This document shows positions 1 to 64,000 of a DNA stretch of 64,000 nucleotides, one piece after another (position 1 is the first letter of the stretch; each line of letters starts with the position of its first letter). The notes under the pieces were generated by a model. That model made no database searches. It saw only the letters and a list, made by a program, of their open reading frames with translations, and was not told where the DNA came from. A program made the position numbers and the translations under genes. This DNA comes from Bacteroidota bacterium (lineage in GTDB: Bacteria > Bacteroidota > Bacteroidia > Chitinophagales > Chitinophagaceae): positions 186,001-250,000 of the forward strand of contig JAFDZS010000001.1 in NCBI GenBank assembly GCA_018266775.1. The letters are read 5' to 3'.

Positions 1-95
1 CCCGCTTTACCCGTAAGAAAAATATTTTCGCTGGTTTCAGTGACAAAGCGAAAGGCGAGATCAAAAATTTCGTTGCGTTCAATTGCTGTGCTCAT
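1..95 (-). CDS. PIF1-like helicase/AAA ATPase, N-terminal fragment
   Basis: This is the first 31 codons of a minus-strand gene cut by the window edge, starting at an ATG at 95-93. The visible peptide reads MSTAIERNEIFDLAFRFV and then ENIFLTGKAG. The last part is the beginning of a Walker A loop (FLTGKAGTGKT is expected), in the form typical of the N-terminus of PIF1-like helicases of Bacteroidota. Only the start is seen, so the family call rests on this motif. It lies beyond ssb on the same strand and has its own roughly 170-bp leader. Confidence 0.55.
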   Translation of the reverse strand, partial: MSTAIERNEIFDLAFRFVTETSENIFLTGKA

Positions 96-208
96 ATCAA
101 ATTATACATACCGAAAGTACGAATATCAGTGAGTGAATAATTAAGTTGCTGAAAACATTTTCTGCACCAAAAGTTAATTGAAATAAACAATATTCTTTTA
201 GTAAGGAA

Positions 209-241
209 TGTTCCGCAGGGTTGATTATACACTGCGGAACA
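209..241 (-). terminator. hairpin downstream of ssb
   Basis: A perfect 9-bp inverted repeat (TGTTCCGCA at 209-217 and TGCGGAACA at 233-241) lies 27 bp beyond the ssb stop codon. The T-run on the minus strand is weak, so it may be an mRNA-stabilising hairpin as much as an intrinsic terminator. Confidence 0.5.
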
Positions 242-267
242 ACTTCATGTTACATCAAAAGATTAAA

Positions 268-612
268 TTATGCCCTCGCTTTATCATTCATCATCAACAA
301 TTCATTTACCTGTATTTCGGTAACATAGCGCTTAATACCATCTTTATCGGTATAACTGCGGTTGATGAGTTTTCCTTCTATTGCAATTTCTGCGCCTTTG
401 GCAAGATATTTTTCTGCAATTTCCGCTACTTTACCCCAGGCTACCACATTGTGCCAGGTGGTTTCTGTAACTTTTTCGCCTGTGCGGCCACGGTAGGTTT
501 CTTTAGTGGCTACACTGAACCTTGCCAGTTTTTTACCGCTTTCTGTGTTTTTTACTTCTGGTGCGTTGCCCAGGTTACCAATCAATTGAACTTTGTTTTT
601 AAGTGCGTACAT
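268..612 (-). CDS. ssb: single-stranded DNA-binding protein
   Basis: This is a 114-aa SSB that binds ssDNA as an OB-fold oligomer in replication and repair. The sequence begins MYALKNKVQLIGNLGNAPEV and carries the family features: an N-terminal beta strand with the NKVQLIGNLG pattern, FSVATKE, TTWHNVVAWGK near residues 52-62 and EGKLINRSYTDKDG. It lacks the long acidic C-terminal tail of the E. coli protein and ends at MMNDKARA, a short form common as a second SSB in Bacteroidota. It may therefore be an accessory SSB rather than the main one. It stands alone, with a hairpin downstream. Confidence 0.9.
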   Translation of the reverse strand: MYALKNKVQLIGNLGNAPEVKNTESGKKLARFSVATKETYRGRTGEKVTETTWHNVVAWGKVAEIAEKYLAKGAEIAIEGKLINRSYTDKDGIKRYVTEIQVNELLMMNDKARA

Positions 613-760
613 TTTTTTACATTTGTGCCGTGCTGATGTTGTAAAGCCGTGCGGTGATTAATTATTTCAACCAACCGGGTCAGACGTCATTTCCGATTGA
701 CAGCACAAAGATGCACCGACCTACCAGCCTTATCCGGAGTTTAATCATTTATTTACCTGT

Positions 761-782
761 ATATCCGTTTGTAAACGGATAT
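761..782. promoter_or_regulatory. perfect 10-bp inverted repeat, candidate operator
   Basis: ATATCCGTTT at 761-770 and AAACGGATAT at 773-782 form a perfect palindrome with a 2-bp centre. It sits between divergent ssb and the zinc-ribbon gene, 48 bp before the start of the latter. The short spacer favours a dimeric repressor site over an RNA hairpin. The cognate regulator is unknown. Confidence 0.45.
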
Positions 783-830
783 AGATGGGTTTTATAAAAA
801 GCACTTTTAATTAAAAGGCAGACTGGCATT

Positions 831-1208
831 ATGTTTAAACAAAAGGAAGAAAAACTTTGCATAAGTTGCGGAAACCCCGTAAAAGGCCGCAGTGATAAAA
901 AATTTTGTGACGATTATTGCCGAGCATCATATAATAATGACCTTAACAGTGCCGTTAACAATTTTGTAAGAAACGTAAACCACGCACTTGGTAAAAACCG
1001 GCGCATACTGGAAAGCCTGCTGCCAAACGGTGAAGCCACGGTTAAGACAACACGTGATAAGCTTATTGAAAAAGGGTTTCAGCTTAAATACCATACGCAC
1101 CAGTATCTTACTAAAACAGGAAAGACTTATTTTTACTGTTATGATTATGGTTATCTGCCCCTTGAAAACGATTGGTATTTAATTGTGAAAAGAGAAGAGA
1201 ATCACTAA
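831..1208 (+). CDS. small zinc-ribbon protein of unknown function
   Basis: This is a 125-aa protein. The first 35 residues hold a treble-clef/zinc-ribbon signature, CISCGNPV...KKFCDDYCRASYN (two CxxC-type pairs), as in DUF2116-like small proteins. The rest is a basic region ending in a YFYCYDYGYLPLEND segment. Similar short proteins are widespread in Bacteroidota but have no assigned role; nucleic-acid binding is a guess from the zinc ribbon. The next gene starts 9 bp downstream in the same frame, so the two are probably co-transcribed. Confidence 0.7.
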   Translation: MFKQKEEKLCISCGNPVKGRSDKKFCDDYCRASYNNDLNSAVNNFVRNVNHALGKNRRILESLLPNGEATVKTTRDKLIEKGFQLKYHTHQYLTKTGKTYFYCYDYGYLPLENDWYLIVKREENH

Positions 1209-1217
1209 ACTCAACAT

Positions 1218-1835
1218 TTGCTTAAAGAAACATTCATAGCACTAATAAGAAAATCTACCAGCGATGAAAGGCTGGTGCAGCAGCTTTGGACTGAGGTAGA
1301 AACCAATTATTCCTCACCAAAGCGATATTACCATACCCTGCAGCACCTGGAGGATATGATGCAACGGCTTGATGATGTAAAAGAACAAATTAAGTCGTGG
1401 GATACGATCCTGTTTTCATTATATTATCATGATATCATTTACAATGCACTTAAAACCACCAATGAAGAAAAAAGCGCTGAAATTGCTGCCGACAGAATGC
1501 AGAACCTCATGATACCAAAGCCAGTAATTGATGGCTGTGTGCAGCAAATACTGGCTACCAAAAAACATGCGGGAAATAGCGATGCTGACACCAATTTTTT
1601 CACCGATGCTGATCTTTCTATTTTAGGGCAACCATGGCCCGTTTATGAAACCTATTTTAAAAACATCCGCAAAGAATATAAGCTATACCCGGATGTTATT
1701 TATTTACCGGGCAGGAAAAAAGTACTCATCCAGTTCTTACAAATGGAGCGGATTTATAAAACCGACCATTTTTATAACCTGTTTGAACAACAGGCCAAAC
1801 AAAACCTGCAACAGGAGCTGGAGTTAATACTGTGA
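1218..1835 (+). CDS. HD-superfamily metal-dependent hydrolase
   Basis: The 205-aa protein resembles predicted metal-dependent HD phosphohydrolases. It has YYHTLQHLEDM (first His region, about residues 36-46), FSLYYHDIIYN (the HD dyad, about residues 72-77), a helix ending AAQ/ADRM and TDADLSILG (a late metal-binding Asp). The substrate is unknown. The reading frame after the upstream stop offers only a TTG start (1218), nine bases beyond that stop. This suggests translational coupling to the zinc-ribbon gene. A convergent minus-strand operon follows after a shared hairpin. Confidence 0.75.
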   Translation: MLKETFIALIRKSTSDERLVQQLWTEVETNYSSPKRYYHTLQHLEDMMQRLDDVKEQIKSWDTILFSLYYHDIIYNALKTTNEEKSAEIAADRMQNLMIPKPVIDGCVQQILATKKHAGNSDADTNFFTDADLSILGQPWPVYETYFKNIRKEYKLYPDVIYLPGRKKVLIQFLQMERIYKTDHFYNLFEQQAKQNLQQELELIL

Positions 1836-1869
1836 TACATCATTAACCTTTGATTGAATCGTTGTGCGT

Positions 1870-1896
1870 AAAAAAATTCCCGCCAAGGGCGGGAAT
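1870..1896 (-). terminator. intrinsic terminator of the SET/ATP-grasp operon
   Basis: The perfect stem TTCCCGCC/GGCGGGAA (1877-1895) with a 3-nt loop is followed on the minus strand by a run of T. It lies 8 bp past the stop of the ABC-type membrane gene. It is well placed to end the minus-strand operon and may also act on the convergent HD-hydrolase gene. Confidence 0.8.
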
Positions 1897-1904
1897 CAAT
1901 AATA

Positions 1905-2876
1905 TTAAGCAGCTAATTCTTCCAGTTTTCTTTTCTTTTCCTTTCGCACAGGCTGTAGAGGGTTATTGCCTTCCGGAAGGTCATCTGCTTCCAGCTCAAT
2001 CCTTCTTGTAATATCGGTTAAAGAACTTAAACGCTGAATGGTGTATGGAATGGTTTCCAAACCACGGGTAAAATTGTTGAGATAAACGTAGAAACCAATA
2101 CCACTGCCAATTGATACCGCTGCATCGGCAGTTTTATAGGTAAGCAAAATGCTTACTCCAAAAACAATCAGCACCATCATTTCCATAAACCCAAAATTCC
2201 ATGCCTCCCTATCGGAAATATTGATCTGCCAGCGGCGCAGGCTGTTATAATGATCCCTCAATTCTCTGGTATTACCGCGGCTGATCACATCTACCTGGTG
2301 TTCCAGTTCATCATTTTTTAATTTATTCAGGCGGTGCATTTTTGTACCATATTTATGGCCCACCAAAACAATTGGTATTAAGATGACCAAACATAATAAC
2401 ACCACTGATGTGTTAAAGAAAAACATCATGATGAGGGAGCCTAAAATATTGTATGCAGCTTCAATAACATAGATCAGATCAAATTCCAGGAAATCTACAA
2501 ACTCTCTTGCCAAAGTTGAGTGTGCGCTGAGCTTACTCACATCTGACTGGTAAATTCTGCGGCTTAAAAATTTAGTGACCAAAGAAACGTAAATAGCAGA
2601 ATAGGTACGGGTATCGTACATATGCCGCATGGTGCCAACAGCCAAAGTAATAAAGTGAACGGCTGAAAGCTCTATTAAACCCTGGTAACTGTGTTTGAGT
2701 AAATCATTAATGGCCAACCCTAAAAAATAAGGACGTAAAAGACCGCCCAGCATTTCGAGGGAAAATAGTATATAAGTAAGCACCAGCTGGCTTCTGTGCT
2801 TGTTCATCAAACTTTTTAATATCTGAAAGCGTGACATAGGTTCATCGGTTGAATCGTTGATAAAATAAATTTCCAA
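1905..2876 (-). CDS. ABC-transporter six-TM domain protein without ATPase domain
   Basis: This 323-aa integral membrane protein matches the transmembrane half of an ABC exporter. Hydrophobic helices lie near residues 30-50, 70-90, 140-180 and 235-270, with a coupling-like segment (LNKLKNDELEHQVDVI) between them. There is no Walker A, signature or Walker B sequence; the chain ends in a charged tail, RKEKKRKLEELAA. It is the last gene of a minus-strand cluster, 66 bp after the ATP-grasp/SET fusion. It could export the cluster's product with an ATPase encoded elsewhere, or be a non-transport membrane partner. The start MEIYFINDS is plausible; MSRFQILKSL (residue 14) is an alternative. Confidence 0.7.
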   Translation of the reverse strand: MEIYFINDSTDEPMSRFQILKSLMNKHRSQLVLTYILFSLEMLGGLLRPYFLGLAINDLLKHSYQGLIELSAVHFITLAVGTMRHMYDTRTYSAIYVSLVTKFLSRRIYQSDVSKLSAHSTLAREFVDFLEFDLIYVIEAAYNILGSLIMMFFFNTSVVLLCLVILIPIVLVGHKYGTKMHRLNKLKNDELEHQVDVISRGNTRELRDHYNSLRRWQINISDREAWNFGFMEMMVLIVFGVSILLTYKTADAAVSIGSGIGFYVYLNNFTRGLETIPYTIQRLSSLTDITRRIELEADDLPEGNNPLQPVRKEKKRKLEELAA

Positions 2877-2942
2877 TACGAAACATTGGTTCCGTAGCCA
2901 GAATTTAATGTGTTGCGTAAGACCGAAAGATGCAGGGTTAGT

Positions 2943-4436
2943 TTAAAGCGCAGCCAGTCTTTCTCTTTCGGTAACCGAATTGTTAGTGATTCCGGTTATC
3001 AGGCCGCGGCAGTTGGGTGCACCGCAGTGGCATTGAAAGGGCTCCATGGTTTCATCCAGGAAGGATGCATAGTTAAGAGTTAGTTCTTCGCCTTTTTTGA
3101 TGTCTCTCAAGGCTACTACGTTTAAGCCGGTATAACCGGTGTTGGCATTGCAACTGTGGTTTTGCGGAGCCCAGCCGCTCGGGTTATCATCCCACAGCAA
3201 ATATACTTCATTGCTGAGAGGGTAAGCGTATTTTGAAAAAATTTCTTTTTCCTTAATATTCCAATTTCCCTCCACATGACGCCGGGTTACAATGCGGTGA
3301 TTCATCTCTTCTCCACTGAAAATCACCTCATTAGCTAAAATATTTTGAGTAGCATAAATACCATAACCGGCAATGGAATTGCCTTTCATATGGTATTTTT
3401 TCTGCTTGCGTGCATGCCTGGCCATGCCCTCAGCAACGATATGCTGCAGAAAATTAGCCTGGCCAAAACCATCGTGTTTCAGTATATAATCAGCACTGCC
3501 TTCGTAACCATCTTTATAAAAAACAGAACAGGTAAAATTGATTTCAAGAAAGAAAATGGTGTTATAATTATCCACCCTGAAATCGAGCCGGGCATAACCC
3601 ACACCACCAAAACTGCGGAAGATTTGTTGCGCAGCATCTTTTAATTTTAATTCCAGTTCAGGATCATTACAAGGTATGTTGGCATTAGGATGAAGTTCCG
3701 AAGTTTTAAGCGCATAAGTTTTAAACTGGTTACCTGCAGGAAAGATATATTCCACGGGTTTAAAAACAGTTGCGGTTTTACCATCTGCATTTGCGGCCAG
3801 CATTACCGTAAACTCACGGCCACTGATATATTCTTCAACCAACAAAGGACCGTATTCATCAATAATGGCATGCACTTTTTGTTTCAGTTCGGCCAGGTTA
3901 TGTACAAGGCTTTTATCATCCACGCCCAAACTATCACCAGCCTTTGCCGGCTTTACAAACAAGGGATACTTTAGGTGTTTGCATTCTGCTTCCACTTCTT
4001 CTTCACTATTAATCAAAGCATACGCGGGAGTGTGAATACCTTCCGTGTATGCCACATATTTCATTAATTCTTTTGGCGGATCGTATAAAACAGAACTGGG
4101 CCCGGTAAAGGGCATGTTCAATAATTCCATTGAATAGATGACATCAATGCTGGGTACTTCCCATTCCAGGTAGCCTTCACATAGGTTTACAAAAATGTCG
4201 TAGTTCTTTTTCTTTAACTCCTTAAGTTGTTTATAAGTGGTGAGTTTATTCAATGCCACATGATCGAAATAAGCACCGGGCATTAAGTGAGCAAGGTTCC
4301 TGGCAGGGTCGTAGTTTTGATAGTCAACATCAGAGGTGGAATAATCCGGCTGCAACACACAAATGCGTAATTGTTTTGCAGCACCCATTGTGCCATTATT
4401 CAGCGCAGCAGCATTTGTTGTTTTTTCTTCTTCCAT
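2943..4436 (-). CDS. ATP-grasp ligase fused to SET domain
   Basis: A 497-aa two-domain protein. Residues about 20-335 form an ATP-grasp ligase of the D-Ala-D-Ala-ligase type: FVKPAKAGDSLGV (ATP lysine K162), VEEYISGREFTV (about 200-211), RLDFRVD (D285) and FLEIN (E298/N300, Mg ligands). Residues about 350-480 form a SET methyltransferase-like domain with GNSIAGYGIYA, NHSC (426-429), GEELTLNY (449-456) and a post-SET CHC-x4-C zinc motif (469-476). ATP-grasp enzymes join a carboxylate to an amine. Bacterial SET domains usually methylate lysine, but this substrate is unknown. Its ATG overlaps the preceding stop by one base (TAATG), so it is translationally coupled to the upstream ATP-grasp gene. 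Confidence 0.85.
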   Translation of the reverse strand: MEEEKTTNAAALNNGTMGAAKQLRICVLQPDYSTSDVDYQNYDPARNLAHLMPGAYFDHVALNKLTTYKQLKELKKKNYDIFVNLCEGYLEWEVPSIDVIYSMELLNMPFTGPSSVLYDPPKELMKYVAYTEGIHTPAYALINSEEEVEAECKHLKYPLFVKPAKAGDSLGVDDKSLVHNLAELKQKVHAIIDEYGPLLVEEYISGREFTVMLAANADGKTATVFKPVEYIFPAGNQFKTYALKTSELHPNANIPCNDPELELKLKDAAQQIFRSFGGVGYARLDFRVDNYNTIFFLEINFTCSVFYKDGYEGSADYILKHDGFGQANFLQHIVAEGMARHARKQKKYHMKGNSIAGYGIYATQNILANEVIFSGEEMNHRIVTRRHVEGNWNIKEKEIFSKYAYPLSNEVYLLWDDNPSGWAPQNHSCNANTGYTGLNVVALRDIKKGEELTLNYASFLDETMEPFQCHCGAPNCRGLITGITNNSVTERERLAAL

Positions 4437-5569
4437 TATTTTATGCTTGAAACAGCAGTTTCATAATGCCTTGCAAAGGCATCGTTGATAATTTCCACCA
4501 CAAGGCCGGTAAAGCTGGCATTACTTACCCGCAAGATAGCGCCTATTGATGTAAAGTTTTCATCTTCGCTTAACCCGCATTGTGCGTTTACCTCCAGCAC
4601 ATATAATTTTTTTGTAGCGCTATCCATTCTAACATCTACACGGGTATACCCTTTTCCTTTGCAGGCGGCATAAGCATCCCAGCTTATTTTTTTTATATCG
4701 CCGATCAGTGTTTCGTCGGGTGTTTCATATTCGTAGAAATTACCTTCATTGGGCATGGGTGCTTCATCTTCATAAATTTCCCACAACCTGTCGAACGATA
4801 AGAAACGTTCTTTATCGGGTAAGGATGGGTGAAAGATGCGTTCAACCGGTGTATAAATTTTTGCCTGCAACGGATGGTTGTAAGAACCGGCAATCAATAC
4901 AGTAAACTCCGGCCCGGTGATGAAAGACTCGGCAACAATACCATCTGCAGCTAAGTTCCAGCCACGGTAACCATCAAACATTTTGGCCACCTGTTGATTC
5001 AGTTCATCTTTAGTTTCCACCACATTTTTTATACCCACACCCATACTGCCGCCGCTTACTGATGGTTTTACAATAATAGGCGAGCCAAGCCTGTCGAAAA
5101 TACCATTGGTGTATTGATCCTTTACCATTATAGCTTCCCATTTTGCGTTGGGCACTCCATGGGCATCAAAAGCTTCCTTCATTGGGATTTTTGATGTGGT
5201 GATATGGTAAAAATATTCATCGGAGCCGGTATATACCAACCCCTTTTCTTCCAACAATTTTACTACAGAAATACCGGGTGTACCGTTTACTTCATCTCCA
5301 TCACAAATATTAAAAACCACAGGGAAAAATGCGCCTTCATTTTTTTCTGCAACAATGCTTTCAATAACGGCTGCATAAGTATTCATGGTAACGGGTTGCC
5401 ATTGCCATGCAATATTTAATTCAGCAAACGTTTTGGTGTATTCTTCAATGCTCTGGCTGAAGTCGTAATAATAATCAATATTAGCGTCGTTGGTTTGAAG
5501 GTAAGGAGCCAGTACCCAAACCTTAAGTTTTTCTGTGGGGATGATTGGTAAAAAAGAAGGCGAAGACAT
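4436..5569 (-). CDS. D-Ala-D-Ala ligase-like ATP-grasp enzyme
   Basis: A 377-aa stand-alone ATP-grasp protein, paralogous to the fusion downstream. Visible motifs are IIVKPSVSGGSMGVG (K168 and the glycine-rich loop 172-179), VAESFITGPEFTV (213-224), TRVDVRMD (D312) and VLEVNAQCG (E326/N328). The N-terminal FNICDG (86-91) resembles the substrate domain of Ddl, but the overall sequence is not that of the housekeeping enzyme. It probably ligates an amino acid or small peptide. It lies 16 bp after the SET gene and overlaps the next gene by one base. Confidence 0.8.
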   Translation of the reverse strand: MSSPSFLPIIPTEKLKVWVLAPYLQTNDANIDYYYDFSQSIEEYTKTFAELNIAWQWQPVTMNTYAAVIESIVAEKNEGAFFPVVFNICDGDEVNGTPGISVVKLLEEKGLVYTGSDEYFYHITTSKIPMKEAFDAHGVPNAKWEAIMVKDQYTNGIFDRLGSPIIVKPSVSGGSMGVGIKNVVETKDELNQQVAKMFDGYRGWNLAADGIVAESFITGPEFTVLIAGSYNHPLQAKIYTPVERIFHPSLPDKERFLSFDRLWEIYEDEAPMPNEGNFYEYETPDETLIGDIKKISWDAYAACKGKGYTRVDVRMDSATKKLYVLEVNAQCGLSEDENFTSIGAILRVSNASFTGLVVEIINDAFARHYETAVSSIK

Positions 5570-5585
5570 AAATATTTTGGTACCG

Positions 5586-6089
5586 TTATACGGATGATTT
5601 ACCGGCAGCTTTTTGCTTGATGAAATCTGTTAAACGGTATTTATTCAAAGTAGATGTATCGAGGTGTGCAGCACCGTTGATGAGTTGCAGGCAGCTTTCT
5701 GTTTTGCAGTTGCAAACAAATGGCTGGCTCATGTGCCATTCTGTACTGGGATAGAAGAATGTAAGTTCATCTCCCGGAAGCAATGGCCTTAAACAAACCA
5801 GCTGCATGGTGGTGGTATCAAAAAAAACATTGGGCTCGCAACTGTGGTTGATGTACTGCAAAAACTCAGGTTGCAATGTAATGTGCGTATGCTCCCCGGT
5901 TTGTACAGTCAAATACGTGGGAAAAGATTGTGTAACACCAGCATGAAAAGAAATGATTTCGTACCCCGGCTCAATGGCAACAGTGGCATGTAATGACTTT
6001 TGATGGGTGGAAGTATTCAGCATTACATCTGCAAACGCATGACGGCTTACCACTTCCAGGTTTGGGCTAGTAACAGTAGTTGTGTTCAT
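5586..6089 (-). CDS. stand-alone SET-domain protein
   Basis: A 167-aa protein made almost entirely of a SET domain: YINHSCEPNV (79-88, SAM/pseudoknot motif), PGDELTFFYPSTEW (105-118) and a post-SET C126-x-C128-x4-C133 zinc motif. It is the first gene of the minus-strand cluster. The following ATP-grasp gene starts 16 bp away. Finding both a separate SET protein and an ATP-grasp/SET fusion in one operon suggests that methylation and ligation act on the same molecule (inference). There is no signal peptide, so it should be cytoplasmic. Confidence 0.85.
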   Translation of the reverse strand: MNTTTVTSPNLEVVSRHAFADVMLNTSTHQKSLHATVAIEPGYEIISFHAGVTQSFPTYLTVQTGEHTHITLQPEFLQYINHSCEPNVFFDTTTMQLVCLRPLLPGDELTFFYPSTEWHMSQPFVCNCKTESCLQLINGAAHLDTSTLNKYRLTDFIKQKAAGKSSV

Positions 6090-6163
6090 GAGAATTTGAA
6101 TGGTTTAGCGATTAAAAGTTTAATACCGGATTAACTTTTAGTTATGTTTTGTTGATTTAAGTA

Positions 6164-6179
6164 AATGTATAAATACATT
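6164..6179. promoter_or_regulatory. palindrome upstream of the SET/ATP-grasp operon
   Basis: AATGTAT-AA-ATACATT has 7-bp perfect arms and lies 75 bp upstream of the SET gene in the 259-bp divergent intergenic region. A second, imperfect inverted repeat (AAAAGTTTAAT / ATTAACTTTT) lies at about 6114-6139. Both are candidate operator sites; no regulator gene is next to them. Confidence 0.35.
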
Positions 6180-6348
6180 GATGAATAAAAAAGATAAATA
6201 CAGCGTATTGTTAAGTTAGTGGATTAAATGCATAATAATGTGAATAACCACAGTATTAACAACTGCTTTAAATAAACAACCATTGTAACTTGCCACGGTT
6301 GCTGATCATACCATATCAATCAAAACCGTAAGTTTACACTATAATTTT

Positions 6349-6585
6349 ATGAGTACAGGTAATGAAAATACTCCCAATGGAGAATTGCTGCTGCAGTTGG
6401 TTACCATGAAAATGCCATTTGGTAAATATGAAGGTACCCAACTGAGTCAATTACCAGTTTCCTACCTGGAATGGTTTCACCGTAAGGGATTTCCCAAAGG
6501 TAAGCTGGGGGTATTGCTTGCTACATTGTACGAAATCAAAATTAATGGACTGGAATACCTGTTGCAACCATTGAAAAAACCATGA
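6349..6585 (+). CDS. DUF3820 family protein
   Basis: A 78-aa protein with the DUF3820 core: MPFGKYEGTQLSQLP followed by YLEWFHRKGFPKGKLG and a C-terminal LYEIKINGLEYLLQPL. This family of small proteins is sometimes linked to exonuclease-like or quorum-regulated functions, but its role is not established. It is transcribed away from the SET cluster and precedes panD on the same strand after 56 bp. Confidence 0.8.
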   Translation: MSTGNENTPNGELLLQLVTMKMPFGKYEGTQLSQLPVSYLEWFHRKGFPKGKLGVLLATLYEIKINGLEYLLQPLKKP

Positions 6586-6629
6586 TACCCGCCCATAAAA
6601 CAACCTGCTGGTAACGATTAAAATGTCTA

Positions 6630-6637
6630 TAATTTTG
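6630..6637 (+). promoter_or_regulatory. candidate Bacteroidota -7 box for panD
   Basis: TAATTTTG matches the TAnnTTTG -7 consensus and ends only 4 bases before the panD ATG. The transcript would then be leaderless or nearly so. No clear -33 TTTG is seen, so the call is tentative. Confidence 0.35.
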
Positions 6638-6641
6638 CAGA

Positions 6642-6986
6642 ATGCAAATACAAGTACTGAAATCTAAGATTCACCGTGCGGTGATCACCGAAGCCAATTT
6701 GAATTATGTGGGCAGCCTTACACTTGATGAAGATCTGATGGATGCTGCAAATTTAATAGAGCATGAAAAGATACAGGTGGTGAATGTTAATAATGGCGAA
6801 AGGCTGGAAACCTATATCATTAAAGGCAAAAGAGGCAGCGGTATTGTTTGCCTGAATGGCCCGGCTGCAAGAAAGGGTGTTGAAGGTGATGTTGTGATTG
6901 TAATATCCTACGCCCTTATGGATTTTGAAAAAGCCAAAAATTTTAAACCGAGTATTTGTTTCCCTAAAGAAGGCAATAAGCTGTAA
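6642..6986 (+). CDS. panD: aspartate 1-decarboxylase
   Basis: The 114-aa pyruvoyl enzyme decarboxylates L-aspartate to beta-alanine for pantothenate and CoA synthesis in the cytoplasm. The family features are present: the N-terminal [19 protein letters not shown] with the self-cleavage site G24-S25 (Ser25 becomes the pyruvoyl group), the [14 protein letters not shown] strand, [14 protein letters not shown] and [10 protein letters not shown]. Length matches the bacterial family. It stands alone, with no other pantothenate gene nearby. Confidence 0.95.
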
Positions 6987-7045
6987 AAATATTTTCCCGG
7001 TAATTTTATTATCTTTTGTTAATGGGTACAACCCTGTTGCAGTAA

Positions 7046-7053
7046 TAGCTTTG
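7046..7053 (+). promoter_or_regulatory. candidate -7 box for the DUF4260 gene
   Basis: TAGCTTTG fits the TAnnTTTG consensus and lies 17 bases before the ATG. A TTTG at 7015-7018 could be the -33 box, but the spacing is longer than usual. Confidence 0.35.
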
Positions 7054-7070
7054 TTTAAAATTATTGAACA

Positions 7071-7436
7071 ATGAAAATATTATTACAACAGGAAGAAGCG
7101 GCGATGACTGCTGTAGCTGTTTACCTGCTTACAAAATATAACCTGGGCTTACCGGTATGGCTTTGGGTACTGTTATTTTTTACACCCGATATTGGCATGC
7201 TTGGGTATTTAGTGAATACCGCCGCCGGCGCATTTACTTATAATCTTTTTCACCATAAAGGTTTGGCGGTTGTTGTTGCCTTAACTGGATATTTACTGCA
7301 TAACGAACCGGTGATTGCGATTGGTGTGTTATTGTTTGGCCACTCCTCATTTGACAGAATGATGGGTTACGGATTAAAATACAACGACAGCTTTGCCCAT
7401 ACACACCTGGGTTTTATTGGAAAGAAAAAAGCCTGA
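7071..7436 (+). CDS. DUF4260 membrane protein
   Basis: A 121-aa hydrophobic protein with three or four TM helices: LPVWLWVLLFFTPDIGMLGYL, the region after FHHKG and a C-terminal AIGVLLFGHSSFDRMMGYGLKY motif. The HSSFDRMMGYGLKY...FAHTHLGFIG ending is the DUF4260 signature. Function is unknown. Its TGA is directly followed by the stop of the convergent Crp/Fnr gene, with no spacer. Confidence 0.85.
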   Translation: MKILLQQEEAAMTAVAVYLLTKYNLGLPVWLWVLLFFTPDIGMLGYLVNTAAGAFTYNLFHHKGLAVVVALTGYLLHNEPVIAIGVLLFGHSSFDRMMGYGLKYNDSFAHTHLGFIGKKKA

Positions 7437-8036
7437 TTATTTTTTCATGAGCCGGTTGCGGATGCGGCTCATGCTTACTGGTGTTATGCCCAGGTAATTG
7501 GCAATATAATGTTGGGGTATTCTTTCAATAATACGCTTTTTATTGCTTTGCAATAATTCAATATAACGTTCCTCAGGGCTGAGGGTTAACAGGCCCACCA
7601 TTCTTTCTTCCAATCCTGCAGTGGCATATTCGGCTATTAAACGGCCAAACTTTTGCCAGGCCAGGCTGCTTTCATACAAATTACTTAATACTGTATAGGG
7701 AATAGAAATGTACCGGGTATTGCTTAATGCTTCAATAGTGATCAATGATGGCTTGCCGGTTATACAACTGATGTAACCACCAATGAACATGTTCTCAAAA
7801 AAGAAGTAAGTGGTTTTCTCTTCACCGTCTTTAGTATAGTATTGCCGCAACATGCCTTCCAGCACAAAACCCAGTTCGGTTGCTGTTTTATTTTCTTTAA
7901 GCAGAAAATGGTTTTTTGAAAGGGTTTTAATACAAAGATGCGGGGCCAGCAAATGCCAGTCATCATCATTTAAAGGAACAAATGCGGAGATATAGCTGCG
8001 CATTACATCCAACTCCTGTTTTTCCGGCAGAACCAT
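7437..8036 (-). CDS. Crp/Fnr-family transcriptional regulator
   Basis: A 199-aa regulator. Residues about 25-120 are a cyclic-nucleotide-binding-type beta barrel (GFVLEGMLRQYYTKDGEEKTTYFF); they lack the full cAMP phosphate-binding signature. A C-terminal HTH follows (PQHYIANYLGITPVSMSRIRNRL, about 169-191). No cysteine cluster of the Fnr type is present. Bacteroidota carry many such regulators with unknown ligands. It lies 24 bp after the PAS histidine kinase on the same strand, so the two may form a signalling pair. Confidence 0.85.
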   Translation of the reverse strand: MVLPEKQELDVMRSYISAFVPLNDDDWHLLAPHLCIKTLSKNHFLLKENKTATELGFVLEGMLRQYYTKDGEEKTTYFFFENMFIGGYISCITGKPSLITIEALSNTRYISIPYTVLSNLYESSLAWQKFGRLIAEYATAGLEERMVGLLTLSPEERYIELLQSNKKRIIERIPQHYIANYLGITPVSMSRIRNRLMKK

Positions 8037-8060
8037 ATTCTAAAATACAAAAAACAGGCA

Positions 8061-9104
8061 TTAATTTTTGTTTCGCTGCACGGTAAAAATAATAGTGGTA
8101 CCCTGGCCCAGCTCGCTGCTGATGTTGAGCTGGCCATTTACCGATGCTGCCCTTTTATACATATTGGCCAGGCCAGAAGTATCGCTGGTTTGACCGGACT
8201 CAAAACCTTTGCCATTATCGGTAATGGTTAGTTGCAGTAAGTTATCAACATCTTCCAGTAAAACAGCGACAGAACTGGCCCCTGCATGATAAGTGATATT
8301 GGTTAAAGACTCCTGGCAGATGCGAAAAACGTCTGTCTTGATTTCAGGGGATAATCCACCTTCTTTAAAGCGGCAAGTATAATTGCAGGGAATGTTGTTA
8401 AGAATAGAAAATTCATTGCACAACCAATCTATAGTAGTATTAAGGCCCAACTCATCCAGCATACCGGGGCTGATGGAAAAAGAAATGCGCTGAATGGATT
8501 TGATGAGCATTTTAGAAATGAGGGCAGCATTATCTATACGGCTTTTTACAATTGATGATGTGGTAACCGGCAGGTTAGCCCCCACCCAATCCAGGTCTAT
8601 CTTAATAGCGGCAACCAGTTGTGCCAATTCTTCGTGCAGTTCATAAGCAAAATACTGTTTATCTTTTTCTATACGCTTTTTAAAATGGGTGGCCATGTTT
8701 TTCAGCTCCAGGTATTTTTGGTTGCTGTGTTCCTCTTCCAAAAATTTTCTTTCGGTAACATCTTTGGCAACAGCAAAAACCACCTGCTCTTCTTCAAAAT
8801 AAACGGAGGTCCAGTCCAGCCAGATGAAGGAACCGGATTTTGTAATGTAACGGTTGCAGAAATTACGCAGCACTTTACCGTTCAGCAAATCGTTTCGCAG
8901 TTGCTGGGTGATCAACCTGTCTTCGGGGTGAATAAAAGAAGCAATGGGCCTGGAAAATAATTCTATTTCGGTATAGCCCAGCTTATCGATAACGGACTGA
9001 TTGATTTTTTTGAAATACCCAGCCCTGTCTGCAATAAAAACCAGGTCGGGGGTTTTGTTAAAGAATACAGACTTTTCGAACTCAGCAATTAAATGACTGT
9101 GCAT
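8061..9104 (-). CDS. PAS-domain sensor histidine kinase (HisKA_3/NarL-type)
   Basis: About 347 aa from the preferred start MHSHLIAEFEKS; an upstream in-frame extension is possible but less likely. Residues about 10-120 are a PAS domain (TPDLVFIADRAGYFKKINQSV). A dimerisation helix carries the phosphoacceptor histidine in FAYELHEELAQLVAA. The ATPase domain has the N-box FRICQESLTNITYHA, DNGKGF and GLANMYKRA with GTTIIFTV at the end. This is the layout of kinases that phosphorylate LuxR-type response regulators, but no such regulator is adjacent. It is cytoplasmic, with no TM segment. A Crp-like gene follows on the same strand. Confidence 0.85.
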   Translation of the reverse strand: MHSHLIAEFEKSVFFNKTPDLVFIADRAGYFKKINQSVIDKLGYTEIELFSRPIASFIHPEDRLITQQLRNDLLNGKVLRNFCNRYITKSGSFIWLDWTSVYFEEEQVVFAVAKDVTERKFLEEEHSNQKYLELKNMATHFKKRIEKDKQYFAYELHEELAQLVAAIKIDLDWVGANLPVTTSSIVKSRIDNAALISKMLIKSIQRISFSISPGMLDELGLNTTIDWLCNEFSILNNIPCNYTCRFKEGGLSPEIKTDVFRICQESLTNITYHAGASSVAVLLEDVDNLLQLTITDNGKGFESGQTSDTSGLANMYKRAASVNGQLNISSELGQGTTIIFTVQRNKN

Positions 9105-9369
9105 GGATACTTTTATTGAGGTTATGTATATGGTTACATAACACAAACGGGACGACAAAGATAAGCAACAGCCGATGAGCCATGCCTAAAGATTCTACTA
9201 AAACCCTATAGAGATTTTACTGCCTGTAAAAGGTTACAGGCTATCGCAAAAAAAGAATTGGTTTTATTGCAAAAAGGAAGTTGCTTTTGTAAAAGAAATC
9301 CAGGCCGATAGAAAAGAGTCGGAATATTATTAATAAAAGATGCTTCCATTGCTGAAACCCATTCAGTAT

Positions 9370-9444
9370 TGGCCCCTGCTGGTCTTGAACCAGTGCCCCT
9401 CTGATTAATTCTCACAGTACAGTTGGGACTATAACCTACAGGGC
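9370..9444 (-). pseudogene. decayed tRNA-Asn-like gene
   Basis: The minus strand reads as a 75-nt tRNA-like sequence with a tRNA-Asn-type right half: loop GAATTAA followed by TCAGAGG, then CTGGTTCAAGACCAG as T-arm and an AGGGGCC end. The acceptor stem, D-arm and one anticodon-stem pair do not match, so it is unlikely to work. It lies 46 bp beyond the tRNA-Asn fragment of attL. It is probably an old tandem tRNA copy or a scar of an earlier integration. Confidence 0.5.
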
Positions 9445-9447
9445 TAA

Positions 9448-9482
9448 ATACAAAAACAAAAGCCGCAACACATATTGCGGCT
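9448..9482 (-). terminator. original terminator of the tRNA-Asn gene, now at attL
   Basis: AGCCGCAA (9461-9468) and TTGCGGCT (9475-9482) form an 8-bp stem followed on the minus strand by a T-rich tract. It sits just downstream of the tRNA 3' fragment in the tRNA sense. It is therefore likely the native terminator, separated from its gene by the insertion. Confidence 0.6.
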
Positions 9483-9490
9483 CAATTTTC

Positions 9491-9535
9491 TGCTCCCCCT
9501 GCTGGACTTGAACCAGCGACCCTCTGATTAACAGT
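9491..9535 (-). repeat. attL: 3' part of tRNA-Asn, 45-bp direct repeat
   Basis: This 45-bp segment is identical to 43370-43414, and the bases on each side differ. It comprises the 3' end of tRNA-Asn from the anticodon loop to the acceptor stem. Duplication of a tRNA 3' half at both ends of an integrase-bearing segment is the classic mark of site-specific integration into a tRNA gene. Confidence 0.9.
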
Positions 9536-9640
9536 TCTGCTTTAGATGGCTTGATATGAATTGACTTGTATTCATTTATTTGAATAACAGCAGATTATAT
9601 TTTTTATAAAATCACATTGTGTCATACAAATAGGCATTTT

Positions 9641-9661
9641 GCGTGCAAATTGCGTGCAAAT
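9641..9661 (+). repeat. left arm-type site doublet (integrase 1)
   Basis: Two copies of GCGTGCAAAT spaced 11 bp apart lie between attL and the integrase gene. The same 20-bp sequence CGTGCAAATTGCGTGCAAAT occurs at 43306-43325 just inside attR. One helical turn of spacing and the position at both element ends suit arm-type binding sites for the integrase N-domain. Confidence 0.65.
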
Positions 9662-9696
9662 TTTTTTGTTACTTTATAGTCTGAAAGCGGCTTTGC

Positions 9697-10989
9697 ATGA
9701 AATCTACCAGCATAAAAGTATCACTTGATACCCGTCGTTCTAAATCTGACGGCACATATCCTTTAATCCTTCGCCTGACGCATAACCGTAAAACAACATC
9801 CATTAAAACCGGTTTCCACCTTAAGAAAGATGATTGGGATGAAGATACTTGCCAGGTTAAGAAATCCTATAAAGGTTCAATTAATGTTACACGCCTGAAT
9901 AATGAAATTCAAAAGAAGAAGGCAGAAGCCCTCGATAAAATTTTGCAGCTTGGCGAAAAAGCAAAACGAGCACCATTATCCCTGTCGGATGTGAAGCAAA
10001 AAATCGATCCGACTTTCGTCAGCAATTCCTTTTATGACTTTGGCGATAATTTCATCAAAGAGTTATTTAAAGCTGGCCGGATTGGTACAGCTCAATCTTA
10101 TGCAGGCGCATTGAAATTTCTAAGAACATATAACAAGGGTAAACTGCTTGAAAAGAATAAAGGTGGCAATCCGGTCAAAAGTAAATTTAAACGTGAGAAT
10201 GCCTCCGATCTGAAGTTTGAAGAAATAGACTATAACTTTCTGATGAAGTTAGAGGGCTATCATCTTGGAATGGGCAATGAATTAAACGGACTGGCTGTTT
10301 ACATGCGTGGCATTAGATCAATTTTTAATCAGGCGATAAAGGCCGGTCAGGTCGAAAGGTCATTATACCCTTTTGCAGATTATAAAATCAAAACAACGCC
10401 GACAAGAAAAAGGGCACTTGAGAGCAGTTATCTTACCAAGATCATCAACCTTGATCTTCCTAAAGATCATCCCGCCTTCAATGCAAGGAACTATTTTATC
10501 GCAAGCTATATGATGTACGGTATGAATTTCGCAGATATGGCTCATCTTCAAAAGGCTGATATTACAAATGGGCGTATACAATACCGTCGACGTAAAACAA
10601 GCAAGCTTTATGACATCAAAATATCTGAAGGGCTTCGGGATATTCTTGCACACTACAATCAACAATCTCCCGATTCAAAATATGTCTTTCCTGTAATCAA
10701 ACGGGAGGGTGCAATCATGCAACAACGTGATATTCACTGGGCGAGAAAAAATTATAACGAGAACCTGAAAACAGTCGCCGATATGTGCGGTATCGAGCAG
10801 AATTTGACAAGCTATGTGAGCCGTCATTCTTTTGCAACGAATGCAATGTTATCGGATATTCCTGTAAATGCGATCAGTGCTATGCTTGGCCATTCCAGTT
10901 TAAAAACAACGGAGGTTTATTTGAAAAGCCTGCCTTCAAATATTCTTGATGAGTATAATTCGAAAGTTCTTAAAAATTCTGTTACATGA
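9697..10989 (+). CDS. tyrosine site-specific integrase (integrase 1)
   Basis: A 430-aa Bacteroidota-type tyrosine recombinase. It has an N-terminal arm-binding domain (MKSTSIKVSLDTRRSKSDG), a SAM-like core-binding domain (about 110-215) and a catalytic domain. Visible catalytic features are RRRKTSKLY (beta-hairpin Lys), SYVSRHSFATNAM (Arg, about 375), AMLGHSSLKTTEVYLKS (His and the nucleophile Tyr, about 407). The usual TGxR box reads MYGMNFADMAHL without Arg, a variant common in this clade. It starts 161 bp from attL with paired arm sites between, so it most likely drives integration at tRNA-Asn. Confidence 0.9.
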   Translation: MKSTSIKVSLDTRRSKSDGTYPLILRLTHNRKTTSIKTGFHLKKDDWDEDTCQVKKSYKGSINVTRLNNEIQKKKAEALDKILQLGEKAKRAPLSLSDVKQKIDPTFVSNSFYDFGDNFIKELFKAGRIGTAQSYAGALKFLRTYNKGKLLEKNKGGNPVKSKFKRENASDLKFEEIDYNFLMKLEGYHLGMGNELNGLAVYMRGIRSIFNQAIKAGQVERSLYPFADYKIKTTPTRKRALESSYLTKIINLDLPKDHPAFNARNYFIASYMMYGMNFADMAHLQKADITNGRIQYRRRKTSKLYDIKISEGLRDILAHYNQQSPDSKYVFPVIKREGAIMQQRDIHWARKNYNENLKTVADMCGIEQNLTSYVSRHSFATNAMLSDIPVNAISAMLGHSSLKTTEVYLKSLPSNILDEYNSKVLKNSVT

Positions 10990-11050
10990 GGACGTATTTT
11001 TATGGTACAAAGGAACTTCTTCACTCAGGATATTTATAAGATAACTTTTT

Positions 11051-13423
11051 ATGATACACAAAATTGAAAGATTGGCTGCTATAGGAAAGTTTCATGACTA
11101 TACAGCTACAGGAAATGTTACTTTTAACAAGCTTACTTTGTTTTATGCCGATAACGGAATAGGTAAGACTACTTTGACATCTGTCATTCGTTCAATGGCA
11201 AATGGCGATATAAATGTTATTAGTAGAAGGAAAACTACGGGCTCTACATTACAGCAAGCAGCACGAATAGTTCAAAGGGTGAGCGGCGCTGATACTACCC
11301 ATACTTTTAGGCTGACAGGCTGGTCAAACCCTTTCCCTCACATTGAAATTTTCGATACCCATTTTGTAAGTGAAAATATTTTTTCTGGCTTTGATTTTTC
11401 GGAAGACCACAAAAAACAGCTTTATCAATTTGTGATAGGAGCGCAAGGTGTTGCAATCCAACAGCAAATAGAACAAAACAAGCAAGCAAAAACAACTACA
11501 CGACAAGTAATTGATAACATAGTAGGCCAAATCGTTCAACAAGTTGGAAACAACCTAACTGCTGAAATGCTAAATGCATTTTTAGCACTTCAACAAAACG
11601 TAAATATTACTCAAGCTATTACAGATGCAGAAATAAACCTTACTAATGCAAGAGCGAATAATATTATACAAGCTCTTAGACTTCCTGGAACAATCCCTAC
11701 AATTCATACCGGGATAAATTTCGATCAAATTATTGCTGACCTACAACACACAACTCAAACAATAAGTGATAGTGCTCTTGAAAAATTATTTCGTGACCAT
11801 TGTAGCGATTTATCTAAAAATGCCATAAGTTATCCCGAGAACTGGTTGCGGACAGGGTTTAATTATATTAAATCAAAAGAAACAGACACCGAATTAGCTT
11901 GTCCATTTTGTAAGGAAAAGTTTGATCTAAATTCGGACATCTTCACAGCGTACATACAGAAATTTAATGACGAACTCAACGCATTAATAACAAGACTACA
12001 AAATCACAGTGAAACCGTAAGTGGGTTTAACTTAGAAGCCATAATACAGAGCATCGAGAACATTTTACAAACAAATAGTGATGCATTCACTGCATGGACT
12101 ACACATTTACCTACTACTGTTCAAACTCCTTCAACTGTAATTTTTTCGAACACACAACAACTTCATGTCCAGTTCAATGCTGTCATTGAAGCTATTAGAC
12201 AAAAGCAACAAAACCCTTCTCTGCCAGTTGATCCATTGCCTTTAACCGAATTTCAAACTTCAGGACAAACGGTAAATTCTAATATTGCAGACTATAATAC
12301 AGAAGTTAATCTATATAACACTTCTATTAATTCTTTCAAGGCTGCTATACAAGGTATCCCCCAAGCCCAGAACGAGGTCGATAGACTTAAGCGAAATGAA
12401 AAACGATTTGATACAGCAATCGTTGCGCTGTGTACACAGTATCAAAATGAAAAACAGAATTTGAGAACTTTGGATGCAGCGTATCCAATTTTAGTTCAGC
12501 AGCAAGAAGCTGCTGCTGCAACTTTTTTTACGACTTACAGAGATACAATAAATCATTATCTCACAAATATTTTTAAAACCCCATTTAGAATTGACAATGT
12601 AGTACACATCCCCCCTTTAGGAAGAGGTACGCAAAGCAGAATGGGATATACACTAACGATCAATGGGCAACAAATATCTTTCAACCCTGCCGATAATCAC
12701 AATGCTAAAGATAGCCTAAGTGATGGCGATAAAAGCACATTAGCATTGGCCTTTTTCCTTGCTAAGTTGGATGTAGACCCAAATAAAGCAGATAAAATTG
12801 TTGTTTTTGATGACCCTCTTTCTAGTTTTGATAGAAATAGAAGGCTATACACTGTTAGGATTCTAACTGATTTATTAAGGGGCGTGAAGCAAGTTGTTGT
12901 GTTAAGTCATAACGAACATTTTCTTCATGAGATATACAAAGGAATTGCTGCTGCTGAAAAGAAGACCCTGCATATAGTTGAGAATTTCACTACGAAAGCT
13001 TCGTCGATAGCAGAACTGGACCTTGATGCGTTAGTACGGGTAGATTATTTTAAACATCTAGACGAACTCCAAACATTCCTAACCGCACCCGACATTACAA
13101 AAAAGGAAGAAATTCTTGGGAAAATAAGAAATATACTTGAAGCTTGTTTAAGGTTCCGTTTTTATAGGCAAATTAACGGGAATAGCAAAACACTAGGTAG
13201 CATTATAACAGATGTTGATAATTCTGGAATTAATTTTAGAGATGCAAATAGAGCTGATGTCTTAGGAGCATTGCGTTTATTAAATGGAGTATCTGCGAAA
13301 CCACATCACGGAGAGCCTACTCCTGATTATAATGTTCTTGGTATCGATCCTACAACCATTACCGTTACAGAACTTGCAAATTGCGTTCAAGATGCTTTAA
13401 ATCTAATTGATACAAGAATATAA
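11051..13423 (+). CDS. RloC/PrrC-like AAA ATPase, putative anticodon nuclease
   Basis: A 790-aa SMC/Rad50-like AAA_13 ATPase. The N-terminal Walker A is NGIGKTTL (about 35-42). A long middle region carries a lone CPFC (284-287), which resembles a zinc hook. The C-terminal ATPase half has LSDGDKSTLALAFF (signature, about 555), VVFDDPLSSFD (Walker B, about 585) and VVLSHNEHF (H-loop, about 617). After it, R693-x3-E697 and H752/H753 match the Arg-Glu-His triad arrangement of PrrC/RloC HEPN-type tRNA nucleases. Those proteins cut tRNA anticodons when phage infection or DNA damage is sensed. The nuclease assignment is inferred. It lies in a defence-like block, 61 bp after the integrase. Confidence 0.7.
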   Translation: MIHKIERLAAIGKFHDYTATGNVTFNKLTLFYADNGIGKTTLTSVIRSMANGDINVISRRKTTGSTLQQAARIVQRVSGADTTHTFRLTGWSNPFPHIEIFDTHFVSENIFSGFDFSEDHKKQLYQFVIGAQGVAIQQQIEQNKQAKTTTRQVIDNIVGQIVQQVGNNLTAEMLNAFLALQQNVNITQAITDAEINLTNARANNIIQALRLPGTIPTIHTGINFDQIIADLQHTTQTISDSALEKLFRDHCSDLSKNAISYPENWLRTGFNYIKSKETDTELACPFCKEKFDLNSDIFTAYIQKFNDELNALITRLQNHSETVSGFNLEAIIQSIENILQTNSDAFTAWTTHLPTTVQTPSTVIFSNTQQLHVQFNAVIEAIRQKQQNPSLPVDPLPLTEFQTSGQTVNSNIADYNTEVNLYNTSINSFKAAIQGIPQAQNEVDRLKRNEKRFDTAIVALCTQYQNEKQNLRTLDAAYPILVQQQEAAAATFFTTYRDTINHYLTNIFKTPFRIDNVVHIPPLGRGTQSRMGYTLTINGQQISFNPADNHNAKDSLSDGDKSTLALAFFLAKLDVDPNKADKIVVFDDPLSSFDRNRRLYTVRILTDLLRGVKQVVVLSHNEHFLHEIYKGIAAAEKKTLHIVENFTTKASSIAELDLDALVRVDYFKHLDELQTFLTAPDITKKEEILGKIRNILEACLRFRFYRQINGNSKTLGSIITDVDNSGINFRDANRADVLGALRLLNGVSAKPHHGEPTPDYNVLGIDPTTITVTELANCVQDALNLIDTRI

Positions 13424-13457
13424 CCGATTAAACCGATTAAACAGCAGTCTCTATTTT

Positions 13458-14570
13458 CTAAAGGCTTACTTGATAACTTGTACTGCGGCCGCCAGCGTTT
13501 CCAGCAAGAACAAATGCGCCTATTTCCACTAGTTGCTGCATATCCCTGGTAGCAGTTGCTTTTGATGTTTTCGTAATTCCTATATACTTTCTTGCATTCA
13601 TTCCTCCTTCAAAACCTTTTGTTCCTTCTTCCAGCATACGCTTTATAACAGTTAGCTGGCGTTCATTAAATTGATCTTTGAAGCGATCAAAGAACCGTGT
13701 TTTCTTCAATGTAAAATCAACCTGTGTTTCTGCTTCTGTTTGTGCGTCCAATGATGTTTTAATGAAATATTCCATCCAAGGAGTGATTTCATTTGAACGC
13801 TGTGCTTTTTCTAAAGAATCATAATACACGTTTTTCTTTGCCTCTATTGTCCTGGATAAGCTTAACATCACTGGTCGTCCGATGGTTTGCGACAAAGCTT
13901 TTTCGGCAATAGCCCTGCCTATCCTTCCATTGCCATCTTCGAAAGGGTGAATTGTTTCGAAATATAAATGAGCAATAGCAGAACGAACAGGAGCCTTTTT
14001 GATTTCATACTTACCTCCCGGTGCAGTATCGTTAAACCATTCAATAAACTGTTTCATCTCTTTCGGAACTTGGGAAGAAGGAGGTGCTTCATAATGTACT
14101 TTTTCTTTCCCTATTGCTCCTGAAACAACCTGCATTGGTTCTTCATGGCTACGCCATTTGCCGACTTCGATTCTTTTATTTTCTCCGAGTAACATCTTGT
14201 GCCAACTAAAGAGTTTTTCTTCGGTTAAAGGTTCTTTGAATGTCTTACGAACGTCAATCATCAGCTCACCTAAACCTGCCGCCGATTTATCTTTGATCTG
14301 TTCAGGATTATAATGAAGCCCAAGATTTTTTCTGATTGAGGAAAGGACATCTTTTCGGCTTGGATATTCGCCTTCAATCTCGGATGTCTTAATAGCTTCA
14401 GCAAGAATAATGTCGACAATAACGTCCTGCTGTGTTTCTTCCGGCAAACCCTCCAGAATACCCGATACCCTTCCCACTTTTTCAGAGAAGATCAGCAATT
14501 CATCCTCCACCCGTTCGAGTGAAAATTGGAACTGCGGCCAGCCGTCTAATTGCCAGTTATATTTTGCCAT
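13458..14570 (-). CDS. Fic-domain AMPylase with DUF4172-type N-terminus
   Basis: A 370-aa Fic protein. The catalytic motif HPFEDGNGRIGR spans residues 208-219. Fic enzymes usually transfer AMP from ATP to a target side chain. An upstream alpha-inh motif, T62-SEI-E66-G67, matches [S/T]xxxE[G/N], so this is a self-inhibited class II type enzyme. The N-terminus (YNWQLDGWPQF) fits DUF4172. The C-terminus (about 310-370) looks like a winged helix (NARKYIGITKTSKATATRDMQQLV), so it may bind DNA. Two palindromes directly upstream of its ATG suggest autoregulation. It is convergent with the RloC-like gene, 34 bp away. Confidence 0.88.
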   Translation of the reverse strand: MAKYNWQLDGWPQFQFSLERVEDELLIFSEKVGRVSGILEGLPEETQQDVIVDIILAEAIKTSEIEGEYPSRKDVLSSIRKNLGLHYNPEQIKDKSAAGLGELMIDVRKTFKEPLTEEKLFSWHKMLLGENKRIEVGKWRSHEEPMQVVSGAIGKEKVHYEAPPSSQVPKEMKQFIEWFNDTAPGGKYEIKKAPVRSAIAHLYFETIHPFEDGNGRIGRAIAEKALSQTIGRPVMLSLSRTIEAKKNVYYDSLEKAQRSNEITPWMEYFIKTSLDAQTEAETQVDFTLKKTRFFDRFKDQFNERQLTVIKRMLEEGTKGFEGGMNARKYIGITKTSKATATRDMQQLVEIGAFVLAGNAGGRSTSYQVSL

Positions 14571-14643
14571 GAGCCGATTATATCACATATTCGGCTCAAA
14601 TATAATAAAAAATATGAGCCGAATAGCAAAATTATTCGGCTCA
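14570..14643. promoter_or_regulatory. double palindromic operator upstream of fic
   Basis: Four half-sites of TGAGCCGAATA occur as two inverted pairs: 14570-14578 with 14588-14598, and 14615-14625 with 14633-14643. The first half-site abuts the fic start codon. This is the expected place for a repressor site, and the Fic protein's own winged helix is the natural candidate regulator. Confidence 0.6.
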
Positions 14644-14695
14644 TTCACACACTTGAAGGTTTGATTTGAAAAAAATGTAACTGAAAATCAATGAT

Positions 14696-15559
14696 TTACT
14701 TATTTGCTGCCACAACAGCTAATGCCAACAGCCCCAAACTTAAAAGCACTAACCCATTATTGGAAGAATCATCATTGGCCTTTGCAATTTGCCCTTGAGG
14801 CGGGAGTTTGCGACCGGGGTGTTTGCTCTTTTGAAAACCGAAAGCAAAAGGAATGTTTAAGTTGCCTTCGGCATATATCGTTGGTATTTGATTGTTGCCT
14901 CTTTTTTGCAGATAGCCAGGCACATATCGCAAAACATCAGCAATGGACAAGGGATAATAATTCTGAAATGTTTTCAATTTTGTTGCCACATTCAGTAGCC
15001 CCTGAGTGAAATATCCACCATCAATACTATCATAAGAAGGCTGACCTAACTGAGTACTGTGTACGATAATCTTTCCGCAAGGAGAATTTAAAATATACTG
15101 ATCAAATAATTCTCTGGCTTTGTAAATTCCATCAAAGTGAAAATATTCTTCTCCGTATTCAGGAATGCCTGATATACCAGGTTGGATATAATTACTGCAA
15201 GCATCACAAATAACTACTTGCCTTGGACAGGCATTCAAAAAATCAGTATCAGTTATAAAACCGTCCCGAAACTCAAGCACTCTTTTATTTCCTTCTATTG
15301 TTGCTCCATGACCAGAAAAATAAACGATCAAATAGTCAACAACTGTTGAATGAATTTGATTTATGGCTGTTTGCAGATCGGGGTGTGGTAATGTGATAAT
15401 TTCATTATCAAACCATCTGCCAGCTTTATCTGATTTAAGGTATCTGCGAAAACCTGCCAAATCTTGACTAACACCAGGCAAATGGCGACCACCTTTTGAA
15501 GGAGCGCCTATCAAAATCGCTTTTCGACTTACATGATATTTACCTGTGTTATAAATCAT
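14696..15559 (-). CDS. membrane-anchored caspase-like (C14) peptidase
   Basis: A 287-aa protein with the caspase/metacaspase dyad: YFSGHG (His84) and VVICDACSN (Cys121). The N-terminal RKAILIGAPSKGG...LPGVSQDLAGFRRYL is the usual first strand and helix. A C-terminal hydrophobic stretch (about 268-285, LVLLSLGLLALAVVAANK) after a polar linker should anchor it in the membrane. Such proteases cleave after specific residues and often serve as effectors of prokaryotic cell-death or defence systems. No obvious sensor is fused, so the trigger is unknown. Neighbours are a Fic gene and a CoiA-like gene. Confidence 0.8.
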   Translation of the reverse strand: MIYNTGKYHVSRKAILIGAPSKGGRHLPGVSQDLAGFRRYLKSDKAGRWFDNEIITLPHPDLQTAINQIHSTVVDYLIVYFSGHGATIEGNKRVLEFRDGFITDTDFLNACPRQVVICDACSNYIQPGISGIPEYGEEYFHFDGIYKARELFDQYILNSPCGKIIVHSTQLGQPSYDSIDGGYFTQGLLNVATKLKTFQNYYPLSIADVLRYVPGYLQKRGNNQIPTIYAEGNLNIPFAFGFQKSKHPGRKLPPQGQIAKANDDSSNNGLVLLSLGLLALAVVAANK

Positions 15560-15673
15560 ATCTAAAAATACTGAAAATGTCAGACAAGTTTTCTACTCTC
15601 TTTTAAAAAGAACTATACAAAACAATACTGCTCATTCACTTTACCTTGATTATCTATCAAGTCTTTTTTGCAG

Positions 15674-16408
15674 TCAGTATTTAAAATATCTTACGATGAA
15701 GCAAAAAAGGAGAACAATAAAAGCAAAAACACATCCTTGATTGTCCTGAAGTGTTGATGAATAAGGTTTGCTGCTTATTGAATTTTTGTCTTCCGGCAAA
15801 ACCCACATTTTTCTATTAATATCTGTCATTAAGAAATCTAAATGTTGTTGTATGAATTCCAGATTGGTTCTGCACTCAGTCCTATGAGCGTTATAGAAGT
15901 CAGACAAATCTACACGCAATGTCGGCAAACCAAATTCACTAATAATTTTTGCCTTTTCATTGCTGATGTCGTTTGTAACGAATATTTCTATTGCAAATTC
16001 AAAATCATCCATTGTTATCAGCCTTACATCAGGAATATGCTTTTCAAGTTGACGGAATTCAAGTTTGGTTTTTTCCCAATCAATCTTTTGTAGTCCTTCT
16101 TTCCCTTGAATATGATTTATAGGTATTTCATACTCAGATTTTTTTAAAAACCAGTTGACTGCCGATTTGTGCAATAGAGTCTCCGGTAATATTGGATGAT
16201 CGCATCCTTTTTTATGGCAAAAAAACAATGTGTCTTTAGACGACTTTTTTACAAAGAGAATTCTGTTAGGGTCTTTGCAGTTATAATCCGGGCAGAAAAA
16301 GGAATGACCATTCTTTTTCAATTCATATGCTCTTTCAGGTGAGACTATTAACCCTGAATCCGGCGTATCCATTTCAGCAATCGGGTTGAGTAACTCCATC
16401 TTTGTCAT
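15674..16408 (-). CDS. CoiA-like zinc-ribbon protein with C-terminal TM
   Basis: About 244 aa. A putative zinc ribbon (FFCPDYNCKDPN...LFFCHKKGCDHP) is followed by a segment FEFAIEIFVTNDISNEKAKII and LRVDLSDF. This combination of metal-binding region and acidic strand recalls CoiA-like or PD-(D/E)xK nuclease-like proteins. The last 20 residues are hydrophobic (CVFAFIVLLFCFIVRYF), suggesting membrane anchoring. Several Met codons near the HNH gene's end could be the start (16408, 16399 or 16372); the first is chosen for its A-rich leader, and the true start is uncertain. It is overlapped by or abuts the HNH gene, so the two form a unit. Confidence 0.55.
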   Translation of the reverse strand: MTKMELLNPIAEMDTPDSGLIVSPERAYELKKNGHSFFCPDYNCKDPNRILFVKKSSKDTLFFCHKKGCDHPILPETLLHKSAVNWFLKKSEYEIPINHIQGKEGLQKIDWEKTKLEFRQLEKHIPDVRLITMDDFEFAIEIFVTNDISNEKAKIISEFGLPTLRVDLSDFYNAHRTECRTNLEFIQQHLDFLMTDINRKMWVLPEDKNSISSKPYSSTLQDNQGCVFAFIVLLFCFIVRYFKY

Positions 16409-17327
16409 TTTTATTAACCCGAGTGCGGCTATCATAATGCAGAACAACCTTGTCTGTAATAGAAACCTTTTCTGTTTCCATTAGGTCAAAGTAATATGTG
16501 TCAATTTGTTTAAGCCGGGTAATATCATCGAGAACAAAAGCAGGGAATAGTTCAAGGCGTAATTGATGTTCGTATTTATGTTCTTCCATATTTCTTTTTG
16601 AGATCGGCATAAAAAACTGGATAACAATATTTGCAAAATTAATGAGCAAAACAAACTCCGGGAATTCAGACTTATCAATCAGCGTCTGTTTTGCTTTATA
16701 CAGATTTATTTTAGGAGTCTGATAATACTTTGTTTTAAACATGTACCTGTGAGCTGTCCATATCTGCAGGCCGTTATCAATAGGCTCTTTTGAATTTAAA
16801 AAATAAAGATAATGGCTGTTTTCATTCAGTTCTTCTTCCGTTAAAAGTGAAATGCCCATTTTCAAAAAGATTTTATAAACAGAGAATGGCCTGAATTTTT
16901 TTGTCCTGAAATTCACGGTTAAGGTTTTCTGTTCATCATCAAATTGATAGTCTTCAGCATTCGTACCAAAATATAAATTACGATTGTTAAGCGTAGTAGA
17001 ATAAGAACCCTGATCTTTTTTTGACTGAAATACAGGCACTCCTTTTTTTGATTTGATATTCAGCAAAGCCAGATAATGTTGTATCATGGTTGCTGTGTCT
17101 GTTTCATAAGCCTGGAATAGTTTATTGCATTCGTCACACTCAAAATTTGAGGTTACACTGTTCCTGCCAAAAAACTCGGGTATAACATGCGGAATTTTAT
17201 CAAATAAGACATCTGGGTATGCTTTCTGGCAAAAGCGACATTTTTTGGTAGCCGGTGTTTTACTATAACTGTCCGTTAAATCATCTGTTGATTTATGAAG
17301 ATTATAAAAATCAAAAAAGCTTTCCAT
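16374..17327 (-). CDS. HNH endonuclease-like protein
   Basis: A 317-aa protein with an N-terminal HNH/treble-clef module: C30-RFC33, PHVIPEFFG (His47) and ECDECNKLF (C64, C67). This is the usual layout of HNH_5-type nucleases. The rest (about 90-317) is a folded region of unknown family rich in aromatic residues. It overlaps or abuts the CoiA-like gene and is divergent from the GmrSD-like gene 50 bp away. A DNase role in defence is plausible but not shown. Confidence 0.65.
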   Translation of the reverse strand: MESFFDFYNLHKSTDDLTDSYSKTPATKKCRFCQKAYPDVLFDKIPHVIPEFFGRNSVTSNFECDECNKLFQAYETDTATMIQHYLALLNIKSKKGVPVFQSKKDQGSYSTTLNNRNLYFGTNAEDYQFDDEQKTLTVNFRTKKFRPFSVYKIFLKMGISLLTEEELNENSHYLYFLNSKEPIDNGLQIWTAHRYMFKTKYYQTPKINLYKAKQTLIDKSEFPEFVLLINFANIVIQFFMPISKRNMEEHKYEHQLRLELFPAFVLDDITRLKQIDTYYFDLMETEKVSITDKVVLHYDSRTRVNKNDKDGVTQPDC

Positions 17328-17377
17328 GACAATTGCAATATTTTAGCATTTGATTATTTTTAACAAAACTAACATTT

Positions 17378-19093
17378 ATGGAGGCTGGAAAAAGAAGCAT
17401 TAATGACATTTTTAACGGAAATAAGATTTTAGAAATTCCTTTTTTTCAGCGTTCTTATGTTTGGGATACGCCACAATGGGAAAGATTTCTATCTGACATG
17501 GAGCATGTCTCATTAGTTAATAAACCTCATTTCCTCGGTTCTGTAATACTTAAACAACAGTTGACGAGTTCTCAGCAAAGTGTAGGTGATAAAAGGACTG
17601 TCATAGATGGGCAGCAACGATTAACAACATTAACAATCTTTTTCAAGGTACTAAGTTTAAAAACAGCCAATCCTTATCTGGCCAGTATATTCAGGCTGCC
17701 GATGAAAGGAAATGAAATTGCCCTGCTCCACAATCACAACGATGTTGCTGCATATAACAGAATTTTAGACTTAGCAACAGAAGCAACCATTGCAGATAGC
17801 GATAATATCTCTAGTGCCTATCGGTATTTTTCGGAAAATATAGACATCGCAAAACTGAATTTTCAAAACATACTTACAAATATTATGTTTGTCGGAATTG
17901 ACTTGGGAATTGATGAAGATGAGCAGCAGATATTTGATACAATTAATTCTCTTGGCGTAAAGCTCACTACTGCTGAATTACTAAAGAATTTCTTCTTTGG
18001 AAGAAATGATATTCAGCTTTATAAAACTCACTGGCTTTCTATATTCGAAAAAGATGCGGAAACAAAGGACTTCTGGGATACAGAAATAGTCGCCGGAAGA
18101 TTACGCAGGTATTTTATCGATTTATTCTTCTATTCATTTCTTCAAATCAAAATCCAGGATAGCAAGATTAATGTAACCTCTGAGGATAAAGATGAATTTT
18201 CAAAAGTTGAAGGATTATTCGATTCCTATAAAAAATTTATAAAAAAGTACAATATTGATAAGTCAGAATTAATTAATGAGATTAAGGGTTACGCCAATAT
18301 TTTCTATGATAATTTTAATGTTGAAGTCATAGAGTCAGAGCTTTCAGATAAAGATTCAATTGATAGAGTTAATGCAATCATTTTTGGATTGGAAAATACA
18401 ACGCTAATTCCTTACGTCTTATTCGTTTTAAAGAACGTAACGGACCTGCAAGAGCAAGCTAAAATATTCGAGTACCTCGAATCATATATTATGCGTAGAA
18501 TGGTTTGCCATGCTAATACAAAAAATTATAATCAGCTTTTTGGAGAGAGATTTATTTCCAATAACATTTTAACAAAAGATGAATTGAAGAAATATTTAGA
18601 AAGCCGCTCCGATAAAGTAAACTATATGCCCTCCGATACCGAATTAAAGGAAGGATTCCTTCAATCCAAATTGGTCAATAAGCAGGCGGCAGGTATTCTA
18701 TATTTCTTAGAATCCAAAATACGAAACCGGGCAAAACATTCGACAGCTTTGCTTGGCTTAAATAGCTATAGTTTAGAGCACATAATGCCCAAAAAATGGG
18801 AAAATCATTGGGGTAAAATATCAAACGACCAGGATAGAATAAATCGTAATAGGACTCTTTTGACTCTTGGAAATCTCACTATACTTCCCGTTTCTCTAAA
18901 TACATCGATCCGGGATGGCAATTGGGATGTAAAAAGGTTTGGGAAAAGTGGCAAGCCTGGATTAAATCAGTATGCTGCTGGCTTTGATACGTTCAGTCAA
19001 TATCTTTCATTGCCTGATTGGAGCGAAGTAAATATTCAAAATCGTGCTGCCTTTCTGTATGATGAAGCAAAAAAAGTATGGTCTGATAATTAG
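17378..19093 (+). CDS. GmrSD-like DUF262/DUF1524 restriction protein
   Basis: A 571-aa fused protein. The N-terminal DUF262 (ParB/Srx-like NTPase) shows IPFFQRSYVWD (20-30) and the D77-GQQR-L motif. The C-terminal DUF1524 HNH-type nuclease shows YSLEHIMPKKW (about 465-475) and GNLTILPVSLNTSIRD. Proteins of this layout are type IV restriction enzymes that cut modified DNA (GmrSD family), among other defence roles. Its target modification cannot be read from the sequence. It stands alone and is followed by a strong terminator. Confidence 0.85.
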   Translation: MEAGKRSINDIFNGNKILEIPFFQRSYVWDTPQWERFLSDMEHVSLVNKPHFLGSVILKQQLTSSQQSVGDKRTVIDGQQRLTTLTIFFKVLSLKTANPYLASIFRLPMKGNEIALLHNHNDVAAYNRILDLATEATIADSDNISSAYRYFSENIDIAKLNFQNILTNIMFVGIDLGIDEDEQQIFDTINSLGVKLTTAELLKNFFFGRNDIQLYKTHWLSIFEKDAETKDFWDTEIVAGRLRRYFIDLFFYSFLQIKIQDSKINVTSEDKDEFSKVEGLFDSYKKFIKKYNIDKSELINEIKGYANIFYDNFNVEVIESELSDKDSIDRVNAIIFGLENTTLIPYVLFVLKNVTDLQEQAKIFEYLESYIMRRMVCHANTKNYNQLFGERFISNNILTKDELKKYLESRSDKVNYMPSDTELKEGFLQSKLVNKQAAGILYFLESKIRNRAKHSTALLGLNSYSLEHIMPKKWENHWGKISNDQDRINRNRTLLTLGNLTILPVSLNTSIRDGNWDVKRFGKSGKPGLNQYAAGFDTFSQYLSLPDWSEVNIQNRAAFLYDEAKKVWSDN

Positions 19094-19138
19094 AGAACTA
19101 AACATCACAATGAGGTTTAGATTCAAGTAATTAAAAAT

Positions 19139-19170
19139 GGGGCAAAACATAAAAATGTTGCCCCTTTTTT
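19139..19170 (+). terminator. intrinsic terminator of the GmrSD-like gene
   Basis: GGGGCAA (19139-19145) pairs with TTGCCCC (19158-19164) and is followed by TTTTTT. This is a textbook rho-independent terminator 45 bp after the stop codon. Confidence 0.85.
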
Positions 19171-19205
19171 AATCCGTACCCTATGAAAACTCTTCCAAGA
19201 TAAAA

Positions 19206-19862
19206 TTATTTTTTATGGGCAGTACATTTATTCAGCAAGTTATATACAGTGCTTACATGCCATCTATTTCCTTGATTACGGAATGTTGGAACTTTGCGCC
19301 TGTTCAATTCGCCTGTGATTTCTCTGACAGTCTTAAACCCTGCCTTTTTAATTTTATTTATAGTAGGACGCATTTTGTTAGCAAAAGCAATTGAATCCTT
19401 TTTGTTTTTAGATGCAAGTGTTTTACCATACTTCCCTAATTCGACTCCACGTCTTTTTGCTGCTTGCAATGCTGATTTTGTTCTGAGACTTACTTGTATT
19501 CTTTCATGTTGAGCAAAGGCGGCAAGGATATGAAGAATTAAAGGTATTGCTTCAGGATTGTCTACTGCAACAAATTCTACATTTGTCTCCATCAATGCCG
19601 AAATGAATGCTACATTTCTTCCCAAGCGATCCAGCTTTGCAATAATCAGGAGAGTTTTATTCTTTATACAATAGTGCAGAGCTTCCTGTAGTATGGGTCT
19701 GTTATTCTTCTTTCCGCTTTCGATCTCCGTGTACTCTTTTATTAATTTTATTTTCCTTGCTTTCGTATAAACATGTACCGATTCTTCCTGGGCTTCTAAA
19801 CCCAAACCACTTTCGCCCTGGCGATCCGTAGAAACCCGGTAATAAGCAACTGCTTTTTTCAT
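19206..19862 (-). CDS. serine recombinase (resolvase family)
   Basis: About 218 aa from the start MKKAVAYYRVSTDRQ; an in-frame extension to 19913 is less likely. The N-terminal resolvase domain has the nucleophile Ser in YRVSTDRQG, IIAKLDRLGRN (about 80-90) and ILAAFAQHERIQVSLRTKSAL. The C-terminus (KAGFKTVREITGELNRRKVPT) is a recombinase/HTH segment. It is close in type to resolvases of mobile elements in Bacteroidota. It sits between the defence block and the mobilisation block, so it may be a relic of how the defence block was acquired. Confidence 0.9.
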   Translation of the reverse strand: MKKAVAYYRVSTDRQGESGLGLEAQEESVHVYTKARKIKLIKEYTEIESGKKNNRPILQEALHYCIKNKTLLIIAKLDRLGRNVAFISALMETNVEFVAVDNPEAIPLILHILAAFAQHERIQVSLRTKSALQAAKRRGVELGKYGKTLASKNKKDSIAFANKMRPTINKIKKAGFKTVREITGELNRRKVPTFRNQGNRWHVSTVYNLLNKCTAHKK

Positions 19863-20012
19863 GTGTTCTGCATTACTCCGTTCACCTATAAACCAACGAT
19901 TATTTTTGAACAAATTTCTATGTACTTCATGGAAAGCTATTTTTCAAGTGGTTGGTTTAGTTGATGTTTAAAACCCAAAAACAAGCCTAAATCGTTCATT
20001 TCCATTCACATA

Positions 20013-20213
20013 CTAACGTTGGTTTATACACGAACAAATAAATTTCTCTCTACATTTGCCTGCTTCTTTTAAAACTGCGATTTTTTTTAACCCTTCAAAC
20101 TTTACGCTATGAATATTGAATGCGTCTTTAGCCTCCGATGTTGTCCTGTAAGCAACATTCCCTTTCACAGAAACAATATCAAAATAATCCTTCAATATTA
20201 TCATTATGGGCAT
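20013..20213 (-). CDS. possible small protein, weakly supported
   Basis: A 66-aa open frame (MIILKDYFDIVSVKGNVAYRT at the start of the plausible part) ending at FICSCINQR. It overlaps the divergent membrane gene by 8 bp and has no recognisable domain. The frame is non-repetitive and codon use is unremarkable, so it might be real. It fills most of an otherwise gene-free 290-bp stretch between the serine recombinase and the next gene. Confidence 0.25.
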   Translation of the reverse strand: MPIMIILKDYFDIVSVKGNVAYRTTSEAKDAFNIHSVKFEGLKKIAVLKEAGKCREKFICSCINQR

Positions 20214-20829
20214 AGCGACGGCATCCTATCGGGTGGATGCGACAAAAACAAACGACGGTTATCTTTTCACTTATAAAAAAGCAAAACTCGGACTGAAACT
20301 ATATATCAGGCTTTTGTGGTTAAGCGCAGTATTAAGCGGTTATATCGCTTACAGAGTTGAATCAAACTCCACAGTATATGATACGTTTTTCAATAAGCTG
20401 CTGGCGGGTGCTTTTTATTGGGCATTTTTTACATTGGCGATTCCCGCAGCTCTGCTCTTGATTCTAAACCTGTTCCGAAATACCGGATCATTCTCGCTTA
20501 CTTCGAAGGGCATATTACTGAACGGCACTACTTATCCTTATTCGCAAGTAAAAAGCATTTATATCCGTGCTTTCAAACGCCACGCAGGTTTGGCTTTGCC
20601 CGGAACCGAAACGGGATTTTTTGCCCTTACAGGTTTGGAAGGCATGCGAACTTCTACAATGGTGAGCACCAAAGGAATAGATTATGACATAAGCATATTA
20701 GGTACGATACAGAAAAAGAATTTTAAAATCTGCTTCATGTTCGGCAACACGGAAAAAACCATTGCCAGCGAGATCTCGGAAGATACTGCAATACAGATTT
20801 TTCAAAAGATAGATAGCATTAGCTGGTAA
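20206..20829 (+). CDS. hypothetical two-TM protein with PH-like C-terminal region
   Basis: A 207-aa protein with two TM helices (about 30-48, LYIRLLWLSAVLSGYIAY; about 68-90, GAFYWAFFTLAIPAALLLIL). Its C-terminal half (FSLTSKGILLNGTTYPYSQVKSIYIRAF) has the beta-rich pattern of bacterial PH-like membrane proteins. The function is unknown. A lipoprotein gene follows after 27 bp, so they are probably an operon. The start is the first ATG of the frame. Confidence 0.55.
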   Translation: MGIATASYRVDATKTNDGYLFTYKKAKLGLKLYIRLLWLSAVLSGYIAYRVESNSTVYDTFFNKLLAGAFYWAFFTLAIPAALLLILNLFRNTGSFSLTSKGILLNGTTYPYSQVKSIYIRAFKRHAGLALPGTETGFFALTGLEGMRTSTMVSTKGIDYDISILGTIQKKNFKICFMFGNTEKTIASEISEDTAIQIFQKIDSISW

Positions 20830-20856
20830 TTATTAGCTCACTTAAAACTTAAAGAA

Positions 20857-21447
20857 ATGAAAACTCAACTTAATATCAACAGAAGCATTGCTATCATGCC
20901 CATTGCATTAGTAATGCTCTTTCAAACTGCCTGCAAAAAATCAAATGATACAACTTCCTCTCAGCCTGTATCCGTAACGGCAACAGCTACGGCTTTGGAG
21001 TTTACAACATTACCTTCATCTGTTGAAGCCAATTCTGCGGAAGCGGTTTTCAATTATAACGGTGCAGAAAAACACGTTATCATCAACAGGGTAAGTACGC
21101 CAAGCAGCATAAATGGCTCTGTGCTGGTTTCCAATGTAGATATAGTTTCAGCAAGCAGTACATTTATCGCAACGTCGGGCGGAATGTCTGCCGGCATCAT
21201 AAATGCAACCACACCCAATACGGTTACGATCACTTTAAATAGCGACCCTACGTTTTCAAAGATCACATTACAATTTGACGCAGCTACCAAATTTTATTTT
21301 AGCGGCCAGGCTGCCTATGCAGGGTATAATTCATCGAACATTGGCATCTTCAAAACGAATGTTCAAAAAGTTGCAGGGCAGTATAATGATTATGATGCTG
21401 TAACGGCAGGCGATCAAAGTTTGCCTGTTAGAATAACAGTCCAATAA
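20857..21447 (+). CDS. hypothetical lipoprotein
   Basis: A 196-aa protein with a signal peptide of the lipoprotein type: a basic start, a hydrophobic stretch IAIMPIALVMLFQTAC and a lipobox ending at Cys27 followed by KK. The mature part is Ser/Thr-rich with beta-strand periodicity and no recognised domain. The sorting signal predicts anchoring in the inner or outer membrane. It forms a unit with the membrane gene upstream and ends at a clear terminator. Confidence 0.65.
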   Translation: MKTQLNINRSIAIMPIALVMLFQTACKKSNDTTSSQPVSVTATATALEFTTLPSSVEANSAEAVFNYNGAEKHVIINRVSTPSSINGSVLVSNVDIVSASSTFIATSGGMSAGIINATTPNTVTITLNSDPTFSKITLQFDAATKFYFSGQAAYAGYNSSNIGIFKTNVQKVAGQYNDYDAVTAGDQSLPVRITVQ

Positions 21448-21481
21448 AGCAGTTCTTAATAGTTCAATTATAATTTCTATA

Positions 21482-21510
21482 ACCGTCTTGCATGTGCAAG
21501 GCGGTTTTTT
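21482..21510 (+). terminator. intrinsic terminator after the lipoprotein gene
   Basis: ACCGTCTTGC and GCAAGGCGGT (10 pairs, one G-T) form a short-loop hairpin followed by TTTTTT. The T-run overlaps the stop codon of the convergent MobA gene. Confidence 0.85.
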
Positions 21511-22417
21511 ATCGACCTCGGCTCATGTGTTGAGCGTTCTCTCTTTGCTTTTCAAGTTGTTCTTTCAGTTCACGTATCATTCTTTCCCTTATGGTTTCTT
21601 CATGTTGTTTAATATCGCTCTTGCTTCTTTGTTCAAACTGCTTTACCCAATAGCCAGGCTTAATGTCAGATTGTTCTTGTTGTTTGGAACGTATCGAGGA
21701 GATAACTTCTTTTTCGGTTTGCAGTTTTTCTTTTTTTAACCGCTCCCTTACTTCTTTTGATCTAATACCATTTAATTGCCGCACGAGATCAAAACTTCTG
21801 CCGGTGTTATCAATCACCATAAAAGGGCGGCGTAATTCTCCTTTTGCAATCGTATATCCTTTTTGAACGGAGGCTTTTATAAAATCGGCTCCTGATAAGG
21901 TTTTTTGCCAGAGATCGGTAAGGGTGGCTTTTATCTCCGGTCGCTTTTCATTCCGATGTGGGGTTGGTTGCTGTTCCAATTCTTTTTCCATGATCTTACG
22001 AGCCCTGTCCTGGGCAAGCCTGGAAAAACTATCAGATACCATTATCTCCTTTTCATGATCGTATCGTTCCCATACGATATGGGCATGGGTACGGCCTTTC
22101 TTTTCATGCAAAACAATAACCCGCTTTTGATCGTTAAGTTTTAACTCGCTTTCCAAAATGTTTGCAGCCCTATGCCAATCATCCGGCTGCATCTTTTTAT
22201 CCTCGCCATAAGCAGGGTTTATCTGGGCATGATAAAGCCCCTTCTCACTCATGGTAAGTTCGGAGGTTAAAGACATTTCCAGCAACGAAGCTTTGAGATT
22301 ACCCGGTTGGGATGTACCCCGAATATCAAAAATGCGAACACTGTCATTATCCGCTTCTTTCATCAGGTAACCGGCAAGTTGGCTGCCATTGCCCCGTATT
22401 TTACCTCTGATGACCAT
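21509..22417 (-). CDS. MobA-type relaxase (VirD2-like, MOBP)
   Basis: A 302-aa relaxase that nicks and binds DNA at oriT to start transfer. Visible features are an N-terminal strand MVIRGKIRGNGSQLAGYLMKE, YHAQINPAY, and the metal-binding histidines in GRTHAHIVWERY (about 108-119). A charged coiled-coil C-terminus ends at HMSRGR. Length is on the short side, which is typical of Bacteroidota mobilisation proteins. The start overlaps the end of mobC by 17 bp, indicating one transcription unit with it. Confidence 0.85.
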   Translation of the reverse strand: MVIRGKIRGNGSQLAGYLMKEADNDSVRIFDIRGTSQPGNLKASLLEMSLTSELTMSEKGLYHAQINPAYGEDKKMQPDDWHRAANILESELKLNDQKRVIVLHEKKGRTHAHIVWERYDHEKEIMVSDSFSRLAQDRARKIMEKELEQQPTPHRNEKRPEIKATLTDLWQKTLSGADFIKASVQKGYTIAKGELRRPFMVIDNTGRSFDLVRQLNGIRSKEVRERLKKEKLQTEKEVISSIRSKQQEQSDIKPGYWVKQFEQRSKSDIKQHEETIRERMIRELKEQLEKQRENAQHMSRGR

Positions 22418-22781
22418 CGGTAAGATGCTTTAGAAGGTTTTGGGATAATGTTTGAATGGCGTACAAGGTGGCTGAAATTGCCGCACCTGAAACAGAGATA
22501 TTTTGTTTTGTGACAATATCCGTATTAAGGGCTTTGGCAATTTGGTTTACGTTGCTTCCAACTTTACCAAGTTCGGCCAACCCTTTTATAAATGCAGCCC
22601 GTTCCGGTGTCGCCATTTGAATCCGTGGCTTACTGCCCAAGGCCGCTTTTCGGATGTGATCGCTTACCGAAAGCCCTGCATCAACCGCCAGTCCTTCAAG
22701 GGCGTTTTCTTCGGCTGCCGTGAGCCGAATTTCCACACGTTTCGTGCGGCGGTCTGTTATGCTTTTTATTGGCCTGGGCAT
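22401..22781 (-). CDS. MobC-family relaxosome accessory protein
   Basis: About 126 aa from the start MPRPIKSITDRRTKRVEIRLTA. It is a small protein of the MobC/BmgB type: an N-terminal ribbon-helix-helix-like segment (KRVEIRLTAAEENALEGLA), SDHIRKAALG and a C-terminal NVNQIAKALN helix. It binds near oriT to help the relaxase. A longer in-frame start at 22832 would run into the inverted repeat of the putative oriT, so the shorter one is preferred. It overlaps the MobA start by 17 bp. Confidence 0.85.
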   Translation of the reverse strand: MPRPIKSITDRRTKRVEIRLTAAEENALEGLAVDAGLSVSDHIRKAALGSKPRIQMATPERAAFIKGLAELGKVGSNVNQIAKALNTDIVTKQNISVSGAAISATLYAIQTLSQNLLKHLTDGHQR

Positions 22782-22810
22782 AAAAATGGATTCGCATTTT
22801 TTTTGCAAGA

Positions 22811-22890
22811 GGGTTAAGGGAGAGTGCAACAAACTTCTCCCTTACAAGATGGGGTGTACGATAAAAACCAAAAGTTTTTGTACGGACAAA
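22811..22890. other. putative oriT region upstream of mobC
   Basis: Directly upstream of mobC is a perfect 9-bp inverted repeat, TAAGGGAGA (22815-22823) and TCTCCCTTA (22836-22844), with a 12-nt loop. A second imperfect repeat around 22856-22883 pairs GTAC-AAAAAC-type arms. An inverted repeat next to a MobA/MobC pair is the usual oriT layout. The nic site is not identified. Confidence 0.5.
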
Positions 22891-23040
22891 CCACGTCTTG
22901 CGTACTCAATACCCGATAAAACTATAGTAAATTTTTGAAATAAAAAATGGCTGAAAGCCTTTACAGCATTACATTACAGAAGATTGTAGCAATATGGGTT
23001 TATATGGTGTGATATGGAATAAAAATATCTTTAAAAAAAA

Positions 23041-23640
23041 TTATCGTCCCCTTTCGGTTTCCCTGGAATCTCTTTGTTTAAGTTCATACATTAATTGTCT
23101 GCGAGCAATTTCCTTTATTTCTTCCTGTGTCAATTCATCTTTTTTTACTTCCTTTTTTGGATCTGTCTCAGAAGATTTTTCATCAACCTGTTCCTGCTCA
23201 TTATCATCTCGTTCCGCCAATTGCTGTTTTAGCTCGGTACGAATTTTTTCTTTGAACGCTTCTCTTTTATCGATCATTCTCTCTTGCGTTTCGTCAAGAT
23301 TTTTTTCACTTTCCTCTGATTTTTCCGCTACGGATTTTTCTGGTTCTTTATCTTTCCATTCAATAAGTTTTACGTCTTCCTTTTCTGCGTGTTTTGTAGC
23401 GATTTTTGTTATTTCATTTTTGTATTTATCTTCTAAGGCTTTTAGCTCTCTATCAACAGAGTTAGGCGATTCTCTATTCATTAATGTTTTATATGTTCTA
23501 TCACCTATACGCCGTTCTGGTGTATCTATCTTCGCACTTTCATGTTTGAAATTTTTTAAAATCTTGTTTAATTCAATGATACATTCCTCACTAATGTATT
23601 GGTTAATATAATGGTCAATAACTTCCTGCACTGAATTCAT
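23041..23640 (-). CDS. highly charged coiled-coil protein
   Basis: A 199-aa protein rich in Glu, Lys, Asp and Arg over residues about 60-195, with heptad-like patterns and a C-terminus RDSRETERGR. There is no recognised domain. Its N-terminal 50 residues (MNSVQEVIDHYINQYISEECI) are more ordinary and may form a small helical domain. It is transcribed in the direction of mobC/mobA, 200 bp upstream of the oriT-like region, and may be an accessory mobilisation protein (guess). Confidence 0.55.
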   Translation of the reverse strand: MNSVQEVIDHYINQYISEECIIELNKILKNFKHESAKIDTPERRIGDRTYKTLMNRESPNSVDRELKALEDKYKNEITKIATKHAEKEDVKLIEWKDKEPEKSVAEKSEESEKNLDETQERMIDKREAFKEKIRTELKQQLAERDDNEQEQVDEKSSETDPKKEVKKDELTQEEIKEIARRQLMYELKQRDSRETERGR

Positions 23641-23693
23641 TTGACAAATGTTTTTAGTTATGGCAATATAGCGTTTTATCAGTTGGATTTATA

Positions 23694-24038
23694 ATGCTCT
23701 ATTATAAAAACGAAGAAATTGACCATGTAATGCGCCAGCAAAGGACGCTACCGAGATATGCCGGGTTAGCACGAAAAGTTTTTCATTATTATTTAGGTGA
23801 TTTATATAACCCAGAAACAATGGGATGTGATATTGAGTTTAAATTCAGGTTTTATATCCAAGGATTTGTTGAAAGGAAAGTAATAAACAAAGAGCCGTAT
23901 GATTGGCCAGTCATTGATAATTTTTTCAAACTGGTATTATATCACGAAGGGTATACTTTTCTAAATTACGATCAATCAATTTTGGACAAGGGTTATAATG
24001 GCATAGCGCATGGCGAACAGCCAAAGCATTGGGCGTGA
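23694..24038 (+). CDS. small protein, copy 1 of a tandem triplet
   Basis: A 114-aa protein of unknown family. The core is RYAGLARKVFHYYLGDLYNPET followed by EPYDWPVIDNFFKLVLYHEGYTF and a C-terminal LDKGYNGIAHGE. It is helical and soluble, with no signal or TM segment. It is strongly similar to the next gene and more distantly similar to the third copy. No function is known. The 118-bp spacer to copy 2 shows no other gene. Confidence 0.6.
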   Translation: MLYYKNEEIDHVMRQQRTLPRYAGLARKVFHYYLGDLYNPETMGCDIEFKFRFYIQGFVERKVINKEPYDWPVIDNFFKLVLYHEGYTFLNYDQSILDKGYNGIAHGEQPKHWA

Positions 24039-24156
24039 GTAGAGATAATTGTACTTATGAATGCAATGTTTTGCATTTGCATGGAGTTGATCGGCTTTCG
24101 AGGATTGAGAGAATGGATACTCCAATATAGTAAGTTTATTTATTGAGGGTGAACTG

Positions 24157-24501
24157 ATGCTCTATTATAAAAACGAAGAGATTGAACATTTTATGCGTCA
24201 GCAACGAACCTTTCCTCGCTACGCCGGATTAGCACGAAAAGTATTTCATCATTATTTAGGTGATCTATACAATCCCGAAACGACGGATTGCGAACTTGAG
24301 TTTATGATTAGATTCTATATTCATAGTTACGTGGAATTAAAAGTTATCGATAAAGAACCGTATGATTGGCCTTTAATTGATAATTTTTTCCGTTTCATAT
24401 TATACAATGAAGGGCATACTTTTCTTACTTATGATGATGAAATTCTCAATAAAGGCTATAATGGCGTTATGCGTGGTGAATTGCCAAAGCACCGAGCATA
24501 G
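24157..24501 (+). CDS. small protein, copy 2 of a tandem triplet
   Basis: A 114-aa protein nearly collinear with copy 1: the same MLYYKNEEI start, RYAGLARKVFHHYLGDLYNPET, KEPYDWPLIDNFF and LNKGYNGVMRGE. Differences are scattered substitutions, as expected of a gene duplication under selection for the protein. It is followed by copy 3 after 22 bp. A role in the mobilisation region is possible but nothing in the sequence states one. Confidence 0.6.
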   Translation: MLYYKNEEIEHFMRQQRTFPRYAGLARKVFHHYLGDLYNPETTDCELEFMIRFYIHSYVELKVIDKEPYDWPLIDNFFRFILYNEGHTFLTYDDEILNKGYNGVMRGELPKHRA

Positions 24502-24523
24502 TAAAAAATAGGAAGCATCTAAA

Positions 24524-24871
24524 ATGAAATATTATCCCGAAGAATATATGAATGAAAGAATGGCTGATCCTAAAGATAGTGGATTGAGATACGCAGGAAT
24601 AGTTCGAAGAATGATAAGCAAATATTTAGGCGATTTGTATAATCCAGAAACTTTTTCTTGGGTTGAAGAATTAGTGCTCCGAAAATTTGTAAAAGAATGG
24701 GTTGAGCAAAAAGTAATTCATAAAGTGCCCTACGACTGCAACTATATTGACAATGCATTCAAGAAGACACTTTACGATTACGGATTCACTCATGTCGAAT
24801 TTGACCACAGTACGATTGAAAAAGGTTACGAGGGAATTGACTATCACGAGTGGCCAAATTTTGGCATATAA
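24524..24871 (+). CDS. small protein, diverged copy 3 of a tandem triplet
   Basis: A 115-aa protein that keeps the family core, RYAGIVRRMISKYLGDLYNPET, KVPYDCNYIDNAFKKTLYDYGFTH and EKGYEGI, but differs from copies 1 and 2 elsewhere (for example the start MKYYPEEYMNERMADPKDS). It is the oldest duplicate or an independently evolved member. The next gene, the coupling protein, starts 195 bp downstream. Confidence 0.55.
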   Translation: MKYYPEEYMNERMADPKDSGLRYAGIVRRMISKYLGDLYNPETFSWVEELVLRKFVKEWVEQKVIHKVPYDCNYIDNAFKKTLYDYGFTHVEFDHSTIEKGYEGIDYHEWPNFGI

Positions 24872-25066
24872 TCGTTAGCTAACTCATTAAATTGACGGAA
24901 AAAATTAGGAAGAACTATTGGCTTAAGTTATATATGAAATAGTATAATTTTTTTGAAAATCAGGTTTCCAGCCTTAAATTCAATCTCGGTATATCTACTC
25001 CGGTTTAAGTACTCCTCAATATCTCTACAGAAAATCCCTGATAATAACACCTAAAAACTTCTATTT

Positions 25067-27100
25067 ATGTTGAAGAATGACTTTTTACTAAGGGTAATTC
25101 TGTTTGCCGGTTTTTTTGTAATTGCCAGGCCTTTCATAGAACTTATTGGATTATTTGTTGGCCTATCCGTTCAGATAAGTTTTTGGGTTGGTATAATCGG
25201 CGCAGCCCTATTCTCTTTTTATTTTCATGGTATCGTATTTGGAAAAATTCAGCAAAGTATTGTTCGCCAGGGTGGAATAACTACTACTATGAAATGGGCA
25301 CTGTATGTATTTACAGGAATAACACTCTTAGCAGTTCTAACGCAAATCATTAATGCTACAGTTTATCAGTCGCCTGTAAGCTTAAAAACGGTAATATTTA
25401 CCGGGGAATTCCTTGATCGGTTAAAAGCATTCGGCATTCTCCTGGTAATAATTTTCGGAGCAATTCATCTATCAAAAAATCTTGTAAACAAAATCGGGTT
25501 TCAAGCCCCGAGTATAGATTTAATGGGAAGTAATTTTACGCCTACTTCCAGCATTACTTCGATTCCTGTAAAAGAAACCCTCGATGTTACTATAAGAGAA
25601 AAAAACGATAAACAAACCTTACACGGTTCATCGGAGTTTTTAGATAAAACAACTTTTAATGAACGTTATAACAAAATGGGTAATGCAATCATGCGTGAGA
25701 ATTTTGAACAAACCGGAGGGTATGTAATCATGCCCAACGCATTAAAATATATCAATCATACCCACATGATTACAATTGCAGGAGCTGGCCAGGGAAAAGG
25801 CACGACGGCGATAATTCCGAATCTTCTTACAAAACCACATGAAAGCTGGATCGTCCTTGACGTGAAAGGAGAAAATGCAGCCGTTACGGCACGGTTTCAA
25901 AAGGAGTCCGGTCAAAAGGTATTTATAATCGACCCTTTCGATGTTCAAAGATTCATAGAGGCGAAACATAATATTCCTTCATGCGGTTTTAATCCACTTG
26001 TAGTGGCAAAATATCTACCTGATGAAGAAATGAGCGATTTCGCTGCAATGATGGCGGAAATGTTTATCCCTGAAGCCGGCAAAAGCAGTTCTGCCGATGG
26101 TTTTTGGGTTGATAGTGCAAGGAATGTTTTAAAAGGATATATTCTTCATCTAATCACAGATAAAGACATTGAAAGTAAGGATAGGCATTTAGGAAAGCTA
26201 TACGAATGGCTTCGCCTCGATCAAAATAATGAAGTAGAGCTTTGGGTAAATATGGCCGTTAATCCTCAAACAGAATTTTTGGTAAACGAAATTCGTTCTT
26301 TAGCTATAGGTTCTGCAAAGACCTGGTTGGGCATCCTTTCAGAAGCAAGACGTGCAACTGCATTCTTAGAATCGCCATTAATAAAAAAATCTCTACAATC
26401 TGATGAATCTGGATTTGATCCCATGATGTTGCAAAGAGAAAATACTACAGCTTATGTGATACTGCCTGAACGAAATTTAAACACCCATAAAACATGGCTA
26501 CGCCTTGTATTTGGAACTACATTAAAGCTCTGCAATTTTATCGCAAAGCGCAGAGTCAATTTCTTATTGGATGAATTTCCTATTCTTGGAAAAATGGAAG
26601 ACTTTCTACGTGCGTATAGTTTTGGACGTGGGCAAAAGATTTCGTGTTGGATTTTTGCTCAAAGCCTCTCACAGTTAAAAGAGATATATGGAGAAGATGG
26701 GTTAAATACTTTCCTTTCTAATGCGAAACTCAGACAATTCTTTGGGATGAACGATCTCTACACTCAAAAATTTGTGTCTGATTTACTTGGTACTACAACT
26801 GAAATTACAAGTGTCTTTAATCAAGGAGTACAATCAGGATTTAATGCAAACAGTGGCACGTCAACCAGCAATATTATTAATGTAACAAATAGCATTGGAT
26901 CAGGCAGTAATTCGGGAAAGAGTGCGGGACAATCAGAACAAATAGTTCAAAGGCCTTTGTTAACTCCTGAAGAAGTAGGTAAACTAAATAACGAATTTGT
27001 TCTCCTGGTCGACGGTGATAAATACCGCATTTCAAAGACTCCTTATTTTAATAATGGGGTTTATCCTGGCAGGTTTGATCCTAACCCGTATGTGAATTAA
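25067..27100 (+). CDS. VirD4/TraG-like type IV coupling protein
   Basis: A 677-aa protein with at least three N-terminal TM segments (about 8-28, 31-55, 75-95) and a cytoplasmic ATPase domain. The Walker A region reads IAGAGQGKGTTAI (238-249), the usual coupling-protein form; Walker B is VNFLLDEFPILG (497-508). Coupling proteins deliver the relaxase-DNA complex to a type IV secretion channel. It lies between the two relaxase genes, so it could serve either. A Ser/Gly/Asn-rich linker near the C-terminus (about 600-630) precedes the final LTPEEVGKLNNEFVLLVDGDKYR. Confidence 0.9.
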   Translation: MLKNDFLLRVILFAGFFVIARPFIELIGLFVGLSVQISFWVGIIGAALFSFYFHGIVFGKIQQSIVRQGGITTTMKWALYVFTGITLLAVLTQIINATVYQSPVSLKTVIFTGEFLDRLKAFGILLVIIFGAIHLSKNLVNKIGFQAPSIDLMGSNFTPTSSITSIPVKETLDVTIREKNDKQTLHGSSEFLDKTTFNERYNKMGNAIMRENFEQTGGYVIMPNALKYINHTHMITIAGAGQGKGTTAIIPNLLTKPHESWIVLDVKGENAAVTARFQKESGQKVFIIDPFDVQRFIEAKHNIPSCGFNPLVVAKYLPDEEMSDFAAMMAEMFIPEAGKSSSADGFWVDSARNVLKGYILHLITDKDIESKDRHLGKLYEWLRLDQNNEVELWVNMAVNPQTEFLVNEIRSLAIGSAKTWLGILSEARRATAFLESPLIKKSLQSDESGFDPMMLQRENTTAYVILPERNLNTHKTWLRLVFGTTLKLCNFIAKRRVNFLLDEFPILGKMEDFLRAYSFGRGQKISCWIFAQSLSQLKEIYGEDGLNTFLSNAKLRQFFGMNDLYTQKFVSDLLGTTTEITSVFNQGVQSGFNANSGTSTSNIINVTNSIGSGSNSGKSAGQSEQIVQRPLLTPEEVGKLNNEFVLLVDGDKYRISKTPYFNNGVYPGRFDPNPYVN

Positions 27101-27164
27101 AATACCTAAGTATAGATTATAGCAGATCATTAATTTGCTATCTCTCTTTTTTAATTTATCAATA

Positions 27165-27773
27165 ATGGATTACTTAAATAGTAAGAATTGTAAACGTCTA
27201 ACGGGATTCGCCTTTGACGAAATCTTGTCCTTGACTGGCATTTTCGGAATCCATAATAAAGCACAACTTTTATCAGCAAAATATGGCCAAGCAGATATAG
27301 AGGGTAAGATTGTAAACATAGAGTTCGAGACGGATCTGTTGGAGGAATTCGTAGTTCGCATAGATCTCCGTGAAAAAAATATTAAAATCGAAAAATTTAT
27401 TAGTACCGGAAAAGAAAAAGAATTGACTTTTCGTAGTTTGATTTCATTAGTAGAGAATGCTGTTAAACTTGGATTTAAGAAAATTATCCTCGACGCATAT
27501 GGCGGAAAAGGTGCTGAGAAAAAATATACGGGATTCTTTGTATGGGCAAAATATGGTTTCAGAATGTCATCTGCAAAAGACCGAAAATTCTTTAAAGAAA
27601 AAATGATTGAATTGAACCGCAAAGAATTGTCAATTTTTGAATTAGTTCACACTCCTGATGGATTGGAGTTATGGATAGAGCATGGGAAGGATTGGCTGGG
27701 AGAGTTCAATCTGTCCCCTAATTCGATTAGTATGAAAAATTTTAAGAAAATTAGAAAAACAAAAGGGCTATAG
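27165..27773 (+). CDS. hypothetical GNAT-like protein
   Basis: About 202 aa from MDYLNSKNCKRLTGFAF; the frame opens 30 bp earlier. The segment FVVRIDLREKNIKIEKF followed by SLISLVENAVKLGFKKIIL and YTGFFVWAKYGFRM has the strand-helix and 'xYGF' pattern of GNAT acetyltransferases, but the acetyl-CoA loop is not clear. It lies 64 bp after the coupling protein and overlaps the end of the convergent next gene by 6 bp. The function is unknown. Confidence 0.5.
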   Translation: MDYLNSKNCKRLTGFAFDEILSLTGIFGIHNKAQLLSAKYGQADIEGKIVNIEFETDLLEEFVVRIDLREKNIKIEKFISTGKEKELTFRSLISLVENAVKLGFKKIILDAYGGKGAEKKYTGFFVWAKYGFRMSSAKDRKFFKEKMIELNRKELSIFELVHTPDGLELWIEHGKDWLGEFNLSPNSISMKNFKKIRKTKGL

Positions 27774-28310
27774 CTTAAACTCGTATGCAGCTTTCTGAAG
27801 AGTCTTCAAAGTTTTTTGTTTTTCTGTCTCATCCAAATCCTTAAATTCCTCATAATACTTTAGATCATCTTTTGCGTGAAGTTTTGCCGGATCGAAGTTA
27901 TCGCCCATCATTTCAGCAAGGAAAAAAGCCTTGTGTGTCAATTTTCTTCTTTCAAGACGACGATCCTTTTCCTCCTTGGAAACACTTGTATTTATATCAA
28001 AATTATCTTTATCATCAACATTCATGAACTTCTCCAATAACTCAAAAATTAGATTCTTATCAATTTTTTTATCCTGAAAAGTAAATGAAACAGTAATAAG
28101 ATTTCCTTCTTTTCCCTTTACTTTATTAGCAAATTCGACTATTTTTTTATTTTTGAAAAGTATGGGAAATTCTATAGTGGTCAAGTTGTTTTTATTTCCA
28201 CTCTTATCAACCTGAACATTTTCTCTGAAGTCAACAGCATATACAGCGTCTGTCGCCTTACGTTTCAGAACCATTCTCCCTTGCTTTTTTTGCGCCTTAA
28301 TAATTGGCAT
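27768..28310 (-). CDS. hypothetical charged protein
   Basis: About 180 aa from MPIIKAQKKQGRMVLKRK; a start 30 bp upstream is also possible. The N-terminal half is beta-rich (KNNLTTIEFPILFKNKKIVEF), and the C-terminal half is helical and Lys/Asp-rich (KDDLKYYEEFKDLDETEKQKTL). No family is recognised. It is convergent with the GNAT-like gene and has its own 180-bp leader. Mobile-element cargo is likely. Confidence 0.45.
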   Translation of the reverse strand: MPIIKAQKKQGRMVLKRKATDAVYAVDFRENVQVDKSGNKNNLTTIEFPILFKNKKIVEFANKVKGKEGNLITVSFTFQDKKIDKNLIFELLEKFMNVDDKDNFDINTSVSKEEKDRRLERRKLTHKAFFLAEMMGDNFDPAKLHAKDDLKYYEEFKDLDETEKQKTLKTLQKAAYEFKL

Positions 28311-28491
28311 TATGCTATTATGTTTTTGATAATTAGTCAATTAAAATTACAAAAAAATGTCGAAATTTTAAGCTAAAGTCTTCTTTTCAAATCATTATTT
28401 TTCAGATATTTAATGGTTAAAGTCCTACTAAGCTGTGCTTAGGGAAGATGTCTGATGTGTATTTCTTGGTAAGTCCTTAAAACAAAAAATT

Positions 28492-28788
28492 ATGAATAAG
28501 ATTGAACGCAAGGAGGCTTTAGCTAAATTAGTAAACGAATTCCTGACTACAAATAGTTTGGAAGGGTTAATCAAATCAAGGCAGGAAATCATTGAAGTAT
28601 TCTCTGCCGGTACATTTGCAGATCAAAAAAAGAAGGAAATTGCTGATACAGCCTTATTGCTTGTAGGCAATGAATTATCAAAATTCATTATTGAAGCAAA
28701 TAACAAGCGAGCGACCGCACAATTAAAGCTCGAAGTTAATAGCTCTTGCGTTTTACTTCTCACAATATTTGATGTTATGGCAATTTAG
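28492..28788 (+). CDS. hypothetical small helical protein
   Basis: A 98-aa protein, mostly helical, with a C-terminal hydrophobic stretch (CVLLLTIFDVMAI). No motif is recognised. It lies alone between two minus-strand genes, ending 11 bp before the stop of the PD-(D/E)xK-like gene. The ATG at 28492 is preceded by an A-rich leader. Confidence 0.45.
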   Translation: MNKIERKEALAKLVNEFLTTNSLEGLIKSRQEIIEVFSAGTFADQKKKEIADTALLLVGNELSKFIIEANNKRATAQLKLEVNSSCVLLLTIFDVMAI

Positions 28789-28799
28789 AGAGCTATAAT

Positions 28800-29375
28800 T
28801 TATTGCTCATAAATAATCTCACCATCCGAATAGATTTTGATCTTGTATGGGGCTTCCTCGGAATAATCATCGCCGGTTTGAAAATCTATAAACGCACCAA
28901 ATTCATAATTAAGATCACATGATGTCGCCGCTTCAAGTTTGAGAATATCCATAGCCCTATCATCCTGATTCTTATTTGTGCTTTTCTTCACTTCTACTAT
29001 CAAAAAATTATGATCCTGTGAATTCAGGTCATGAAAGATAATATCCGGTAATATTTCTTTCATTACTAAAGGGTCGTTTAAATCTATTCCTTTAGGTATT
29101 TTTGAAGCAGGTAATTCATCAAGAAAGAACATAGTCCTTTTCTTCACAAGAATGTTATTTACTACACGTTTATCGTAATTGAAGTTAATGTCGTAGGGAA
29201 AATCAGGGAAATGCTTCTTAAAATATCCAATCAATTCTACAGAAATAGCATCTTCGTGAGCATCTTGAATCAAAATCTTAGGATTTGATGCCGTAAAATC
29301 AGCAATTGATCCACACAGTCGCTCTATGAGTATTTTAGGTTCCATTATACCTTGTTTGTCATTTAAATGAGACAT
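28800..29375 (-). CDS. hypothetical PD-(D/E)xK nuclease-like protein
   Basis: A 191-aa protein. The segment LPDIIFHDLNSQDHNFLIVEVKKS contains a P-D, then an E-V-K about 17 residues later, the spacing of a PD-(D/E)xK nuclease active site (D about 111, E127 and K129). A preceding helix (FKKHFPDFPYDINFNYD) and following AMDILKLEAATSCDLNY fit the fold. No homologue was named, so activity is untested. The start could also be M11 (29345). It sits next to ArdC and may be an anti-defence or defence protein of the element. Confidence 0.5.
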   Translation of the reverse strand: MSHLNDKQGIMEPKILIERLCGSIADFTASNPKILIQDAHEDAISVELIGYFKKHFPDFPYDINFNYDKRVVNNILVKKRTMFFLDELPASKIPKGIDLNDPLVMKEILPDIIFHDLNSQDHNFLIVEVKKSTNKNQDDRAMDILKLEAATSCDLNYEFGAFIDFQTGDDYSEEAPYKIKIYSDGEIIYEQ

Positions 29376-29413
29376 GATCCTTGTAAAGTTAAAAGATTAT
29401 ATAACTTATATAG

Positions 29414-29447
29414 AAAAAACAAAGCCCCGAATCAATTCAGGGCTTTG
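29414..29447 (-). terminator. intrinsic terminator of ardC
   Basis: CAAAGCCC (29420-29427) and GGGCTTTG (29440-29447) form an 8-bp stem with an inner GAAT/ATTC extension. On the minus strand the stem is followed by GTTTTTTC. It sits just past the ardC stop codon. Confidence 0.85.
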
Positions 29448-29462
29448 AAGAAATTAAAGAAC

Positions 29463-30389
29463 TTACACAGTGAGTTTTAAAGGTTGCAGATGACGCATAT
29501 AATCAACAGCCTTACTTGCCTCACTGGCTGCGGAGATAATAAAGTCTTTATTGTCTTTAAGCACTTTCAACCAATTGGCAATATAACTGGCATGGTTTGG
29601 TTTTTCAGGTGAGGTAATTTCAAATTCCGCATTTAAGAAGGCTGCACCAAGTTCTGCAACCAATTCTTCTTCTGCATAGGCATGATCGCCGAACTTATTT
29701 CTTATCTGACGATTCAACCGCTTTGAATTACCTGTCCAGTGTGTCAATTCATGCAATAGAACTGAATAGTAATTTTCTGTTGCACTGCAGGTTTTCGTAT
29801 CAATAAAGGACGAAGCAAGCGGCATATACACTTTATCCTGTAAGGGGCTGTAATACGCATCGCCGTCGTGATGATCTATGTCTGCAAAAGTATTGGCAAC
29901 AAAATTTTCAACAGAATCAATTTTCTCAACAAGCGTCTGAGGATTTTCTTCCGGCTGCGTTTCGGTTGGAACATAACTTGCCAACTGGCAGCGGTTGAAA
30001 ACGATCGAATGTTTCAGAAAAGGAATTTTTTTGATTTCGCCGTCAACTTCTTTTTCAAAAGTGTCGGTATAGATAATCAAGTTTCCTTTCTCACCTTTCT
30101 TGACAGTTTCATTTTTGGAATTCCACTGTTTGAAACTTGCCCATTCCTGGGAGGTAAATTTCTTCTCCGATGCAGCACCCCAGAGAAGCAAGATGTTTAC
30201 TCCCCGGTATCTGTTTTGCGTTACTCCGTTTTTCGGAAGTTTTAAACTTGCTTGAGAACTGTTCCATGATTGTTGCCAGGGAATCGTTCCAGCTTCGAGC
30301 TGTTTGATAATTGTATCAGTGACCTGCTGGTGAACATCGGTTCGGTTGTAAATTGGTGTCCATTTTTCAGTTGTATTTACGGATGTCAT
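29463..30389 (-). CDS. ardC: ArdC-like antirestriction protein
   Basis: A 308-aa protein of the ArdC type. Residues about 15-140 form the N-terminal ssDNA-binding (DUF1738) domain (WQQSWNS, NRYRGVNILLLWGAASEK, FKQWNSKNETVKKGEKG). The C-terminal zincin-like metallopeptidase carries H213-ELTH-217 and a downstream EELVAELGAAFLNAE. ArdC proteins protect incoming plasmid DNA on entry to the recipient. The start (MTSVNTTEKW) follows an AAGG element. It is divergent from the MobF gene, with a shared 368-bp control region. Confidence 0.9.
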   Translation of the reverse strand: MTSVNTTEKWTPIYNRTDVHQQVTDTIIKQLEAGTIPWQQSWNSSQASLKLPKNGVTQNRYRGVNILLLWGAASEKKFTSQEWASFKQWNSKNETVKKGEKGNLIIYTDTFEKEVDGEIKKIPFLKHSIVFNRCQLASYVPTETQPEENPQTLVEKIDSVENFVANTFADIDHHDGDAYYSPLQDKVYMPLASSFIDTKTCSATENYYSVLLHELTHWTGNSKRLNRQIRNKFGDHAYAEEELVAELGAAFLNAEFEITSPEKPNHASYIANWLKVLKDNKDFIISAASEASKAVDYMRHLQPLKLTV

Positions 30390-30757
30390 TGTAGTGCCTT
30401 TCTGTTAGGGGTAATGGTTACAGACGATCAAAAAACCGTAGCATCAGCGACCAAGCCGGGTGAAATTTTGTTTGGCAGGGAATCACATGGTGAGAGGAAA
30501 ATTTTAATTGGCGTCGGGAGTGGCTTCGGTTAATCGAACTGAATAAAACCTTTATCCCCACTCATGGAAAACCCACTGAAATGAAAATACTGATTCGAAA
30601 ATGCGGCACCATAAAATCCGTTTTCATCAATGCAAGTGAATGATATGGATTGATTTCAACTTTTCAAAACGCTGCTATTGCCTGTTTGACGGTTAACGGG
30701 CTTATACAAAAACGGAAATGCTCGAAAATGCCGCCGCAATAAACTACAAGATGCGGC
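30390..30757. other. 368-bp intergenic region between ardC and MobF
   Basis: No gene is supported. The stretch contains repeated short motifs: CGAAAATGCGGCA (about 30596), CGAAAATGCCGCC (about 30723) and AGATGCGGCATG (about 30750). TGCCGC at 30729-30734 and GCGGCA at 30753-30758 form an inverted repeat that overlaps the MobF start codon. These repeats are the kind of sequence expected for an oriT bound by a MobF relaxase or for an operator. A nic site is not identified. Confidence 0.45.
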
Positions 30758-33460
30758 ATGATCAGAATGATACAAAGCACTTCAGCCGCACAGGCAAAGT
30801 CTTATTTCAACGATGCACTTCAAAAGTCAGATTACTATGTGAGCGACCAGGAATTGGCTGGTTCTTTTCATGGTCGTTTGGCTGATAGATTGCGTTTGAA
30901 AAAAACTGTAACAAAAGAAAATTTTGCATGCCTGACCGAAAATATTCATCCCGCTAACGGCACTAAGTTGACACAGAGAAATACGAAGCAACGTACAGTC
31001 GGCTACGATATAAATTTTCATTGCCCTAAATCGGTTTCGGTATTGCATGTTTTGTCAAAAGACAATCATATTCTGGATGCTTTCAGGCAAAGCGTTTCCG
31101 ATACGATGCTTGCCATTGAAGCGGATAGCCAGACAAGAGTTAGAAAAAACGGGAGTGATGAAAACCGCTCTACGGGCGAATTGTTGTGGGCTGAATTTAT
31201 TCATCAGACTGCACGGCCTGTGAAAGATGTCGCACCCGATCCGCATTTGCATTGTCATTGTTTTACGTTCAACATGACGTGGGATAAAACCGAGCAGCAA
31301 TTCAAAGCCGGGCAATTCCGCTCCATCAAAAGGGATATGCCTTTCTATCAGGCTATGTTTCATAAACAACTTGCCGATAATCTAATCAAACTCGGTTATC
31401 GCATTAAGCGTACACGAAAAGCATTTGAGATTGAAAATGTCCCGCAAAATGCGATTGATCTTTTTTCAAAGCGCACGAATGAGATCGGCCTCTACGCTAA
31501 AACAAACAATATCACTGATAAAAAAGAACTTGATGGCTTAGGTGCCCGTACCCGCTCCAAAAAACAAAAGGGCATGACGATGAGCCAGCTTAAAAATGAC
31601 TGGCGCAAACAAATTAGAGAGTTGGGTATGAAGGGTAATGAAGCAAACGGTACTATTATACGACATCCAAATGTAAAAGACACTTTGCGCTTATCCTCTA
31701 AGCAATGTATTGACTATGCTTTGCAGCACAGCTTTGAAAGGTTGTCGGTTTTACAGGACAGGCGTATTTTGGAAACGGCCTATCGTCATGGCTTGGGTTC
31801 ATCTGCCATATCTATTGAAAGCATCAATAAAGCTTTTACAAAAGATAACCGTATTATCCACGTAAAGGATAATGATCTTACTTTCTGTACGACTCACCAG
31901 GTTTTGGAAGAAGAACAGCGCATGGTAAGCATGGCTTGCCAGGGCAAGGGTAAGTTTCAACCCTTCTATATCTCAACGCCTGCCCTTAAGCTCAACGGAG
32001 AACAGGCTGAAGCCGCTCTTGCCATCCTGACAACCAAAGATCAGGTTTCCATCATTGCCGGAAGGGCGGGTACGGGCAAAACAACCCTTATGAAAGAGGC
32101 AGTACGGCTAATCGAAGAAACGGGCAAAGAAGTTTTGACTGTGGCTCCGACAGCCCAGGCCGCAAGGAGTGTCTTAAAAGAGGAAGGCTTCGAGCAGGCG
32201 GAAACGGTAGCTAAGCTTATTTCCGATAAAAGCCTTCAGGCAAAACTTAAAGACGGGGTATTGTGGGTGGATGAAGCCGGATTACTCGGTGTGAAAGATA
32301 TGGCGGCCCTGCTCCAAATTGCCGTTGATAATAATGCAAGACTGATCCTCGGAGGTGATACAAACCAACATGCAAGTGTCGCCCGTGGTGATGCTTTAAG
32401 GTTGCTTGAAGTGGTTGCAGGCCTTTCAGCTTTTAAAGTGAGTAAAATCTATCGCCAAAAACACAAGGTCTATAAAATGGCCGTGCAGGCTATCTCCGAT
32501 GGCGATATAGAAGAAGGCTTTAAGAAACTTGATTCGATCAATTCAATAAAAGAAATTGATAAGGCAAAGCCTGCTGCAATGCTGGTTAATGATTATATGG
32601 CTTCCATGCAAAAAGATAAAACGGCTTTGATTGTTTGTCCAACCCATAAACAAGGCGAACTTATCAGCAATGAAATCCGTAAGGCATTAAAGAAAGCAGG
32701 CAAGATCGGTAAAGCGGATATTAACGCCTCACGCATGGTTAACCTCAACCTGACGGAAGCGGAAAAAAACGACATCCGAAACTATGCGCCCGGATATATC
32801 CTGCAATTCAGCCAAAATTCAAACGGCATAAAACGTGGGAGCCGATGGGTTGTAGAAAGCATAAAAAATAATCTCCTCGAATTGACGAACAAAGAGAAGC
32901 TATCCTTACAATTTCCCATTGAAAGAAAAAAGGACTTCGATGTTTTCCAGCAAACGAATCTTCCTTTATCCAAAGGCGATACAGTTCGCATTACCCGCAA
33001 CAGCTTTGATGCCAAACAAAACCGTTTGAATAACGGGCAGGAATTAAAAGTTGTTGGTATTGATAAGAAACAGCTTGTTCGTCTACAAAATATAAAGAGT
33101 AAAGCCGAATATCTTTTGCCTAAAGACTTCGGACACATCAATCATGCTTATTGCATGACTTCCCATGCTTCGCAGGGAAAGACGGTAGATAATGTGCTAA
33201 TCTTTCAGCCATCTGAAACATTTCCTGCAACAGATATGAAACAGTTTTATGTTTCGGTTTCCCGTGGCCGTAACTCGGTAAGCATTTATACTGACGATAA
33301 ACAGGCTTTGTTCGATCAGGTAACGAAACCACGATCCCGTATGTCTGCTATCGAATTGCTAAAGGTTTCTTCGAAAAAAATAACTGATGATTCTCCTAAA
33401 AATCAAAAGGGAAACAAAACCATGAATAAATTAACATCACCATTATATTATCCTGTATAG
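30758..33460 (+). CDS. MobF-family (TrwC-like) relaxase-helicase
   Basis: A 900-aa protein combining a transesterase and a 5'-3' helicase. The relaxase domain (about 1-310) shows SDYYVSD (Tyr26/27), FHCPKSVSVLHVL, and the metal-binding HLHCH (163-167). The helicase has Walker A GRAGTGKTTL (about 432-441), WVDEAGLL (Walker B) and a C-terminal UvrD-like YVSVSRGRNSVSIYTDD. It nicks at oriT and unwinds the transferred strand. Bacteroidota MobF proteins of this type start with MIRxIQxTSAA, so the ATG at 30758 is right. It is a second relaxase in addition to MobA in this island. Confidence 0.92.
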   Translation: MIRMIQSTSAAQAKSYFNDALQKSDYYVSDQELAGSFHGRLADRLRLKKTVTKENFACLTENIHPANGTKLTQRNTKQRTVGYDINFHCPKSVSVLHVLSKDNHILDAFRQSVSDTMLAIEADSQTRVRKNGSDENRSTGELLWAEFIHQTARPVKDVAPDPHLHCHCFTFNMTWDKTEQQFKAGQFRSIKRDMPFYQAMFHKQLADNLIKLGYRIKRTRKAFEIENVPQNAIDLFSKRTNEIGLYAKTNNITDKKELDGLGARTRSKKQKGMTMSQLKNDWRKQIRELGMKGNEANGTIIRHPNVKDTLRLSSKQCIDYALQHSFERLSVLQDRRILETAYRHGLGSSAISIESINKAFTKDNRIIHVKDNDLTFCTTHQVLEEEQRMVSMACQGKGKFQPFYISTPALKLNGEQAEAALAILTTKDQVSIIAGRAGTGKTTLMKEAVRLIEETGKEVLTVAPTAQAARSVLKEEGFEQAETVAKLISDKSLQAKLKDGVLWVDEAGLLGVKDMAALLQIAVDNNARLILGGDTNQHASVARGDALRLLEVVAGLSAFKVSKIYRQKHKVYKMAVQAISDGDIEEGFKKLDSINSIKEIDKAKPAAMLVNDYMASMQKDKTALIVCPTHKQGELISNEIRKALKKAGKIGKADINASRMVNLNLTEAEKNDIRNYAPGYILQFSQNSNGIKRGSRWVVESIKNNLLELTNKEKLSLQFPIERKKDFDVFQQTNLPLSKGDTVRITRNSFDAKQNRLNNGQELKVVGIDKKQLVRLQNIKSKAEYLLPKDFGHINHAYCMTSHASQGKTVDNVLIFQPSETFPATDMKQFYVSVSRGRNSVSIYTDDKQALFDQVTKPRSRMSAIELLKVSSKKITDDSPKNQKGNKTMNKLTSPLYYPV

Positions 33461-33466
33461 GAAATT

Positions 33467-33937
33467 TTAGTTGACGTAACGGCATTCCTTTGCATATGAA
33501 TAAAAGTTATGTGGTGAAATAATCAAATGATCCATAACCTGTATTCCTAACATTTTCCCCGCTTTTACAATATTTTCGGTCATACAATCATCCGCTTTGC
33601 TTGGCTTCAGATTTTCAGAAGGGTGATTGTGCGCCAGGAATATTGCGGATGAGTTTACCCGGAGGGCTGTAGCGAAAACAACTCTTGGATCAATTAAACA
33701 AACAGCTATACCGCCGGTTGCGATATGTGATACGCCGAGGCAATTGTGGCTCTGGTCTACCATCATCATGTAACACTGCTCCACCATTCCTATTTTATTC
33801 ATATCCCACATCTGCAAAAACACATCATAAGCATTTTCCGGGCTTAAAATCTTATGACGATCGGCAGGGTTTACTTTGTTACGATAGAATAATTCTATTT
33901 CCGAAACGCTAAACATGGATTGAACTTTACTACGCAT
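33467..33937 (-). CDS. RadC-like JAB/MPN-domain protein
   Basis: About 156 aa from MRSKVQSMFSVSE, which is preceded by a clear GGGAGG ribosome-binding site. It is a RadC-type metalloprotein with the JAMM motif H103-N-H105-PSENLKPS...D116 and a preceding VDQSHNCLG strand. RadC proteins in mobile elements often occur with primases and antirestriction genes, but their biochemical role is unclear. It lies 13 bp after the primase gene and convergent with MobF. Confidence 0.85.
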   Translation of the reverse strand: MRSKVQSMFSVSEIELFYRNKVNPADRHKILSPENAYDVFLQMWDMNKIGMVEQCYMMMVDQSHNCLGVSHIATGGIAVCLIDPRVVFATALRVNSSAIFLAHNHPSENLKPSKADDCMTENIVKAGKMLGIQVMDHLIISPHNFYSYAKECRYVN

Positions 33938-33950
33938 CTTTTCCTCCCGG

Positions 33951-34859
33951 TTACAATTCAAGTTTTGCCATATGAGCTGCATTAACGTCCTTGTAAGGCA
34001 GATAGATTTCGTTCATCGGGACGTGCAAGAGATTTTCTTCCGTTTTGCAAAAACCTTCCCATGATTTTGTTGCCTCAATTCCGGGTTCATCATTATCCAT
34101 CCACGTATAAGCGTATCGGTAACCATAGTTTTTAAGATAAGCAGATGCCTTTTTTAAATTGCTCAGGGAATGTAAAATCAGGCTGTCATTTTCAAAAGGT
34201 TTTCCATTGAGTTGAGCGATTGCAGAAGCAAAATCAAAAGCTCCTTCAAAAATATTGATACCTTCCGGTTTCGGCTTGGTGCCCCGGATAAACGTAATAT
34301 ATTTCTTACCTATGCAGCCCTTGAAATAAGGATTACGCAGTTCGTAACCTTTAAGATCATTCCGCATACAAAGCGAGTAGAATTTCTTTTGTGTTTTGGT
34401 ATTGAATACTGCCGCTTCCACAAAATATGTTCTCAGGATGCTTTCAGGAATACCTCGGTTATTCCCGTATTCGATTAGCTTCACTTGTTTAATCTTATTG
34501 ACTTCTCTTAATACAAGTGTTTTTTCTGCTGAAACTTCGTCAGGATCAATCACCGGTTTTATATCGGGAATAAAGCCGGTCATATTCCGAAGCCAACGCA
34601 AAGCGTCGGTAACTTCGCAGTTCTCGTTTTCGTTGTTTAAATAGCCACGTACCAGGTGAATAATGTCTCCACCTATCCATTTACTATCGCCGAAGTCTCG
34701 CCAGAGATTGTTTTTGGTATCTACCCATAGGCTCGGCGTTTTCTCCCTACGGAAAGGCGAGAAATACAAGACCCGGTGGCCGCTTGTGCGTTGCGGCGCA
34801 AGATTAAGCTTGTCAAGAATTACGGAAATAGGTATGGATTTAGCCTGCTCGATGTTCAT
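33951..34859 (-). CDS. Toprim-domain primase-like protein
   Basis: A 302-aa protein. The N-terminus (HRVLYFSPFRREKTPSLWVD, FGDSKWIGGDIIHLVRGY) is a DnaG-type zinc-binding fold without its cysteines. The C-terminal Toprim shows INIFEGAFDFASAIAQ and YRYAYTWMDNDEPGIEAT, with the DxD-like DND. Proteins of this type make primers for transferred DNA or help replication of mobile elements. It has an AAGGAGC ribosome-binding site before MNIEQAK and is followed by radC after 13 bp. Confidence 0.8.
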   Translation of the reverse strand: MNIEQAKSIPISVILDKLNLAPQRTSGHRVLYFSPFRREKTPSLWVDTKNNLWRDFGDSKWIGGDIIHLVRGYLNNENENCEVTDALRWLRNMTGFIPDIKPVIDPDEVSAEKTLVLREVNKIKQVKLIEYGNNRGIPESILRTYFVEAAVFNTKTQKKFYSLCMRNDLKGYELRNPYFKGCIGKKYITFIRGTKPKPEGINIFEGAFDFASAIAQLNGKPFENDSLILHSLSNLKKASAYLKNYGYRYAYTWMDNDEPGIEATKSWEGFCKTEENLLHVPMNEIYLPYKDVNAAHMAKLEL

Positions 34860-34948
34860 CGTTGCTCCTTAGTCGGGGGGAATGGTGGTTTAGGTCGGAC
34901 GGTGGGAGGGGGAAGCTCTGATACAGCTTTCCTCTCTTGTTTTAGGGA

Positions 34949-35173
34949 TTAGGGTTTCATCCGATCCTCTAAAAATTTATCGAGAACTGAACGCCTGTAG
35001 CGCACCAACTTTTTCCCGATTTTTATCGGCTGCAGATCATAGCGTTTGGTACAATCCCAAACGGCAAGGGTTGCAGGCTTTAAACCGCCTAAGTATTTTG
35101 CTGCGGCAACACGGTCGAGTAATTCATCTTCATTATCGGCATTGGATTTTGAATCAGTTTTGTTCTTATTCAT
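34949..35173 (-). CDS. excisionase-like helix-turn-helix protein
   Basis: A 74-aa protein with a MerR/AlpA-type HTH (RVAAAKYLGGLKPATLAVWDCTKRYDLQPIKIGKKLVRYRRSVLDKFL). Small proteins of this form act as recombination directionality factors. It is preceded by GAGG before the ATG. It heads the minus-strand primase-radC unit and faces the attP-like region and second integrase across about 500 bp, which fits an excisionase role for that integrase. Confidence 0.75.
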   Translation of the reverse strand: MNKNKTDSKSNADNEDELLDRVAAAKYLGGLKPATLAVWDCTKRYDLQPIKIGKKLVRYRRSVLDKFLEDRMKP

Positions 35174-35420
35174 TTCGGCCTCATACGATTTTCAAAAAGT
35201 TTCTGTGAAAGGATGTCTATGCAGAAACATGCCCTTCTAAATTGTGAATGGTGATAAATGATTCGCCTTGTTTTTTACAAGTGAATTTGATTCTGCAAAT
35301 ACAGATATATGTAAATTAATAAGATTTACTTACCTCCGTATGTAACCCAATTGGCGAGGCTGGTGATTGGGTGAGAAAGATTAAATTAACGAATCGGAAT
35401 TGTGGTGAATTTATCTGCCA

Positions 35421-35438
35421 GGGCGCAATAGAGGCGCA
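35421..35438 (+). repeat. arm-type site doublet P (integrase 2)
   Basis: GGGCGCAATAGAGGCGCA is identical to 35648-35665. The GGCGCA boxes are 11 bp apart, the same spacing as the arm doublets of integrase 1. It lies 44 bp from the tRNA-Val core, almost the same distance as the right arm to core of the outer element (44 bp, 43325 to 43370). Confidence 0.6.
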
Positions 35439-35482
35439 TTGACATTTACGTATCACCTGACAATATATTAAGTAGTTGAAAT

Positions 35483-35527
35483 TGGTGGGCGCAACAGGGA
35501 TTGAACCTGTGACCTCTCCCATGTCAA
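35483..35527 (-). pseudogene. 3' fragment of tRNA-Val(GAC), putative att core
   Basis: On the minus strand it reads TTGACAT (anticodon loop with GAC), GGGAG (stem), AGGTC, ACAGG-TTCAATC-CCTGT (T-arm), TGCGCCC (acceptor) and ACCA. The 5' half is missing and sequence diverges beyond the loop. It resembles the tRNA half carried by an element's own attP. No second copy is seen in the window. Confidence 0.65.
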
Positions 35528-35647
35528 TTGGATTTATGGCTTATTATGGTATGTTTATATGCATATATAAAACCGATTATTATTTGAAATATAATCGGAT
35601 TCTGATACACCCATAGTTTCCATAAATTCACCTGTTTTCACCCCTTA

Positions 35648-35667
35648 GGGCGCAATAGAGGCGCAAT
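35648..35667 (+). repeat. arm-type site doublet P' (integrase 2)
   Basis: This is the second copy of GGGCGCAATAGAGGCGCA, here extended by AT so that both GGCGCAAT boxes are complete. It lies 10 bp before the integrase 2 start codon. Confidence 0.6.
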
Positions 35668-35676
35668 GGAGAAGCT

Positions 35677-36846
35677 ATGTCATCTACAATAAACTTCAAA
35701 AAAGATGCAATACAAGCATTACCAATACAAACCAAAACTTACTCCGTCTTTGATATAAAGACGCCTCACCTAAGAATAACTGTTTACCCTTCGGGAATAA
35801 AAACATTCATGCTATGCCGGAAGGTTAATGGTATTTGGCTGAGAATGAAAATTGGCCGGACAACTGATCTGACAGTTGAGGAAGCAAGAAAAGAAGCTCT
35901 GCGTCTGAATTCATTGATAGCATTGGGTGGTAATCCCTATGCAGAAAAGCAGGCTGCTCGAAAAGAACTGACTTTTAGAGAACTTTATGAGTTTTATTAC
36001 TGTCAACATGCTTTGCATTATACCAAACGCCCAAAAGCAAATCGACAAACTATGGAGCTTCATGTTTTGCCTGTATTGGGTAATTTGCGAGGAAGTGAAT
36101 TAACTGGTGAAAAGTTAAGAAAGCTACATTTTAAAATTGCAGAGAACAGTTCTAAAAGTACGGCAAACCGGGTTGTTGCAATTATTTCTCCTGTTTTCAA
36201 TTTTTGTATTAAGCATTCGTATTATAATGGGACTAATCCATGTGTAGCTATACAGAAGTTTCGCACGAAAAGCCGCGACAGGTTTTTAAGTCCAGAGGAG
36301 TTAAACAAATTTTTTGATGCTGTACAAAAAGAAGAAGATTTGTTTAAGCATTTCTTTTTGATGCTTTTGTATACTGGCGCAAGAAAATCAAATGTTTTAT
36401 CAATGAAATGGGTTGACCTCGATTTTCAGATTAATCGTTGGCGGATTGCTGAATCCGAAACAAAAAACGGAGAAGTCAATGTTATTCCATTGTGTGAGCC
36501 AGCTATTGAAATCTTGAAGCAACGATTAGAGAAAAATAACGCCTTAGCTGAACCCTCTTTATATGTTTTTCCAGGCGAAGGAGAAGGAGGCTATTTAGCT
36601 GACCCAAAAAGAGCATTTGAAAGAGTTAGAAAACGTATGGGGGTTATGGATTTTAGAATGCACGATTTGCGTAGAACATTAGGTAGCTACATGGCTATAA
36701 ACGGAGCCAGTTTACCGATCATCGGAAAAGCCCTGAATCATAAGAGCCAGATTTCAACGGCCATATACGCCCGGTTGTCTCAGGCTCCGGTGCTGGATGC
36801 AATTACAACGGCTGTTACTATGATTAAAAGCTATAAAACAAAGTAA
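35677..36846 (+). CDS. tyrosine site-specific integrase (integrase 2, P4-like)
   Basis: A 389-aa integrase of the P4/DUF4102 type: an N-terminal arm-binding domain (KTYSVFDIKTPHLRITVYPSGIKTFML, LRMKIGR, TVEEARKEA), a SAM-like domain (about 100-190) and a catalytic domain with YTGARKSNVLSM (Arg about 235), MHDLRRTLGSYM (His-x-x-Arg, about 329), and LNHKSQISTAIYARL (His and nucleophile Tyr about 366). It is unrelated in detail to integrase 1, so the island carries two integration enzymes. The adjacent tRNA-Val core makes that tRNA its probable target. Confidence 0.9.
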   Translation: MSSTINFKKDAIQALPIQTKTYSVFDIKTPHLRITVYPSGIKTFMLCRKVNGIWLRMKIGRTTDLTVEEARKEALRLNSLIALGGNPYAEKQAARKELTFRELYEFYYCQHALHYTKRPKANRQTMELHVLPVLGNLRGSELTGEKLRKLHFKIAENSSKSTANRVVAIISPVFNFCIKHSYYNGTNPCVAIQKFRTKSRDRFLSPEELNKFFDAVQKEEDLFKHFFLMLLYTGARKSNVLSMKWVDLDFQINRWRIAESETKNGEVNVIPLCEPAIEILKQRLEKNNALAEPSLYVFPGEGEGGYLADPKRAFERVRKRMGVMDFRMHDLRRTLGSYMAINGASLPIIGKALNHKSQISTAIYARLSQAPVLDAITTAVTMIKSYKTK

Positions 36847-36860
36847 GGTGAGAATTGGAT

Positions 36861-37082
36861 TTATCTTCCCATTCCCTTGTCTTTTGAATTGGTGCTGGTT
36901 TTAAGTTGGGCAAGAAGTAGCTCTCTATCGTGTTGCTTCTTGCCTGATTTTAATCCTTTAAAATATTCGTTTGCTTCTTTTGTTTTAAGAAGCTGCTTTA
37001 ATAATTCAGGCTCATGCTGACTTAATAAATATCCGGCATTAAATCCTTTTATATATTGCTTGTCCTGATCTTCCATACTCAA
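36861..37082 (-). CDS. small hypothetical protein paired with HTH gene
   Basis: A 73-aa protein with the pattern YIKGFNAGYLLSQHEPELLKQLLKT...YFKGLKSGKKQHDREL. Small proteins of this pattern often neighbour HTH genes in Bacteroidota, but no function is assigned. Its ATG overlaps the preceding HTH gene by 4 bp (ATGA), so they are translationally coupled. A toxin-antitoxin pair is possible but nothing proves it. Confidence 0.6.
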   Translation of the reverse strand: MSMEDQDKQYIKGFNAGYLLSQHEPELLKQLLKTKEANEYFKGLKSGKKQHDRELLLAQLKTSTNSKDKGMGR

Positions 37083-37348
37083 AAAGTATTTTTTGAATGT
37101 TTTTCTAAATACTCATTAATTGAATCCGTATCGTAAAGGATTATTTTTTTCTCTGGTTGGCTGAACTTTATTTTTCCTTCATCACGCATTTTTTGTAAGG
37201 TGGTTTTGCTCGTAATGCGTAGCTTTTGCATGGCTTCATCACCGGAAATCCATTTGTCTTCTTTAAAACCCTGCTTATCTTTTAAATGGCCGATCACCCG
37301 ATCAATCAAGATAAAGAATGCTCGGTCTTCCAGGCAGATTACTTCCAT
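37079..37348 (-). CDS. helix-turn-helix/excisionase-like protein
   Basis: An 89-aa protein with an HTH of the MerR/excisionase form (DKWISGDEAMQKLRITSKTTLQKMRDEGKIKFSQPEKKIILYDTDSINEYL). This is a recurrent Bacteroidota small DNA-binding protein. It precedes the 73-aa gene with a 4-bp overlap. It is divergent from the XRE controller across 118 bp that contain several inverted repeats. Confidence 0.75.
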   Translation of the reverse strand: MEVICLEDRAFFILIDRVIGHLKDKQGFKEDKWISGDEAMQKLRITSKTTLQKMRDEGKIKFSQPEKKIILYDTDSINEYLEKHSKNTF

Positions 37349-37360
37349 TTTTTAAAAATT

Positions 37361-37449
37361 CTTGACAAAACGTTGACTTTTAGTAGGTTAATTTACGTAT
37401 TTTTCTCTAAATTTAGAAAACAAAGGCTATTTTTGCAAAAATTGTCAAG
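37361..37449. promoter_or_regulatory. operator-like repeats before the R-M controller
   Basis: The divergent region holds a perfect 12-bp palindrome TCTAAATTTAGA (37406-37417) and a widely spaced inverted pair CTTGACAA (37361-37368) with TTGTCAAG (37442-37449). Controller proteins of R-M systems bind palindromic C-boxes upstream of their own gene. Which repeat is used is unknown. Confidence 0.45.
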
Positions 37450-37466
37450 ATTTCAACAGCAAGACT

Positions 37467-37796
37467 ATGGCAGAAAGTTTCGGCGAATACATTAGAAACT
37501 TAAGAAACGGCCATGGGTACACTCTAACTCAATTAGCCGCTAAACTGGGAATTGATTCAAGTGCTTTGAGTAAAATTGAAACTAATAAGAAAAATTTTGA
37601 CGCAAAATTATTAGGGACTTTATCTGAAATATTCTCTTTGGATGAAAGGACCTTAAAAAATGAATTTTATAGTGAAACAGTAGCAAAAATCCTATTTGAC
37701 AACCATTGCTCAGAAGAAGTACTGTCAATTGCGGCGACAAAAATTAACCTTCTCAAAAATAAGAACATTAAACAAAGCAGCTTAAACTTCAAATGA
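37467..37796 (+). CDS. XRE-family regulator, likely R-M controller protein
   Basis: A 109-aa protein. The N-terminal XRE HTH reads FGEYIRNLRNGHGYTLTQLAAKLGIDSSALSKIETNKKNF. The C-terminal region is helical. It overlaps the following R-M-S gene by 4 bp, so its translation is coupled to it. That position and the palindromes upstream suggest it delays or controls restriction gene expression. Confidence 0.8.
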   Translation: MAESFGEYIRNLRNGHGYTLTQLAAKLGIDSSALSKIETNKKNFDAKLLGTLSEIFSLDERTLKNEFYSETVAKILFDNHCSEEVLSIAATKINLLKNKNIKQSSLNFK

Positions 37797-40700
37797 CCCC
37801 GACAATCGACATCAAGGCCTTGCTAAAAGTTTTAGGATTTTCTCTTGAAGAGGGGAAAGACGGGGTTTGGTTAAAATCTTTTGCCAATCATAGCAACTAT
37901 AAAATTAAGGTAGATCTGACATCTGAAACAATTGATTATGGTAAGCAAATTACTGTTGTAGGAAAAACCACCTCAAATTTTAAAGCTGCCGAAAACCTAG
38001 TTGTTTTAGAGTGCGTCAATCGACTCTTGGAAAAAGGGTATAAACCTAAAAATATTCACTTAGAAAAGACTTGGGCAACAGGGCACGGCACGAGTGGGCG
38101 GTTAGATATATTAGTTACGCATGATAACGGTACTGCATATTTAATGATCGAATGCAAAACTTATGGGGCTGAATTTGACAAAGAGTTCAAAAAGGTCTTG
38201 AAGGATGGAGGTCAGTTATTCACCTATTTTCAGCAAGACAAAAATGCTGATATCCTTATGCTGTATGCATCGCATTTGGATAAAGGAAAATTAATATACC
38301 GGAACGAGATAGTAAAAATCGAAGAAGATTATCGCCAAACAGGCAATGTAAAAGATTTTTACGATAGATGGAATAAGTTACCCAAAAACAATGGGGTATT
38401 TGATAGCTGGGTTAAAGCTTATGATTTTCAAAGTAAAGCTCTAACGCCTAAAAATTTGAAGGATATAAAACAAGAAGATAGTAGCTTTATTTTTAACCAA
38501 TTCTTGGAAATACTAAGACACAATGTTGTGTCAGACAAACCAAATGCTTTCAATAAAATATTCACGCTTTTTCTGTGCAAAATATACGATGAAAAGGTTA
38601 CTAAGCCTACTAATGAACTGGCTTTTCAATGGTTCTATACTCCGTATGAATACGAGGGCATAAGCTACCCACCAGATGACAATATTTCATTCCAAAAAAG
38701 GTTAACTGATCTTTACAAAAAGGGGATGAAAGAATTTTTAGACAAATCAGTTACAGATATTTCTGATGCAGATTTTGAAAAAAAGTACGGAAAGCTTGAT
38801 GCTGTTACCAAGAAACAGATTTTAGATGAGTTTACTGAAATACGTCTGAAAAAAAATAATGAATTTGCTATAAAAGAAGTTTTTAATGATGATTCTTTTA
38901 TCGAAAATGCAAAGGTAGTTAAAGAAGTTGTTGAGCTTTTGCAAGGTTATAAAATTCGTTACACAAAAAAACAGCAATACCTAAGTGATTTTTTTGAATT
39001 ACTACTTACAACTGGCTTAAAACAAGAATCTGGACAGTTTTTTACACCAGTACCTATTGCGCAATTTATTATAAAAAGTATTCCGCTTGATAAAATTGTG
39101 GCGGATAAACTTGAGAAAGGTGAAAAGGATAATTTGCTGCCAACTATCATTGATTACGCAGCTGGCAGTGGACATTTTATTACCGAAAGTATGCACGAGG
39201 TTCAAAGGATAATTGATAAAACAAACCCAGATGATTTTGTTGATGGTACGGGTAAGAAAATTTCATCTTGGAAGACGGATCATTTTGATTGGGCATTCCA
39301 ATACATCTACGGGATTGAAAAAGATTATAGACTAGTGAAGGTTGGTAAAGTTGGTTGCTACCTTCATGGCGACGGCTTAGCACAAATTGTACATAGTGAT
39401 GGTCTTGGCAATTTCTCTAAAACGGAAGAGTATAAAGGCTTGTTACGAAAGTTTGATAAGGATTTTCCGAAAGAAAATAAGCAGTTCGATATTGTTGTTT
39501 CAAATCCTCCGTATTCAGTCTCTGCATTTAAAAATAATGCTCGAAAATTCTACACAGAAGATGACTTTGAAATCTATGAAAAACTAACTGATCAAAGTAG
39601 CGAAATAGAATGCTTATTTATTGAGCGAACTAAGCAACTTCTTAAAGATGGTGGCATAGCTGGAATAATTCTACCCAGCAGTATACTTAGTAATACTGGA
39701 ATCTATACAAAAGCCCGTGAAATTATTTTACAATATTTTGATATTGTTGGCATTGCAGAATTAGGTGGCAACACATTCATGGCAACTAATACAAGTACAG
39801 TTACTCTTTTTTTGCGAAGAAGAAATAATTATTTCAGCGTTAATATTCGGGCACTTGTTAAAAAAAGCCTGGCAGATTTCAAAGATGTTACAATAAACGC
39901 TATTGAAAAGCCGCTTAGTAAATATGTTGATCATGTTTGGCAAGGCATTACTTATAAAGATTACGTAACCCTTTTACAACAACAACCTAATGATTTAGTC
40001 AAACAGCATGAAATTTACAAAGAGTATAGCAAAAAAATAAAAGCAAAAAGCGATACTGAATTTTGGAATGCTGTTCTCGAATTAGAAGAAGAAAAAGTTT
40101 TCTATTTTGTATTAGCTTATCCTCAAAAAGTTGTTTTAATTAATAGTGGCGAAAAAAATGATGAAAAAGATTTTTTAGGATACGAGTTTAGCAATCGCAG
40201 AGGAAGTGAAGGAATACACCCGATACAAAGAGGAAAAAGTATAGATGAGTGCACTAAACTCTTTGATCCCGAGGTTTTTGAAAACTCCGAAAAAGCAAGT
40301 ACCTATATTTATAAAGCCTTTCAAGGAGATTTTTTTAGTAAGATTCATCCAACTCTTGAAAAGAATATTTCCCGTCTACAATTGGTTGATATGTTAACTT
40401 ATGACAGGATAGAATTTGAAAAAAATATATCCCTCATTGGAAAAAAAAAAGTAAAGCTCGAAAGTAAATGGCCTCAAACAAAATTAGAGGACGTTTCAGT
40501 TTTACTTTTAAGAGGGAAATCAGCCAAATATGGGAATTCAAAAATACAAGTAATTAAATCAGGCCAAGCACGGGGCTATAAAGAATTTAATTTTTCAGAA
40601 AAATATTATACTGATGCTAATTACCAGCTTGATGAAAGACAATTAAAAAAAGGAGATGTTTTAATTAACTCTTCAGGTGTCGGAACCGCTGGTAGAGTTA

Positions 40701-41605
40701 CCTTATTTGAATTGGATGGTACATTTGTAACAGACAGCCATATTACACTTTTAAGGGCCGATAAACTTAAAATCATTCCCGATTATATATTACAGTGTTT
40801 AGCTTGTATTGGATTTAAAAATATTGAGGCTATGGCCATGGGGCAAAGCGGTCAAATTGAGTTATCGCTTACAACAATTCAAAATATCAAAATCCCCTTA
40901 CCTCCACTAAAAGTACAAGAAAAAATTAGTAGTGAAATTTCGAAAGTTGATCTGAAAATTGACACACTTAAAAAATCTCTCAAAGAGTTGAAGAGTAAAA
41001 AGGATGAAATCATACAGCGATATTTTAATTCAAATAAAGAAATTAAACGGTTAAGTGAAATCGCCGATTTTAAAAGAGGTCCGTTTGGAGGGTCCTTGAA
41101 AAAAGAAATATTTACCGATTCTGGTTATAAGGTTTATGAACAAAAGCATGCCATTGCAAATGATTTTACCGTTGGTAGATATTTTATAAGCGAAGAAAAA
41201 TTTGCTGAAATGAAAACTTTTGAATTATTACCAGGTGATTTGATTATGAGTTGTTCTGGAACTATAGGAAAAATAGCGGTATTTCCCAGCACAGCACAGA
41301 AAGGTATTATTAATCAAGCCCTCCTCAGATTTAGACCTAAATCAAAAATAACAACATCTAAATATTTAAAAGTTTGCTTATCATATATAACCGATAAATT
41401 TGAAGAAAACAGTCATGGTTCTGGGCTAAAAAATGTCGCCTCGGTTGAGATTCTAAAAGATATTAAAGTATATGCTCCGTCAATTGAAGAACAGGAAAAA
41501 ATAATTTCTCAAATTGAGAAATTAGAAAATGAGATTGAGAAATTAGAAAATGAGGTTTTAAATATTCCCGCTGAAAGAGAAAGTATCCTTTTAAAATATC
41601 TATAA
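37793..41605 (+). CDS. single-chain restriction-modification-specificity protein
   Basis: A 1270-aa fused protein. Residues about 60-130 hold a PD-(D/E)xK-like nuclease (D105, E120-C-K122 in MIECKTYG). Residues about 400-720 are an N6-adenine methyltransferase (D454-YAAGSGHF, motif I; SNPPYSV at 570-576, motif IV). Residues about 890-1270 are two target-recognition domains separated and ended by long coiled coils (LPPLKVQEKISSEISKVDLK; IEEQEKIISQIEKLENE). There is no DEAD/helicase motor, so it is a type IIG or type I-like R-M-S fusion. It should both methylate and cut near a bipartite site. The two TRDs would define two half-sites. Confidence 0.85.
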   Translation: MTPTIDIKALLKVLGFSLEEGKDGVWLKSFANHSNYKIKVDLTSETIDYGKQITVVGKTTSNFKAAENLVVLECVNRLLEKGYKPKNIHLEKTWATGHGTSGRLDILVTHDNGTAYLMIECKTYGAEFDKEFKKVLKDGGQLFTYFQQDKNADILMLYASHLDKGKLIYRNEIVKIEEDYRQTGNVKDFYDRWNKLPKNNGVFDSWVKAYDFQSKALTPKNLKDIKQEDSSFIFNQFLEILRHNVVSDKPNAFNKIFTLFLCKIYDEKVTKPTNELAFQWFYTPYEYEGISYPPDDNISFQKRLTDLYKKGMKEFLDKSVTDISDADFEKKYGKLDAVTKKQILDEFTEIRLKKNNEFAIKEVFNDDSFIENAKVVKEVVELLQGYKIRYTKKQQYLSDFFELLLTTGLKQESGQFFTPVPIAQFIIKSIPLDKIVADKLEKGEKDNLLPTIIDYAAGSGHFITESMHEVQRIIDKTNPDDFVDGTGKKISSWKTDHFDWAFQYIYGIEKDYRLVKVGKVGCYLHGDGLAQIVHSDGLGNFSKTEEYKGLLRKFDKDFPKENKQFDIVVSNPPYSVSAFKNNARKFYTEDDFEIYEKLTDQSSEIECLFIERTKQLLKDGGIAGIILPSSILSNTGIYTKAREIILQYFDIVGIAELGGNTFMATNTSTVTLFLRRRNNYFSVNIRALVKKSLADFKDVTINAIEKPLSKYVDHVWQGITYKDYVTLLQQQPNDLVKQHEIYKEYSKKIKAKSDTEFWNAVLELEEEKVFYFVLAYPQKVVLINSGEKNDEKDFLGYEFSNRRGSEGIHPIQRGKSIDECTKLFDPEVFENSEKASTYIYKAFQGDFFSKIHPTLEKNISRLQLVDMLTYDRIEFEKNISLIGKKKVKLESKWPQTKLEDVSVLLLRGKSAKYGNSKIQVIKSGQARGYKEFNFSEKYYTDANYQLDERQLKKGDVLINSSGVGTAGRVTLFELDGTFVTDSHITLLRADKLKIIPDYILQCLACIGFKNIEAMAMGQSGQIELSLTTIQNIKIPLPPLKVQEKISSEISKVDLKIDTLKKSLKELKSKKDEIIQRYFNSNKEIKRLSEIADFKRGPFGGSLKKEIFTDSGYKVYEQKHAIANDFTVGRYFISEEKFAEMKTFELLPGDLIMSCSGTIGKIAVFPSTAQKGIINQALLRFRPKSKITTSKYLKVCLSYITDKFEENSHGSGLKNVASVEILKDIKVYAPSIEEQEKIISQIEKLENEIEKLENEVLNIPAERESILLKYL

Positions 41606-41606
41606 T

Positions 41607-42419
41607 CTAAATTCCAAAATGCTTAATAATTTGATTAAAACACTCTAGGTCTACTTTAGTAAACTGTTGTTGTTTTTTAACCGCCAATCCAACATGGATA
41701 GCTGCATTTCTTTTCTTTTGTAAGTCAATTAAATGTGTCATAGGAAAATTAAATGTCCTATCAAGCTTTAATAGCTTCAAATAAGTAATCATTTTCCCAA
41801 GTCCCAGAGTTCTATCATCATCAAGAATTTTTTTATCAATATCTTGTTCTAAGAGCACTTGATATAAAATAACTTCAGAAATAGCTCCTGCTAAAATTAT
41901 AGCAGTGTTATAACTTTCGTTTTTTACATTGTGTAGATAGTCCTTATAAAATTCCCCTATAAGATTTTTGAAAAGAGAATTTTCCTTTTTGATCACTGTT
42001 TCTGTGACCTTTGGAATTTTATTTCCATGCGAAGGAACGGGAATGTCTAGAGAGTTTATTATTATTCTCGGTATCCGTAGAAAAACGGCTCCTACTGCAA
42101 AACTTGCCAGGTATTCTTTTGTTTCTTCCAAACCTAAAAACCAATGCAGATAATTAGGTGATATTCCAAGGTCGATTGCAAATTCATTTAGTGGCAGCGG
42201 AGTTGAAAATCCTTTATTAGGTGTATCCTTATCTAATATTTTTAACCGCAACTGAGAATCACCAGAGGCCATTATCACTAAGGTTCCTTTTGGAATAGTG
42301 CTATTAGCTTTAATAGAATTGATAAGTGTGCCCAGCCTGTGCTTTGCACTATTCTTAAATTTTTGGTCTAAAAATTTCTTATGACGATCTTCTAATTTAG
42401 ATTCCATGATCTTTTTCAT
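41607..42419 (-). CDS. TRD-like/HEPN-domain fusion protein
   Basis: About 270 aa from [16 protein letters not shown], whose ATG overlaps the preceding TGA by 4 bp. The N-terminal half resembles a type I specificity [26 protein letters not shown] followed by [17 protein letters not shown]. The C-terminal half is helical with [10 protein letters not shown], which carries R237-x4-H242, the HEPN RNase motif. Fusion of a TRD-like and a HEPN part is unusual. It ends one base from the end of the R-M-S gene (convergent). A stress-triggered RNase tied to restriction is a reasonable but unproven idea. Confidence 0.6.
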
Positions 42420-43234
42420 GATTGGAAAATACCCCAATCAGGTTTAGCTTCTGCGATTGCAGCATTTTTATGTTTGGCTTCCAATAATTGTAGAAATTTA
42501 ATTGTCGCTGTCATATTGGTAAAAATTAATACACTCTCATCATAATTCAAAACAGGATTGTCGTGGGCGAAACTTTTATTATTACGAATATCATTAAATG
42601 CTTGAATTACTTGAAACGAGTATTGAATTATTTTTTCAGCCATTTCAGATTCAATAAATCCTTTGTTCTTTATTTCTTTAATATACTTCCCGTATAAGGC
42701 ATTCACTGTCTCTTCTTTAGAATAATTCACACTATGGCTATCGCATAATTCCTTTAGGAATTTGATGGCGAAAACATGAAGCCTATCCAAAGCAGCTTCC
42801 GGTTCATTTTTTTCAATACTCTCCTTTATAAGTTTGGCTAACTGATGAAAATCTTTGTCCTCGTTGTTAGCTTGTATGGCATCTATATGCGGTACTATAC
42901 TCTCACTTAGTAAACGTTCTGAGATCTTGTGAAATTCTTCAAAAAGCTGGGTATTAATACTCCGTTCTGTTCGTGCGTGTTCACTTAAATTCAATTCATA
43001 AAGACTTTTGAAAAGTTTTCCGACGGTATAGTCAGATTCAATCTTGATAAATTGCCTTAAACGGTTTGCTTTTGACGTCCCTTGGGTTTTATATTTTTCG
43101 TCATTAATATCTAAATTAACCGCATCCCCGACAAAATTCGCAATCGTCCTATCTGAGAAGCTAAGTACATATCCACCTCCCATTTCTAGGAATTGTTCTG
43201 TAGTTTTAGTCTCATTATAAGAGAGTTTTGCCAT
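42416..43234 (-). CDS. HEPN-domain abortive-infection-like protein (AbiC-like)
   Basis: About 272 aa from an ATG at 43234 preceded by AGGAAA. The N-terminal region ([32 protein letters not shown]) matches a recurrent N-terminal module of abortive-infection families. The C-terminal part is HEPN with [18 protein letters not shown], that is R217-x6-H224. It resembles Abi_C-type proteins. It is translationally coupled to the TRD/HEPN gene by an ATGA overlap. The pair faces the R-M-S gene, so they may form an effector or a regulatory module of it. Confidence 0.65.
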
Positions 43235-43304
43235 TATTTTCCTCAATTAATTGTACTTATAGTATAGGATAGAGGCAAGAATTTTCAACCTTTCACATGA
43301 ACTG

Positions 43305-43325
43305 ACGTGCAAATTGCGTGCAAAT
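43305..43325 (+). repeat. right arm-type site doublet (integrase 1)
   Basis: CGTGCAAATTGCGTGCAAAT (43306-43325) is identical to 9642-9661 near the left end. It lies 44 bp from the attR core. Presence at both ends of the island in the same orientation marks it as an integrase arm site rather than a chance repeat. Confidence 0.65.
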
Positions 43326-43361
43326 GAAAAAGGGTTTCAGAAGTAATCCTCTGAAACCCTT
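43322..43361 (-). terminator. element-supplied terminator for tRNA-Asn
   Basis: AAGGGTTTCAG (43330-43340) and CTGAAACCCTT (43351-43361) form an 11-bp stem with a short T-run (TTTTT) on the minus strand. It lies just downstream of the restored tRNA-Asn and is island DNA, so the element brings its own terminator. Confidence 0.65.
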
Positions 43362-43369
43362 GTCTATCT

Positions 43370-43414
43370 TGCTCCCCCTGCTGGACTTGAACCAGCGACC
43401 CTCTGATTAACAGT
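43370..43414 (-). repeat. attR: 45-bp direct repeat
   Basis: Identical to attL (9491-9535). Here it is part of the intact tRNA-Asn gene, meaning the element replaced the 3' half of the tRNA with its own copy. Confidence 0.9.
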
Positions 43415-43445
43415 CAGATGCTCTAACCAACTGAGCTAAGGAGGA
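43372..43445 (-). tRNA. tRNA-Asn(GTT)
   Basis: A 74-nt minus-strand gene. The acceptor stem is TCCTCCT with AGGGGGA, the anticodon stem TCTGA/TCAGA encloses the loop CTGTTAA (anticodon GTT), and the T-arm GCTGG-TTCAAGT-CCAGC is perfect. CCA is not encoded. Its 3' half is the target of integrase 1 and comes from the inserted element. It is the only intact copy of three related tRNA sequences in the window. Confidence 0.93.
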
Positions 43446-43459
43446 ATATATCTTTCAAT

Positions 43460-43531
43460 TTTTTCCCTGTTTGAACCAGCGTCCCTCCCGACTATCAGTC
43501 GGGATGTGCAAACCAACTGAGCTAAGGAGGA
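43460..43531 (-). pseudogene. decayed tRNA copy with GAT anticodon-like loop
   Basis: The 5' half is nearly identical to tRNA-Asn (TCCTCCTTAGCTCAGTTGGTT). The anticodon arm instead reads CCCGA-CTGATAG-TCGGG, giving anticodon GAT (Ile). The T-arm is damaged (CTGGTTCAAACAGGG, no CCAGC) and the 3' acceptor strand is lost. It is therefore unlikely to work. The hairpin resembles short palindromes that spread in Bacteroidota genomes. Confidence 0.6.
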
Positions 43532-43624
43532 ATTTTAACCGTCATAGTTTTAACGAAGGCGGTTTCCCTTTTTAGGGAGGGCAAAAGTAAGGCATTTTAG
43601 GTTTTGGAAAAAAAATTAGCGCAA

Positions 43625-43987
43625 CTATTTCAACCAGCTTAGCCAATTATTTTCAGCAAAACCAACGAAAATACCGTCGGCCCTTATTTCTATTGGGAAG
43701 GTTTTTAAATAGTACCCTTCTCCGCTGGTATTGCGACCATTTTGCAGGCTGAATTTATAGCGGTGCAGGTGGCAAACAATATTACCCAGCGGGTCTACAT
43801 AACCATTTACCATTGGTGCCCCGGCATGCGGGCATTTTTGTGCGCAGGCGCGTAGTTGTTGCTGATGCATGGCCAAACAAATAGTTTTGCCATGCACTGT
43901 AACTTCAGCCAGGCCATTTTCGCCAAAGGCTATTGCTTCAGGGCTGTCGGCAATTTTATGCCAGGTGTATTTTTTATTTGCTTCCAT
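43625..43987 (-). CDS. Rieske [2Fe-2S] protein
   Basis: A 120-aa Rieske ferredoxin-like protein. The ligand boxes are C52-P-H54-AGAP and C72-HL-H75-RYKF, with the usual spacing of 17 residues. There is no signal peptide or extra domain, so it likely acts as a small electron carrier or oxygenase-linked ferredoxin. It precedes the tRNA-Asn locus and lies 8 bp after hflX on the same strand. Confidence 0.88.
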   Translation of the reverse strand: MEANKKYTWHKIADSPEAIAFGENGLAEVTVHGKTICLAMHQQQLRACAQKCPHAGAPMVNGYVDPLGNIVCHLHRYKFSLQNGRNTSGEGYYLKTFPIEIRADGIFVGFAENNWLSWLK

Positions 43988-43995
43988 AAGCCGGG

Positions 43996-45189
43996 TTAAT
44001 AAAAGAATTCCACTTTGTATGGATAGCGGATACGGTAAGCGTCCCGTACTGCATTTAATATGGTTTGCCGCAGGTTGTCGATATTCATTTTTTCTGTGGC
44101 AGATACAAATACACAGTTGCCCTTGGTTTCATTTTGCCAGCGTTGCTTTAAATCATCCATAATTTCTTTTTTTACCTCATCTTCCAGCCATTGATCAAAA
44201 GCTTCAGTTTCGTATTTATCTGTTTTGTTGAATACAGTAATGGTGGGTTTATCCCCGGCCTTCAATTCGGCTAATGTATGGTTTACCACGGCAATCTGTT
44301 CTTCATATTGCGGGTGCGAAAGGTCCACCACATGCAGCAGTACATCTGCTTCCCGTACTTCGTCCAGTGTACTTTTAAAACTTTCCACCAGGTGATGTGG
44401 TAATTTCCGGATGAACCCCACTGTATCACTCAATAAAAACGGGGTTTGTTCAAATACCACTTTGCGTGTTGTGGTGTCCAGTGTGGCAAACAATTTATTT
44501 TCTGCAAACACTTCGCTTTTGCTCAGTAATGTCATCAGGGTGGATTTTCCTACGTTGGTATATCCCACCAGCGCTACCCTTATAAATTCACCACGGTCTT
44601 TACGCTGTGTAAAAGCCTGTTTATCAATTTCGGTTAGCCGTTTACGTAATAGGCTGATTTTGTCTTTCACGATACGCCTGTCGGTTTCAATTTCTGTTTC
44701 ACCGGGCCCTCTTGTACCCACACCGCCGCCCTGGCGTTCCAGGTGTTTCCACATTCCTTTCAGCCGTGGAAGAATGTATTGGTATTGTGCCAGCTCCACC
44801 TGCGTTTTGGCCTGTGCGGTTTTGGCCCGGCCTGCAAAAATATCCAGTATCAAATCGCTGCGGTCGATGGTTTTAACCTGCAGTTCTTTTTCTATATTTT
44901 GTATTTGAGACCCGGTGAGTTCATCATCAAAAATCACTACATTAATATTTCCCTTCAAGCCAATATATTGCTTGATCTCTTCCAGTTTTCCTTTGCCTAC
45001 AAATGTTTTACTGTCAGGGTGCGGCAGTTTTTGCGTAAAGCGTTTCACTGCTTTTGCGCCGGCTGTTTCTGCTAAAAAAGCCAGTTCATCCAGGTATTCA
45101 TTCACCTGTATTTCGGTTTGTTCTTTGTATACCAACCCTACTAAAACGGCGTGTTCTTCCTGTGTGAATAATTGTTTTTTTTCTATCAA
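43996..45189 (-). CDS. hflX: GTPase HflX
   Basis: A 397-aa ribosome-associated GTPase. The N-terminal domain ends in LDIFAGRAKTAQAKTQVELAQYQY, followed by RLKGMWKHLERQGGGVGTRGPGETEIETDRR, the HflX signature. The G-domain shows VALVGYTNVGKSTL (G1, about 205-218), FVSDTVGFIRKLP-like LLSDTVGFI (G3) and NKTDK (G4). HflX helps rescue or split stalled ribosomes. The start MIEKKQLFTQEEHA is the first ATG of the frame. It lies upstream of the Rieske gene, 8 bp apart. Confidence 0.95.
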   Translation of the reverse strand: MIEKKQLFTQEEHAVLVGLVYKEQTEIQVNEYLDELAFLAETAGAKAVKRFTQKLPHPDSKTFVGKGKLEEIKQYIGLKGNINVVIFDDELTGSQIQNIEKELQVKTIDRSDLILDIFAGRAKTAQAKTQVELAQYQYILPRLKGMWKHLERQGGGVGTRGPGETEIETDRRIVKDKISLLRKRLTEIDKQAFTQRKDRGEFIRVALVGYTNVGKSTLMTLLSKSEVFAENKLFATLDTTTRKVVFEQTPFLLSDTVGFIRKLPHHLVESFKSTLDEVREADVLLHVVDLSHPQYEEQIAVVNHTLAELKAGDKPTITVFNKTDKYETEAFDQWLEDEVKKEIMDDLKQRWQNETKGNCVFVSATEKMNIDNLRQTILNAVRDAYRIRYPYKVEFFY

Positions 45190-45365
45190 AATTGATGTCT
45201 TTTATTTTTTGAGCAATGTCTCCATTTAGAAAACTGTCAGGTTAAATTTATCGAAACCGGCCTGTCAAAAAATAACCCGCCTTCACTAAACCCAGGCAGA
45301 CAATTTTCATTGTTGTAACGGTTTTAACTGAAACAAAATCGCTTTTTTAGGTTGATTCAGTTACT

Positions 45366-45400
45366 GCAAAAATAAAGCGTCCTGCACTGGCAAGACGCTT
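45366..45400 (-). terminator. intrinsic terminator of the SurA-like gene
   Basis: AAGCGTC (45375-45381) and GACGCTT (45394-45400) form a 7-bp stem. On the minus strand it is followed by TTATTTTTG. It lies about 20 bp after the stop codon. Confidence 0.75.
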
Positions 45401-45420
45401 CTTATTCAGTTTATCTTTTT

Positions 45421-46812
45421 TTAGTTTTTAGCGGGAGCAGATGCTGTAGCTGACGATTCTGCCCATTTTTTTAATTCGGGGCAACCCATATAATCTTTAT
45501 CGATCATGATGTAATAAGTGGGGATTTTTTTGGCAAACCAAACATCCAGCGCATCATTCTTTTTATCTTCCAGTGCACGGGTGGCTATCCTGTTGTAATC
45601 ATCTTTCATGTTTTCGCGGTGTGGCTCTGTTTTACTTTTCAGGTACACTATACGCACGCCCTGCTTGCCGCTTTCATCTGTAAACTCAACGGGTTGAGAA
45701 TACTGGCCTACCTTAAGGTCTTTCAGCATCACCACTAAATCTTTATCCAGTTGATCGATGGTGAGGAAACTGCCGTTAGGGCCCTGCTTCATACCACCGG
45801 TAAATTTGCTTTCATCATCGTTGCTGTACCGGCTTACCGCTTCACCAAACTGCATGGTACCAGCCATTAACTTTGACCTTACAGAGTCAAGCCTGTCCTG
45901 GGTTTCTTTGATCTCAATTTTAGTTACCTGCGGAATTTTAAGAATATGCCTTACAATAGCATCATCGCCGGAGCGGCTTACCATTTGTATAATATGATAC
46001 CCAAATTTGGATTTGAATGGTGCAGATATCTGTCCTTCTTTTAAAGAAAATGCTTTAGACAACCAGGTGGGATCTAAATTCTTTTGGCTGCGGTTGATCT
46101 CGTACTGCCCGCATTTATCCTTACTTCCGGGATCTTCAGAATTATTGGCAGCAAGTAAACAGAAATCTTTCTTTTTCGTTTCAATCTGTTCTTTATATTC
46201 TTTCAGTTGCTCCTGTGCATATTCTTCTGCTTCGCGACTGGCTTTGGGGTAAATTACAATTTGCCCTACTTCCACTTCTGTTTCGTATAAGGGTAAACTG
46301 TCGGTAGGTATTTTATTGAAATATTCCTGTACTTCTTTTGGTGTGATGCGGATGTCTTCTACAATTTTATTACGCATGGCCTGGGATAATTTCTGTTCCC
46401 GGATGCCCTGCTTAAAATCTTCTTTTAACTGGTACACTGATTTGCCGGCTATTCTTTCCAGTTCATCTTTTGAACCAAACTGGTTGATGTAGTTACGGAT
46501 GCGGTTATCAATATCCGTTTCAATTTCATCATCTGTTATAGGCAATGAGTCTTTTTCTGCCTGTAATACCAATGCTTTAATGCCCATGGCTTGTTCAAAA
46601 GTGAGGCAAAAAGCATTAGGGGGCACTTCCACTCCCTGGCGCTGCATATCGGCAATACTGTTTTCAATATCGCTTTTCAATACAATCTTATCGCCTACCA
46701 CCCCAATGATCTTATCAGCAATAACCCTTTTTGCCCCACCTGCCGGTGGTTGCGCTGTTGCTGCTGTAAGTATAAAGATGAATGCGATGAGAATAGCGTA
46801 GTTTTTCTTCAT
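45421..46812 (-). CDS. SurA-like periplasmic peptidyl-prolyl isomerase
   Basis: About 463 aa from MKKNYAILIAFIF; the first Met is at 46821 but this start gives a better signal peptide (cleavage near TAQP). An N-terminal SurA-type helical domain is followed by two parvulin (PPIC) domains, as shown by ISAPFKSKFGYHIIQMVSR and the second VGQYSQPVEFTDESGKQGVRIVYL. It should help fold outer-membrane proteins. A -7 box lies just upstream. Confidence 0.85.
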   Translation of the reverse strand: MKKNYAILIAFIFILTAATAQPPAGGAKRVIADKIIGVVGDKIVLKSDIENSIADMQRQGVEVPPNAFCLTFEQAMGIKALVLQAEKDSLPITDDEIETDIDNRIRNYINQFGSKDELERIAGKSVYQLKEDFKQGIREQKLSQAMRNKIVEDIRITPKEVQEYFNKIPTDSLPLYETEVEVGQIVIYPKASREAEEYAQEQLKEYKEQIETKKKDFCLLAANNSEDPGSKDKCGQYEINRSQKNLDPTWLSKAFSLKEGQISAPFKSKFGYHIIQMVSRSGDDAIVRHILKIPQVTKIEIKETQDRLDSVRSKLMAGTMQFGEAVSRYSNDDESKFTGGMKQGPNGSFLTIDQLDKDLVVMLKDLKVGQYSQPVEFTDESGKQGVRIVYLKSKTEPHRENMKDDYNRIATRALEDKKNDALDVWFAKKIPTYYIMIDKDYMGCPELKKWAESSATASAPAKN

Positions 46813-46829
46813 AAGTCTCATTATATCTT

Positions 46830-46837
46830 CAAAAGTA
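46830..46837 (-). promoter_or_regulatory. candidate -7 box of the SurA-like gene
   Basis: On the minus strand TACTTTTG matches TAnnTTTG and lies 17 bases before the ATG. It overlaps the left arm of the infB terminator hairpin, so promoter and terminator are compacted together. Confidence 0.45.
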
Positions 46838-46864
46838 AGGAGCCTTTTAAAATCAGGCTCCTTA
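46836..46864 (-). terminator. hairpin after infB
   Basis: TAAGGAGCC (46836-46844) and GGCTCCTTA (46856-46864) form a perfect 9-bp stem located 64 bp past the infB stop. The T-run (CTTTTG) is short. It probably ends the rimP-nusA-infB operon. Confidence 0.65.
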
Positions 46865-46927
46865 GTGCGTTTTATTTAACAAATGTTTGTTCGAACAGGC
46901 TGAAAGCAGTCAGCTGGCTGCTTTTCA

Positions 46928-49816
46928 TTAAAGGGTTCGTTTTACTTCAACCTCTTCAAAGGCTTCCACAATGTCGCCCACTTTAATATCGTTGTAGTTT
47001 TTAATAGTTAAACCACACTCCATATTACTGGTTACTTCTTTGGCATCATCCCTGAAGCGTTTCAGGCTCTGCAGTTCGCCGGTAAAGATTACAATGCCAT
47101 CGCGGATGAGGCGTATCCTGCTGTTGCGGGCAATTTTTCCTTCCAGTACATAACATCCCGCAACGGTGGCTTTATCAAAACGATAGGTTTCCCTGATTTC
47201 CACGTTGGCCAATATTTTTTCTTCCACAGTGGGTTCAAGCATACCTTCCATAGCGCTCTTGATTTCTTCAATAGCGTTATAAATAATAGAGTACAGTTTG
47301 ATCTGGATGGCTTCGCTTTCGGCAAGGCGAGCTGCCTGCATGGATGGGCGCACATTAAAGCCAATGATGATAGCATCTGATGCGTTGGCCAGGGTAACAT
47401 CGCTTTCGCTGATGGCACCCACGCCTTTATGGATCACCCTTACCACAATTTCCTCAGTACTTAATTTTTGTAAGCTGTCGCTCAACGCTTCCACTGAACC
47501 ATCCACATCACCTTTAATGATCACGTTCAGTTCTTTAAAGTTTCCTAATGCCAAACGACGGCCAATTTCATCCAGTGTAATGTGTTTCTTCGCACGTATA
47601 CCCTGTTCACGTAAAATCTGCCCGCGTTTGTACGCAATTTCCCTTGCTTCGGCCTCATCGTAAAATACTTTAAACGTTTCACCGGCTTGTGGCGCACCGT
47701 TCAACCCTAATATTAATACCGGGGTTGATGGTGGTGCGGTTTCACTGCGCTGGTTACGTTCGTTATACATGGCTTTTACTTTACCAAAGTACTGTCCGGA
47801 TACGATCATGTCGCCCTGTTGCAGGGTTCCGTTTTGTACCAGTATGGTGGCCACATATCCACGGCCTTTATCCAGCGATGCTTCAATGACTGTGCCGCTG
47901 CCGCCTTTATCCGGGTTGGCTTTTAATTCCAGTATATCTGTTTCGAGCAATATTTTTTCCAGTAGCAGGTCAACATTCAATCCTTTTTTAGCACTGATCT
48001 CCTGGCTTTGGTATTTACCGCCCCAGCTTTCTACTAATATATTCATGCCGGCCAGTTGCTCCTTAATTTTTTCAGGATTGGCACCGTCTTTATCAATTTT
48101 ATTGATGGCAAAGATCATTGGTACATTGGCTGCCTGTGCATGGGAGATGGCTTCTTTTGTTTGGGGCATCACCGCATCATCTGCCGCTACAACAATTACC
48201 GCAATATCGGTTACTTTGGCACCGCGGGCCCTCATCGCAGTAAATGCTTCGTGACCGGGTGTATCCAGGAAAGTGATGTTGCGGCCATTGGGTAAGGTAA
48301 CTTCGTATGCACCTATATGTTGGGTGATACCACCGGCTTCACCCGCAATTACGTTGGTATTGCGGATATAGTCCAGCAACGATGTTTTACCATGGTCTAC
48401 GTGGCCCATGATGGTCACAATTGGCGCCCTTGGTTTTAAGTCATCTTCAAGATCCACTTCTTCTTCTGTTTCCAGTTCAGCGGCATCATCTACGCCTATA
48501 AATTCCACATCATAACCAAATTCGCTGGCCACCAGTTCAATAACATCAGCCTCTAAACGCTGGTTGATGGATACCATGATGCCGAGGCTCATACATTTGC
48601 TGATCACATCTGCAAAGCTCACATCCATCAGGTTGGCCAGTTCACTTACCGATACAAATTCAGTAACCTGCAGTTTGTTGGATTCTTCTGCATTTCCGCT
48701 GTGTTCTGCCTGTTCATCTCTTTTTGCTTTCCTGTATTTGGCTTTAAGGCTTTTGCCCCTGCCGCCGGCACCGGCCAGTTTGGCCTGTGTTTCTCTCAGT
48801 TTATCCTGAATTTCTTTAGCGTCTATTACTTTTTCTTCCCTGCGGGTATCGCGGTTATCCCTTGCGCCGCCTTTGTGATGGTGGCCCCTGTTATGCTGAT
48901 GATGCCCGCCTCCGCCCTGGCCCTGCTGCGGCCTGCGGTTCTGGTTATTGCCATGTTGGCCTCCGCCCTGTTGAGGACCGCGTTGCTGCGGTTGCCCGGT
49001 GCCGGTACCCTGCCCCTGTTGTTGCTGCGGCGATCCTTTTTTATCAATAGGAATACGCTTGCGTTTGCGTTTATCATCCAGGTCTCTTTTGGGCCTGGTA
49101 TCGCTGTCAACAGGTAATTCAATTTTTCCAAGAATTTTAGGGCCGGTCAGTTTATCTGCCTGTATATTTTCAATTACCGGCGGTGCGGCTTCTGCCGGCA
49201 CTTCCGGTGCCTGTGCAACAGGTGGTATTTCTTTTACCGGTTCAACGGGTGCTGTTGGTTTTTTATCTTTTTTGGGTGCTGGTGCTTCGGCTGCTTCTTC
49301 TTTTGGTGCTTCGGTTTCTTTTTTCTTGGCTGTTTTCTTTGGCCTGGTTGATGAGTCTATGGCATCCAGGTCTATCTTATGCAGTACTTTGGGTGCTTCA
49401 ATTTCCGGTGCTTCAATTTTTGTTACTGATGAAGCGGCCTGTGGTTCTTCCGGTTTTTCAACCGGCGCCGGGGGAGTCACTACCACGGGTTCAACTGGTT
49501 TAACCGGTTCTGCCGGTTTTTCTTCCTTGGGTTTTGCTGTTTCTTTTTTCTTGAACGACAAATCCTCTTCATCTTTTTTCTTCTTTAATTCAGCCGATCC
49601 TTTGGTCAATTCCACCTGCTCAGCTTTTTGTTTGGCCGCTTTATCCTGCTGGAATTCTGATTGCAGCACACGGTACATGGGTTCCGTAAGTTTAGAAGTA
49701 GGCTTTAATTCATCGCTACTAAACCCTTTGGACATAAGAAAATCTACCAGGGTAGACGTACCTATGTTAAACTCTTTGGCCGCAGCCATCAACCTTGGTG
49801 TATTTAATTCTGACAT
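46928..49816 (-). CDS. infB: translation initiation factor IF-2
   Basis: A 962-aa IF-2 that brings initiator tRNA to the 30S subunit. The N-terminal third is low complexity: Pro/Glu/Ala/Lys-rich (about 70-230), then a Gln/Gly/His-rich stretch (about 265-320). The GTPase domain starts with the G1 motif [12 protein letters not shown] (about 470-480), DTPGHEAF (G3) and NKIDKD (G4), followed by domains II-IV. The operon order rimP-nusA-infB is the standard one. The Gly/Gln/His-rich tract is a notable oddity compared with enterobacterial IF-2. Confidence 0.97.
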
Positions 49817-49948
49817 TAGTTTGTTTTATTCTGCTTTTTTTTCACCGCTCATGGCTGTTGGTTCATAGTTCATGGTTAACATGCGGCAGATTTGGCTGTA
49901 GCGCCACTGCTATGAACCATCAGCTATGAACAATAAACCATCAACTGT

Positions 49949-51199
49949 TTATTCTTTACTGAATTCTTCTTTTAATATCCTTCTTACATCTGTTATCGTT
50001 TCTTTTTCAAGGTCTGTTCTTCTTTCCAGTTCTTCAGGGCTCAGGTCCAGAACAGAACGGGCTGTATCACAACCGATCTTTTTGAACGCGTCAATGATCC
50101 ATGGTTCAATTTCATCCGCAAATTCATCCAGGTCAATATCAAATTCTTCTTCTTCGCCTTCGTTATCGCGGAATACATCTATTTCAAATCCTGTTAATTC
50201 GCAGGCCAGTTTAATATTTACACCCCTTCTTCCAATAGCCAGGGAAACCTGGTCTGGTTTCAGGTACACGTTGGCGTGTTTACCTTCCATATCCACATCC
50301 ATGCTGGTGATTTTTGCGGGGGTTAATGAACGCTGAATAAGCAGTTGTGTATTAGCCGTCCAGTTAATTACGTCAATATTTTCGTTCTTCAACTCTCTTA
50401 CAATACCATGAATGCGGCTTCCTTTCATACCCACGCAGGCGCCCACCGGATCGATCCTGTCATCGTAACTTTCAACGGCCACTTTTGCTCTTTCTCCCGG
50501 GTCACGTACTATTTTCTTCACTACAATCAAACCATCAAATATTTCCGGTACTTCTATTTCCAGTAATTTTTCCAGGAAGGATGGGCTGGTTCTTGAAATG
50601 ATGATCACGGCCTGGTTATTCTTCAGTTCAACCTTTTTTACTACGCCTCTTACAGTTTCTCCTTTTTTGAAATAATCGCTGGGTATTTGTTCAGATTTGG
50701 GCAGCAGCATTTCGTTGCCTTCTTCATCCAGCAGCAGCACTTCTTTTTTCCATACCTGGTATACTTCTCCGCTTACAATTTCACCCACACGGTCTTCGTA
50801 TTTCTTAATAAGAATATTTTTCTTCAGGTCGTTGATACGTGCGGCGAGGGTTTGTTTACCGGCAAGGATGGCGCGGCGGCCAAATTCCTTCTGGATGTCC
50901 ACTTCCTCGTACAACTCTTCACCCACCTGGTAATCGGGTTCTATTTTAATGGCGTCTTTATATTCAATTTCGGTGAGTGTATTGTACAAATCATCGTCTT
51001 CTACAATGGTACGGCGACGGAAGATCTCAAGGTCACCTTTCTGGTCGTTTACGATAACGTCAAAGCATTCGTCGCTGCCGTATTTCTTACGGATGAGTGT
51101 TTTAAACACATCTTCCATTACTTTCATCAACGTAGGACGATCAATGTTTTCTGCATCTTTGAACTCCTGGAAAGAGTCGATCAGATTTATACTTGCCAT
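49949..51199 (-). CDS. nusA: transcription termination/antitermination factor NusA
   Basis: About 416 aa from MASINLIDSFQEFK, an ATG preceded by a GAGGAAT ribosome-binding site. Domains in order are the N-terminal RNAP-binding region, S1 (about 130-200), and two KH domains (GACVGMKGSRIHGIVRELKNENIDV; SLAIGRRGVNIKLACELTGFEIDV). A C-terminal segment follows with the short EEFDIDLDEFADEIEPWI acid-rich part. NusA binds RNA polymerase and nascent RNA. It is coupled to infB downstream and rimP upstream. Confidence 0.95.
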   Translation of the reverse strand: MASINLIDSFQEFKDAENIDRPTLMKVMEDVFKTLIRKKYGSDECFDVIVNDQKGDLEIFRRRTIVEDDDLYNTLTEIEYKDAIKIEPDYQVGEELYEEVDIQKEFGRRAILAGKQTLAARINDLKKNILIKKYEDRVGEIVSGEVYQVWKKEVLLLDEEGNEMLLPKSEQIPSDYFKKGETVRGVVKKVELKNNQAVIIISRTSPSFLEKLLEIEVPEIFDGLIVVKKIVRDPGERAKVAVESYDDRIDPVGACVGMKGSRIHGIVRELKNENIDVINWTANTQLLIQRSLTPAKITSMDVDMEGKHANVYLKPDQVSLAIGRRGVNIKLACELTGFEIDVFRDNEGEEEEFDIDLDEFADEIEPWIIDAFKKIGCDTARSVLDLSPEELERRTDLEKETITDVRRILKEEFSKE

Positions 51200-51255
51200 A
51201 TTCCTCACCGGCTTACTTGTTTCGACCCAGCCGGTATGGGGTTTTGTTTATTTAA

Positions 51256-51720
51256 TTAAAATTTAATCAACACTTTGGTTTGTTTAATATCGCTGAAAGC
51301 GATCACAGGGTTTGCTGTTACTGCTTTTTTCCCTTTTCCTGTTGTTTGCTCCAGTGTTATAGTGTCTTCAGTTACATCTTTTAAAATACCTTCTTTATGG
51401 GAGTCATCAAGCATAGTGATCTCAACGTTCCTGCCGGTATTCTTTTTATACTGCCTCAATAACTTCAACGGTTCATCCACGCCGGGGCTGGATACTTCTA
51501 AAGAAAAATCACCATCAGGATACAAACCCGTTTCCTCTATCTTTTTGTACAACGCCCTGTTGATTTTGATGCATTTTTCAATAGCCAGTCCGCTGTCTGC
51601 ATCCAGGTACACTTTAAAGTTATTGGTAGGTTTTATTTTAATGCCCACCAGGAAAATATCGCTGTCCAGTAAAGGCGTAACCAGGTTTTCTATTGTTTGT
51701 ATTGCTGTATCGGCTGTCAT
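51256..51720 (-). CDS. rimP: ribosome maturation factor RimP
   Basis: About 154 aa from MTADTAIQTIENLV; the frame is open 93 bp upstream but the preferred start matches the family. The N-terminal domain (DIFLVGIKIKPTNNFKVYLDAD, INRALYKKIEE) and the SPGVDEPLK motif with C-terminal Sm-like fold are visible. RimP is needed for 30S maturation. It is the first gene of the rimP-nusA-infB operon. Confidence 0.93.
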   Translation of the reverse strand: MTADTAIQTIENLVTPLLDSDIFLVGIKIKPTNNFKVYLDADSGLAIEKCIKINRALYKKIEETGLYPDGDFSLEVSSPGVDEPLKLLRQYKKNTGRNVEITMLDDSHKEGILKDVTEDTITLEQTTGKGKKAVTANPVIAFSDIKQTKVLIKF

Positions 51721-51928
51721 GGTAAAAGAAGAAGGGAACGGTACCGTTCCCTTCATTTGCTTCATTTTTCCGTTGCAAATATAAGTAATGATATTGTAAC
51801 TGCCAACAGCCAAAGCCGGTATTCTTTTTTCAGGCAGTGATCAACCATCTTTTTGATGGGCTAAAGAAGCTTCCTGTACAATGATTGCCGCCAAAATAAT
51901 TTTAACAGCCCCGCATTGCCCCGTTTAA

Positions 51929-51936
51929 TACCTTTG
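51929..51936 (+). promoter_or_regulatory. candidate -7 box of the DUF4834 gene
   Basis: TACCTTTG fits TAnnTTTG and ends 7 bases before the ATG, implying a very short leader. The -33 part is AT-rich but not clear. Confidence 0.45.
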
Positions 51937-51943
51937 TGTTATT

Positions 51944-52183
51944 ATGTTAAGAGCTTTATTTGAATTGTTTGTACTGTACCTGCTGTACAAAGTGATTTTT
52001 GATTTTATCATTCCCATTTACCAAACCACCAAACAGGTAAAACAAAAAGTGAATGAAATTCAGCGGAACATTAACGAACAGCAGGCCAGCCAGCAACGCA
52101 ATACCTATTCTACTACATCAACTGCGTCCGGTTCTGCTAAAGCAGCCAAGGATGATTATATTGATTTTGAAGAAGTCAAATAA
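51944..52183 (+). CDS. DUF4834 family protein
   Basis: A 79-aa protein with an N-terminal TM helix (ALFELFVLYLLYKVIFDFIIPI) and a polar tail with KVNEIQRNINEQQ and YIDFEEVK. It is typical of DUF4834 in Bacteroidota, of unknown function. Its stop overlaps the end of the convergent HAD gene by 8 bp. Confidence 0.8.
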   Translation: MLRALFELFVLYLLYKVIFDFIIPIYQTTKQVKQKVNEIQRNINEQQASQQRNTYSTTSTASGSAKAAKDDYIDFEEVK

Positions 52184-52805
52184 TCTTTAAACGCGACAGT
52201 GTTTCTATTCTTTCGCCCGGCAGCAGCTGGTGGGTTTGAATGCCCAACGCATTGGCTGCATCAACATTTTTTGCAAGGTCATCTATAAATAATGATTCCC
52301 CGGCATTGATTCCGGCATCTGCCAATACATATTCATAAATATCGGCATTAGGCTTACGCAACTTCACTTGGTGAGAATAATAGGCTTTTGTAAAATGATT
52401 TTCAAACTTTTCCCTGCGGGTTAGCGCCCGGTATTGATCACTGAAATAATCGTGGTGGATGCTGTTGGTATTGCTTAATAAATAAAGGTGGTACTGGCCA
52501 GCTAATTGTTCCATAAAGTTGAGGCTGCTTTCCCTGAAACCGAGTAATAATGCATTCCAGGCATCCCTGATTTGCTCGTTGGATAAATGAGTGGCAGAGG
52601 AGTGCCTGAACTGGTCATAAAATTCCCCGTTGGATATCTTTCCTGTTTCAAGGTCTTCGAATAGGGTATTGAGGTGGTGCAGGGTATAAAAATTACCGCT
52701 GAAATCGGGTATCCCTAATTGTTCAAAAGCCTGGTGTGTTTTTTTAACGTCAATATCCAGCAGTACACCGCCGAGGTCGAAAATGATATTTTTTATTGTT
52801 GCCAT
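52176..52805 (-). CDS. HAD-superfamily hydrolase (YihX type)
   Basis: A 209-aa phosphatase-like protein. Motif I is FDLGGVLLDID (D10), with the second Asp replaced by Gly as in YihX-like HAD enzymes. Motif II is LLSNTN (about 115). Motif III/IV is KPNADIYEYVL and FIDDLAKNVDAA. It likely dephosphorylates a small sugar phosphate or nucleotide. It follows the tRNA and its terminator. Confidence 0.85.
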   Translation of the reverse strand: MATIKNIIFDLGGVLLDIDVKKTHQAFEQLGIPDFSGNFYTLHHLNTLFEDLETGKISNGEFYDQFRHSSATHLSNEQIRDAWNALLLGFRESSLNFMEQLAGQYHLYLLSNTNSIHHDYFSDQYRALTRREKFENHFTKAYYSHQVKLRKPNADIYEYVLADAGINAGESLFIDDLAKNVDAANALGIQTHQLLPGERIETLSRLKII

Positions 52806-52811
52806 TGCTGT

Positions 52812-52842
52812 AAATAAAACGCCCCGGAATTATGCCGGGGCG
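52812..52842 (-). terminator. intrinsic terminator of tRNA(CAU)
   Basis: CGCCCCGG (52820-52827) and CCGGGGCG (52835-52842) form an 8-bp GC-rich stem followed on the minus strand by TTTTATTT. It lies 5 bp downstream of the tRNA 3' end. Confidence 0.85.
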
Positions 52843-52847
52843 CTTTG

Positions 52848-52921
52848 TGGGCCCACCTGGGCTCGAACCAGGGACCCCCTGATTATGAGTCAGGTGCTCT
52901 AACCGGCTGAGCTATAGGCCC
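52848..52921 (-). tRNA. tRNA with CAT anticodon (Met or Ile2)
   Basis: A 74-nt minus-strand gene. The acceptor stem GGGCCTA/TGGGCCC contains one G-T pair. The anticodon loop is CTCATAA (CAT), the stem CTGA/TCAG is good, and the T-arm CCTGG-TTCGAGC-CCAGG is perfect. CCA is not encoded. Elongator Met and the lysidine-modified Ile2 both carry CAT; the sequence alone does not decide between them. Confidence 0.92.
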
Positions 52922-53248
52922 TCTCTTTATTGCTAAAGAAAAGATGTATGATAAAAAATCCGGTAATTATTTTCTGATAAGAACTGTTTGCTCAATGATT
53001 TTGAGGCTGCAAATATAGTCAAAGCCCTGTAAATTTTTATCGCAGCATTTAAATTACTTTATTCATTGCGCAAAATCTTTTCGCTCACAATATTCAAAAA
53101 CCGTGTTTTCACGGGGGTGAATACCGTTTTTACCTGTAGAACAGTTTCTACTCCCGGTACTAATTTTACCCTGTTAATATCAATGCCTGTGCTGAAAACC
53201 CTGTTCCCCCCTTAAACTGTTCAGCATAACAAACCTAAATCTTCGGGC
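52922..53248. other. gene-free 327-bp region upstream of the LamG/T9SS gene
   Basis: No gene is supported. On the minus strand TATATTTG (53017-53010) is a possible -7 box for the tRNA. A short inverted pair, ACCGTG with CACGG, lies at 53100-53115. The remainder is AT-rich leader for the plus-strand gene. Confidence 0.35.
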
Positions 53249-54499
53249 ATGAAACTTAATTCTTCTATTCTTCGGGCTTTCCTGTTTTTGGTAATGCTCC
53301 GCGGGTCACACATTTTTCTGTATGCACAACCCACATCCGGCTTAATTGGTTATTTTAAGTTCGACGGTAATGTTACCAATTCCGGTTCGGGCAGTATTAC
53401 CGCTACAACATCTAATACCAGCTATACCACCAATGCTGCGGGTGCAGCCAATAAAGCTATACAGTTTGCAGGCAGCACTTCTTCTTACGTATCTGTTGCA
53501 GATAATGGCAACCTCGGTTTCAGTGGTGATTTCAGTGTAACCTTTGGCGTTTACCTTGCCAGTTCTTCAGTCAGCCAGGGCTTTGTTGATTGCGGGCTGA
53601 ATTACGGCGGGTACGGAGTCTGGTACTTTTCTGCCGACAATACCCTCCGGCTTAATTTCAAAAACGGAACAGTGGGCAGCAACCTTTTACCTGCCGGCCA
53701 GTGGAAAGCTGTTTGTGCCATGAGAAGTTCGGGCACCTTATACCTGTACGTTAACGGTGTACTTGCGGCCTCAGCTGCTGAAGGTTCAATGGCAACAGGT
53801 TACCCTTATTCACCTGTATTGGGGCAAATGTATTACTTCGGTACAGGCGGCAATTATAATCCTTTGGGCAATGGCTCTAAAATTGATGAACTGCGTTTTT
53901 ACAACCGGGCATTGAACGGTGCAGAAATTACTTCTTTAGTTGGTGCGTCTTTGCCATTGAACCTGGGTGACTTTTACGCCAGCAAACAATCATCCGGCAT
54001 TGTATTGAACTGGCAAACCCTGAATGAAGCGAACACGGCTTATTTTGATATTGAACACAGCAGTAATGGTATTGAATTCAACAGCATCGGCAAGGTTAAT
54101 GCCAGCGGATTTTCCAGCAACAGTAAAACCTACAGCTTTACCGATGCACAACCTTACACCGGTACCAATTACTACCGGTTGAAAATGGTGGATATTGATG
54201 GCCGCTTAACCTACAGTCGTATTGTGGTGATCAAAAACAATACAACGGACATTAAGATTGAAGTGTTCCCCAATCCGGTTGCCGACCTGCTGCAGTTGCA
54301 ATTACCTGCTCAGCAAAAACAACTCACACATCTTTATATTACTGATGCATCCGGAAAAATAGTGTACACCAAAGAGATTATTTTGAACGCAGGCAATAAC
54401 GCCACCAGTATTCCGGTAAGTTATTTCCCTGCGGGCTTGTACCGCATTACTATTGAAAACAATGATGGTAAACAAACCACCTCATTCATGAAGCAATAA
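53249..54499 (+). CDS. secreted LamG-domain protein with T9SS sorting domain
   Basis: A 416-aa secreted protein. A signal peptide (MKLNSSILRAFLFLVMLRGS...LYAQP) is followed by a LamG/concanavalin-like lectin domain (GLIGYFKFDGNVTNSGSG to KIDELRFYNRALNGAEI, about 30-225). Then comes a linker region and a type IX secretion C-terminal sorting domain (VFPNPVADLLQLQL, SGKIVYTKEI, FPAGLYRITIEN). LamG domains bind sugars or proteins. The C-terminal domain directs transport across the outer membrane and surface attachment. A terminator hairpin follows. Confidence 0.9.
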   Translation: MKLNSSILRAFLFLVMLRGSHIFLYAQPTSGLIGYFKFDGNVTNSGSGSITATTSNTSYTTNAAGAANKAIQFAGSTSSYVSVADNGNLGFSGDFSVTFGVYLASSSVSQGFVDCGLNYGGYGVWYFSADNTLRLNFKNGTVGSNLLPAGQWKAVCAMRSSGTLYLYVNGVLAASAAEGSMATGYPYSPVLGQMYYFGTGGNYNPLGNGSKIDELRFYNRALNGAEITSLVGASLPLNLGDFYASKQSSGIVLNWQTLNEANTAYFDIEHSSNGIEFNSIGKVNASGFSSNSKTYSFTDAQPYTGTNYYRLKMVDIDGRLTYSRIVVIKNNTTDIKIEVFPNPVADLLQLQLPAQQKQLTHLYITDASGKIVYTKEIILNAGNNATSIPVSYFPAGLYRITIENNDGKQTTSFMKQ

Positions 54500-54532
54500 G
54501 CAACGCTAACAAAATCCAAACCATCTCCAAGC

Positions 54533-54559
54533 AAAAAAGCCTGTCACAGACAGGCTTTT
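54533..54559. terminator. bidirectional intrinsic terminator
   Basis: AAAGCCTGTC (54536-54545) and GACAGGCTTT (54549-54558) form a 10-bp stem with a 3-nt loop, flanked by A-run and T-run. It separates the LamG gene from the convergent cysS gene and can serve both. Confidence 0.9.
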
Positions 54560-54585
54560 CTTTATTTGCACTTTACAGCACCTTT

Positions 54586-56070
54586 TTACAAACTCCATGA
54601 AGCATTGCCATCTTTTTCATCTTTCAATGCAATACCCATTGCCGCCAGCTGGTTCCTGATCTTATCGCTGGTGGCAAAATCTTTTTTAGATTTTGCTTCT
54701 TTGCGAATGTCTATCAGCAATTGCACCACATCTCCCAGCACTTCGTTATTACCCGTTGCGCTGTTGGTTAAACCAAATATATCTTCCAGGTATGCTTTAA
54801 ATTTATTTTGCAGCAGGGTTACTGTAGATGAAGCCAGTGCGTTTGCCGCAATCAAACCATCTTTTATTGAATTGATGATGGGCACCAGTTCAAACATGTT
54901 GGCCAATACTTTGGCGGTGTTAAAATCATCGTTCATACTTTCATCAAAACCTTCCACTAATTTTTTCACTTTTGCATCCAGTTCTGCTTCTGACGCCTGT
55001 TCGTTTACCGGTGCAAATTTGTTCAGCGTTTCAAAGGCTTCCCATAATCTTCTCAATCCTTTTTCACTGCCCTGCAAAGCTTCATTACTAAAATCGAGTG
55101 TGCTTCTGTAATGCGTTTGCAGCATGAAGAAGCGTACCGTCATGGGCGCATACGCTTTTTCCAGTAATGGGTGATTGCCGGTAAACAATTCATCCGGCAA
55201 AAAACCATTGCCAAGGCTTTTACTCATACGGGCACCATTCACCGTTAGCATATTGGTGTGCATCCAGTAATTGGCCGGGCTTACATGATAACAGCCTTTG
55301 CTTTGCGCAATTTCGTTGGTATGGTGTGTGGCCGCCAAATCCATACCGCCGCCATGTATATCAAATTGTTTGCCCAGGTATTTATTGCTCATTGCAGAGC
55401 ATTCAATATGCCAGCCGGGAAAACCCATTCCCCACGGGCTGGGCCACTGCATCAGGTGTTCTGGCTTGGCTTTTATCCAAAGTGCAAAGTCCAGCCGGCC
55501 GTGTTTTTCATCCTGCCCACCCAGTTCCCTGGTTCCTTCTAACAAGTCTTCCAGTTTGCGGTTGGTCAATATGCCGTAGTTTTCTTCTTTACTGTATTTC
55601 TCTACGTCAAAATAAATAGTGCCATTCACTTCATAAGCATAGCCGTTGGCCAATAATTGTTTGGTCATTTCAATCTGTTCAGAAATATGACCGGTAGCTG
55701 TTGGTTCTATGGATGGCGGCAGGTTGTTGAGCAACTGCATCACCCGCCTGAAGCCCAAAGTATATTTCTGTACAATCTCCATCGGTTCCACCTGCTGCAG
55801 CTTAGCCATTTTACTGAATTTATCATCGCCTTCATCACGGTCGCCTTCCAGGTGGCCGGCATCGGTAATGTTGCGTACGTACCGTACTTTATAGCCCAGG
55901 TACATCAGGTAGCGGTAAATAATATCAAACGAAATAAAAGTGCGGCAGTTGCCCAGGTGCACATCGTTATACACAGTGGGGCCGCAAACATACATGCCCA
56001 CATGGCCGGGTGTTATGGGTGTAAACAGTTCTTTTTCCCTGGTAAGGGTGTTATAAATATGTAATGCCAT
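54586..56070 (-). CDS. cysS: cysteinyl-tRNA synthetase
   Basis: A 494-aa class I synthetase. HLGN (about 38-41, HIGH variant) and ARMSKSLGNG (KMSKS) mark the ATP site. VCGPTVYND and HIECSAMSN are the Cys-specific, zinc-binding parts. The anticodon-binding C-terminal helical region (KDFATSDKIRNQLAAMGIALKDEKDG) ends the protein. It charges tRNA-Cys. The length and motif order are standard. Confidence 0.96.
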   Translation of the reverse strand: MALHIYNTLTREKELFTPITPGHVGMYVCGPTVYNDVHLGNCRTFISFDIIYRYLMYLGYKVRYVRNITDAGHLEGDRDEGDDKFSKMAKLQQVEPMEIVQKYTLGFRRVMQLLNNLPPSIEPTATGHISEQIEMTKQLLANGYAYEVNGTIYFDVEKYSKEENYGILTNRKLEDLLEGTRELGGQDEKHGRLDFALWIKAKPEHLMQWPSPWGMGFPGWHIECSAMSNKYLGKQFDIHGGGMDLAATHHTNEIAQSKGCYHVSPANYWMHTNMLTVNGARMSKSLGNGFLPDELFTGNHPLLEKAYAPMTVRFFMLQTHYRSTLDFSNEALQGSEKGLRRLWEAFETLNKFAPVNEQASEAELDAKVKKLVEGFDESMNDDFNTAKVLANMFELVPIINSIKDGLIAANALASSTVTLLQNKFKAYLEDIFGLTNSATGNNEVLGDVVQLLIDIRKEAKSKKDFATSDKIRNQLAAMGIALKDEKDGNASWSL

Positions 56071-56241
56071 AATTTTTTATTTGTGCCTGGAAGAATACTT
56101 TCCGGGCTGAAAAACTTTTTTGATCCGGGTTTTGATATTTGCTTCGTAAGTGCTGAAGCACAAAGATATTATTACATGCCGCAAGGGCAACACAAAAAAT
56201 AATATGATGGTGAGATTTTCATTTGTGCGACAAAAGTACAA

Positions 56242-57369
56242 TTATTTTCCGGCTTGTACATCTGCCAGTATGGGAAAATGATCGCTCAGCCTTTTGTTGA
56301 TGCAGGTGTATTGCTGCACTGTAAAATTGTTGCTTACAAAAATATTATCTATCCTCAGGGTGGGGGAAATATCACTGAATGTTCTGCCAATGCCTGCGCC
56401 CTTTTCGGCAAACGTATTTTGCAAACCATTACCAATGGTATTATAAGCATAGCTGTTGGGCACATCATTAAAATCGCCGCACACTACCACGGGGTAAGGG
56501 CTTTTCTTAATTTCTTCCCGGATGCGTCCCGATTGTTTCATCCGCTTTAAAAACCCAATCTTTAATTTATAGATCACACTTTTTGACTGTCGTACATCCT
56601 GTTCGTTTTTAAGTTCAGGCGCATCTATAAATTTTAGATTGGTATTACTGAATTTCAATGACTGCAAATGAATATTGAACACTCTTATGGTATCGTAATC
56701 CCTCACAATATCGGTGTATTGAAAGATGGAATTGTAATCGTACGGGTATTCACCAATGCTTTGTTTGTTGATGATGGGATATTTGGATAAGGTTAAAATG
56801 CCAAAATGATGCTGACCATCAAAATCCACTTTAGGGTTATAAGAATAATTACAGTACGGCAGTTGCAGTTGCTGCATCATGTCTGGCAGGTAATTGATAG
56901 CCTGGGGAAAACTGTCGCTGCCCACCATTTCCTGGAAGCAGGCAATATCCGGCTGATAGGTCTGGATCAGCTCCATCATTTGTGCTTTTACTTCCGGGTG
57001 TGTTTTGTGTTGCAGTATGTCAAAATGCTCCACGTTCCAGCTCATGATGCGGATATCATTTTTATCACGTTTAACTGTAAACGAAGAGGAGAGCCTGGGC
57101 GGAATAATTTGGGTGACGGGTTTATACGCAATCAAAATAGTAATGATAGAAAGCGAAGTCCAGCGGATTTTTACAAAAAGCCAGAATACAATAAACAATG
57201 CCAGTACTACCAGCAGATAAAATGCGCCCAGTGCAAGAAAACCCAGGGGCCACCATGTTTGGGGATTAAGATGCCCGCCATAACAACCCAGCAAAAAAAG
57301 TACCGCCACTATGCTGTTAGTGACAATGAAAAACTTTTTTGTAAACCTGCGGAAAAAACTTTTGGGCAT
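56242..57369 (-). CDS. membrane-anchored endonuclease/exonuclease/phosphatase family protein
   Basis: A 375-aa protein with three N-terminal TM helices (about 10-30, 36-60 and 66-88). The EEP domain follows: RIMSWNVEHFDI, FQEMVGSDSF, VVVCGDFNDVP, DNIFVSNNF and SDHFPILADV. The catalytic residues (Asn, Glu, Asp, His) are all present. The substrate could be a phospholipid head group or nucleic acid. It lies between cysS and the rhomboid genes on the same strand, without clear coupling. Confidence 0.88.
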   Translation of the reverse strand: MPKSFFRRFTKKFFIVTNSIVAVLFLLGCYGGHLNPQTWWPLGFLALGAFYLLVVLALFIVFWLFVKIRWTSLSIITILIAYKPVTQIIPPRLSSSFTVKRDKNDIRIMSWNVEHFDILQHKTHPEVKAQMMELIQTYQPDIACFQEMVGSDSFPQAINYLPDMMQQLQLPYCNYSYNPKVDFDGQHHFGILTLSKYPIINKQSIGEYPYDYNSIFQYTDIVRDYDTIRVFNIHLQSLKFSNTNLKFIDAPELKNEQDVRQSKSVIYKLKIGFLKRMKQSGRIREEIKKSPYPVVVCGDFNDVPNSYAYNTIGNGLQNTFAEKGAGIGRTFSDISPTLRIDNIFVSNNFTVQQYTCINKRLSDHFPILADVQAGK

Positions 57370-57417
57370 ATTTAAAGGTACAATTTACCCATTTACACTG
57401 TTGCAATAAAACGTTAA

Positions 57418-58386
57418 CTACAGGTCTTCCTCACTCGCTCTCCTGAGAATATTTTTTTCTTCGTCAGTTAAGAAGTGGTACCCTTTCTGGCTGATCTTGT
57501 CTAATATTTCATCCACCCGTTGCTGGGTAAGGTTGGGTGTTTTTTGATACGGGCTTCTGCCTCCGGTATTATAAAATATTTTTTCTTTAGACTGGTTGCT
57601 GTTTTGTTTTTTACCAGGGGTGAAAAGATTGCTGATCCATTCATAAAATTGAATCATCCAGGTGCTGAGGTCTGTACCGCGGCGGTAGAGCCGCACAAAA
57701 AGATAACCGGCAATGCAACCACCAGCAAAAGCAAGACCTGTTGGATTGCCTGTATTAATACCAATAACAAGTTTAATAATCACATAAGCCCCGGTCAAAA
57801 CCCACACAGGAATTCCTGAACCGAGGTGCCGGAATATTTTGTAACCGGGCGCCAGTGCTGTTACTGCAATTGCCAACGCAGCTGTGCCGGGTTCGGCCCC
57901 GCTTAAATAACCGTTTTCAATAAAAGGGCGCAAAGATGGTATTGCGTTTACTGCTGTTAAATAAAACACTGCACCCAGTAAACTGCCGTATATGTATACA
58001 GGAAAGATGAGTTTATTGCCGGAAAGATCCTGCATGATATAACCAAAAGCCCACAACCAAAGCATGTTGCTGACTATAGTAACAATCTGGGGTATCGCGT
58101 CTTTACCTCCACCATGAGCAAACATAAATGTAAACAATGTCCAGGGTGTCCTTGCTAATTGTCCTAATCCGGCGGGCAGCGCCACCCATTTGATGGCATC
58201 AAAATCCAGCGTTTGCATGCCTTCTCCCTGGTGGGTTTGCAGGAAAAAAACGCGGGTGATCATTACCAGGAAAAACACCACCAGATTGATGGCAACTAAT
58301 GCCACCAACGCATTACCTGGCTGGCCCAATGAAAACCTGCGCCGGGATAAGTGTTTATATTCCTGGTAACGGTCGGATTCTCCCAT
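57418..58386 (-). CDS. rhomboid-family protein lacking catalytic residues
   Basis: A 322-aa membrane protein with a rhomboid-like six-TM core and the helix-1 region WTLFTFMFAHGGGKDAIPQIVTIVSNMLWLWAFGYIM. Where active rhomboids have GxSG and a helix-6 His, this one reads GAEPGTAALA (about 163-172) and FAGGCIAGY (about 220-228), so both Ser and His are missing. It ends with a cytoplasmic tail HFLTDEEKNILRRASEEDL. It is therefore a likely pseudoprotease. It is the downstream partner of the active rhomboid gene 54 bp away. Confidence 0.85.
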   Translation of the reverse strand: MGESDRYQEYKHLSRRRFSLGQPGNALVALVAINLVVFFLVMITRVFFLQTHQGEGMQTLDFDAIKWVALPAGLGQLARTPWTLFTFMFAHGGGKDAIPQIVTIVSNMLWLWAFGYIMQDLSGNKLIFPVYIYGSLLGAVFYLTAVNAIPSLRPFIENGYLSGAEPGTAALAIAVTALAPGYKIFRHLGSGIPVWVLTGAYVIIKLVIGINTGNPTGLAFAGGCIAGYLFVRLYRRGTDLSTWMIQFYEWISNLFTPGKKQNSNQSKEKIFYNTGGRSPYQKTPNLTQQRVDEILDKISQKGYHFLTDEEKNILRRASEEDL

Positions 58387-58440
58387 GTTGAATTATCTAT
58401 TGTAAATGTACTAACAGTTATTGCTTAAGATTGTTAAGCT

Positions 58441-59112
58441 TTAATAAAACGTTCGTTTGTTGGTTTTATTCCAGTAAATAACCAATATTAATCCCATTAT
58501 CAATCCACCCAAGTGAGCATAATGACCAATATTGTCTGCATTACCTCCACTTAACCCACCAAAAAGATCTATGGCTGCATAAACTCCAACCAGGTATTTT
58601 GCTTTTATTGGTATTGGAGGAAAAAGTAAAATCAACTCTGTGTTAGGGAATAAGTAAGCAAACGCACCCATTAATCCCATAATAGCTCCGGATGCCCCTA
58701 AAGCACTACCAATTTCCACTACAGTTTGACCTGTGGAAGGGTCGTAAACAATTTCATCTTTTAAAAACATCATTTGTGCCAAGCCGGCAACTACTCCGCA
58801 AATCAGGTAGAAAATTAAAAATCGTTTGGGCCCCCAAACCCTTTCCAGCCAAACACCAAACACATAAAGTGTAAACATATTAAAGAAGATATGTGCTATA
58901 CCGCCATGTGCAAACATATTCGTAACAACCTGGTATGGCTCAAAATATTGAGATGTATAATGATGAATAGCCAGTTTATTTGTAATAACACCTACAGGAC
59001 CATGTCCATCAAAAAGCATTTGTATAAGAAAAACCAATACATTAATCACGATAATATTAAAAACAATCGGGCTGTTTCTTTGAAATGAGTTTCCGTAATT
59101 GCTATATGACAT
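58441..59112 (-). CDS. rhomboid intramembrane serine protease
   Basis: A 223-aa protein with six TM helices. ALGASGAIMG places the nucleophile Ser141, and GHYAHLGGLIMG places the His200. WLERVWGPKRFLIFYLICGVVAG is the usual first cytoplasmic loop and helix. It cleaves TM segments of substrate proteins within the membrane. The inactive homologue follows on the same strand, so the pair may form a complex or share substrates (inference). Confidence 0.93.
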   Translation of the reverse strand: MSYSNYGNSFQRNSPIVFNIIVINVLVFLIQMLFDGHGPVGVITNKLAIHHYTSQYFEPYQVVTNMFAHGGIAHIFFNMFTLYVFGVWLERVWGPKRFLIFYLICGVVAGLAQMMFLKDEIVYDPSTGQTVVEIGSALGASGAIMGLMGAFAYLFPNTELILLFPPIPIKAKYLVGVYAAIDLFGGLSGGNADNIGHYAHLGGLIMGLILVIYWNKTNKRTFY

Positions 59113-59142
59113 TTGAAAAATTAGTTTTTACAATTAATAATT

Positions 59143-60618
59143 TTATTTCAGCTCCAACAGTACCACACACTCTATATGGTGTGTATGCGGGAACATATCT
59201 ACCGGTTGTATTTTTTTTACCTCGTATTGCTCACCCAGCAAAGCAATATCCCGGGCTTGTGTGGCGGTATTGCAGCTTACATACACAATGCGTGGCGCCG
59301 CAATGTCCAGCAATTTATTGATCAGTTTATCGTGCATGCCGGCACGTGGCGGATCGGTGATGATCACATCCGGCCTGCCGTGCGTGGCAAAAAAGTCGTC
59401 ATTGCAAATTTTGATCACATCGCCGGCAAAAAATGCTGCATGTTCAATATTGTTCAGTGCTGCATTTTGTTTGGCATCTTCAATAGCATCTGCAATCACT
59501 TCCACCCCGATGATTTTTTTAGCACCTTTACTTACAAATATGCCAATACTGCCGGTACCGCAATATAAATCATACACCACTTCTTTACCAGTAAGCCCTG
59601 CAAACTCACGGGTGATGTTGTATAATTTTTCTGCCTGCCGGGTATTGGTTTGAAAAAATGATTTAGGCGATATCTTAAATGTAAACACCGTTTCATTTTT
59701 TCCCGCCGTCAATTGCTCCAGCGCAAAACCTTTACCAAAATATACTTGTGGCGTAAGGTCGTGAATACTGTCGTTCCATTTTGGATTAATAGTATAGAGT
59801 AACGTGGTTATGGAAGGCACTTGCTGCAACAGGTGATCCAGCAGTTCTTTTTTTGCAGGCTCATCATCGTAATTAAATACCATGTTTACCATCAGTTCGC
59901 CGGTGGTGCAATTGCGGATAACGATATTGCGCAGCCATCCGATATGATTGCGGATGTCATAAAAAGTATATCCTTTCTGCTTTGCAAAATCTCTTATTGT
60001 ATTGCGGATTTGGTTGTTTACATCATCCATCAAAAAGCATTCGTCAATATCAATCACTTTGTCGAAGATGCGGGGTGCGTGATAACCAAGGGAGGCCTCC
60101 CCAAACCCCTCCGAAGCTCCTGGTTTATTAAAAGCCTCTTCAACTTTTGAAGTCTCTAAAGTCCCTCCTTCGGAGGGATTTAGGGAGGCCCTGTATTTTT
60201 TATTCGCAAATGTAAACTCCAGTTTATTGCGGTAGTAACGATCATTATCTGCGCCCACAATAGGTAATATGGGCGGCAAATTTATCTTGCCGATACGCTT
60301 CAGGTTTTGCTCCACTTCCTGCTGCTTATATTCCAGCTGTTTGGCATAGGGCAGCATTTGCCATTTGCAGCCGCCACATACGCCAAAATGTTTACAAAAG
60401 GGCGTGCTTCTTTCTGGTGAAAATGTTTTGATCTGCTCCACACGGCCTTCGGCCCAGTCTTTTTTATTTTTTGTCAAAAAAATATCAGCAACATCGCCGG
60501 GTACAGCTCCAGTAATAAAAATTACTTTACCATCTGTTTTCGCCAAAGCCTTTCCTTCAGCGGCATAACCGGTTACCAAAACATCTTCCAGTATGATTTT
60601 CTTTTTCTGTCTTTTCAC
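59143..60618 (-). CDS. rlmD: 23S rRNA (uracil-5-)-methyltransferase RlmD family
   Basis: A 491-aa SAM enzyme. An N-terminal TRAM domain is followed by a Fe-S motif (C-x5-CGGC in CKHFGVCGGCKWQ), and a Rossmann domain with VVYDLYCGTGSIGIFVS, ITDPPRAGMH and YVSCNTATQ with the catalytic Cys. It methylates a uracil in 23S rRNA or a related RNA. It contains an in-frame insert (about residues 143-176) of repeat DNA, described separately, that the protein evidently tolerates. Confidence 0.9.
   Translation of the reverse strand: MKRQKKKIILEDVLVTGYAAEGKALAKTDGKVIFITGAVPGDVADIFLTKNKKDWAEGRVEQIKTFSPERSTPFCKHFGVCGGCKWQMLPYAKQLEYKQQEVEQNLKRIGKINLPPILPIVGADNDRYYRNKLEFTFANKKYRASLNPSEGGTLETSKVEEAFNKPGASEGFGEASLGYHAPRIFDKVIDIDECFLMDDVNNQIRNTIRDFAKQKGYTFYDIRNHIGWLRNIVIRNCTTGELMVNMVFNYDDEPAKKELLDHLLQQVPSITTLLYTINPKWNDSIHDLTPQVYFGKGFALEQLTAGKNETVFTFKISPKSFFQTNTRQAEKLYNITREFAGLTGKEVVYDLYCGTGSIGIFVSKGAKKIIGVEVIADAIEDAKQNAALNNIEHAAFFAGDVIKICNDDFFATHGRPDVIITDPPRAGMHDKLINKLLDIAAPRIVYVSCNTATQARDIALLGEQYEVKKIQPVDMFPHTHHIECVVLLELK
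60094..60190. repeat. in-frame palindromic repeat inside rlmD
   Basis: GGCCTCCCCAAACCCCTCCG (arm 60094-60116) and CTTCGGAGGGATTTAGGGAG (arm 60168-60190) form a 23-bp inverted repeat with only 2 mismatches around a 51-bp centre. It interrupts the usual KYR...YHAPRIFDK region. The inserted peptide (SEGGTLETSKVEEAFNKPGA and following) keeps the frame open. It resembles the palindromic elements known in Rickettsia genes and short repeats of Bacteroidota. Confidence 0.7.
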
Positions 60619-60722
60619 GGCAGCAAAATTACCTTAATAATCATCAATATTGGTTTGTTAATGATTTGTAATTGTTAAAATCGTACAGGAATGGCCAATG
60701 CGCATTACTCGCCGATTTTGAA

Positions 60723-60730
60723 TACATTTG
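60723..60730 (+). promoter_or_regulatory. candidate -7 box of the TlpA-like gene
   Basis: TACATTTG matches TAnnTTTG and lies 16 bases before the ATG. The -33 region is not clear. Spacing to the start codon is similar to other candidates in the window. Confidence 0.5.
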
Positions 60731-60746
60731 CTTTCCTTAAAATAGT

Positions 60747-62192
60747 ATGAAAAAATATATCTTTTCTCTTTTGAGCATTTTTGCCGGCAGCCAAATTTAT
60801 GGCCAGCAAGGGTACCACATTACACTGCAGGCCCCGCAATTTAAAAGCGGCATTGTATACCTCACGTATTATATGGGCAGCAATTTAAATGTGGCCGATT
60901 CTGCCGCTTTTTCCAACACCGGCACAGCTGTTTTCAAAGGCAGTCAAAAACTATCCGGCGGTATTTATGTAATTGTTTTTCCCGAAAAAAGGCTTCGTAC
61001 AGATTTCCTGATTGATAAAGAACAGAACATCTCCATTAAAACCGATACAACAGACCTTTTGAATAAAACTGTTGTTACAGGATCTCCGGAGAATAACCTG
61101 TACATGCAGTATCAAAAATTTGTTGACAAGAAAGGCCGCCAGCTGGAAGCAGAAAGAAAAGCTTATGCTGTTGCCACCACGCACGCCGATTCTGCTCAAC
61201 ATGAGGCCAACTACAATTTATACAATGGCGAACTGAATGCCTTCAGGGAAAACATCATTAAAACACAGCCCAATTCCATGATGGCCGTGTTGCTGAAAGC
61301 GATGAAAGACCCCAAAGTGCCGAACAATAACCCGGTTACACATGAAGACACACTTAAAAACTACCAGTTTTATAAAGCACATTATTGGGATGGTGTAACT
61401 TTTATGGATGAACGCATTGTCCGCACCCCTTTCTTTATTCCAAAACTGGAACGTTATTACAGGGAAGTGATGCCACAGGCGCCAGACAGCCTTGAAAAAG
61501 ATATTGATTATAAATTATTGCTGGCCCGTAGTTGCCCGGAAATGTATAAGGCTTTACTGAACTGGTTTACTGATGAGTATTACAATCCAAAATACATGGG
61601 CCAGGATGCTGTGTTTGTTCACCTGTTTGAAAAATACCACAGCCAGGGCGTAAGCAAATGGCTTAACGATAAGCAGATGGAAACCATCAGCCGCAGGGCT
61701 TACATGATCATGTCGAACCTGATTGGTGAAAAAGCGGCTAACCTTGAAATGATTGACAGCACCGGTAAACCCAGCAATCTGTATGACCTGGTGGCTGATT
61801 ACACCGTGGTTTGTTTTTGGGACCCCAACTGCGGCCATTGTAAAGAAGAAGTACCAAGGCTGGATTCTATTTACCAGGCCAACTGGAAAAAACATGACGT
61901 AAAAGTATATTCAGTATTGACGCCCGACAACCAGGAGAATGCTAAAACAGAATGGATCAAATTTATTAAAGAGCATCACCTGGGCGAGTGGACGAACGTT
62001 TATAAAACCAAAGCGATGGAAGATGCAGACTTTGCTGTACAAAAGCCCAGCTTCAGGCAATTGTATGATGTAACCGTTACGCCAACTATTTTCCTGCTCG
62101 ATAAAGACAAAAAGATCATCGCTAAAAAGCTTACCCTTTTCCAAATGAACGACCTGCTTGAGGTTGACTGGAAAAACAAACACAAAAACTAA
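60747..62192 (+). CDS. TlpA-like thiol-disulfide oxidoreductase with DUF4369/DUF5106-like N-terminus
   Basis: A 481-aa exported protein. A signal peptide (MKKYIFSLLSIFAGSQIYGQQ) and a DUF4369-like beta domain (about 25-110) are followed by a helical DUF5106-like region. The C-terminal thioredoxin fold carries CFWDPNCGHCKEEVP (CGHC active site) and TVTPTIFLLDKDKKI (cis-Pro). It should reduce or form disulfides in the periplasm. It is 6 bp from the next gene, so the two are an operon. Confidence 0.85.
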   Translation: MKKYIFSLLSIFAGSQIYGQQGYHITLQAPQFKSGIVYLTYYMGSNLNVADSAAFSNTGTAVFKGSQKLSGGIYVIVFPEKRLRTDFLIDKEQNISIKTDTTDLLNKTVVTGSPENNLYMQYQKFVDKKGRQLEAERKAYAVATTHADSAQHEANYNLYNGELNAFRENIIKTQPNSMMAVLLKAMKDPKVPNNNPVTHEDTLKNYQFYKAHYWDGVTFMDERIVRTPFFIPKLERYYREVMPQAPDSLEKDIDYKLLLARSCPEMYKALLNWFTDEYYNPKYMGQDAVFVHLFEKYHSQGVSKWLNDKQMETISRRAYMIMSNLIGEKAANLEMIDSTGKPSNLYDLVADYTVVCFWDPNCGHCKEEVPRLDSIYQANWKKHDVKVYSVLTPDNQENAKTEWIKFIKEHHLGEWTNVYKTKAMEDADFAVQKPSFRQLYDVTVTPTIFLLDKDKKIIAKKLTLFQMNDLLEVDWKNKHKN

Positions 62193-62198
62193 CCGCTG

Positions 62199-64000
62199 AT
62201 GAAAAAAATTGTATTCTCCACTTTACTTTCCTGCAGTATTTCATTTTCGTTTGCACAAACTTTATTTACCTATGGCAATAAAGCTGTGGATAAGGAAGAA
62301 TTCCTTAGGGCATATAACAAAAATAAAAACCCTAACGAGGATAAGGAGAAAGCCCTGAAAGAATATCTTGAACTGTACACCCGTTTTAAATTGAAAGTAC
62401 GTGCAGCAATGGATATGAAACTGGATACGTTGCCGCAACTGGTTAGTGACCTGCAAAACTTTCGCAGCCAGGTAGACGAAACGTACATGAATAACGATGA
62501 TGCACTGAATGTTTTGATTGATGAAGCTTTTGAACATTCCCTAAAAGACCTTCATGTCATTCACTTTTTTACCCCGGTAAACAGCAACACCAGCGCCGCA
62601 GATTCTGCCAAAGCAGTTAAAGCCATGCAGGAAGTATCGAGCAGCCTGCAATCGGGCAACAACGATTATAATAAAATTGCAGCTGATGCCACAGCTAAAT
62701 TCACTACCGTTAAAGCCAGTGATATTGGCTACATTACTGCTTTTACTGTTCCCTACGATTATGAAAAAATTATTTACGGTTTAAAGAACGGGGAAGCCTG
62801 CAAACCTTATACTGCCAAAAACGGAATCCATATTTTTAAGGTGGTAGGCGAAAGAAATGCGATGGGCAAATGGCGCATTGCACAAATACTTATTGCCATA
62901 CCGCCCGGTGGAGAAGAAAATGTAAAACAAAGTGCCCACAAAGCAGATTCCGTTTATGCACTTTTAAAAGCCGGTGCTGATTTTGGAGAAATGGCCAAAG
63001 AGTTCAGCGATGACAAACTTACTTATATGTCTGCCGGACAAATGCCTGAATTTACAACAGGCAAATTTGACCAGGCTTTTGAAGAACAGGTTTTCAAGCT
63101 TACCAAAGATGAGGAGATATCAAAACCATTTCAAACACCTTATGGTTTTCATATTGTAAAAAGAATTGCGGTGATACCGGTTGTTACCAATAAAAACGAT
63201 GCCACCAACCGTTACGAGATCAAACAAAAAATTATGCAGGACAGCAGGGTGAATGCTGCCAAAGAAAGCTTTACCGCAGCTGTTGTAAAACAAATTGGTT
63301 ATAAAAGAACACCACAGGTTAAAGACGCAGAATTATTCCGTTATGCAGACAGTGTTGCTGCCAACCCTGCCATCAATGGCAATAAAGAATATCCCATCAG
63401 CAATAAGATCATCTTTACCGGCAACAAGAGCAATGTAAAGGGTAAAGACTGGTTAAACTTTATTAAAGAATATAAATCCAACCCGGAGATTTATAAAGGA
63501 GAAAGTAACAGGGCACTGCTGGATAAATTTGTTACAGTTCAGTCACTGGCGTATTACAAAAACAATCTTGACGAATATAATCCTGAGTTTAAACACCAGA
63601 TGGAGGAATTCAGGGAAGGCAACCTGTTGTTTGAAGTAATGGAAAGAAAAGTATGGAGCAGTGCATCCAGCGATACTGTAGGTTTATTAAAATACTATAA
63701 CGAGCATAAAGGCAAATACCTGTGGAATGCCAGCGGCGATGTAATTATTTTCAGCTGCACCAATAAAAAAGCAGCGGAAGCCGCAGTAGCCGCACTGAAC
63801 AATGGTAAGCCCTGGAAAAAAATTGCTGAAGAAAGCAACATGACGATACAGGCAGATTCTGGCCGTTATGAAATAGCACAGATGGGGTTAGCCGAAGGCG
63901 TAAAAGCAACAGCTGGTTTAATTACACCGGTAATGGTAAATCCTTCAGATGGATCTGCTGGTTTTATTAAAATAGTAAAGCTGCACCCTGCTAATGAGCA
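62199..64000 (+). CDS. SurA/parvulin-like peptidyl-prolyl isomerase, C-terminally truncated
   Basis: An open frame of at least 600 codons running off the right edge. It begins MKKIVFSTLLSCSISFSFAQ, a signal peptide. Two PPIC-type domains are visible, for example EISKPFQTPYGFHIVKRIAV and IAQILIAIPPGGEE. An N-terminal SurA-like helical part (FLRAYNKNKN, FRSQVDETYM) precedes them. It is a periplasmic foldase for outer-membrane proteins. It lies 6 bp after the TlpA-like gene and is probably co-transcribed with it; the C-terminus is outside the window. Confidence 0.85.
   Translation, partial: MKKIVFSTLLSCSISFSFAQTLFTYGNKAVDKEEFLRAYNKNKNPNEDKEKALKEYLELYTRFKLKVRAAMDMKLDTLPQLVSDLQNFRSQVDETYMNNDDALNVLIDEAFEHSLKDLHVIHFFTPVNSNTSAADSAKAVKAMQEVSSSLQSGNNDYNKIAADATAKFTTVKASDIGYITAFTVPYDYEKIIYGLKNGEACKPYTAKNGIHIFKVVGERNAMGKWRIAQILIAIPPGGEENVKQSAHKADSVYALLKAGADFGEMAKEFSDDKLTYMSAGQMPEFTTGKFDQAFEEQVFKLTKDEEISKPFQTPYGFHIVKRIAVIPVVTNKNDATNRYEIKQKIMQDSRVNAAKESFTAAVVKQIGYKRTPQVKDAELFRYADSVAANPAINGNKEYPISNKIIFTGNKSNVKGKDWLNFIKEYKSNPEIYKGESNRALLDKFVTVQSLAYYKNNLDEYNPEFKHQMEEFREGNLLFEVMERKVWSSASSDTVGLLKYYNEHKGKYLWNASGDVIIFSCTNKKAAEAAVAALNNGKPWKKIAEESNMTIQADSGRYEIAQMGLAEGVKATAGLITPVMVNPSDGSAGFIKIVKLHPANE

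Follow-up and report, generated by a model that had tools for sequence, protein, structure and literature searches.

A 33.9-kb genomic island integrated in a tRNA-Asn gene of a Bacteroidota host is probably a mobilizable element with two integration modules, the inner of which is idle in this host because its target is missing. Most descriptions of integrative elements concern a single integrase with a single attachment site. Here, the island (9491-43414 of the window, i.e., of the whole 64-kb stretch of DNA that was analyzed) contains a second tyrosine integrase gene, int2, beside an intact attP-like site, attP2. A preliminary description of this DNA had proposed that two modules were present, each with its own tRNA core, and that only one of them had been used. 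This proposal was supported, and the arrangement is repeated in two further elements.

The island is held in tRNA-Asn by the first integrase, Int1. At its left end lies a displaced 3' fragment of tRNA-Asn (attL1; 9491-9535, minus strand), a 45-bp block identical to 43370-43414. At its right end, the latter forms the outer core (attR1) of an intact tRNA-Asn(GTT) gene (43371-43445, minus strand). Each core is accompanied by an arm doublet on the plus strand, GCGTGCAAATTGCGTGCAAAT on the int1 side (9641-9661) and ACGTGCAAATTGCGTGCAAAT on the tRNA side (43305-43325), so that the geometry reads arm-44-core (in bp) next to tRNA-Asn and core-105-arm next to int1. The open reading frame (ORF) of int1 (9697-10989, plus strand) encodes a tyrosine integrase with the Pfam domains Arm-DNA-bind_5, Phage_int_SAM_5, and Phage_integrase, which we take to be of the Bacteroidetes type. 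The duplicated cores and the arms show that Int1 placed the island in the host tRNA-Asn gene. By eye, degenerate tRNA-like stretches were also seen just beyond the island ends, namely, an Asn-like 3' fragment to the left of the island (9373-9420) and, to its right, a tRNA-like copy that lies upstream of tRNA-Asn (43466-43535), hinting at older insertions at this gene.

The inner site, attP2, has a single 45-bp core (35483-35527, minus strand) between two copies of an 18-bp doublet, GGGCGCAATAGAGGCGCA (35421-35438 and 35648-35665, both on the plus strand). The two copies are identical, share the same orientation, and form the only such pair in the window. When reverse-complemented, the core reads from the anticodon loop (GAC) to the encoded CCA, and tRNA typing assigned it to the 3' half of tRNA-Val(GAC). 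The last 32 of its 45 nucleotides are identical in 10 IMG/VR stretches, as expected of the 3' part of a tRNA gene; for all 45 nucleotides, no exact match was seen elsewhere, and none was present in the host genome. The spacing is arm-44-core-120-arm, and int2 starts 11 bp past the second doublet. The coordinates that the preliminary description gave for the doublets, the core, and the start of int2 (35677) proved exact, and its likening of the outer geometry to the inner one (44 bp on one side, 105 to 120 bp on the other) is borne out by the coordinates; the outer doublets differ in sequence from the inner ones. A core flanked left and right by arm-type sites has the form of an attP, as had been claimed. 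No second copy of the inner core was found in the window at up to 16/45 mismatches, nor was one found in the genome at up to 3/30. A nested element integrated by Int2, which needs a second inner core, was rejected on this ground.

The distinctiveness of the doublet depends on the scale at which it is viewed. At up to three mismatches, GGGCGCAATAGAGGCGCA gave just two matches in the 64-kb window, where shuffled sequences gave a mean of 0.04 and 0 of 100 shuffles reached two. The looser doublet pattern GCGCAATNNNGGCGCAA occurred at five sites in the whole genome with at most one mismatch, two of them being the attP2 arms, and at 34 sites with at most two mismatches, compared with 3 for the reversed control pattern. 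Thus, doublet-like words as such are not rare in the genome, which counts against the two-module reading.

The product of int2 (35677-36846, plus strand) is a tyrosine integrase, presumably P4-like, in which an arm-binding domain (Arm-DNA-bind_3) is joined to a catalytic domain (Phage_integrase). In an alignment of three homologues that includes the window protein, R236, K263, H329, R332, H355, and Y364, which we take to be the catalytic residues, are invariant. A gene for a small HTH_17 protein (34949-35173, minus strand), the candidate excisionase (Xis/RDF) of Int2, lies between the toprim gene and attP2. Its counterparts occupy the same position in the two other elements, and their Pfam matches were above the cut-off; the match in the window was below it (E = 9e-4). 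Judged from the sequence, the block formed by the Xis-like gene, attP2, and int2 looks like a complete second module whose attP has not recombined.

The gene content of the island was examined by a Pfam scan of all 29 listed ORFs; below 100 amino acids (aa), the scan covered the HTH_17 gene. Two relaxase families are present in the one island. The first, a PF03432 relaxase with a NikA/MobC-like accessory protein (21509-22832, minus strand), has relatives in one of the two related elements (G674), and no relative was detected in a 99-kb stretch around the other (G644). The second, a MobF relaxase/helicase (TrwC; 30758-33460, plus strand), has relatives of 56 to 57% identity in both, so that MobF alone was detected in G644. 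The same pattern was seen for the VirD4/TraG-type coupling protein (25067-27100, plus strand), with a partial relative of 32% identity in G674 and none detected in the 99-kb G644 stretch. Both elements have relatives of the ArdC-type antirestriction protein (29463-30389, minus strand; 55 to 60% identity), the RadC-like protein (33467-33982, minus strand; 44 to 50%), the primase-like toprim protein (33951-34859, minus strand; 44 to 46%), and the serine recombinase with a Resolvase domain (19206-19913, minus strand; 47%). Defense-like cargo was recognized by Pfam and PADLOC at 11051-19093 and 37467-43246, including an AAA protein (PADLOC PDC-S06), a SoFic-like Fic protein, a caspase-like protein, an HNH protein, and GmrSD, and a type IIG restriction-methylase and an Abi_C protein adjoin int2. 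Three similar consecutive ORFs of 114 to 115 aa at 23694-24871 had no Pfam match. Among the 29 ORFs, 11 of which had no match at all, the conjugation machinery comprised the relaxases and the VirD4-type protein only, and no mating-apparatus family was detected by Pfam. With an integrase and a relaxase bounded by att repeats and no mating-pair apparatus of its own among these ORFs, the island fits an integrative mobilizable element that carries a second, idle integration module.

The tRNA target of this module was not found in the host. At up to three mismatches, the last 30 bp of the tRNA-Val fragment occurred once in the 5.08-Mb host genome, in attP2 itself, and a loose tRNA pattern returned only the attP2 core, one tRNA-Asp, and one tRNA-Thr. 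In addition, Val(GAC) was absent among the 38 distinct host tRNA sequences typed from 38 loci, the sole Val being TAC (the scan yielded at least 43 tRNA matches, with 150 of 278 candidates scored). Among 298 genomes of the order, the window's own was the only one to contain the 30-bp end at up to two mismatches. An unrecombined attP2 would follow from the lack of a matching host tRNA gene. The preliminary description had staked its reading on the fragment being a tRNA-Val gene end in this genome. No such gene was found within the searches made, whereas full tRNA-Val(GAC) genes exist elsewhere, in IMG/VR stretches. Because the fragment is the 3' half of tRNA-Val(GAC) there, the failure to find that gene in the host may explain the idleness of the module and does not make the module unreal. 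A tight array of eight tRNA matches, mostly with low scores and with a phage-like look, was also noticed in the window genome (G000:C11:726000-726815).

Relatives of Int2 with more than 50% identity were found in two other elements, one in Mucilaginibacter phyllosphaerae (G644; 53%) and one on JASGCQ010000004.1, a contig titled Phycisphaerales MAG05 (G674; 60%), and the reading frame is open in all three. Both came from a scan of genome contigs that was limited to two short peptide patterns (36 stretches, 2 relatives). With int2 alone, 10 pattern stretches in genome contigs and 7 in viral contigs contained no relative, and a two-row Int2 profile gave two partial matches in viral contigs (23 to 27% identity). 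Int2 relatives were detected in 3 of 395 genomes of the phylum at E 1e-60 (the window's own, G644, and G417) and in 3 of 395 genomes of the class at E 1e-70 (the window's own, G644, and G758). Among plasmids, 502 records had int2 relatives, all below 60% identity and at 27 to 31% among the 15 matches listed. In G758, a distant relative, a tRNA-like 3' half is followed by one doublet before the integrase gene; no second arm was seen on this 5.2-kb contig, which begins about 100 bp before the tRNA-like half. In G417, also distant, one doublet precedes the integrase gene and a tRNA-Ser follows it, with a single 13-bp repeat of the tRNA-Ser end 19.5 kb away. No element integrated by a close Int2 relative was found in the homology searches, which counts against the two-module reading.

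The architecture of the two related elements is the same as that in the window. Each has an outer frame with an int1-like gene and a duplicated tRNA end. In G644, the duplicated stretch is a 103-bp block that includes the tRNA-Leu end, its two copies bounding the element at a distance of 33.6 kb; in G674, it is a 44-bp tRNA-Phe core, and 36.2 kb separate the copies at the two ends. The outer doublets of G644, TGTTGTACCTATGTTGTACC, are present at both ends, and those of G674 are of the same kind. The interior of both contains MobF, ArdC, RadC, the toprim protein, and the HTH_17 gene, followed by arm, tRNA half, arm, and int2. The gene order of G674 resembles that of the window, and the int2-MobF block of G644 is inverted relative to its outer frame. 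Thus, in 3/3 elements, an intact arm-core-arm site adjoins int2 inside an Int1-type island. The inner cores are Val(GAC), Thr(GGT), and Val(GAC) in the window, G644, and G674, respectively, and the outer ones are Asn, Leu, and Phe; a tandem array of like elements, in which a junction would resemble an attP, was rejected on the basis of these different cores. In the same order, the arm-core spacing is 44, 56, and 43 bp, the core-arm spacing is 120, 121, and 118 bp, and the distance from arm to ATG is 11, 22, and 15 bp, as measured with arms of 18, 18, and 21 bp and with an in-frame ATG downstream of the first as the int2 start of G644. Each of the six inner arms has its two units 11 bp apart, a distance of roughly one turn of the helix.

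A single copy of the inner core was found in each genome searched (at up to 3/30 mismatches for the window, 3/26 for G644, and 3/30 for G674), and the Mucilaginibacter genome, too, yielded no tRNA gene that matches its core. For G674, the tRNA-Phe of the contig differed by eye at two positions from that of the window genome. The Phycisphaerales label may be wrong for this contig, which was perhaps mis-binned, and the missing target in that bin says little because the label does not fit its tRNA-Phe.

Comparison of the three elements points to the inner module as their steadier part, although Int1 and not Int2 placed the island: the outer integrases are less alike (28 to 30% identity between the window and the other two, 48 to 49% between those two) than the shared inner genes (44 to 61%). 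The two inner arms are identical at 19/20, 17/20, and 18/20 positions within the three elements and at only 2 to 10 of 20 between them, a pattern that would arise if every attP kept pace with the Int2 of its own element. From the intact Int2, the arms matching within and not between elements, and the similar geometry in three diverged elements, we infer that the inner module is under selection rather than junk, with the caveat that these are three elements in all and that, being related by descent, they count as fewer than three independent cases. Its recurrence in two relatives makes the spare module look maintained rather than accidental.

In the proposed mechanism, Int1 integrated the island into tRNA-Asn of a Bacteroidota host, where attP2 presumably stays unrecombined for want of a tRNA gene matching its core. 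The excised circle would carry both attP1 and attP2 and could enter by whichever target the recipient offers. In a host with a matching tRNA-Val(GAC), Int2 would recombine attP2 with that gene, inserting the circular element. If the island already resided in tRNA-Asn and the target was present, Int2 would split or invert the island, as in rhizobial polypartite integrative and conjugative elements (ICEs). With both targets present, recombination at the second one would lead to a chromosomal rearrangement of the kind reported for those elements, and this would explain why an intact attP2 is found where the target is missing. The likely benefit of the second module would be a wider range of integration sites.

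The preliminary description had offered either a cointegrate of two elements or a dual-target element. The two are not mutually exclusive, and presence in three diverged elements favors a kept dual-target element, whatever its origin. A different matter is an unselected cointegrate, in which an element with MobF, toprim, Int2, and attP2 was captured once in an Int1 island and attP2 is a dead relic. We consider this doubtful. The captured partner would be a plasmid-like or integrative element, joined via homologous recombination or the serine recombinase. Two relaxases and two integrases are what a fusion would have, and the inverted int2-MobF block of G644 is in line with it. The 11.3-kb plasmid pSP2_3 of Runella sp. 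SP2 resembles the island in its MobF (41%) and toprim (32%) relatives and differs in being a plasmid with RepA and with no integrase among its 11 listed features, although its gene table may be incomplete. In a two-integrase element of Frankia, likewise, excision by the second integrase was not seen, for which a missing directionality factor was blamed (PMC3218068). However, Int2 is open and has kept its presumed catalytic residues at 40 to 47% amino acid divergence, and although the arms have changed from element to element, the two arms of each element still match, unlike those of a relic. A fusion origin as such is compatible with the kept dual-target element; only the "unselected" part is disfavored.

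The origin of the inner cores bears on which hosts the modules may serve. The window core differs at 2/45 positions from that of the Acetobacter phage phiAX1 (LC644973.1) and at 4/45 from tRNA-Val of Methylobacterium bullatum, compared with 7 to 11 of 45 for 17 tRNA-Val loci of the phylum Bacteroidota, which came from a pattern at up to three mismatches that may miss nearer genes. The phiAX1 sequence (5329-5373), a tRNA-Val 3' half that carries no annotation, lies 82 bp away from the annotated integrase and is likely the att core of that phage. The 10 IMG/VR stretches with the exact last 32 nucleotides have a GC content of 46 to 68% (window, 39%), and none of the 10 matches the anticodon stem of the window core; ARAGORN predicted full tRNA-Val(GAC) in three of them, two being clear by eye. 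The exact 32-mers of the G644 and G674 cores were found in 0 IMG/VR stretches each. CCA is encoded in all three inner cores and in only 4 or 5 of the 38 host tRNA sequences; it is also encoded in at least one same-phylum Val gene (G493). Given these differences and the CCA, the window core is likely foreign and nearer to alphaproteobacterial tRNA-Val than to any Bacteroidota gene found.

The G644 core is as far from Ruegeria pomeroyi (4/45) as from a genome of the family to which the window belongs (4/45). At position 73, where this core has A, the 10 genes found for it in the phylum Bacteroidota have T, and they lack the CCA that the core encodes. The G674 core is 3/45 from a same-phylum gene versus 6/45 from Methylobacterium. 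An alphaproteobacterial origin of all three cores was rejected, as the plasmid and phage collections were without Bacteroidota chromosomes and same-phylum genes tie or are closer for G644 and G674. It is conceivable, though we regard it as rather unlikely, that the modules serve different phyla, with Int1 directed to Bacteroidota tRNA genes and Int2/attP2 to Alphaproteobacteria, in an element built for both. The window core and the CCA in all cores fit this reading, the G644 tie and the G674 core speak against it, and no mirror-image case, with Int2 having inserted a copy into an alphaproteobacterial genome, was found.

Less probable still is a bipartite element caught at its first step, in which the second attP and a second chromosomal attB would split the island in a proper host. 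Precedents exist: in the excerpts of the respective reports, the two-step path arrives at just such a state, as the attP brought in by the first integration goes on to recombine with its partner attB (PMC9174649), and a separate att set belongs to each of IntS, IntG, and IntM in ICE3 (PMC5882170). Here, no split form was seen in any of the genomes searched, each with its one core copy, the 29 island ORFs included no mating-apparatus family, and the three islands, at 34 to 36 kb, are far below the size of those ICEs.

It is very improbable that attP2 serves as a multimer-resolution site of the excised circle or as a landing pad for other elements. An Int-attP pair kept without an integration product in 3/3 elements would suit such a role, but the cores are tRNA 3' halves (Val, Thr, and Val) starting in the anticodon loop, which resolution does not need, and all three are uninterrupted. 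That the arms and the tRNA fragment are chance or tandem-accretion debris of an older element, as the degenerate tRNA-like stretches beyond both ends of the tRNA-Asn locus might suggest by eye, can practically be dismissed, given exact doublets against a chance expectation of 0.04 and the recurrence of the same arrangement in two other genomes at other tRNA loci.

By title and the start of the abstract, no Bacteroidota island with two integration modules appeared among the matches listed from the open-licence literature. The nearest known systems to the dual-target island are the rhizobial polypartite ICEs. Like the island, Mesorhizobium ICE3 (IntS/IntG/IntM; attPS/attPG/attPM) has more than one tyrosine integrase per element, and according to the excerpt each is provided with its own att sites and a small HTH-type directionality factor (PMC5882170). 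Unlike the island, ICE3 is conjugative, alphaproteobacterial, and dispersed over several chromosomal sites, and Mesorhizobium symbiosis ICEs measure about 0.5 Mb; the island is found in Bacteroidota as a single 34-kb piece, and one of its attP sites is unrecombined, its target not having been found. The bipartite tRNA-Val symbiosis ICE (symICE) of Bradyrhizobium also has two att sets, one at tRNA-Val, and its first integration leaves an attP facing a second attB (PMC9174649, excerpt). Its second target, near ybgC, is present in the strains described there, whereas that of the island is a tRNA gene not found in the host.

Other elements share single traits with the island. ICEHpa1/ICEPmu1 of the Pasteurellaceae and Fcci3390 of Frankia have two tyrosine integrases in one element. 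For ICEHpa1, the excerpt leaves open which integrase acts and describes one tRNA-Leu junction (PMC7438473), and for Fcci3390, it reports excision of the attL-attR segment only, besides an attL2/attR2 pair (PMC3218068). In neither excerpt is an intact arm-core-arm site described inside an element integrated elsewhere, unlike in the island. The "two attP sites" of PMC11476347 are, in the part of the text available, two sequences and not one element. The phage phiAX1 likewise has its integrase next to a tRNA-Val 3' core but is an alphaproteobacterial phage with one integration module in the stretch read.

In general, the island has two integrases with separate att sets in one element, as polypartite ICEs do, but it lacks their conjugation apparatus among the ORFs scanned and is continuous between the tRNA-Asn cores, with a single inner core, and is thus no member by the split-element definition. 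By analogy, it would act like a polypartite ICE halted after the first step. A conserved spare module that seems to be in working order although no target was found would suggest selection across several kinds of hosts. The island may also serve as a small, tractable model for how one-piece elements turn polypartite.
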